Shown here: piece after piece, positions 1-26,213 of the stretch
Layout: each line of letters opens with the position of its first letter
Position numbering within the stretch: the stretch's first letter is position 1
IMG/VR virus record: IMGVR_UViG_3300044998_001366
Coordinates: 1-26,213 of that record
DNA length: 26,213 nucleotides
DNA from: a virus
Strand: one strand, 5' to 3'
The notes under the pieces: model-generated
What the model was told of the DNA's origin: nothing
The model's database searches: none
What the model saw: the letters and a program-made list of their open reading frames with translations, nothing else
Translations under genes and position numbers: made by a program

Positions 1-40
1 AACCGTAGACAGCACAGGGCGCATAATAAAGCTGGGTCAC
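1..40 (-). CDS. Start of a downstream tail gene (partial)
   Basis: A GTG at 40-38 overlaps the TGA of the tape measure gene (GTGA overlap). It is preceded by a strong Shine-Dalgarno, AGGAGG, eight bases upstream. Thirteen codons are visible (MTQLYYAPCAVYG) before the window ends. By position just after the tape measure it is probably a distal tail or tail-tip protein. That is inference from gene order, as the visible peptide is too short to assign to a family. Confidence 0.7.
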   Translation of the reverse strand, partial: MTQLYYAPCAVYG

Positions 41-1749
41 CGGCCTTGCCTCCTCTGAATGGCATTCGCCACCCGCAGAGCCAGAGCCTCACCGCTCTCT
101 CCTGGCTGCTGATTCACCGTGATCGCCACCGAGTTGTTCACACTCGAAGTCGGAAGATCCGCCACCGCTTGAATCTCTCCTCCGAAAGCGATCTGCCCAA
201 TTCTGCCAAGCAACCGCCCCACAAAATCCCAAGCGCCCTGAAGGACGTTACTGATTCGGTTCATCACGCCCTCCACGAAATCCCGGACATAACTGAAAGC
301 CGAAACAAAAGCCCCTTTCACCTTCTCCACCGCTGCGGCGGCGTGGTCATAAAAGATCACAAACCAATCGCGGAGAAAAGCGCCGACCTCGGCGAACACG
401 CCCATAATCTCGTGGCGGAAATAGTAGATGGCGGACACCACCGCAGCGACCGCACCCACAATTAAAAGAATCTTCGCGACCAACAAAACAACCGGCGCGC
501 TTACAAGCGCGGTCACAACACCAAAGCCTTTCACTCCCGCCGTGAGAACCGCAAGCCCCGCGCTCACTTTGGCCAGAGCCCCCGCAAAGAACGTGAAGGT
601 GGTGATCACTCCCGCCACCGTTGCCGCCACCGCGCTTACCCCCAAAAGGAAAGCGGCAAGATACATCGAGATCTCCACGATCTGCTGAGTGAGTTCCGGG
701 TTGGTTTCGATCCACCTCTGGACCTCAAGGACAGCCTGTTTCGTTGAATCCAAAAAGGGACCCAGCGCCGTGTTCACGAACTGCCCAATCTGCGCCCACA
801 GGTTTTGGATCTGCTGGGCCAGAAGCGCGTAGCTGTCCGTGTTCATCGCCGCTGCCATCTGTTCCGCTGCGTTGCTGCTGGAAGTCGAAGCCTCGGTCAG
901 AGTCACGATGCTTCCCTTTAGCTGGTCAATCCCCGCCGACATTTGCAGCACAAACCGATAGGCCTCTTCTGAACCGAGAGCCTTTCGCAGCTCCGCCTGC
1001 TGAGCGGCTTGCGTGAGATCGGGAAACTTTTGCCGGATCGCCTCGAGAATGTCCGGAAGAGATTTTAGCCTGCCAGACGCATCGGTAACGGTAATCCCTA
1101 ACTTCTCGGCGCCCTTGCCAATGTTCAGCAGGAAAGCCTTGTATTGTGTGCCCGCTTCCGCACCCGGCATCACTGTTTGGAGCTGGCCTAGAATTGCCAT
1201 CTGCTCCTCCAGGGGGATCAGGGACGCCGCACCCGTGGCGCCAAGATTTTTCAAAGCGTCATTCATTTGCGCGCCGGTGGTCCTGAAACTCTGAACCGTG
1301 GTTGCCATCACGCTCGAAAACCGCTTGGCCCATTCGGCGTCCGAGAGGTCTTTTTGAATCGGCTTGAAGATCCCGTAAGCCGTGGTGAAAGCCCGCGCCA
1401 TCTCGTCCGCACTCGCCTTGGTGGCTTTCGCAGTAACATTACTAAACCGAGTGATCGCGATCACTCCGTCATCGGACAAACTCGAAATAGCCGATTTGAT
1501 ATCGTAGCTCGAGCGGATAAACTGCGCCGCCGTGACTCCCGTGTACTCGTTGGAAAACTTTCGCGCCGCGTTGCTCAGCCCCTCGAGATCTTTGATGCCC
1601 ACGGACGAAACCTCCCCCAGGGCATTCTCAATATCCTGAGCTCCCCGAGCCGCCAGGCCCAAACTGCCCACCAGCGCTGTGCCCATCGCGCCTGCCGCGA
1701 GAGAGATTTTCGAAGACATGTCCGCGATCGCTTCCGACGCTTTCTTCAC
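37..1749 (-). CDS. Tail tape measure protein
   Basis: This 570-residue protein sets tail length and is ejected ahead of the DNA. The N-terminal 250 residues resemble the TP901-type tape measure core (PhageMin_Tail): helical, rich in Ala/Thr/Ser, with the segment LGATGAASLIPLEEQMAIL. Residues about 355-445 form several hydrophobic membrane-type helices typical of tape measures. The listed start is a GTG at 1749 with AGGA four bases upstream. However, the same frame extends back to an ATG at 1806 that overlaps the TGA of the upstream gene as TGATG, interrupted only by a TAG at 1785-1783 (see the separate entry). The protein is short for a tape measure and would imply a tail of roughly 85 nm if the usual relation of length to residues holds. 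Confidence 0.9.
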   Translation of the reverse strand: MKKASEAIADMSSKISLAAGAMGTALVGSLGLAARGAQDIENALGEVSSVGIKDLEGLSNAARKFSNEYTGVTAAQFIRSSYDIKSAISSLSDDGVIAITRFSNVTAKATKASADEMARAFTTAYGIFKPIQKDLSDAEWAKRFSSVMATTVQSFRTTGAQMNDALKNLGATGAASLIPLEEQMAILGQLQTVMPGAEAGTQYKAFLLNIGKGAEKLGITVTDASGRLKSLPDILEAIRQKFPDLTQAAQQAELRKALGSEEAYRFVLQMSAGIDQLKGSIVTLTEASTSSSNAAEQMAAAMNTDSYALLAQQIQNLWAQIGQFVNTALGPFLDSTKQAVLEVQRWIETNPELTQQIVEISMYLAAFLLGVSAVAATVAGVITTFTFFAGALAKVSAGLAVLTAGVKGFGVVTALVSAPVVLLVAKILLIVGAVAAVVSAIYYFRHEIMGVFAEVGAFLRDWFVIFYDHAAAAVEKVKGAFVSAFSYVRDFVEGVMNRISNVLQGAWDFVGRLLGRIGQIAFGGEIQAVADLPTSSVNNSVAITVNQQPGESGEALALRVANAIQRRQGR

Positions 1750-1806
1750 AGCGTCCTGAAGCTTTTTGGCGTCGCCTTCGATCTAAACACCGAGGATGAC
1801 AGCCAT
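1750..1806 (-). other. In-frame 5' extension of the tape measure gene broken by an amber codon
   Basis: Reading left from ATG 1806-1804, the frame is MAVILGV, then TAG, then IEGDAKKLQDAV, which runs directly into the annotated tape measure. LGV-x-IEGDAKKL looks like a genuine tape measure N-terminus, and the TGATG start overlap matches the style of the neighbouring genes. TAG ends several other genes here (portal-gpF, sliding clamp, SSB-like, primase-helicase), so general recoding of TAG is unlikely. A point mutation, a sequencing error, local suppression, or restart at GTG 1749 remain possible. Confidence 0.6.
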
Positions 1807-2000
1807 CAGCGTTTTTCTGCGGGAACGGGAAGATAAGTTTGAACAACCCCCACAAGCGCGCTCACTAACGCCACCGCTACGAGTTGGTTGTTTTCGAGCC
1901 ACTCCATATAAGCTCCAACAGAGACGCCGAACGCTGCCGCCACCTGGAGCGCCGCTGCGATCATCGCCACGATCTTGAGGGCTTTGTCGTTGTGTTTCAT
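1806..2000 (-). CDS. Small two-helix membrane protein, holin-like
   Basis: This 64-residue protein begins MKHNDKALKI. It has two hydrophobic segments at about residues 8-31 and 38-57, separated by a short loop (EWLENNQ), and a charged C-terminal end (PAEKR). This is the layout of a class II holin, which permeabilises the inner membrane so that the endolysin can reach the wall. The ATG at 2000-1998 overlaps the TGA of the amidase gene (ATGA), which is why this start was chosen over a longer frame reaching further upstream. The function is inferred from topology and from lying next to the amidase. No family was recognised from sequence alone. Confidence 0.6.
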   Translation of the reverse strand: MKHNDKALKIVAMIAAALQVAAAFGVSVGAYMEWLENNQLVAVALVSALVGVVQTYLPVPAEKR

Positions 2001-2686
2001 GCGCCTGCCTCCTGAATCAGATCCAATACAAAATCTTTCAGCACCTTTCTCCCAGGACAAGTCTTGCCGGTCTGCCTGCACTGCCGGTGAAACAAAACTG
2101 TCTGGGCATTTGGTTGGATCTTCGCCCAGTCCAACACCGCCCGCGCCGCCGCAGCTCCCATCTTCCAACAAGCCAAACCCCTTCCCTCATGAGGATTCTC
2201 TGTATCGTAATTCCCCAGCACCTCGATGCCGATTGTGGTACTGTTAAAACTCGCCGCGTGAACCCCGCGTTTGGTGACATGAGTCATCCCGAAAATCTCA
2301 TCTTCATCCACGAAAAGATGAGGTCCCTCATTCCACTTCTGCTGGGTGGAATAGAAGTTTTGAATGTTGCGGATATGCTGAATCGAAAAACCGTTGGGGC
2401 GCATCGCCAAAGTAGGAGAGCCTGTGTGGTGCATCGTCACGCCCTTGAGCCACGTGGGCACGGGGAATTGCGAGAGGTATTTGCGAAACTCTTTCTCTGT
2501 CCACATCAACCCGACTGCTGCGAACCCTACCGGGGCTGGCGCTGCTCGTTCTTTCTGGGCAGCGCTTGCCGCCAGGTCAAAAGCGCGCCTGCTGGCAGGC
2601 CCCAAGATCCCGTCGATCTTGCCTGTGTAGTGACCGCCCTGCTCGAGCAAACGCTGGATGCTTTTGGCTCGCTCAATCGAACTCAT
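1997..2686 (-). CDS. N-acetylmuramoyl-L-alanine amidase endolysin
   Basis: This 229-residue cell-wall hydrolase should cut the bond between muramic acid and the stem peptide. Residues 6-37 look like a peptidoglycan-binding domain (YTGKIDGILGPASRRAF). Residues about 75-225 are an Amidase_2 (T7 lysozyme-type) catalytic domain. Likely zinc ligands are the first His of MHHTG (86), His200 in LFHRQC and Cys210 in KTCPG. GPHLFVDEDEIF and TIGIEVLGNYD are typical core strands of the fold. The ATG at 2686 gives an ATGA overlap with the upstream gene and is preferred to a TTG at 2710. There is no signal peptide, so export would need a holin. Its place between tail chaperones and tape measure is unusual, so a virion-associated wall-degrading role is an alternative. 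Confidence 0.88.
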   Translation of the reverse strand: MSSIERAKSIQRLLEQGGHYTGKIDGILGPASRRAFDLAASAAQKERAAPAPVGFAAVGLMWTEKEFRKYLSQFPVPTWLKGVTMHHTGSPTLAMRPNGFSIQHIRNIQNFYSTQQKWNEGPHLFVDEDEIFGMTHVTKRGVHAASFNSTTIGIEVLGNYDTENPHEGRGLACWKMGAAAARAVLDWAKIQPNAQTVLFHRQCRQTGKTCPGRKVLKDFVLDLIQEAGA

Positions 2687-3066
2687 AGTTTGATCCCATG
2701 TCTTTCGCAAATCTCGCGCAAACTCATTGCGGTTTCCGTCGCCAATTCAAGAGAGCGCTGGACCGAAGCCAGTTTCATCTCCAGCTCGTGCACTCGCTGT
2801 TCCGCGTCGATGCGCAGATCCCGCTCCCGCTGGAGCTCCTCTGTGATCGCCGCGAAGGAACGGCGAAGATCTTCCAGCGCTCTCATCTGCCGACGTAATT
2901 CTGCCATGAGTTCCCTGTGTAATTCAGATCGCTCCCGAAGAACCTGGGACCGCTCGGAAAACACCCACCGCAACAACGCGTAAATCCCCGAGGTGATCGC
3001 GACCACCCCGGCCCAAACCGTTGTTACAAGTTTGTCTTCGAACACGCCAATAGCTCCTCGGTTCAT
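2683..3066 (-). CDS. Membrane-anchored coiled-coil protein, possible lysis accessory
   Basis: This 127-residue protein has one predicted membrane helix near residues 13-36 (VTTVWAGVVAITSGIYALL). A long charged, heptad-like helix follows from about 42 to 110 (RELMAELRRQMRALEDLRR). Such an arrangement is seen in inner-membrane spanins and in some phage membrane proteins of unknown role. ATG 3066 overlaps the TGA of the tail chaperone frameshift product (ATGA), and its own TGA overlaps the amidase ATG. That couples it to the lysis-like group. I did not identify a partner outer-membrane spanin lipoprotein. The role remains inferred. Confidence 0.6.
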   Translation of the reverse strand: MNRGAIGVFEDKLVTTVWAGVVAITSGIYALLRWVFSERSQVLRERSELHRELMAELRRQMRALEDLRRSFAAITEELQRERDLRIDAEQRVHELEMKLASVQRSLELATETAMSLREICERHGIKL

Positions 3067-3290
3067 CGCTCAAGCTCCTTCAAAAGTTTCTTCCAGTCTC
3101 GCTGATTAGCCCCTGCCGCTCGAGCCGCAATCATGCCGTCCCGAAGGTCCCAACCTCGAATCAGAGAAACAGAATCAAGGGAAGCTGCGAACTCGGTGAC
3201 AGTCATATCCCACAAGGCATTCCATCCACCGAAATCACGAGCGACGAGCGCGAGAGCCCGCATCAGTTGCTCTCCGCCGTCGCTCCTGCT
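3063..3290 (-). CDS. Tail assembly chaperone, -1 frame extension (lambda T-like)
   Basis: This frame carries about 75 residues (from SRSDGGEQLM through RDWKKLLKELER) with no convincing start of its own in the coding-like part. It lies exactly -1 relative to the upstream chaperone frame. It should be made as a fusion of about 205 residues (130 zero-frame plus 75 here) by slippage at CCCAAAA. Part of this frame before the slip site is open, but its composition (glycine and serine runs) looks non-coding. This arrangement is the same as lambda gpG-T. It ends in TGA overlapping the next ATG. Confidence 0.78.
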   Translation of the reverse strand, partial: SRSDGGEQLMRALALVARDFGGWNALWDMTVTEFAASLDSVSLIRGWDLRDGMIAARAAGANQRDWKKLLKELER

Positions 3291-3296
3291 TTTGGG
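3239..3296 (-). promoter_or_regulatory. Programmed -1 frameshift signal: slippery heptamer plus hairpin
   Basis: On the minus strand, C CCA AAA (3296-3290) is in the correct phase with the upstream frame, matching the X XXY YYZ rule. After a four-base spacer comes an eight-base arm GAGCGACG (3285-3278), whose perfect complement lies at 3246-3239. An inner stem GAGAGC/GCTCTC (3274-3269 with 3257-3252) encloses a loop holding the zero-frame TGA (3265-3263). Slippery site, spacer and stem together form a textbook -1 signal. Only its efficiency is unknown. Confidence 0.82.
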
Positions 3297-3679
3297 TTTT
3301 CCGCCCCCACCGACTTCAGAAATCCGGGAACATCGAAAACCCGCAAAAAAGCTTCCGCCAGAACCAACGCTTCCTCCAGCGGAAGATCTTCCAAATCCTC
3401 CACGCTCAGCGAACAACACTTTGCCAACACCGGCATCGCCACGCTTAAGATTTGCATGGGGTTGTCCTGCAGAGTAAGAAGAGCAGGAAGGTGATCACGG
3501 ATCAGTCCCAGTGTGGGCTGCCTCACCACCACGCTTCGATCACCCAGAGTCACAGTGACCGGAGCCCCAAGTGCGGCGCGAAGACTTTCGATCACGCTCT
3601 TTTTCTCCGGCTCGTTCTTAACCACGCCGAGCCGTCGCATGTGCTGCAGGAAGATTTGCTGATCGGTCGCCGTAATCAT
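3263..3679 (-). CDS. Tail assembly chaperone, zero-frame product (lambda gpG-like)
   Basis: This 138-residue protein starts at ATG 3679, one base after the stop of the tail tube gene, and ends SVGAENPKAGATAESN. It lies between the tail tube and tape measure genes, where tailed phages encode the two-part chaperone that coats the tape measure during assembly. The body is helical (MRRLGVVKNEPEKKSVIESL; LEDLPLEEALVLAEAFLRVF). Family membership is inferred from position and from the frameshift arrangement, because these proteins diverge quickly. Ribosomes that do not slip at 3290-3296 make this short form. Confidence 0.8.
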   Translation of the reverse strand: MITATDQQIFLQHMRRLGVVKNEPEKKSVIESLRAALGAPVTVTLGDRSVVVRQPTLGLIRDHLPALLTLQDNPMQILSVAMPVLAKCCSLSVEDLEDLPLEEALVLAEAFLRVFDVPGFLKSVGAENPKAGATAESN

Positions 3680-3680
3680 C

Positions 3681-4526
3681 TTACGCCACCGTCCTGAACT
3701 GTCTTGCCACGAGGGCGTTGGTCATTGTGCCGTCCATCGCCACCAAACCCGCCGGAACGATCAAATCGTAATCGGTTGTTGCCGCGAGGTTGGAGTTGGG
3801 AGTGATCACAAGTCGGGTGAAGTCGGTTCCGTCAAAGGCGAAGGTCGCAGGCACATCCGTGTTCCCCTCGGCGGACTTGAGAATGAAATTCCTCGGGGTC
3901 ACCTGATCCGGCCGCACCGGCGCCGCGAAGGTGAGAAGAAACTTTGCGTTGCGGGGAACCGTCGTGAGCCCGTCAGTCAAAGCCGTGGGGCTGCCGATGT
4001 TGGCTGTGAAATATTCCCACGCCGACACCACCGGGGCAATCGCCGTGATCACGCTGTCCTGAATGGAGAAGTAACTCCCTGTAACAGGGTTGATATAAAA
4101 TCGAAAAGTGACTTCGCAGGATGCGTATTCTGAGGTGTTCATCACCACCTCGCCCGTGGCAACAACCCCAGCGGTTCCGGACAAAATCCGTACGCCACCG
4201 TTCGGCCCTGCCCCCGTGATCACAAGAGGGCGTTTGGTCACCCGATGCTGCGGCTTAAACTGTAAGATATTCGACGCCGGGGCGTCCGCCAAATCAAAAA
4301 GCAAAGCCAGGTTGCTCTGGTGCAGTTCACGAAGCGAAACCGTCACGTCCGCGCTCACGGTGCTACGGAACGAATCGAGCATGCCCACCGACTGCGGGGC
4401 CGTCAGGTCCACCACGGTCTGCTCGCTCTGGAAAGAGGCTCCGTCATCTGTGGTGATTCCTAAATCAAAGCCGCCGAACTCCACACGCACGGGGCCGATT
4501 AAAGCATTATTGGGATCAATTGCCAT
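3681..4526 (-). CDS. Tail tube protein with C-terminal Ig-like domain
   Basis: This 281-residue protein has two regions. About 1-165 resembles a phage tail tube subunit (opening MAIDPNNALIGPVRVEFGGF, with a repeated beta-strand pattern). About 180-281 resembles a Big_5/SbsA-type Ig-like domain: VPRNAKFLLTFAAPVRPDQV, a SNLAATTDYDLIVPAGL strand pair, and a closing ARQFRTVA strand. Many siphophages carry such Ig-like domains on the tube surface, where they may help weak adhesion. A Shine-Dalgarno AGGAG lies six bases before ATG 4526. Its place just upstream of the chaperones supports the tube assignment. The tube half was judged by position and general features, not by a strong motif. Confidence 0.75.
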   Translation of the reverse strand: MAIDPNNALIGPVRVEFGGFDLGITTDDGASFQSEQTVVDLTAPQSVGMLDSFRSTVSADVTVSLRELHQSNLALLFDLADAPASNILQFKPQHRVTKRPLVITGAGPNGGVRILSGTAGVVATGEVVMNTSEYASCEVTFRFYINPVTGSYFSIQDSVITAIAPVVSAWEYFTANIGSPTALTDGLTTVPRNAKFLLTFAAPVRPDQVTPRNFILKSAEGNTDVPATFAFDGTDFTRLVITPNSNLAATTDYDLIVPAGLVAMDGTMTNALVARQFRTVA

Positions 4527-4541
4527 GAGGTTCTCCTAGGA

Positions 4542-5000
4542 TTATATTGTAATCCGGGAGACCCGGATCTGAAACCTTGTCAGCGAAGCCACGGCGTCGG
4601 GGGTTTGCAAGAAATCCCAATCGCTAAGCCTCGCGAAATCGATATGAAAGCCAACGGTGCTCCGCAAACCCTTGTGCTGCAAAGCCGCCGCGATCTGCGC
4701 GAAATCAGAAAAGGCCCGAGAACGCTGAGCGTCGTGGTTGTCCCGATCAAGCGCGTAGCCCACCAGAAAAGAGTACTGTGCCGTGAAATCCGAGAGCCGT
4801 GTGGCAACCCCCACCGAATTAAAATTCACCCGAGGCACCGAGAGGAAAGCTGCCGGGCAGCGATCCTTGAATCGCGAAAGAAGGTCGCTGATATCCTCCA
4901 GACTGGCAAAGGTCTCCACACGAATGGCATCAACGCAAACCGACCCAACCACGGGCTGGAGCAGAGTGAGAACATGAGATTCCAGCTCGTGCAGAATCAT
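4542..5000 (-). CDS. Mu gp37-like tail completion protein (DUF1834 type)
   Basis: This 152-residue protein begins MILHELESHVLTLLQPVVGS. It contains the pattern of the gp37/DUF1834 family: an N-terminal helix, a basic and aromatic centre (FTAQYSFLVGYALDRDN) and a long helix (AFSDFAQIAAALQHKGL). Proteins at this position, after Mu gpG-like and before the tail tube gene, act as tail terminators or connector-tail joining proteins. ATG 5000 overlaps the TGA of the gpG-like gene (ATGA). The family call rests partly on gene order. Confidence 0.6.
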   Translation of the reverse strand: MILHELESHVLTLLQPVVGSVCVDAIRVETFASLEDISDLLSRFKDRCPAAFLSVPRVNFNSVGVATRLSDFTAQYSFLVGYALDRDNHDAQRSRAFSDFAQIAAALQHKGLRSTVGFHIDFARLSDWDFLQTPDAVASLTRFQIRVSRITI

Positions 5001-5548
5001 GACGCCACGCTCAGATGCTTCATCAAAACTTTCTTCAGCGTCTCCTGGTGCGCGGCGGAAAAACCGAGGAAGGGCCGGGCAGGAATCTTGATCGATTTTA
5101 CAAAACCAATTTGCGCGCCGGGTACACGGGACCGCGACAGAAGAGCCTTTCTGCCTTTGCGGTTCAGCGGGATCGCCAAGCCACGCCCACCAGTTGAGCG
5201 GCGGGTGAACCCGTATTGATGCACCGCCGAATAGACAACCAATCTCGGCGCCAGTTTCATTTGTTTCCTGGTGGCGGTCACGGGCGAGGCCATGTACGCG
5301 TTGAGCAACCTTCCCGTGTCGCGGAGCGCCTTACCTGGCTTGACCCGAAGTGATTGCGTGAGGGGAGATAGCGGGGCCCAGGCACGGCCTGTGGCCGGGT
5401 CCGCTTCGCGGTCAAACGCTGATTTGATCATGTCGTTTTTCATGCGCTCGCCAAAGACTTTCAACGGCACGCTGAAATCGCTCACACTCTTCTTCAGCTT
5501 TGCCAGAACCGCTTTGAGCTCCTTGTCTTTGACCGTGAAAGTGACCAT
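4997..5548 (-). CDS. Mu gpG-like virion morphogenesis protein
   Basis: This 183-residue protein resembles Mu gpG (Phage_tail_S), a basic head-tail completion protein. Supporting features are the N-terminal region with MIKSAFDREADPATGRAWAP, the LRDTGRLLNAYMASPV segment, the conserved-looking YSAVHQYGF, and the late motif KIPARPFLGFS. ATG 5548 overlaps the stop of the DUF1320-like gene (TAATG). It is assembled with the neighbouring gp36-like and gp37-like products. Confidence 0.82.
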   Translation of the reverse strand: MVTFTVKDKELKAVLAKLKKSVSDFSVPLKVFGERMKNDMIKSAFDREADPATGRAWAPLSPLTQSLRVKPGKALRDTGRLLNAYMASPVTATRKQMKLAPRLVVYSAVHQYGFTRRSTGGRGLAIPLNRKGRKALLSRSRVPGAQIGFVKSIKIPARPFLGFSAAHQETLKKVLMKHLSVAS

Positions 5549-5970
5549 TAAAAATCACTCCAGGGCTCAGAGACGGTTGGACGGAAAATCTTCGCTCCCG
5601 CAATGCGCTTGGACTGAGGCGGCAATCCAAGGGAGGCTTTGCCACAAGAGACGGCCTTGAGAAACTCGCGCGCATCCCTCACGTTCGCGCGATCGGATTC
5701 CGTGAGAGTCTCAGGCCGGTCCTGAAGCAGGTGCCACCACGCGAGGGCGATGGCATGGGCCACAAGGGCAGGGTAAGATTCAGCAGGTTCAGGGAGGGGC
5801 AATTTCACCACGCCGCCCAGGTACATCTCGACCTCGTGGTTGGCTTTGTCACAAGCCCACAACAGCTTGTCGTTCGCCGACAAGTCCGCGTTCTCCGGGA
5901 GGTTCAAAAGGCGACGAACTTGGTTAGGGTAGGACCTGGCGACAGACTCGGGGGTGGCAAAACTCATCAT
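5548..5970 (-). CDS. Mu gp36-like head-tail connector protein (DUF1320)
   Basis: This 140-residue mostly helical protein resembles the Mu gp36/DUF1320 family, adaptor proteins that sit between portal and tail. It opens MMSFATPESVARSYPNQVRRL, has a central DKANHEVEMYL helix, and an AHAIALAWWHLLQDRPETL helix. The C-terminal region LGLPPQSKRIAGAKIFRPTV fits family members. Two consecutive ATG codons (5970 and 5967) could both start it. It follows the major capsid gene, the normal order in Mu-like head operons. Confidence 0.78.
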   Translation of the reverse strand: MMSFATPESVARSYPNQVRRLLNLPENADLSANDKLLWACDKANHEVEMYLGGVVKLPLPEPAESYPALVAHAIALAWWHLLQDRPETLTESDRANVRDAREFLKAVSCGKASLGLPPQSKRIAGAKIFRPTVSEPWSDF

Positions 5971-5994
5971 GTCCCAGACCTACCCTTTCCAAGA

Positions 5995-6999
5995 TTAAAC
6001 GACGTTCGACAACCACCAACCGGCGTTGGCGTTGGCCGCGACTTCATCGTGGCGGTAATGATGCACTGTGAGCTTCACACTATTCGCGCTGGGGTTGACC
6101 GAACGCGCTACCAGAATTCCATCCCGCGCCGTTCCGATGCCGTCCACAGCAACGGTGCCGTTGGTCAGGAACTGGAACCCGAGAGAGGCGTTTTGCGTTG
6201 AGGGCGGCTCGTAGTAGGCAATCAACACATCGCCTCCCCACAGCGAGGAGCGAACCGGAGTCTGCCCCTTGCCTGCGGTGTTCTTGGCGCCGCTAACCGA
6301 CCCCGCGCCAATCAGGACACGCTCAACACCGACCAGGTCGGCGATCGCTTGTGCCATGGCTTGGGTGCCCGTGTAGACGCTCCGCGGATCCCGAGTTTGG
6401 GCCGTGATCCCCACAAACTGCGAAGACAAAACCACCGCGTCAGCAGCGGCTCGGCTCATGCAGATGACGTTCGGAGTCTTGCCCGATTTCATCTCCACCT
6501 GCGCCACCGCCGTCTTAAGATCGGTCACCGGCTTCTGATTTCCCGTGGTGGAATTCCACTGCACCCCGGGGCTTAACGAGATGTCCGTGTGATTCCCCGC
6601 CGCGATCAGGGCCGCCTTGGTGTTGGCGATGAAATCCTGCTCGCGGCTTTGGAGCAAAGCCTCCATCAAATCAAACGCCACCTGCTCCTCGGAGAAGAGC
6701 GAAGCGTCGTTGAGCTGGAACTCACCAGGGATGCTGTGGGCGAGAGCATGAGGTGTGATGCTGATGGTCACGGGCTGAGGGTCTTGAACAAACAGAGGCT
6801 TGGCCTCGGTGTTCAAGGCTCGAGAAGTGTCCACGCGCCGACCAAGCTGAAAGTCGGAGTCGTAGCGGTAGTAGACAGCGGAGAGCTTCGGTGTGGAAAT
6901 CACCGGCAGAACCTGCCCGGCCACAAAGCTTTGATAAGGTCGGCGAATCAGCAGGTTCTGAATCGCCAAAGGGTACTGTGTATTGGATACGATGCTCAC
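5995..6999 (-). CDS. Major capsid protein
   Basis: This 334-residue protein forms the capsid shell. It begins MSIVSNTQYPLAIQNLLIRR at GTG 6999, preceded by a GGGAGA ribosome binding site. The N-terminal region YRYDSDFQLGRRVDTSRALN followed by IPGEFQLNDASLFSEEQVAF is typical of Mu-type or related HK97-fold capsid proteins. A middle region with NVICMSRAAADAVVLSSQFV and a C-terminal DGIGTARDGILVARSVNPSA follow. Placement after protease/scaffold and decoration-like genes agrees with this call. Confidence 0.85.
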   Translation of the reverse strand: MSIVSNTQYPLAIQNLLIRRPYQSFVAGQVLPVISTPKLSAVYYRYDSDFQLGRRVDTSRALNTEAKPLFVQDPQPVTISITPHALAHSIPGEFQLNDASLFSEEQVAFDLMEALLQSREQDFIANTKAALIAAGNHTDISLSPGVQWNSTTGNQKPVTDLKTAVAQVEMKSGKTPNVICMSRAAADAVVLSSQFVGITAQTRDPRSVYTGTQAMAQAIADLVGVERVLIGAGSVSGAKNTAGKGQTPVRSSLWGGDVLIAYYEPPSTQNASLGFQFLTNGTVAVDGIGTARDGILVARSVNPSANSVKLTVHHYRHDEVAANANAGWWLSNVV

Positions 7000-7013
7000 T
7001 TGTTAGATCTCCC

Positions 7014-7721
7014 TTAAGCGATTGTTGAGCTGAGGATAAACCAGTTGTTTCCAACCGGGACAAACTCGGCGCGGTCGTTCGCCGCGTCGATCGCGGCATA
7101 GGTGGCCGCGCCGTTGATGGTGCCGCTGGCCGGTGTGATGGTCACGGCTCCAGCCGTCCCGGTCTTGAGCACCACGAGCCGTGTGCCCGCGCCAACCGAG
7201 TTGGCGGCAGGAATCGCGAGGGCCAGGGCGCCGTTATTCGAACTCACGAGAGTAAAGCTCCGGCCATCGATTTCAGCCTGAGTGAGACTGCCCGTGGCGC
7301 CCGCGATCGTCTTTCCAGCGTTGAGCACCGCAGCCTGTCCGCCCGTGAGGATCACCACCTGGATCGTCGCGCCGTCGGAGCTTGCCGCTTCCAGGGCGCG
7401 AGCGGCGAACACGTCGCCCGCGCTGGCTTTGACCAAGACACCGTCAGAGGTTCCGACCTTCAGCAGGTCCCCAGCGGCAATGCTAGCGGTCCCGCCGTTA
7501 ACCACCGCGAGACCGATTCCATTGACCGCAACACCAGCGGGTGTTCCTTGCGGCGAATCTGTTGTACTGAATCCGAAGCAGACGCTGGAAGGCGTGGCGT
7601 GGGATACCGTCAGGAAATCTTCGGCGGCGCTCGCAACGGTCACAGCGCGAAACGGCAAAACGTCCGCGCTGGCTTTGGCGTTCAGCGTGGCGCCGTTAAA
7701 TTGAGATTGGTGCAAAGCCAT
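7014..7721 (-). CDS. Decoration-like protein (DUF2190-like) upstream of the capsid gene
   Basis: This 235-residue protein is rich in Ala, Gly, Thr and Val, with a repetitive beta-strand pattern. The first 125 residues (up to TIQVVILTGGQ) resemble DUF2190-type capsid decoration proteins, which stabilise the shell. A C-terminal addition of about 100 residues (QAEIDGRSFTLVSSNNGALA, PVGNNWFILSSTIA) may be an extra surface domain. ATG 7721 overlaps the TAA of the upstream protease gene (TAATG). The family match is moderate, as these proteins are low in complexity. Confidence 0.65.
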   Translation of the reverse strand: MALHQSQFNGATLNAKASADVLPFRAVTVASAAEDFLTVSHATPSSVCFGFSTTDSPQGTPAGVAVNGIGLAVVNGGTASIAAGDLLKVGTSDGVLVKASAGDVFAARALEAASSDGATIQVVILTGGQAAVLNAGKTIAGATGSLTQAEIDGRSFTLVSSNNGALALAIPAANSVGAGTRLVVLKTGTAGAVTITPASGTINGAATYAAIDAANDRAEFVPVGNNWFILSSTIA

Positions 7722-8191
7722 TAGAGTGTCCCCTTTTCACGAAACTCTTGACGCAGCTCGCGCGTGTATTTTTCCAGGTCGCCGTCGGGATGCTTGCGCA
7801 GAAATTCGTTCTGAAGCTCGGACACCCTTGTCTGAACAGGCTCAGAGAACCAGTCACCAGAGACGGGCGCGGTGGCAGCAGGAACAGAAAACCGCGAAGA
7901 GGTGTTCACAACAGCGGGGATCTTCCCGATCATTTCGAGGAAGCGGGAACGAATTTCGTCGTTCGCAGGAAGAGCATGATAGATCTCCACCAGCTCCTGG
8001 CGAATCGCAGGGATCGGCAAGCCCTTCGCTGTGAACTCGGAAAGGGTGTGCTCAAGCAAACTCGACTGCTCGGCGCGGTAAGCTTTGAGTTTCAGCGCAG
8101 AGACCTCTGCCTGAAGCTCGTCGCGGTCCTGCTGCAATCGACGAAACTCAGCCACGTCAACAGTGGGCGGCTCGTTCTGATTTTCGGGCAT
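7721..8191 (-). CDS. Nested in-frame scaffold protein
   Basis: Inside the protease gene, an ATG at 8191-8189 (Met160) has a perfect AGGAGG Shine-Dalgarno eight bases upstream. The product would be 156 residues (starting MPENQNEPPTVDVAEF), covering the coiled-coil scaffold half only. Mu I/Z and lambda C/Nu3 use exactly this arrangement to make many scaffold copies from a few protease mRNAs. The signal is far better than the one upstream of the long form. Confidence 0.75.
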   Translation of the reverse strand: MPENQNEPPTVDVAEFRRLQQDRDELQAEVSALKLKAYRAEQSSLLEHTLSEFTAKGLPIPAIRQELVEIYHALPANDEIRSRFLEMIGKIPAVVNTSSRFSVPAATAPVSGDWFSEPVQTRVSELQNEFLRKHPDGDLEKYTRELRQEFREKGTL

Positions 8192-8668
8192 TTGATCGCC
8201 CTCCTGTGTGGTGTAAATTATCGCCGAAAAAGTCTCGGGCGACAAATCGATAGGGGCCATGCCGGGCACAGCGGGCTGGGCCGCGCCAAGCAGAGACAAG
8301 GCTTTGAGGTAGGGGCCGCGCTCCCCCGACCTGAGCTCGAAACTTTTGTAGAGCTCGACAGAGCGGTTCGGGAACGTCTTCTCGTCGATCATCCTGAAAG
8401 CGGCTTCAGTGATCTCGAGATCGGCATAGAGGATGCCATCTTCAGCTCGAAGAGAATCAACCCATCCGTAGGCGGGACCTTCCTGAACGTGGTCCAAAGT
8501 GATGGGCGCGGCGATCCAGGACTTGTCGTAATTCTCGGCGACGCGCTCGACCATGTCGGCGCTCCACTTGCCCTGGGGATAGTCGCCCGCGCGGAAAATT
8601 TCCACGTCCGTGGCAACAAGGTTGCCGCTGGAAACCACGAGTTTGAACTTGGTTGCTAGCTCTTCCAT
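7721..8668 (-). CDS. Mu gpI-like prohead protease with scaffold domain
   Basis: This 315-residue protein combines an N-terminal protease-like domain (about 1-150) with a C-terminal helical scaffold-like half. Likely catalytic residues are His60 in TLDHVQEGPAYGWV and Ser103 in FPNRSVELY, by analogy with Mu gpI-type and prohead serine proteases. A conserved PGM segment (VPGMAPIDLS) leads into a linker. The scaffold half has coiled-coil sequence (RLQQDRDELQAEVSALKLKA). It sits just before the decoration-like and capsid genes, as expected. No Shine-Dalgarno is seen before ATG 8668, and the start lies inside a small inverted repeat AGCTCT/AGAGCT, so expression may be low compared with the nested scaffold. 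The catalytic residue calls are inference. Confidence 0.78.
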   Translation of the reverse strand: MEELATKFKLVVSSGNLVATDVEIFRAGDYPQGKWSADMVERVAENYDKSWIAAPITLDHVQEGPAYGWVDSLRAEDGILYADLEITEAAFRMIDEKTFPNRSVELYKSFELRSGERGPYLKALSLLGAAQPAVPGMAPIDLSPETFSAIIYTTQEGDQMPENQNEPPTVDVAEFRRLQQDRDELQAEVSALKLKAYRAEQSSLLEHTLSEFTAKGLPIPAIRQELVEIYHALPANDEIRSRFLEMIGKIPAVVNTSSRFSVPAATAPVSGDWFSEPVQTRVSELQNEFLRKHPDGDLEKYTRELRQEFREKGTL

Positions 8669-8731
8669 GAGAGCTTGTTAGCGCAGAGCCCCGCGAAGCT
8701 GGCGCTCTTTTATCTTCGATTCGTGGGCATG

Positions 8732-8763
8732 AAAAAACCGCCCAGGGAACGAGCCCTGAGCGG
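8732..8763 (-). terminator. Rho-independent terminator inside the head operon
   Basis: On the minus strand there is a ten-base stem CCGCTCAGGG / CCCTGGGCGG (one mismatch or G-T pair) with loop CTCGTT, followed by six T. It lies 49 bases after the portal gene stop and 64 bases before the protease ATG. No convincing minus-strand promoter was seen between it and the protease gene. It may be attenuating rather than absolute, which would keep portal and capsid mRNA at different levels. Confidence 0.8.
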
Positions 8764-8811
8764 CCGGAGAGAGAGAGTCATTACATAGCCTGACCGGCGA
8801 AAACTATTCAG

Positions 8812-11265
8812 CTAAAACCGCTCAATTCCTTGCGCGAGATCAATTGTGCCCGCAGCTGTTTTGAACTCGCCTGGCTCGACCTCAATCAGCGGGACCATCG
8901 CGCACCGGCACTGGTAAGAGAAAGGCGGTCGGCCAATGGTAGCAAGCTCCGCAGAACCCAGTTGCACCTGCTTGCCGTTCAGCTCGGCGTGCCCAGGGCG
9001 GCTTCGTTCGTCAGCGGGATTCGTGTACTCGTAGCCCCACAGGAAGTCTTTGAGGTCGGGATCAGATTCGATCATCCTCTGCTGCTCGGTATACTGCAAG
9101 CCAATCTCGGTGCGGAAAACCATCTCCCAATAAGAGAGCGCACCGCCCACAGAATCAGGCAGGTTCTGCACAAACGCGTCCACGCTCAACCCGTCTCGCG
9201 CGGCTCGCGCAAGAAGGTTTTGGACGTGTTCGACTAGACCCAAATCCGCGATCTGCGAAACGGCGAAAGCGGTCTGCCGAATGAAATTCTCGGCCGCCCG
9301 AGCGTCCCCGCCAAATTGCGAGGACAGCTGCTGAGCCGCGAGAAAAATGTCGTCGGTGGTCATCACCTTTCTCGAAATCATCCACCGCACCGCATCCGCA
9401 AAAGCCTCTCCCAGATCCGACACTCGGAAAAGGCCGGGGCGATCCACCAGCAACGCTTGCTTGATTTTCGCGGTATCCAGCGCGGCCGCCAACGTCGCCG
9501 TCGCCACAAGCCGCTCGCACAAAATGTCGGTGCGCAAGAACCGGGCATCAATCGCGTTAAAATCAAACCCGTCTTGTTTCACCCGTTCCGCAGTGCGCCT
9601 GAGCAGATCCCGAACGCTTGGCCTGGCGTCGTCCACTATCTCCTTTACGGCGCGCTCCTTGATCTCATCTGCCTTGGTCACGGAGTCCAGCGCCACCTGA
9701 CGCACCGAACGAACACGACGGGAGAACACTGCCCGCTGGATCCGGGGAGACGCCCAAGCCCAATTCGCCAGAGCGATCTCGGCTTTCGTAAACGGGCACT
9801 CCTCCGAAACCACGTTGTCCAGGTCGCCCATCGCCCCACGCATGCGCGCCACAAAACTCACGGTTCGCAAGGCCTGCTTGGCATCGCGAACTCCCCACTC
9901 ACTCTTCGGTTTTCGCAAGAGGGCGAGATTCCTCTCGATCGGGGCTCGGTTCAAACTCGCTCGCCTGGAACAAGCCGTTTCTGACCAGCGCTGTAAATCG
10001 TCCGCCGTCATGTTCACCGTGGCATGATATTGTTCCCAGGCTTTGTCGATATCCGCATCAGCAAACTCGCTCTGTTCCGCCGCCGAGGGCGGGCGCAATC
10101 CCAGCTTCTCCCGAGCCTCAGACTCCGAAATGGGCAAGCCGATCTTAAACGCTGTCTCGAGTGTGGCCCGGGTTTCCTGGGCGTCAGAGGGAATTTCGAA
10201 ATCAATCGTCAGCTGCGGAATCGGCGCGGTGTCCCCGAAGTTCACCTTCACCACCAGGTCGATCAGTGCTTGTACCGCCTTGCGGATCGGCGCGCTGTAG
10301 GGCGCCAACGTTCTCAGCATCACCGCTTCGTGAGTCTGGCTTGCCGCCCGGCTGCCGTTTTGCCCGGCCACTGTGGCCAGCTCCGAGCCAAGCAACGCGG
10401 TGCGGATGTAGCTGTCGATGCGGCTGATCGGATTATCAAAAATGTCGGTGGCTCCCGCTCCGATGTTGCGGGGATGAACCTCGATCTCCTCCCCGTTGGC
10501 GGTTACGATCACCGCGCCGTCAGGAAGCTCCTGGAGAGCCACGAGAAAGTCGTTCATGCTCTGGGATTTTTCGGTTAGCTCGTTCGGCACTTTGCCGTGG
10601 ACAATCGGCGTGCCGAACTTCGCCGCAGCTTTCACCTGCTCCGAGAGAAGCTTGCGCTTGGCCTCGTAAAGGTAGCGCAACCCCCACACCGGCGACTCGC
10701 CGAGAGGGTTCTCGTAAGCCCCGGGGAGGTTGGCGTGAAAGATTTGTCCGGGGGAAGGAACCCGGCGGGTCTGGTAGAAAAGAAACTCGCCGGACTCAGC
10801 ATCAAAGACAAACTGCCCCGGGTGAGCGTGAAGGATTCTGTGGGGCACCAGCTTGCCGCCTCGCTCCTCCCACAACGCTTCCAAAAACACCACACCGTGA
10901 CGGACCAGGGCCGAGATCATGGTATCAAAAATCGTCTCATGCTCCGCCATAACCGCGAGCACAAGATCGCGGATCTCCACCTCGAGAGCGGTCACCTCGA
11001 CAGTATCCGCGAACTTGTAAAAGCGATCGCGGGAAACAAATCCGGAACGCAACACCGAGATGCACGACTTGATCACAGCGTCACGATCAGTCATCTCGTC
11101 CAACAGATCCCACACCCGCTGACTCGAAACGTACTGAAACCCGTAGGCATTACTGACCGACTGTCGCGCCCAGACCGTTTGAATGTCCGCCAAGGGATTC
11201 TCGCCATAGCGACGGGGAACAAGCTCTTCTGCGCGAGCAGCGCGTGGGGTCGGGCGGTCATTCAT
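8812..11265 (-). CDS. Portal protein (DUF935) fused to Mu gpF head morphogenesis domain
   Basis: This 817-residue protein joins two genes that are separate in Mu. The N-terminal ~420 residues resemble the DUF935 portal family (Mu gp29): VSNAYGFQYVSSQRVWDLLD, AHPGQFVFDAESGEFLFYQT, and LGESPVWGLRYLYEAKRKLL. The C-terminal ~250 residues resemble Mu gpF: FRTEIGLQYTEQQRMIESDP, then ERSRPGHAELNGK, then PPFSYQCRCAMVPLIEV. The portal is the DNA gate at the capsid vertex, and gpF is a minor head protein. ATG 11265 overlaps the preceding gene by eight bases, and the gene ends in TAG (8814-8812). Such fused forms occur in some phages, so this is uncommon but not unique. Confidence 0.88.
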   Translation of the reverse strand: MNDRPTPRAARAEELVPRRYGENPLADIQTVWARQSVSNAYGFQYVSSQRVWDLLDEMTDRDAVIKSCISVLRSGFVSRDRFYKFADTVEVTALEVEIRDLVLAVMAEHETIFDTMISALVRHGVVFLEALWEERGGKLVPHRILHAHPGQFVFDAESGEFLFYQTRRVPSPGQIFHANLPGAYENPLGESPVWGLRYLYEAKRKLLSEQVKAAAKFGTPIVHGKVPNELTEKSQSMNDFLVALQELPDGAVIVTANGEEIEVHPRNIGAGATDIFDNPISRIDSYIRTALLGSELATVAGQNGSRAASQTHEAVMLRTLAPYSAPIRKAVQALIDLVVKVNFGDTAPIPQLTIDFEIPSDAQETRATLETAFKIGLPISESEAREKLGLRPPSAAEQSEFADADIDKAWEQYHATVNMTADDLQRWSETACSRRASLNRAPIERNLALLRKPKSEWGVRDAKQALRTVSFVARMRGAMGDLDNVVSEECPFTKAEIALANWAWASPRIQRAVFSRRVRSVRQVALDSVTKADEIKERAVKEIVDDARPSVRDLLRRTAERVKQDGFDFNAIDARFLRTDILCERLVATATLAAALDTAKIKQALLVDRPGLFRVSDLGEAFADAVRWMISRKVMTTDDIFLAAQQLSSQFGGDARAAENFIRQTAFAVSQIADLGLVEHVQNLLARAARDGLSVDAFVQNLPDSVGGALSYWEMVFRTEIGLQYTEQQRMIESDPDLKDFLWGYEYTNPADERSRPGHAELNGKQVQLGSAELATIGRPPFSYQCRCAMVPLIEVEPGEFKTAAGTIDLAQGIERF

Positions 11266-11590
11266 GGTCGAGGCAGCTTTCGATTTTGGTGATCACAGCG
11301 AAAAATTTCTGGCGAGCCAGGCTCCGCTTCTCACGTCGCCCTGCCGCCCGATAAGCCATTTTGCGAAACGCGCGGGTGTCAATCTGAGCTCCCATGACCC
11401 GACTAAACGCGGCGGCCGCGTCCTGGGACTTGAGCAGACCAGAGGACACAAGAAAGTCCAGAACCGCGACGACGGAATCTTGTTCTTTCGCCTCGAGCGA
11501 ATCGTAAACGGAAGCCGAGTTTTTAAGCAAACAAAGCACCGAGCGAGCAAGGGATTGCGAGCAGGCAGCGGCAGCGTCGTGGCGTGGCAT
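11258..11590 (-). CDS. Hypothetical protein between terminase and portal
   Basis: This 110-residue protein starts MPRHDAAAACSQSLARSVLC. ATG 11590 overlaps the terminase stop as TGATG, and its stop overlaps the portal gene. The sequence appears entirely helical and its last 40 residues are strongly basic (AYRAAGRREKRSLARQKFF). No family was recognised. The tight coupling to terminase and portal suggests a role in DNA packaging or portal assembly, by context only. A longer frame exists upstream but would lie inside terminase and lacks an obvious ribosome binding site. Confidence 0.65.
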   Translation of the reverse strand: MPRHDAAAACSQSLARSVLCLLKNSASVYDSLEAKEQDSVVAVLDFLVSSGLLKSQDAAAAFSRVMGAQIDTRAFRKMAYRAAGRREKRSLARQKFFAVITKIESCLDHE

Positions 11591-13296
11591 CAGATCAAAT
11601 CTCCCCCTATTTTTTTTACAGCAAGAGGTTTGAATTTGGACGCAACGCGACGCCGGTCCAGGGCCGAGTCCGCAAACCACAGCGCCATGAGATCGTCCGG
11701 CGTGGTACTGCGGGTCACCTGCCGAGTCAGGATCGACCACTCAGCCTCGGCGCGGCGCCAGAACTCGCCGACCTCATTTTTGAGTTTGGACATGCCGTCG
11801 GGCCAGAGATAAACCTTGTTTTGGAACTTCATGTCGAGCCCGGGCAGGCCCAGTTGCGGATCCCACTTATTAGCGCCGGTCACGGTGCCCGTGATGGTTC
11901 GCGCCCACTCGCAATCATGGAATCGCGCGAAGGTACGCAGAGCCTCTCGCAAAGTCGATTGCACGCCGTTGGATTCCACCGCCAATTCCCGCCAGCGAAG
12001 CCCCCGTCGCCAAGCGTCGTCGATGCGCCGAAAGGTTTCGTCGAGGCCACCCTGAATTGTCCAGAGCTCCAAAACAATTCGACATTTCAGCCCTGTCTCA
12101 GCAACCACACAAAAAGCCATGCCCTTGCGCTGCGCCCCCGAAATATCAAGCCCGGCAGTGATCGCGAAGCGAAATTGATCGGCGTCAGATAATGCAACAA
12201 GCCCACCAACATTTTCGACTTGAAGCAGGTCCGAGACAAGCCCCGGAGCTCGCTCGCGATCCTTAAACCCGGGCATCATGAGGTTAGTTTCATCGACGCC
12301 CTGGAGCCGGAACATCGCCTGGAAAGCCCCAGGCTCGGTGTCGCGAAGATCCTCTTTGGTGTATCCTGGGCGAACGGGAAGATCGAATTCCGCGTAGAAA
12401 TGCGGCGGGAAATCCTCGCCGGTGTCCGGGCACTCTTTGACCGCGAGCCCATATCGCTCGGGCTCGTCGAGAAGAGGGAAGTCGTCGGGAAGGTGGTAGC
12501 CTTTGAGAAACATGCGCTCGCAATCGGCGGTGACCCCTACCCAAACGCTGATAAACTTCGGCCACTCACGCAGCTGGTGCAGCAGGTCGTTTTTGCCGCG
12601 AAGGTTCTGAAGATACATGGCCACGCCGCCCAGGCGCAATCGGCCTTCGATGAACGTTTTTTTGAACGCCTCGGCGATCGCAACGCCCTCGCTGTTGTCG
12701 AAAGTCCGCTGGGTGATCACGTCGTCAGCCAGCAACAAATCGATGCGCGCCGATTCCATTTTCGGCGTGCTGGACATCGCCCTCATGGTGGGATCTTTTC
12801 GCTGCCCATCGGTTTTCAGAAACCACTCGGACTGTTTCCACCCCCGCCCGGTCATGGACTCCTCGGCGTCCGCTTGGTGGGTTGGGAAGAGCTTCTGATA
12901 GGCGGGACTGAGCACAATCGCCCGACACAAACTCACCACATTCGTGCTGTCGCTCACGCTGCCGCTGGTCACCGCGATGCGAATGTCACGATCCTGGGCC
13001 AGGGCGAACAGCGCGCCCATTCGCGCCAGGGTGGACTTTCCCAGGCCGGGCGGACTCGTGAAAGCAAAATGCCGCCGCCCACTGGTTTGGCGGGTGTTCC
13101 AGCAGTAGAGCCAGCTATCGAAGAAGATGCGCGTGAAGTTATCGATGGGGATCGACCGATTTTTTTCGTCCACCAGGATCGCCTGGAGAAATGCGTAGGG
13201 ATCAACGCGAGCGTTGCCCTCGGCGCGGGCAGAGCGCACGCCCGAGCGCATCGATTCCAACAGGTATTGCGCCGGGTCAAATCGAGCGAGATTCAC
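11590..13296 (-). CDS. terL: Large terminase subunit (packaging ATPase-nuclease)
   Basis: This ~568-residue protein pumps and cuts phage DNA during packaging. Walker A is SPPGLGKST (about residues 81-89), Walker B is RIDLLLADD (about 184-192). The RNase H-like nuclease is marked by ITAGLDISG (Asp about 384), LAVESNGVQ (Glu about 441) and TTPDDLMALWF (Asp about 534). This resembles Mu gp28-type terminases. The GTG at 13296 with GAGAAG upstream is preferred over a TTG at 13308, which has no Shine-Dalgarno. It overlaps the preceding gene and ends in TGATG with the following one. Confidence 0.92.
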   Translation of the reverse strand: MNLARFDPAQYLLESMRSGVRSARAEGNARVDPYAFLQAILVDEKNRSIPIDNFTRIFFDSWLYCWNTRQTSGRRHFAFTSPPGLGKSTLARMGALFALAQDRDIRIAVTSGSVSDSTNVVSLCRAIVLSPAYQKLFPTHQADAEESMTGRGWKQSEWFLKTDGQRKDPTMRAMSSTPKMESARIDLLLADDVITQRTFDNSEGVAIAEAFKKTFIEGRLRLGGVAMYLQNLRGKNDLLHQLREWPKFISVWVGVTADCERMFLKGYHLPDDFPLLDEPERYGLAVKECPDTGEDFPPHFYAEFDLPVRPGYTKEDLRDTEPGAFQAMFRLQGVDETNLMMPGFKDRERAPGLVSDLLQVENVGGLVALSDADQFRFAITAGLDISGAQRKGMAFCVVAETGLKCRIVLELWTIQGGLDETFRRIDDAWRRGLRWRELAVESNGVQSTLREALRTFARFHDCEWARTITGTVTGANKWDPQLGLPGLDMKFQNKVYLWPDGMSKLKNEVGEFWRRAEAEWSILTRQVTRSTTPDDLMALWFADSALDRRRVASKFKPLAVKKIGGDLI

Positions 13297-13825
13297 GGAT
13301 CTTCTCAAACTGAGCGATCACGCGAAGGTAGAGATGCTCGTGGTTGGGCAGAAGCACCTGGCCCAGGGCGAGGGTCAGTTGCGAAAGGGTCTCCTGAGCC
13401 TCCCGGCGGATGCGCGCTTCTTCAATCTGTACTTTGGTACCCGACAATTCCATCTGGAGCTGCACCGCTTTGATAGCGGTGTCCAGGGCGCGGCTGTTGG
13501 GCACCTCCTGTCTTTCTGTAAGAGTGACTTCGCCGTCGGGACCAACGCGCTTTTCCCGGGAGATTCCCGTCTCGACCTTCTTGTGAACCGAGAGGGCGGA
13601 CTTGAAAACGCGCTCGGTTCGCGCAAGCTGAAGAGATCGCTGGATCTCCAGGCCCGGCTGGTGAATCTTACCAACATAGATTTGGAACGCCTCGAGAAAC
13701 TTGCGGAACTTAGCCACGGAAATCTTACACGCGATGCGCGCTTCTTCCAAGGTGGCGCCGCCCGCCACGAGATCACCGAAAGCGTCCAGTTCCGCGCGCG
13801 AATAGCCGTTAAATATTTTTTTCAC
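13277..13825 (-). CDS. Likely small terminase subunit
   Basis: This 182-residue protein starts at GTG 13825, eight bases after a GAGG Shine-Dalgarno. A longer frame from a TTG at 13870 seems less likely. Residues about 14-45 have a helix-turn-helix look (LVAGGATLEEARIACKISVA). A long helical region follows, with a RIRREAQETLSQL helix, typical of DNA-binding plus oligomerising small terminases. It lies directly upstream of terL with an overlap, the normal place. No specific family motif was seen, and the protein upstream (13809-14144) is a rival candidate. Confidence 0.6.
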   Translation of the reverse strand: MKKIFNGYSRAELDAFGDLVAGGATLEEARIACKISVAKFRKFLEAFQIYVGKIHQPGLEIQRSLQLARTERVFKSALSVHKKVETGISREKRVGPDGEVTLTERQEVPNSRALDTAIKAVQLQMELSGTKVQIEEARIRREAQETLSQLTLALGQVLLPNHEHLYLRVIAQFEKIRESRSI

Positions 13826-14144
13826 GGTTCGGGCCTCGGCGCTGCATATATCCGCCGCGAAGAATCGCAAGATGGCGGGAAATCGTGTTAGGGGACACCT
13901 TGAAGTGTTTGGCGAGCCTGGTGATATCCCCGCGCTTGATTTCGATGTCCTTAATATAGGCGGCTAGGCGCATGCGGAACTCAAAAGATTGCTGGGAGCG
14001 TTGCGCGAGCCATTCTTTCTTGCGTCGAATAAACGCGGCCGAGCCCTTCCGCCCCGGCCACTCCTTAAGCCCGCCTGTCGGCGGTTTCGAGAGGCCGAGT
14101 TTAACGCGGGTGGCAAAGTCCATGCTGTACTTGGATTTCCTCAT
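13809..14144 (-). CDS. Helix-turn-helix DNA-binding protein
   Basis: This 111-residue basic protein begins MRKSKYSMDFATRVKLGL at ATG 14144. A longer frame starts from TTG 14216. A helix-turn-helix is visible near residues 70-92 (GDITRLAKHFKVSPNTISRH). It opens the leftward assembly operon and could be a late transcription regulator acting on the repeat array next to it, or an initial DNA-binding partner of terminase. Both are inference. The C-terminus overlaps the following gene by 17 bases. Confidence 0.65.
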   Translation of the reverse strand: MRKSKYSMDFATRVKLGLSKPPTGGLKEWPGRKGSAAFIRRKKEWLAQRSQQSFEFRMRLAAYIKDIEIKRGDITRLAKHFKVSPNTISRHLAILRGGYMQRRGPNREKNI

Positions 14145-14248
14145 GTCTCGCGGCGCTAAATCGCCTTTTTCGATTTTATTCAAAAAAATCGTACCTCGAT
14201 TTGCAGGCCTGCACAACTAGACAAGCAAGAAAAATTTGTGCACTGACT

Positions 14249-14323
14249 GGATGGTACTAAACATGACAAACCCCTCACAGCCTTATGGGATAAGGGTTTC
14301 ATTTGTCAAGTATAGTACCATCC
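14249..14323. repeat. Long imperfect inverted repeat with central hairpin
   Basis: GGATGGTACTA (14249-14259) pairs perfectly with TAGTACCATCC (14313-14323), and TGACAAA (14264-14270) with TTTGTCA (14302-14308). The four bases between the boxes do not pair. In the centre CCTTAT-GGG-ATAAGG (14281-14295) is a perfect six-base hairpin. Two composite boxes, ATGGTACTA-N4-TGACAAA, thus face each other across a hairpin. Confidence 0.85.
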
Positions 14324-14400
14324 ATGTAGGATAAATTTGGAAGGTACTAATACTAGCATTCTTCGGAAACCTATATCCCATAAGGCCGTGATAACTTTTT

Positions 14401-14420
14401 TTTGTCAGGTATAGTACCAT
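14401..14420 (-). repeat. Composite box ATGGTACTA-N4-TGACAAA, copy 3
   Basis: On the minus strand this reads ATGGTACTA, TACC, TGACAAA, matching the copies at 14251-14270 (+), 14302-14321 (-) and 14560-14579 (+). The flank CTATATCCCATAAGG (14371-14385) partly repeats, in inverted form, the hairpin core at 14281. Confidence 0.8.
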
Positions 14421-14473
14421 GCGTACCATAAATACTAACCTGAGAAACGAAACTTGGCGAAAAAGGGCCTGAA

Positions 14474-14505
14474 ATGGCCAATTAGGGCCCCCTAAAGATG
14501 GCCAT
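14474..14505. repeat. Nested palindrome ATGGCCA / TTAGGG-CC-CCCTAA / TGGCCAT
   Basis: ATGGCCA (14474-14480) pairs with TGGCCAT (14499-14505). Inside, TTAGGG (14482-14487) pairs with CCCTAA (14490-14495) across two bases. The outer arm is the same TGGCCAT motif that occurs in the 70-base repeats at 22763 and 23767. Confidence 0.8.
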
Positions 14506-14559
14506 GTCAAGTACCCCTAAAAAGCGTGTTCGCCACGGGATAAGGCATTTATCCTACGC

Positions 14560-14579
14560 ATGGTACTATGACTGACAAA
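14560..14579 (+). repeat. Composite box ATGGTACTA-N4-TGACAAA, copy 4
   Basis: The sequence is ATGGTACTA, TGAC, TGACAAA. It is preceded by ATTTATCCTACGC, which also precedes, on the minus strand, the box at 14302-14321 in nearly identical form. So the repeat unit is at least 30 bases long. A degenerate copy (AAGGTACTA, TGACAAA) lies at 14682-14702. Confidence 0.8.
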
Positions 14580-14705
14580 ATTTTTCTCTCGCGCCCATGT
14601 CCCACATAACTTTCCCGCGACCGTCAACCTTAGTAGGATGACCTTTTCGATGGTACTAACATCCTACTAAAATTGTCAATTAAGGTACTACTTCTTGACA
14701 AAATC

Positions 14706-14722
14706 TGTCCAGTTACTGGACA
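14706..14722. promoter_or_regulatory. 17-base perfect palindrome, likely operator
   Basis: TGTCCAG-TTA-CTGGACA has two perfect seven-base arms across three bases. This is the size and shape of a dimeric phage repressor operator. It directly follows a TTGACA at 14695-14700, so a bound protein could block RNA polymerase. No good -10 box was found at the right spacing. Confidence 0.65.
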
Positions 14723-14786
14723 AAAAAGGCCATTTACTTCACCAAAATAGATGTTTACGGAGGTCCCACCCTATTTCGTTTTTTGC

Positions 14787-14817
14787 GTTTGTCAAGTACC
14801 CCCTCAACTTGACAAAC
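14787..14817. promoter_or_regulatory. Perfect 11-base inverted repeat GTTTGTCAAGT / ACTTGACAAAC
   Basis: The arms 14787-14797 and 14807-14817 are exact reverse complements, separated by ACCCCCTCA. Each arm contains the TTGACAAA box shared by the rest of the array. A further TTGACAA follows at 14831-14837 and TGACAAA at 14888-14894. It is closer to the rightward replication genes than to the assembly genes. Confidence 0.8.
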
Positions 14818-14992
14818 AAATTGGCCATTTTTGACAACCGAATCTTCATGTCTTTCCAAAAATGGCGATAAAGCAGGAGGCGGGGGGTGACAAAACAATT
14901 ATGTCAAAATAGGACATCAAGACGCAAAACAGGGCTATTAAAAAGAGAAGTTTTTTCTGAATTTTTCTTCGCGCTTTTGAGTACGCTACCAC

Positions 14993-15979
14993 ATGGCTAT
15001 CACAATTTCACCAATTGATTTGCCGGTCATCAAGACGGCTTGTTCCCTGGGTCAGGTCTGTTTCAGGGACGGATACGTCCTGGGCGTCTGCAAGGATCTT
15101 CAATTTCGCGGCAAGTTATCGGTGCCTTTTGAGGGCGCTGTGGCTTTTGACGCGGAGCTTCTCGCAAAGGTAATCGAACCTGGCGAGATTTCGCTGGAGG
15201 GTAAGGTCGGCCCGTTTGATCTTTTCACCTTCCCGGCAGAGGATTTCCCCAAGATCGATTTTGATTTGGAGGCTCCCCCTTTGGTTGTTCCCGCGAAGGA
15301 GTTGCAGCGGGTGTTGTCTGCCGCCCTGGTTGGTGTGCCCAAAAAAGATCCGCGCCGGATTTTGTTCTGTGTGCGTTTGGAGATAACTTCTGACGGAGTT
15401 TTCGTGGGGGTTGGCACCGACGGGAAAAAACTCATTTGTGCCCGGGGAACTTGTCTCGAGGGACAGGAAGCCGAAATCAATCTTCCCGAAAAAACAGCCC
15501 GGGCGGTTTTGGAAAGCCTGGGCGAGGTTGACCAGGTGACGATCCGCGCGAGCGAGACGGCGGCGGTGATTGAGGTCGGCCGAATTGAGATCAGAAGCCA
15601 GCTACAAAGTAACTACCCGGATTGGCGAAAGGTGATTCCGGGGAAGGCGGGGGAGGGGATTGTCCTGGATAAGGCTCCTCTTTTAGCCGCCCTAAAGCGA
15701 GCGAATCTGATTGATGCAACGGCGCGGCTGCGATTTCAAAATGGCGGCTGCGCGGTGTCTGCTCGCTGCGCGGATAAGGGGACTTTTTGGGAATCGTTCG
15801 CCGTGGGGAACGGCGAACTGAGCTTTTCGGTTGATGCAAAAATTCTGAAGGAGGTTGTTTGCGCGTTTTCTGAACCCCGCTGTGAAATGCGGGGGGGCAA
15901 GCCGATCATTTTTGATTTCGGCGATCTGGGTTTTGGGTTGGTGATGCCAATAGTGGAGAAGCAATCATGCGAGGATTAG
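14993..15979 (+). CDS. dnaN: DNA polymerase sliding clamp (beta subunit-like)
   Basis: This 328-residue protein is a phage copy of the bacterial beta clamp, a ring that holds polymerase on DNA. Diagnostic features are ILFCVRLEITSDGVFVGVGT followed by DGKKLICA (TDGKKL about 142-147), the later NYPDWRKVIP (207-216) matching the clamp domain II to III region, and an end near FGLVMPIVEK resembling VMPMRL of DnaN. It is slightly shorter than bacterial clamps (about 366 residues). There is no clear Shine-Dalgarno before the ATG, so it may be leaderless or depend on upstream sequence. It ends TAG directly followed by in-frame TGA, and overlaps the next small gene by 13 bases. No polymerase is seen in the window. 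Confidence 0.88.
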   Translation: MAITISPIDLPVIKTACSLGQVCFRDGYVLGVCKDLQFRGKLSVPFEGAVAFDAELLAKVIEPGEISLEGKVGPFDLFTFPAEDFPKIDFDLEAPPLVVPAKELQRVLSAALVGVPKKDPRRILFCVRLEITSDGVFVGVGTDGKKLICARGTCLEGQEAEINLPEKTARAVLESLGEVDQVTIRASETAAVIEVGRIEIRSQLQSNYPDWRKVIPGKAGEGIVLDKAPLLAALKRANLIDATARLRFQNGGCAVSARCADKGTFWESFAVGNGELSFSVDAKILKEVVCAFSEPRCEMRGGKPIIFDFGDLGFGLVMPIVEKQSCED

Positions 15980-16140
15980 TGAAGGAGCTGATGCTGCGCT
16001 CGGGCTATTCCCGGCCGACCGTGGCGGCGTACCTGAAGGATAAGAGTAAGGTGTGCGTGCAGGTGAGACTGCGGCTTTCGAAAATTGTTCGGGAGCTCAA
16101 AACAGAACTGGAGAGAGATAGTGCAATATCTGACGAATAG
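15967..16140 (+). CDS. Small helix-turn-helix protein
   Basis: This 57-residue frame runs MRGLVKELMLRSGYSRPTVA to a TAG. The region LMLRSGYSRPTVAAYLKDKS has the pattern of a helix-turn-helix (recognition helix starting at SRPTVAAYL). The remainder is basic and helical. It starts inside the end of the clamp gene and stops inside the start of the nuclease gene, so all three are translationally linked. It could regulate the nearby repeat array. It is short and based on local sequence only. Confidence 0.6.
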   Translation: MRGLVKELMLRSGYSRPTVAAYLKDKSKVCVQVRLRLSKIVRELKTELERDSAISDE

Positions 16141-17185
16141 TCGAATCAATCAGTACAAGTTTTGCCCGCGAAGCCACGAGCTGGCTTATGAGCTCGGGAT
16201 TCGCAGGGCTGACCCGCCGGAGTATTTTCGCCTGGGCACAGCGTGGCACAAGTGCATGGAACTGTGGGCGAACGGGGATCCCGTGGAACAGATCGAGGCG
16301 GGCATTCGGAAGAATTACGAAAGGCCCCCTGACTATGTGCTCGAGAGTCAGGAGCTGCAGGCCAAGTGGTATTACGAATGCGTGACGGTACTCACACTCT
16401 TCTCGGAATATCGGCGGCATTACGGCGAGGACGGCGTGGAGGTGCTCGCGGCGGAAAAGGCGTTTGCGTTCGAGATCGCGAATCCCGAGACGGGGAAGAC
16501 CACCCAGGTGTTTCGTGCTGCGGGTAAGATCGACCAGGTGGTGCGGTTGGCTGACGGGCGAGTTGCGTTGCGGGAGTTTAAGACGACAAGCGCTGATATC
16601 TCGCTCGAATCGGATTACTGGCGGCGGTTGCGAATCGACAGCCAGCTGAGTCACTATTGGCTGGCCGCTCTGAGTTTGGGTTTCGGAGTCACGACGGTTA
16701 TTTACGATGTCGTGCGCAAGCCTGGGATTCGTCCAGGTCCGGTGGCGGTGGAAGACGCTGACGGGCCGATTGTGCTGAGTGCGAGTGGTGAGCGGGTGAT
16801 GAGGAAGGACGGGAAAGGCCCGAAGAAAACAGCTTCTGCTGGTGAGGTTTTGCAAACCAGGCCGATGACCACAGATGAGTGGAGAAAGAAGCTGAGCGAG
16901 AGTATCCAATCAGATCCTTCCCGTTATTTTCAGCGGGTCGAAATTCCGCGAACTGAGCAGGATTTGCGGGAGTACGAGACGGACCTGTGGGAGACCCAGA
17001 AGATGATCCGCTATTCCCAGGTCCAGGGGTTTTGGCCACGGAATACCGGAAGCTGTTTATCGGTGGGGCGGGGTCGGTGTCCGTATTTTGATATTTGCAC
17101 CCAGGGGCTTGATCCGCTTCAGGCTCCGGGGTTTGCAAGGGTAGTAAACATCCATCCTGAATTAGGAGAAGAGGGTTATGAGTAA
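16121..17185 (+). CDS. PD-(D/E)XK nuclease, RecB/Cas4-like, with Fe-S-type cysteines
   Basis: This 354-residue nuclease has the RecB-family motifs: His43 (TAWHKCME), Asp138 (GKIDQV), Glu152 and Lys154 (LREFKTT), and QxxxY at 175-179 (SQLSHY). Cysteines at 15 (KFCPRS) and 312, 320, 326 (SCLSVGRGRCPYFDIC) match the pattern of the 4Fe-4S cluster in Cas4 and AddB, although the spacing of the C-terminal group is atypical. The product would be a 5' or 3' exonuclease for end processing or recombination. The GTG at 16121 with GGAG seven bases upstream is preferred over a TTG at 16085. It is unlikely to be a CRISPR Cas4, as no other CRISPR genes are present. Confidence 0.85.
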   Translation: MQYLTNSRINQYKFCPRSHELAYELGIRRADPPEYFRLGTAWHKCMELWANGDPVEQIEAGIRKNYERPPDYVLESQELQAKWYYECVTVLTLFSEYRRHYGEDGVEVLAAEKAFAFEIANPETGKTTQVFRAAGKIDQVVRLADGRVALREFKTTSADISLESDYWRRLRIDSQLSHYWLAALSLGFGVTTVIYDVVRKPGIRPGPVAVEDADGPIVLSASGERVMRKDGKGPKKTASAGEVLQTRPMTTDEWRKKLSESIQSDPSRYFQRVEIPRTEQDLREYETDLWETQKMIRYSQVQGFWPRNTGSCLSVGRGRCPYFDICTQGLDPLQAPGFARVVNIHPELGEEGYE

Positions 17186-17972
17186 GTCGAAGTTGCAGTT
17201 TCGAAAGGTGACGGCGGCGCCTGCCCAGCGTATTGGGGTTTATGGCGTGCCGGGAGTTGGTAAGACAAGCTTGGCGATGCTTGCGCCGGGTCCGGTGGCG
17301 GTGGTCGATTTTGACCGAAGTGTCGGGGTGCTTCATAAATCCGGCGCGGTGCCGGAGAGTGTGCAGTTGGTAGATGGGATTGCCACGTATGGAGATCTTT
17401 TGGAGATCCTGCGAGATCCGGCGTGGGAGCAGTCGGGTGTCAAGAGCCTGGTGATCGACACGGTGACCGCGATGCACAAGCTCGTGGAGGAGCACGTGAT
17501 CCGAACAATTCCTTCTGATCGCGGCGCGGCGACTTCTATTGAGTCCTATGGCTACGGGAAGGGCTACAGCTTCGTGTCCGAGGAGTACGCCAAGCTTCTC
17601 GCGGATCTGGACCGGTATCATGTGCAAAAGGGTCGGAACGTGGTTCTGGTTATGCACGAGATCAAGGCCAAGCGGGCAGGCACGGAAAACATGGAACTTT
17701 TGGAATACACGATTGCGCTACCTGAGAGCGGTACCAAATCGGTTCGGCAGCAGGTGATAGGTTGGCTTGATCACCTGCTGTTCCTGAATATCGAGAAGGT
17801 GGTGACCGACAAGGGCCTGGTCAAGAGCACGGGGCTTCGTGTGATCTATTGCCAGGAAGGTCCGAACTTTCGGGCTAAGAGTCGGAGCACGCAGGACCCG
17901 ATCATTTATAACGCCGGGGACGGCTCGGCGTGGAATACGATTTTGTGCTTAGGAGCGAAAAGCAATGGCTGA
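17178..17972 (+). CDS. RecA-fold ATPase, Sak4-like recombinase
   Basis: This 264-residue protein has Walker A GVPGVGKTS (23-31) and Walker B SLVIDT (90-95), with the compact RecA-like core of phage Sak4/AAA_24 proteins. These promote single-strand annealing together with an SSB. Following elements are a MHEIKAK segment at about 160 and a basic C-terminal region. It overlaps the nuclease gene by eight bases and the SSB-like gene by eight bases, placing nuclease, annealing ATPase and SSB in one unit, which is the normal context for Sak4. Confidence 0.82.
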   Translation: MSKSKLQFRKVTAAPAQRIGVYGVPGVGKTSLAMLAPGPVAVVDFDRSVGVLHKSGAVPESVQLVDGIATYGDLLEILRDPAWEQSGVKSLVIDTVTAMHKLVEEHVIRTIPSDRGAATSIESYGYGKGYSFVSEEYAKLLADLDRYHVQKGRNVVLVMHEIKAKRAGTENMELLEYTIALPESGTKSVRQQVIGWLDHLLFLNIEKVVTDKGLVKSTGLRVIYCQEGPNFRAKSRSTQDPIIYNAGDGSAWNTILCLGAKSNG

Positions 17973-18492
17973 GTTAACAACACCTGGAGTATATCAGGTC
18001 GAGATCCAAGATATCAAGCTTCAGGACAGTGAGAGAAGCGACGCGATCATGGTTGGTTTGGAAGGGAAGGTTGTAAACATGTGGCAGTCCGGGGAGTGGT
18101 TAAGCTGCTCGGAATGGCCGGACACATTTGTTCGCGGGACCGTGGTGTTGTTTAAGGGTGACGGGACGGTGAACGAGTCGGGCGTGAACCAGCTCAAGAA
18201 CGCTTTTGGGTGGAATCCCGCCCAGGGCATTCTGGGGCTTGAGAGAGATTTTATCGGCGTGTTGATTAACGCGACCTGTAAAACCGATTCTTATATCGAC
18301 CGGACCGGCCGGACCGTGAGCACGGTGAAGATCACCTGGATTGACTCGTGCGACGCCAGGCCATCTGGTGGTTTGCGTGGCATGGACGAGACTCGAAAAA
18401 AGGCGCTGGCCCAGTCCCTTGATGCACGGTTGCGTGGGTTGGGCTCGCCTGCTGTGCGCAAGGTGAAACCGGCGGACGAAATTCCGTTTTAG
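17965..18492 (+). CDS. SSB-like protein with acidic C-terminal tip
   Basis: This 175-residue protein ends KVKPADEIPF, very close to the DDDIPF tip of bacterial SSB, the docking peptide for many replication partners. The first 130 residues have an OB-fold-like beta pattern (GVYQVEIQDIKLQDSERSDA; VKITWIDSCD), seen in DUF669-type phage SSBs. The linker is basic (TRKKALAQSLDARLR). Position directly after the Sak4-like gene supports the role. Assignment rests on the tip, context and general fold, not on a strong motif for the core. Confidence 0.7.
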   Translation: MAELTTPGVYQVEIQDIKLQDSERSDAIMVGLEGKVVNMWQSGEWLSCSEWPDTFVRGTVVLFKGDGTVNESGVNQLKNAFGWNPAQGILGLERDFIGVLINATCKTDSYIDRTGRTVSTVKITWIDSCDARPSGGLRGMDETRKKALAQSLDARLRGLGSPAVRKVKPADEIPF

Positions 18493-18493
18493 G

Positions 18494-19810
18494 ATGCACC
18501 TGCGAGACTACCAAGAGCAGGGAATTGAAGCCATCCTGGCGGCGGCACAAAAAGGAAGGAGGTTGTTGTATGTGCTGCCGACCGGGGGTGGCAAAACGGT
18601 TCTGTTTTGCGAGCTGGCTCGGCGGCTGAACAAGAAAGCGCTGGTGATGGTTCACCGCGACTTTTTGTGTGGGCAGGTTCGCGCGGCGTTGGCTCAGGCG
18701 GGTGCGAACTGTGACGTGAAAATGATCACGGCGGCAGGTCGAGTGAGCGAGCATTATGATCTGCTGATCATTGACGAGGCGCATCACGCTGTGAGCCGAA
18801 CTTGGAGTGATGCGATTTCGAACCTGGAGAAGATCAATCCCGATTTGATCACGGTGGGTGTGACGGCTACGCCCGAGCGTTTGGACGGGAGAGGGTTGGG
18901 CGATATTTTTTCCAAGATGGTTCAGGGGCCGCAAGTGGCGGAGTTGATTGAGAGAGGTTATTTGGCAACCCCGGTAACGTTTGCTCCTCCCGCTAAAATT
19001 TCGACGGAGGGGCTGAGGGTGATGGGAGGCGATTACAATCGAGAGGAGTTGGCGACTCGGGCGGCGACGATCACGGGAGATGTGATTGAGCATTACCTCA
19101 AGCTGGCCGGGGGCAAGCGTGCTGTTGGTTTTACGCCGACGGTGGATTGCGCGGAGAGTTATTGCGCGGCTTTTAACCGGGCGGGGATTGCTGCTGACAT
19201 CATTCATGGCGGGCACAACATGGTGCAGAGAGAGAGTTTGATTCGGCGATTCCGGGAAGGAGAGATTCGGGTTTTGTTTTCCTGCGAAGTGATTTCTGAA
19301 GGGTTTGATTTGCCTGCGATTGAGGCGGCGATTTTGCTGAGGCCGACGAAAAGCCTCGCCTGTTTTTTACAGCAGGCGGGGCGGGCCTTACGCCCCGCGC
19401 CGGGGAAGGATAAGGCGATCGTGATTGATCACACTCAAAACACGGAGAAGCACGGCTTGGTTTCCGATGAGCGTAAATGGGGTTTGGAAGCCAAGAAAAG
19501 GGTGAAGCGCACGGTGGAGAAGCTGTGCTGGACCTGTCGGGTTTGTTGCGCTCAAAACCCTCTTCATGTGGATGTGTGCGATAATTGTGGGGCGGCGCGA
19601 ACCACGGAACCGAGGGAAGCGCCCAAGCATGTGGAGGGGGATTTGGTCGAGGTGAAAAGTCGGCGAAGGAAGATGAGCCGGGAAGAGATCCGGAAACTGT
19701 TTCGGGAAGAAAAGGACAACCGGAAGATCGTGCAGACTCTTTTGGAGGTGGGTTACAAGATGGGTTTTATCAGGATTCAGTTTGGATTTCGCGGGAGGTC
19801 GCTGTCGTGA
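18494..19810 (+). CDS. DEAH superfamily 2 helicase with zinc-ribbon-like region
   Basis: This 438-residue helicase has PTGGGKT (29-35), DEAH at 94-97 (LLIIDEAHHA), a TATPERLDG motif III and QQAGRALRP motif VI. A cysteine cluster (CWTCRVCCAQ then CDNCGA, about 344-368) could bind zinc. The C-terminal tail is basic (RRKMSREEIRKLFREEKD). It resembles phage helicases of the RecG/UvsW-like or DEAD-type class, used in replication restart or recombination. ATG 18494 follows the SSB-like stop by one base. Its TGA overlaps the next GTG (GTGA). Confidence 0.9.
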   Translation: MHLRDYQEQGIEAILAAAQKGRRLLYVLPTGGGKTVLFCELARRLNKKALVMVHRDFLCGQVRAALAQAGANCDVKMITAAGRVSEHYDLLIIDEAHHAVSRTWSDAISNLEKINPDLITVGVTATPERLDGRGLGDIFSKMVQGPQVAELIERGYLATPVTFAPPAKISTEGLRVMGGDYNREELATRAATITGDVIEHYLKLAGGKRAVGFTPTVDCAESYCAAFNRAGIAADIIHGGHNMVQRESLIRRFREGEIRVLFSCEVISEGFDLPAIEAAILLRPTKSLACFLQQAGRALRPAPGKDKAIVIDHTQNTEKHGLVSDERKWGLEAKKRVKRTVEKLCWTCRVCCAQNPLHVDVCDNCGAARTTEPREAPKHVEGDLVEVKSRRRKMSREEIRKLFREEKDNRKIVQTLLEVGYKMGFIRIQFGFRGRSLS

Positions 19811-20193
19811 GCTATCGAGGAGCCATTCATAAAGAAAGAGTGTTGGCGGCGATTGGGTTTCGCAAGGGTGTGATGATTTGGAACGCTCCGTCGGGAACCT
19901 TTCGAGCGCCGAGTGGTGCGCTGGTAAAAGTGGGAATGCTGGGCCAGGCAGACCTGCTGGGAATTGTGGAGAGGGAACCGTGGCCGGTTCCTTTCGCGGT
20001 GGAGTGCAAGGCGGGTTCCGGGCGTTTGTCGAAGGAACAGAGAGTTTGGCGAGACAATTGGGTTCGGCGCGGCGGTGTTTATTTGGAGGCGCGGGAACCG
20101 GAGGGGGTGGAAATAACGAAGCGCAATTGGTTGTCGGTCTATTCTCCGATTGCGGATGAGCTGATGCGACAAATAGAAGAGAGAGGGATATGA
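19807..20193 (+). CDS. VRR-NUC domain nuclease
   Basis: This 128-residue protein starts at GTG 19807 in a GTGA overlap with the helicase stop. Motifs of the VRR-NUC PD-(D/E)XK family are visible: GQADLLGIV with the Asp, then FAVECKAG with the E-x-K, then GRLSKEQRVWRDNW with the conserved Gln, followed by a GGVYLEAR strand. Phage proteins of this kind act as flap or junction-resolving nucleases during replication and packaging. A longer frame in another phase overlaps the helicase but is not coupled to it. Confidence 0.85.
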   Translation: MSYRGAIHKERVLAAIGFRKGVMIWNAPSGTFRAPSGALVKVGMLGQADLLGIVEREPWPVPFAVECKAGSGRLSKEQRVWRDNWVRRGGVYLEAREPEGVEITKRNWLSVYSPIADELMRQIEERGI

Positions 20194-20366
20194 TTTTAGC
20201 TAGCGAGTTGGTTTGTGGGATGCGCGTTTTGTACCGTGGCGCCGTGTTCCGTGTGGCTCAGATTTGGAGACTGGGTAAGAAGGTCCGGGTGCGGCTGATT
20301 CACCCGATGATCAAGGATATCTATTTGGATTTGGCGCCGAGCGCGAAAGTCGAGGTGGTGAAGTGA
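20190..20366 (+). CDS. Small conserved-looking protein, possible SH3-like
   Basis: This 58-residue frame begins MILASELVCGMRVLYRGAVF. ATG 20190 overlaps the VRR-NUC stop (ATGA) and its TGA overlaps the primase GTG (GTGA). The strand-like sequence (RVLYRGAVFRVAQIWRLGKK) is reminiscent of small KOW/SH3-type barrels, but this is weak. No family was recognised. Coupling on both sides suggests it is truly translated. Confidence 0.6.
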   Translation: MILASELVCGMRVLYRGAVFRVAQIWRLGKKVRVRLIHPMIKDIYLDLAPSAKVEVVK

Positions 20367-22762
20367 GTTTGGAGAGCGAGTATGACGCGGAGTACATCGC
20401 GCGGGCGCTAGGTAAGGCGGTTCGTGCTGGAGAGTGGTGGAGTTGTCTGGCACCGTGTCATGAGGATAAAAACAATTCGTTTTCGATTCGGGATTGTGGA
20501 AACGGGAAGATCGACACCAAGTGCCATGCTGGTTGTGATTCCCGGCGGCAGATTGCGGCGTTGAAAGTGATGGGTTTGCTCAAGTCGCCCAGGCGAAATG
20601 AGCAGGGGGCGGACAAGGACGCGCTGGCGAAGACTTACGGGTTGTGCTGGCGGGATTTTGAGCAGGCTGGATGCGTGCTGAAGTCGTGGCCGATTAATGG
20701 CGAGTTCATACCTTGTGTGGTGTACCCGCTGCATAATGGTGGCGCCAAGATCAAGTCGGTGGCGCGTTATGGGAAAGGCGGGGAGATCTTGTCCTGGCCA
20801 CAGGGCAAACGGAGTTCCGTGCACAAGAGCGGGGGCGGTTCGGGTTGGTTCGATCCGGCGCCGAGCCTCGAATCAGACCTTCTTGTTTTGACGGCGGGGG
20901 AGGAGAAAGCGATCGCCGCGGTCAAGGCGGGGTTTCGCGCGGTGAGCTGGTCGAGTGGGGAGGGGAAACCTTCTTCTGGTGCTGTTGAGTCGCTGAGTTA
21001 TTTGCCGAGGATCCCGGTGGTGGTAGCGATGGACAACGATGGTGCCGGGCGGAAGGGTGGGAAAGCGTGGTTGGAGAAGCTGAAGCTGGCGGGGTTTGAC
21101 GCCCGCAAATTGGTTTGGCCGGAGGGTGTTGCGGACAAGTTTGATTTGGCTGACTGGTTGCGCGAGAAGGGCGCGGAATCGCTGAGGGATCTGTTATTGT
21201 CCGAAAGGCCGGAACAAGAAGAGGATGAGGAGAACGAGCTTCTTGTCGGTTTTGACGAACGCGCGATGGTTGAGAGCTGCTTGAAGATCCTGGCAAAATC
21301 GAATTTGAATTTGTACCAGCGGGGAAGGGTTTTGGTGGAGGTTCCGGAGAATGAGATCGAGACTGAGGGATCTCGGCCGATCCGGATTTTGTCGCCCACA
21401 AAAATTCGTGTGCTTCTCTCGAGCCTGGTGAAGTTTGTGTCGAGCGACGGGAAGATGCGGCAGATTCCGCGAGTGTTGCCGACGGCGATTTCGGAATGGG
21501 GAGAATACGAAGGGTTTCGAGAATTGGTTTCGGTTTTGGAGTATCCAGCTCTGATTCGCGGGAACAAGATTGTGCGGGAGCCTGGTTATTATCCTGATAG
21601 CGGAACACTGCTGGTGCGCAGAAACAGATCTTATCCCGAGATGCACCCGAACCCGACGGCTCACGAGGCGACGATCGCCGCCCAGGAATTGCTGGATGAT
21701 TTTCGTGATTTTCCTTTTGAGACGGACATTGATCGTGCGGCTTTTTTAGCTTATTGCCTGACGGTGGTTTGTCGGGACGCGGTGACGGGGCAGGTGCCGG
21801 GGTTCATTTTCACGGCGAACGATCAGGGCGCGGGCAAAACCAATTTGGCGATCGCTCCGTGGTTGTTTTGTATGGGGAAAGCGCCGGGCGTTTTTGGTGG
21901 GTTGCCGAGGTCGGCGGAGGAGTTGGACAAGCGGATTTTGGCGGCGATTCACGGGGGACAGCGAGGATTGATTTTTGATAACGTGACCCACAGGATTGGT
22001 GGTGAGGCTCTCGCGGTGCTGCTGACGAGCGCCGCTTATCAAGGCAGGATTTTGGGGAGCACACAAACAGTGACAGTCAAAAATAATTGGGTGGTGGCGA
22101 TCACGGCGAACAACGCGGCGGTGGACACGGACCAGGCGACAAGGTCTGTTTTTATTCGGCTGCTGGCCCCGCCAGGACACAGGGAGAGAGATCAGTCGAG
22201 TTATAAGACGCCGGATTTTGCGGCGAGTTTGATTCGCAATTCGGCTCACGTGATTCGGTGCCTGACGATTCTGCAGGCTTATATTTTGGCGGGGACGCCA
22301 AATCAAAACCAGAAGAGCTTGCGAGACTTTCACGGGTGGACGAGATTAGTTTCGGGTGCGGTTGTTTGGTCGGGGTTGCCTGATCCTTTGGGGCGACAGA
22401 AAGAGTTGGCGCGCGAAAGTGATGAGGAAAGCGACAACCTGTTGCAATTCCTCTCGCTGATTTACGATGGGCAATTTGGTGTGTCGCTGAGGGTGCCGTT
22501 CTCGACAGCTGACTTGGTGCAGTGGGCTCAGGGTCAGGAATCCTTTCGGGCTGTTTTGTCGAGCTTGCGAATCGCGAGAGGGTTGAGTATCGATAACGGC
22601 ATGTTGGGTCGGGTTCTCCGGAGGTTGAATGGGAAACCGGTGGATGGGTTTTGCCTGGAAAAGCGGGAGGGCCGGAACCCGAACGGGGGCGCGTTGTGGG
22701 AAGTCAAGCGGATTTTTTCTGGGGAAGAAATTCATTCTGAAAAGGATGAAGTTCCCTTTTAG
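20363..22762 (+). CDS. Primase-helicase (CHC2 zinc finger, TOPRIM, AAA-type domain)
   Basis: This 799-residue protein probably makes RNA primers and unwinds DNA. Zinc-finger ligands lie in SCLAPCHED (Cys28/32, His33) and TKCHAGC (Cys54, Cys58). The TOPRIM part has TAGEEKA (Glu180) and VVAMDNDGAG (Asp224, Asp226). The helicase-like part has ANDQGAGKTN (GAGKT at 489-493) followed by a RGLIFDNV strand and an AITANNAAVDTDQATRSVF segment typical of virus-type AAA ATPases. The final residues HSEKDEVPF mimic an SSB tip. The GTG at 20363 overlaps the previous stop. The gene ends TAG directly before a 70-base intergenic repeat. Confidence 0.88.
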   Translation: MSLESEYDAEYIARALGKAVRAGEWWSCLAPCHEDKNNSFSIRDCGNGKIDTKCHAGCDSRRQIAALKVMGLLKSPRRNEQGADKDALAKTYGLCWRDFEQAGCVLKSWPINGEFIPCVVYPLHNGGAKIKSVARYGKGGEILSWPQGKRSSVHKSGGGSGWFDPAPSLESDLLVLTAGEEKAIAAVKAGFRAVSWSSGEGKPSSGAVESLSYLPRIPVVVAMDNDGAGRKGGKAWLEKLKLAGFDARKLVWPEGVADKFDLADWLREKGAESLRDLLLSERPEQEEDEENELLVGFDERAMVESCLKILAKSNLNLYQRGRVLVEVPENEIETEGSRPIRILSPTKIRVLLSSLVKFVSSDGKMRQIPRVLPTAISEWGEYEGFRELVSVLEYPALIRGNKIVREPGYYPDSGTLLVRRNRSYPEMHPNPTAHEATIAAQELLDDFRDFPFETDIDRAAFLAYCLTVVCRDAVTGQVPGFIFTANDQGAGKTNLAIAPWLFCMGKAPGVFGGLPRSAEELDKRILAAIHGGQRGLIFDNVTHRIGGEALAVLLTSAAYQGRILGSTQTVTVKNNWVVAITANNAAVDTDQATRSVFIRLLAPPGHRERDQSSYKTPDFAASLIRNSAHVIRCLTILQAYILAGTPNQNQKSLRDFHGWTRLVSGAVVWSGLPDPLGRQKELARESDEESDNLLQFLSLIYDGQFGVSLRVPFSTADLVQWAQGQESFRAVLSSLRIARGLSIDNGMLGRVLRRLNGKPVDGFCLEKREGRNPNGGALWEVKRIFSGEEIHSEKDEVPF

Positions 22763-22832
22763 CCCACGGGGGTTTCAGAAAAAAATAGCCATTTGCGATT
22801 TTTTTTCGAATAATGGCCATGGCCACGAATAG
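22763..22832. repeat. 70-base intergenic repeat, copy 1
   Basis: It starts right after the primase stop and contains GGGTTTCAG, an A-run, TAGCCATTTGCGA, a T-run, AATGGCCATGGCC and CACGAATAG. Copy 2 lies about 1,000 bases downstream. TGGCCAT half-sites face each other at a spacing of 27 to 28 bases. This is a candidate promoter or binding site for the accessory genes. Confidence 0.8.
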
Positions 22833-22877
22833 ACTATTTCACGGGTTGAGAAATCCGAATTTGGTAGGAGAGTAGAG

Positions 22878-23195
22878 ATGAGTTACTTTAAGACCACGAG
22901 CCTGGATGAGGCGGCTGCTGATTTCGCCGCTTACCTGGCCGCCGTTGAGAAGTTGGTAGCGATCGGGGAGAACGGCGAAGTCCGTCCCCTGGAGGTTTGC
23001 GAGAGCGAGATCGTCCAGACCCAGGACACGGTAGCTGACTTTCAGTCTCGCAATCACAAGCGCACTGGTTATGTAACCTCCCCGGCTGGGGCTAGGATCG
23101 CCTGGTTCCACGATTTCCAGGCCCGCAAGGGCATGCCCCGGGTGCGCCTCTGGGTGGCCGATTACGGCACCTTTCGCCTGGTGTATTTTTCGTAA
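22878..23195 (+). CDS. Hypothetical accessory protein
   Basis: This 105-residue protein begins MSYFKTTSLDEAAADFAAYL, with a helical acidic first half and a beta-rich, basic second half (YVTSPAGARIAWFHDFQARK, then VRLWVADYGTFRLVYFS). AGGAG lies seven bases before the ATG in a leader (AGGAGAGTAGAGATGAG) very similar to that of the next gene. Codon use is rich in GCC and CTG compared with the replication genes, so it may have arrived separately. No family was recognised. Confidence 0.7.
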   Translation: MSYFKTTSLDEAAADFAAYLAAVEKLVAIGENGEVRPLEVCESEIVQTQDTVADFQSRNHKRTGYVTSPAGARIAWFHDFQARKGMPRVRLWVADYGTFRLVYFS

Positions 23196-23206
23196 GGCTG
23201 GATCTA

Positions 23207-23230
23207 GCGGGGTGGGTTCGCCCGCCCCGC
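23207..23230 (+). other. GC-rich hairpin with TTCG loop
   Basis: GCGGGGTGGG (23207-23216) pairs with CCCGCCCCGC (23221-23230), with one G-T pair, across a TTCG loop, an extra-stable tetraloop. AAATTTTC follows, a poor T-run. It may block 3' exonucleases, weaken read-through, or act as a partial terminator between the two genes. Confidence 0.7.
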
Positions 23231-23253
23231 AAATTTTCACAAGGAGAATAGAG

Positions 23254-23544
23254 ATGAGAGAAAAAAGAATGGTGGCCGATATTATGGATGCCCCGGCCTG
23301 CGTCACTGACGAGGATTTTGACGCCGCCCTCGAAGCGGCGGGGGAAGCCGCCGAAGTGTACAAGCAGGCCATCTTAGCCCTGGTGGCTATCCAGTTCGAA
23401 GACGATGCTATTCCCGAAATGATCGAGCGTTTGTATGAATTGGCTGGTCAATTGGCTTACGAGGCTGCTTACGCCGAATTAATAGAGCGCGGTTATACTG
23501 CTGGGTCTCTGCGGAATGTCAATGTCACGGTTGAGGCTATTTAA
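23254..23544 (+). CDS. Small acidic paralogue A
   Basis: This 96-residue helical, acidic protein begins MREKRMVADIMDAPACVTDE. It carries the family signature AIPEM-x-E-x-L-x-ELA (DDAIPEMIERLYELAG) and a C-terminal ELIERGYTAGSLRNVNVTVE. A close paralogue is at 24301 and more distant ones at 23564 and 24997. AAGGAG lies seven bases before the ATG. A longer frame starting at 23212 would begin inside the hairpin and is rejected. The acidic composition could suggest a DNA-mimic antirestriction role, but that is speculation. Confidence 0.75.
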   Translation: MREKRMVADIMDAPACVTDEDFDAALEAAGEAAEVYKQAILALVAIQFEDDAIPEMIERLYELAGQLAYEAAYAELIERGYTAGSLRNVNVTVEAI

Positions 23545-23563
23545 CCTAACAGGAGAGAAAAAG

Positions 23564-23803
23564 ATGATTGTCACGATCCGCCGGGTCCCCCGCGAAGTCA
23601 CCGATGAACAGCTGGAAGCCGTGGAGCACAAGGCGGCTAAAGCGGCCGCCTTTTTCGACAGGGAAGACTTAATCCTCTTGGCAGAAAACGCCGCTTACGA
23701 GGCCGCCTGCCTGGAACTTGAGGATCTTGGTTTTAGCTTTCGAGACATGGTTGTTGAAGTCTATATCCCACAAGGGTTTCAGGAAAAAAGTGGCCATTTG
23801 TGA
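23564..23803 (+). CDS. Shortened paralogue B
   Basis: This 79-residue protein begins MIVTIRRVPREVTDEQLEAV. It has the family start (I-x-x-x-P-x-x-VTDE) and end (AAYEAACLELEDLGFSFRDM, then VEVYIP) but lacks about 25 central residues found in A and C. Its last residues (PQGFQEKSGHL) are translated from copy 2 of the 70-base repeat, so the original C-terminus is probably lost or altered. AGGAG is seen upstream of ATG 23564. Confidence 0.65.
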   Translation: MIVTIRRVPREVTDEQLEAVEHKAAKAAAFFDREDLILLAENAAYEAACLELEDLGFSFRDMVVEVYIPQGFQEKSGHL

Positions 23804-23838
23804 TTTTTTTCTTGAATTATGGCCATAGCCACAAGTAG
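23767..23838. repeat. 70-base intergenic repeat, copy 2
   Basis: Aligned with 22763-22832, it has the same order of GGGTTTCAG, A-run, TGGCCATTTG, T-run, ATGGCCATAGCC and CACAAGTAG, with roughly one in five positions changed. Its beginning is translated as the end of the upstream gene. It precedes the HNH gene just as copy 1 precedes the gene at 22878. Its opening CTATATCCCA also resembles 14371-14380. Confidence 0.8.
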
Positions 23839-23875
23839 GGTTTTTTCAGAAGTAAGAGAGAAAGAGAGAACACAA

Positions 23876-24274
23876 ATGAGCCTCAAGACCCGCAAAGGCA
23901 ACAACAAGGGTTGCACCGTGAAGCCCCTCAAGCGGTTGTCCATCTACCTCCGGGACGGCCTGGCCTGCGTCTATTGCGGAGCCAGCACCGAGACCGGCGC
24001 CCAGTTGACCCTGGACCACGTCAAGCCCGCCTGCCAGGGCGGCACGAACGAGGCCACCAACCTGGTGACCGCTTGCCGCAAGTGTAACTGCTCGCGCCAG
24101 GACCGCTCTGTTGCCAGCTTTTGCGAGGCCGTTGCGGAATATGTGAAGGATGGGCGCACCGGCAAGCAGATCGCCGCTCATGTCCACAAGACCCGCAAGC
24201 GTGTCGTGAAGGTCGAAGAGGCTCGTGACCTGATTGCCCGCCGCCTGTTTGTCAACGGAGAAATTGTGAAGTAG
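23876..24274 (+). CDS. HNH endonuclease
   Basis: This 132-residue protein has a clear HNH core: CVYCGA, then TLDHVKPACQGGTNEATNLV and TACRKCNCSRQD. The two CxxC pairs bind structural zinc, and Asp-His with the later Asn form the catalytic site. The sequence after residue 85 is basic and helical (TGKQIAAHVHKTRKRVVKVE), perhaps for DNA binding. It lies among accessory genes rather than beside terminase, so it is more likely a free-standing homing or defence-type nuclease than a packaging HNH. ATG 23876 is chosen because the longer frame starts inside the repeat. Codon use is rich in GCC and AAG/AAC. Confidence 0.82.
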   Translation: MSLKTRKGNNKGCTVKPLKRLSIYLRDGLACVYCGASTETGAQLTLDHVKPACQGGTNEATNLVTACRKCNCSRQDRSVASFCEAVAEYVKDGRTGKQIAAHVHKTRKRVVKVEEARDLIARRLFVNGEIVK

Positions 24275-24300
24275 GCAATACAATATAAGGAGAATGTGCA

Positions 24301-24591
24301 ATGCGTGAGAAGAAGCTAGTTGCAACAATCATGGACACCCCCAGCGGTGTCAAACAGTCTGCCTTGGACATGGCAAGAGATGAGGCTGAAAATGCAGCGG
24401 ACGTTTACAAATATGCGATTATTGCCCTGGAGGCCATTGCGGATGTCGATTCGGCCATTCCGGAGATGCTAGAAAAGTTGCACGAATTGGCGGATGACGC
24501 GGCTCGGGAGGCAGCACACGGCGAATTGCAAGACCGTGGTTATTCCCCAGAGTATTTGGCCACGATGAGCGTGCGCGTCAGCGTTATCTAA
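24301..24591 (+). CDS. Small acidic paralogue C
   Basis: This 96-residue protein aligns end to end with the 23254 gene without gaps: MREKKLVATIMDTPSGVKQS, the shared VYKYAIIALEAI, the DSAIPEMLEKLHELADDAAR motif, and RGYSPEYLATMSVRV. The HNH gene sits between A/B and C, consistent with insertion into a duplicated set. AAGGAG lies just upstream. Function unknown. Confidence 0.75.
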   Translation: MREKKLVATIMDTPSGVKQSALDMARDEAENAADVYKYAIIALEAIADVDSAIPEMLEKLHELADDAAREAAHGELQDRGYSPEYLATMSVRVSVI

Positions 24592-24600
24592 CAAGACCAG

Positions 24601-24620
24601 GGCCGGGCGTTTGCCCGGCC
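24601..24620 (+). other. Perfect 8-base-pair intergenic hairpin
   Basis: GGCCGGGC (24601-24608) and GCCCGGCC (24613-24620) pair perfectly across GTTT. No T-run follows, so it is not a standard terminator. It separates paralogue C from the DGPNGEPA-type gene, as the TTCG hairpin separates the genes at 22878 and 23254. Confidence 0.75.
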
Positions 24621-24648
24621 AACCTAATACAATAAGAGGAGAAAACAC

Positions 24649-24978
24649 ATGGAATCCCCACACCTGGATCTGCAGCTTACCGAGAATTTGATTAACCGAG
24701 CATTTATCCTCGGCCTCAACGGCGATTGGGCTTGGGACCTGTTCCGTCGCGTCGAAGCCGAACTTTATTTTGATTGTTCAATCTTCGTGCGAGACCTGCC
24801 AGAAAGGCACCTTCGCGATTTTTTCTGCCGCCTGGTCGATGGGTGGACTGTGGACAGTCGCGGCAATAAGTTTCACCACCTTGACGGCTACCTTCACGAT
24901 GGCCCCAACGGCGAACCGGCGATTGTTCGCCCTGACGGTATGGTCGAGCATTATGAGGACGGCGTCAGGATTTTCTAG
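24649..24978 (+). CDS. DGPNGEPA-repeat protein E
   Basis: This 109-residue protein has an N-terminal region shared with the gene at 25832 (SPHLDLQLTENLI and VDGWTVDSRG) and one C-terminal repeat (YLHDGPNGEPAIVRPDG, then EHYEDGVRIF). Such short repeats (DGPA-V-xx-DG-T-xxY-x-x-G) resemble MORN-like repeats found in bacterial and phage proteins. Its leader GCCAACCTAATACAATAAGA closely matches that of the gene at 25434. Function unknown. Confidence 0.7.
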   Translation: MESPHLDLQLTENLINRAFILGLNGDWAWDLFRRVEAELYFDCSIFVRDLPERHLRDFFCRLVDGWTVDSRGNKFHHLDGYLHDGPNGEPAIVRPDGMVEHYEDGVRIF

Positions 24979-24996
24979 ACAAAAGGAGACAGGAAG

Positions 24997-25347
24997 ATGT
25001 TACCGCACATTACAATTTTTGACGCCCCAAAAGGCGTTACTCAGGCCGAAATGGACTGCACAAGACAGGCTATTAACCAAGCTATCAAGTGGCATTGTGT
25101 AGTCATCGGATACCTAGAACTAATGGATGAGGACGCTGTTACATCCTGGCTAATCCAAGAGTTGAAAGACCAAATGGAGGCATTGGCTATTGCCACGGCG
25201 AAGGAATGTCTCAAGAGATATTGGTACTCTAGTCGCAGTCTAGCGTCTTTGTCGGTGGATATCCGCATCCCGTACGTTGGGCGTTATATCGACGGAGTTT
25301 TGCTTACCCCCAAGGCCTATTTAGCAAACTACAATTTGCCGCGCTGA
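24997..25347 (+). CDS. Divergent paralogue D with C-terminal extension
   Basis: This 116-residue protein begins MLPHITIFDAPKGVTQAEMD. It retains the family pattern (DAP-x-x-VT near the start, the LIQELKDQMEALAIATAKEC helix in place of IPEM-x-E-x-L-x-ELA, and SLASLSVDIRIP near the end), but with many changes. After VDIRIP there are 26 extra residues (YVGRYIDGVLLTPKAYLANY onward) not found in the others. Its stop falls inside the remnant described at 25337, suggesting that a recombination joined two genes here. Confidence 0.6.
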   Translation: MLPHITIFDAPKGVTQAEMDCTRQAINQAIKWHCVVIGYLELMDEDAVTSWLIQELKDQMEALAIATAKECLKRYWYSSRSLASLSVDIRIPYVGRYIDGVLLTPKAYLANYNLPR

Positions 25348-25390
25348 CGGTACGGTTGGGCGATACCAGGACAGCGCCAGGATTTCCTAG
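25337..25390 (+). pseudogene. Remnant of a DGPNGEPA-type gene end
   Basis: In the frame of 25337 the DNA reads CRADGTVGRYQDSARIS then TAG, matching the VRPDGMVEHYEDGVRIF end of the 24649 gene, including the position of the stop. No start or upstream part of that gene is present, because paralogue D occupies the preceding DNA. It therefore looks like the leftover 3' end of a deleted relative. Confidence 0.65.
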
Positions 25391-25433
25391 TTTAGGCCAA
25401 GCCAACCTACTATAACAAGAGGAGACAAGCAAG

Positions 25434-25835
25434 ATGGGCAAGACAGAAGTAGGCCACGAAGTAGTGACCCGTCCAGACGGCGCGGTCGAGAGATTCCGGA
25501 ACGGCAAGCGTCATGACGGCCCGAACGGAGAACCGGCGGTAGTTGAAGCAGACGGCACAGTTGGGCGATTCCAAGATGGCAAACTGAACGACGGCCCAAA
25601 CGGAGAACCTGCGATTGTTCGTCCAGACGGTACCGCGTTTCGGTATCAGGACGGTTGGTTGCACGACGGTCCGAATGGTGAACCGGCTGTAGTTAAATCC
25701 GACGGCACAGTTGCGCGTTGCCGTGATGGGAAACTGAATGACGGGGTAAATGGCGAGCCCGCGGTAGTCTTTCCGGATGGAAGAACCGAGCGGTACAGGA
25801 AGGGCAAAAAAATCGAAGAAGGATCCGGCAAATGA
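25434..25835 (+). CDS. DGPNGEPA-repeat protein F (four tandem repeats)
   Basis: This 133-residue protein is almost entirely repeats. Residues 28-52, 53-77, 78-102 and 103-127 are four 25-residue units of the form DGPNGEPAVV-xx-DGT-xxRF-x-DGKLN. Residues 3-27 form a degenerate fifth unit. The units are acidic and glycine-rich, MORN-like, and likely form a beta-hairpin stack. AGAGGAGA lies about 10 bases before the ATG in a leader like that of the 24649 gene. The role is unknown; a binding or surface protein is possible. It ends overlapping the next ATG. Confidence 0.75.
   Translation: MGKTEVGHEVVTRPDGAVERFRNGKRHDGPNGEPAVVEADGTVGRFQDGKLNDGPNGEPAIVRPDGTAFRYQDGWLHDGPNGEPAVVKSDGTVARCRDGKLNDGVNGEPAVVFPDGRTERYRKGKKIEEGSGK
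25515..25814 (+). repeat. Four 75-base tandem coding repeats
   Basis: Each 75-base unit encodes 25 residues beginning DG(P/V)NGEPA. The bases GGCCCGAACGGAGAACC recur with small changes, so units are related at DNA level and may expand or contract by recombination. Related single units lie in the genes at 24649 and 25832. Confidence 0.85.
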
Positions 25836-26213
25836 CCCCCGAAAACTCCCCGCATTTGGACTTGGAGATTACCGAGGATCTGATCAAGCGAGCGAAAGAC
25901 TTCGGACTTTCAGGAATGGATCTGCAGATATTAAAACGATATGTTGGTAAGAAAGTCAGAGACGTTTCGTATCCTTTTTATCGTGATCAATACGTGCTTC
26001 TGGTTGATGGATGGACGGTTGATTCCAACGGTACCAAGAGGCACTTTCTCAACGGCAAACTACACGATGGCCCAAACGGCGAGCCCGCGGTGACTTGGTC
26101 GGACGGGTCTACCGAACGGTATCAGCACGGCAAAATGAACGACGGCGTCAACGGCGAGCCTGCGATTGTGCGTTGTGACGGAAGTATCTCGCGCTGCCTA
26201 AATGACCTTGCTC
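25832..26213 (+). CDS. DGPNGEPA-repeat protein G (partial)
   Basis: This gene runs off the window; at least 127 codons are visible. It begins MTPENSPHLDLEITEDLIKR and is a paralogue of the 24649 protein: SPHLDL-x-x-TE-x-LI-x-RA, then VDGWTVDSNGTKRHFLNGKL, then DGPNGEPAV and DGVNGEPAIV units. AAGGA lies eight bases before the ATG, which overlaps the stop of the preceding gene (ATGA). Confidence 0.75.
   Translation, partial: MTPENSPHLDLEITEDLIKRAKDFGLSGMDLQILKRYVGKKVRDVSYPFYRDQYVLLVDGWTVDSNGTKRHFLNGKLHDGPNGEPAVTWSDGSTERYQHGKMNDGVNGEPAIVRCDGSISRCLNDLA

Follow-up and report, generated by a model that had tools for sequence, protein, structure and literature searches.

The 776-base gap between the two divergent gene blocks of an uncultivated phage is a real, non-random and well-defined cis-acting region. 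It carries a two-part box whose motif is unrecorded, whereas this kind of region is already known in general. Judging from the sequence pattern, the gap very probably has a control function and is bound by a protein of the phage. Our tentative choice for its function, with somewhat less than an even chance of being correct, is that it governs early and late phage transcription through an array of several operator sites. The control regions of uncultivated phages are gene-free and for that reason seldom recognised. In this gap the sites are sharply defined and a candidate binding protein is encoded nearby, which makes it testable with two small proteins and one 776-base fragment. If it were an origin or a packaging site, it would open a way into an orphan lineage of phages without a near relative in the collections searched.

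The DNA is the IMG/VR virus record IMGVR_UViG_3300044998_001366, positions 1 to 26,213, and this whole stretch of 26,213 bases is called the window below. The non-coding gap (14217-14992) is AT-rich, with 41% GC vs 56% for the window, and is the only divergent junction of the window; its start moves to 14145 if the helix-turn-helix (HTH) gene begins at its first ATG. The leftward operon opens with this gene (13809-14144, minus strand), which encodes a small protein with a C-terminal, ArsR/HTH_11-like helix-turn-helix. The predicted model of this protein has a pLDDT of 71 and gave no useful match in structure comparison. It is followed by a probable terminase small subunit (TerS; 13277-13870, minus strand), the terminase large subunit (TerL; 11590-13308, minus strand; phrog_38, 4e-21), a Mu-type portal, and capsid and tail genes. 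The small subunit call relies on an N-terminal helical, HTH-like part, long helices and a place before TerL, and its fold evidence is weak (predicted model pLDDT 52). The rightward operon opens with a DNA polymerase sliding clamp (14993-15979, plus strand; phrog_947, 1.7e-28), followed by a 57-aa protein that weakly matches a LacI-type HTH (15967-16140, plus strand) and a PD-(D/E)XK nuclease. Then come the replication and recombination genes (17178-22762, plus strand) for Sak4-like AAA_24, SSB-like, helicase, VRR-NUC-like and toprim primase proteins, where the SSB-like and VRR-NUC-like labels stand on position and analogy with phage S-2L, without a family match. The gap thereby lies between packaging and structural genes on one side and replication genes on the other, matching a divergent early/late block layout.

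Several other properties of the right arm were recorded. Third-position GC skew over 15001-23000 is strongly positive across the replication operon and falls to about zero past the primase. A free-standing HNH protein is encoded at 23819-24274, and among curated entries it matches the HNH part of IscB and Cas9d best. Several small proteins within 23212-25347 (at 23212, 23516, 24301 and 24997) resemble one another in composition and are probably paralogues, and repeated DGPNGEPA motifs occur in the proteins at 24649, 25434 and 25832 (24649-26212).

The preliminary description had reported four clear copies of ATGGTACTA-N4-TGACAAA in a divergent gap beside replication genes, and both their positions and strands and their setting were borne out. 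All four lie inside the gap and have 16/16 core bases: box 1 at 14251-14270 (plus strand, spacer AACA), box 2 at 14302-14321 (minus, TACT), box 3 at 14401-14420 (minus, TACC) and box 4 at 14560-14579 (plus, TGAC). The spacings from box to box are 51, 99 and 159 bases, with orientations in the order + - - +. With up to three mismatches allowed, four or more box matches were seen in 0 of 100 whole-window shuffles. The best two-part word of 7+7 bases reached at most two copies in 1000 dinucleotide shuffles of the gap vs the four observed, and likewise at most two in the other 776-base tiles of the window. The component words are concentrated in the same way, with GGTACTA found 7 times in the gap and 0 times in the rest of the window, TGACAAA 8 and 2 times, and ATCCTAC 4 and 0 times. 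The core is identical at 16 positions in 4/4 boxes, the embedded spacer has a mean pairwise identity of 0.42 and the 20-base flanks 0.29, spacer and flanks thus being near background; as the core was chosen for its identity, weight can be given only to its contrast with spacer and flanks.

Less exact copies are also present, and here the earlier account needs some correction. Two degenerate boxes had been proposed with the same fixed spacing. The one at 14682-14702 (plus strand) is indeed box-like but reads AAGGTACTA-CTTCT-TGACAAA, with a spacer of five bases, not four. The other, at 14650-14658 (plus strand), has ATGGTACTA but lacks TGACAAA in the same orientation; an inverted TTGTCAA follows instead, so it is better described as a half-box. 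It is surrounded by an inverted repeat (CAACCTTAGTAGGATG / CATCCTACTAAAATTG, 14625-14675). Shared flanks had been claimed as well, but ATTTATCCTAC is found upstream of boxes 2 and 4 only (14326-14336, minus strand, and 14547-14557, plus strand), while box 3 has ATTTATGGTAC. A second half-box, AAGGTACTA, lies at 14341-14349 (plus strand). A contracted form, GGTAC-TTGACA, occurs twice, within identical 13-bp repeats on the minus strand at 14505-14517 and 14790-14802 (GGGGTAC-TTGACA; TGTCAAGTACCCC on the plus strand). Additionally, the right part of the gap has a perfect 17-bp palindrome at 14706-14722 (TGTCCAGT-T-ACTGGACA, that is TGTCCAGTTACTGGACA) and a perfect dyad at 14787-14817 (GTTTGTCAAGT-N9-ACTTGACAAAC), both of which are candidates for separate dimer-binding sites.

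The largest feature of the gap, absent from the preliminary description, is an imperfect palindrome of about 170 bp at 14248-14420. It is built in the order box 1, P, box 2, then half-box, P', box 3, so that its outer arms are formed by boxes 1 and 3 and its inner arms by box 2 and the half-box facing it at 14341. P (14275-14300, plus strand) is a 26-base arm, TCACAGCCTTATGGGATAAGGGTTTC, containing CCTTAT-GGG-ATAAGG, and P' (14366-14391, minus strand) is its inverted copy at 88%. In the left half of the gap, the boxes present on the two strands are mostly the arms of this palindrome. Its inverted alignment scores 48; 200 shuffles reached 32 at most, and the other tiles of the window 31.5. A single unrelated tile out of the 1932 taken from the retrieved loci outscored it, the remaining tiles scoring 48 being copies of the window itself. 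The palindrome folds with z = -9.2 as single-stranded DNA and with z = -8.4 as minus-strand RNA, and dyads further to the right give z = -4.0 and -2.6.

Since box 4, outside the palindrome, keeps 16/16 core bases while the spacer varies, hairpin pairing alone is insufficient to account for the conservation of the core. What is conserved thus appears to be the box as a unit, which has the look expected of a bipartite protein-binding site, its two halves being constant and set at a constant distance while the bases between them are free to vary. Other identities were tried and rejected. Coding repeats are ruled out by an in-frame stop in box 4 and by non-synonymous spacer changes. Promoters of the T7-like phage type do not fit, given that the + - - + order is unsuited to two divergent operons and the rest of the window has no copy. 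Reading TTGACA as the -35 element of a host promoter fails in that most copies have no -10 element at 16-18 bases. No tRNA was found. The preliminary description had recognised no described operator or iteron family in the boxes, and we likewise found no match to any described motif.

Near relatives were not found in IMG/VR, GTDB genomes, a phage collection or plasmids by the searches made, in which the proteins are orphans. Searching with the clamp, TerL, portal, primase, MCP alignment, Sak4 and helicase led to distant homologues only, without the gap; the single-protein contig scans need exact matches of eight residues, and moderate relatives can be missed by them. The DNA of the gap has no match in phages or plasmids. 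The exact box has 23 matches in IMG/VR and its shorter form at least 120, and among the matches listed there is no box array elsewhere, the multi-copy clusters being coding repeats of collagen-like or RCC1-like proteins. In an unrelated 37-kb IMG/VR contig (L162) a perfect 19-bp dyad, TACTAACATTGACACTAAC, was found at 9360-9426 in a divergent gap. It lies 185 bases upstream of an operon of TerS-like, HTH and terminase-like genes and is the sole convergent-pair match of this sort. There is no GGTACTA nearby and no other box, and we regard this dyad as a coincidence or a weak parallel at most.

The operator array was ranked first because both operons must start where the boxes lie and because one of the two operons opens with an HTH gene; as the sole divergent gap, this region must hold the promoters of both. 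Under this model one DNA-binding protein of the phage, or a protein pair, would recognise the composite box as an asymmetric two-part site, contacting ATGGTACTA and TGACAAA and leaving the four bases between them unread. On the side of the leftward (terminase/late) operon, copies lie head-to-head in the 170-bp palindrome; towards the rightward (replication) operon they lie singly. Bound copies would act together, probably via looping or cooperative binding, and this joint binding would set which of the divergent operons is transcribed. The pattern of the boxes supports site-specific binding, and they may function as a switch. The HTH protein at 13809-14144, as the nearest candidate, is the putative ligand, and the 57-aa HTH-like protein at 15967-16140 is a second candidate. 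A phage precedent exists in the L5-type repressor, which binds an asymmetric site with two separate domains (PMC9283540). There are points against the operator model. The + - - + order of the boxes does not mirror the two operons, and comparison of the predicted HTH protein with known structures gave no noteworthy match. A search for sigma-70 promoters next to the boxes gave nothing convincing (6 weak matches vs 2.1 expected).

The preliminary description had left the choice at an origin, a multi-site switch or both. The anatomy of the gap, as the sole divergent junction with repeated sites and a long dyad, fits all of these and singles out none. An origin of replication is somewhat less probable than the operator array in our estimate. 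The boxes would then be initiator sites and the dyads an unwinding or priming structure, with primase, helicase and clamp provided by the adjacent operon; such an origin may also carry promoters. The lactococcal c2-type phages (Ceduovirus) share the layout and hold a functional origin in their divergent early/late gap (PMC7150918), and the gap studied here is long, AT-rich, rich in dyads and adjoins the clamp, Sak4, SSB, helicase and primase genes. The cumulative GC-skew minimum, which had been suggested as a check, does fall at the gap. However, this minimum coincides with the switch of transcription direction and is confounded by it, and on the left arm, next to the gap, third-position skew is about zero. 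There is no enrichment of DnaA-type boxes: the gap has one TTWTNCACA match with one mismatch, and the window total is below the shuffle mean. The irregular spacings and mixed orientation of the boxes are unlike tandem regular iterons, and no initiator protein was identified.

A further explanation, which was not among the options offered earlier though the gap abuts terminase genes, is that the terminase small subunit binds the palindrome and boxes as a recognition site for packaging (cosB or pac). The array begins beside the HTH protein, the TerS-like protein and TerL, and comparable arrangements are known from the cosB of lambda, with three R sites of which the middle one is inverted (PMC4669245), and from the cos of Ceduovirus, with four putative 19-bp terminase sites together with direct, inverted and palindromic repeats (PMC7150918). 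The dyad of the unrelated contig, likewise upstream of a terminase-like operon, could be counted on the same side, but it lacks GGTACTA and may be a chance hairpin match. No cohesive end or cut site was seen in the phage contig of the present study, which is fragmentary and without end repeats, and the sites span about 450 bases and reach the replication side. We hold a packaging site to be improbable. It is more improbable still that in this orphan lineage a bipartite, spacer-tolerant box in a long palindrome combines origin, early/late switch and packaging site under a protein of an undescribed family. Least probable of all is that the palindrome serves within a leader transcript as structured RNA or as a terminator, with the boxes as by-products of duplication, for which the minus-strand RNA fold and the resemblance of the palindrome arms to an inverted duplication can be cited, but there is no Rfam match, terminator-like sites are no more frequent than chance and box 4 retains its core outside the fold.

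The gap can finally be set beside the systems that resemble it. The replication iterons of satellite phage P4 are short sites on both strands that are read by a phage replication protein. The boxes share with them short sites on both strands, but here 5.4 kb separate the primase from the gap, and this primase contains no known initiator domain. The gap lacks the features of an iteron-type origin, there being no tandem regular spacing and no DnaA-box enrichment. The stoperators of L5-type (cluster A) mycobacteriophages are similar in having an asymmetric two-part site in many copies, bound by one protein with two DNA-binding domains, but they are 13 bp long, spread genome-wide and aligned with transcription, whereas the boxes are confined to one gap and lie on both strands (PMC9283540). 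Identity with these stoperators was rejected on distribution (the confinement of GGTACTA to the gap), on the order of the half-sites and on the use of both strands. The lambda cosB and Ceduovirus cos R sites are comparable as protein-binding sites on both strands near terminase genes, with dyads (PMC4669245, PMC7150918). The positions of the boxes fit a lambda-type cosB, in which several sites, one inverted, lie next to the terminase genes, with TerS as the putative binder; they differ in that no cos nick site or ends can be seen here and in extending over about 450 bases to the replication side. In Ceduovirus c2 the early/late intergenic region holds a functional origin, and promoters PE1/PE2 and a PE1 transcript have been described for it but no bipartite-box array (PMC7150918); origin function is shown there, whereas here it is a proposal. 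What the two have in common is a non-coding gap, free of long ORFs, that separates divergent blocks of early and late genes and forms the hub of the genome map (PMC7150918).
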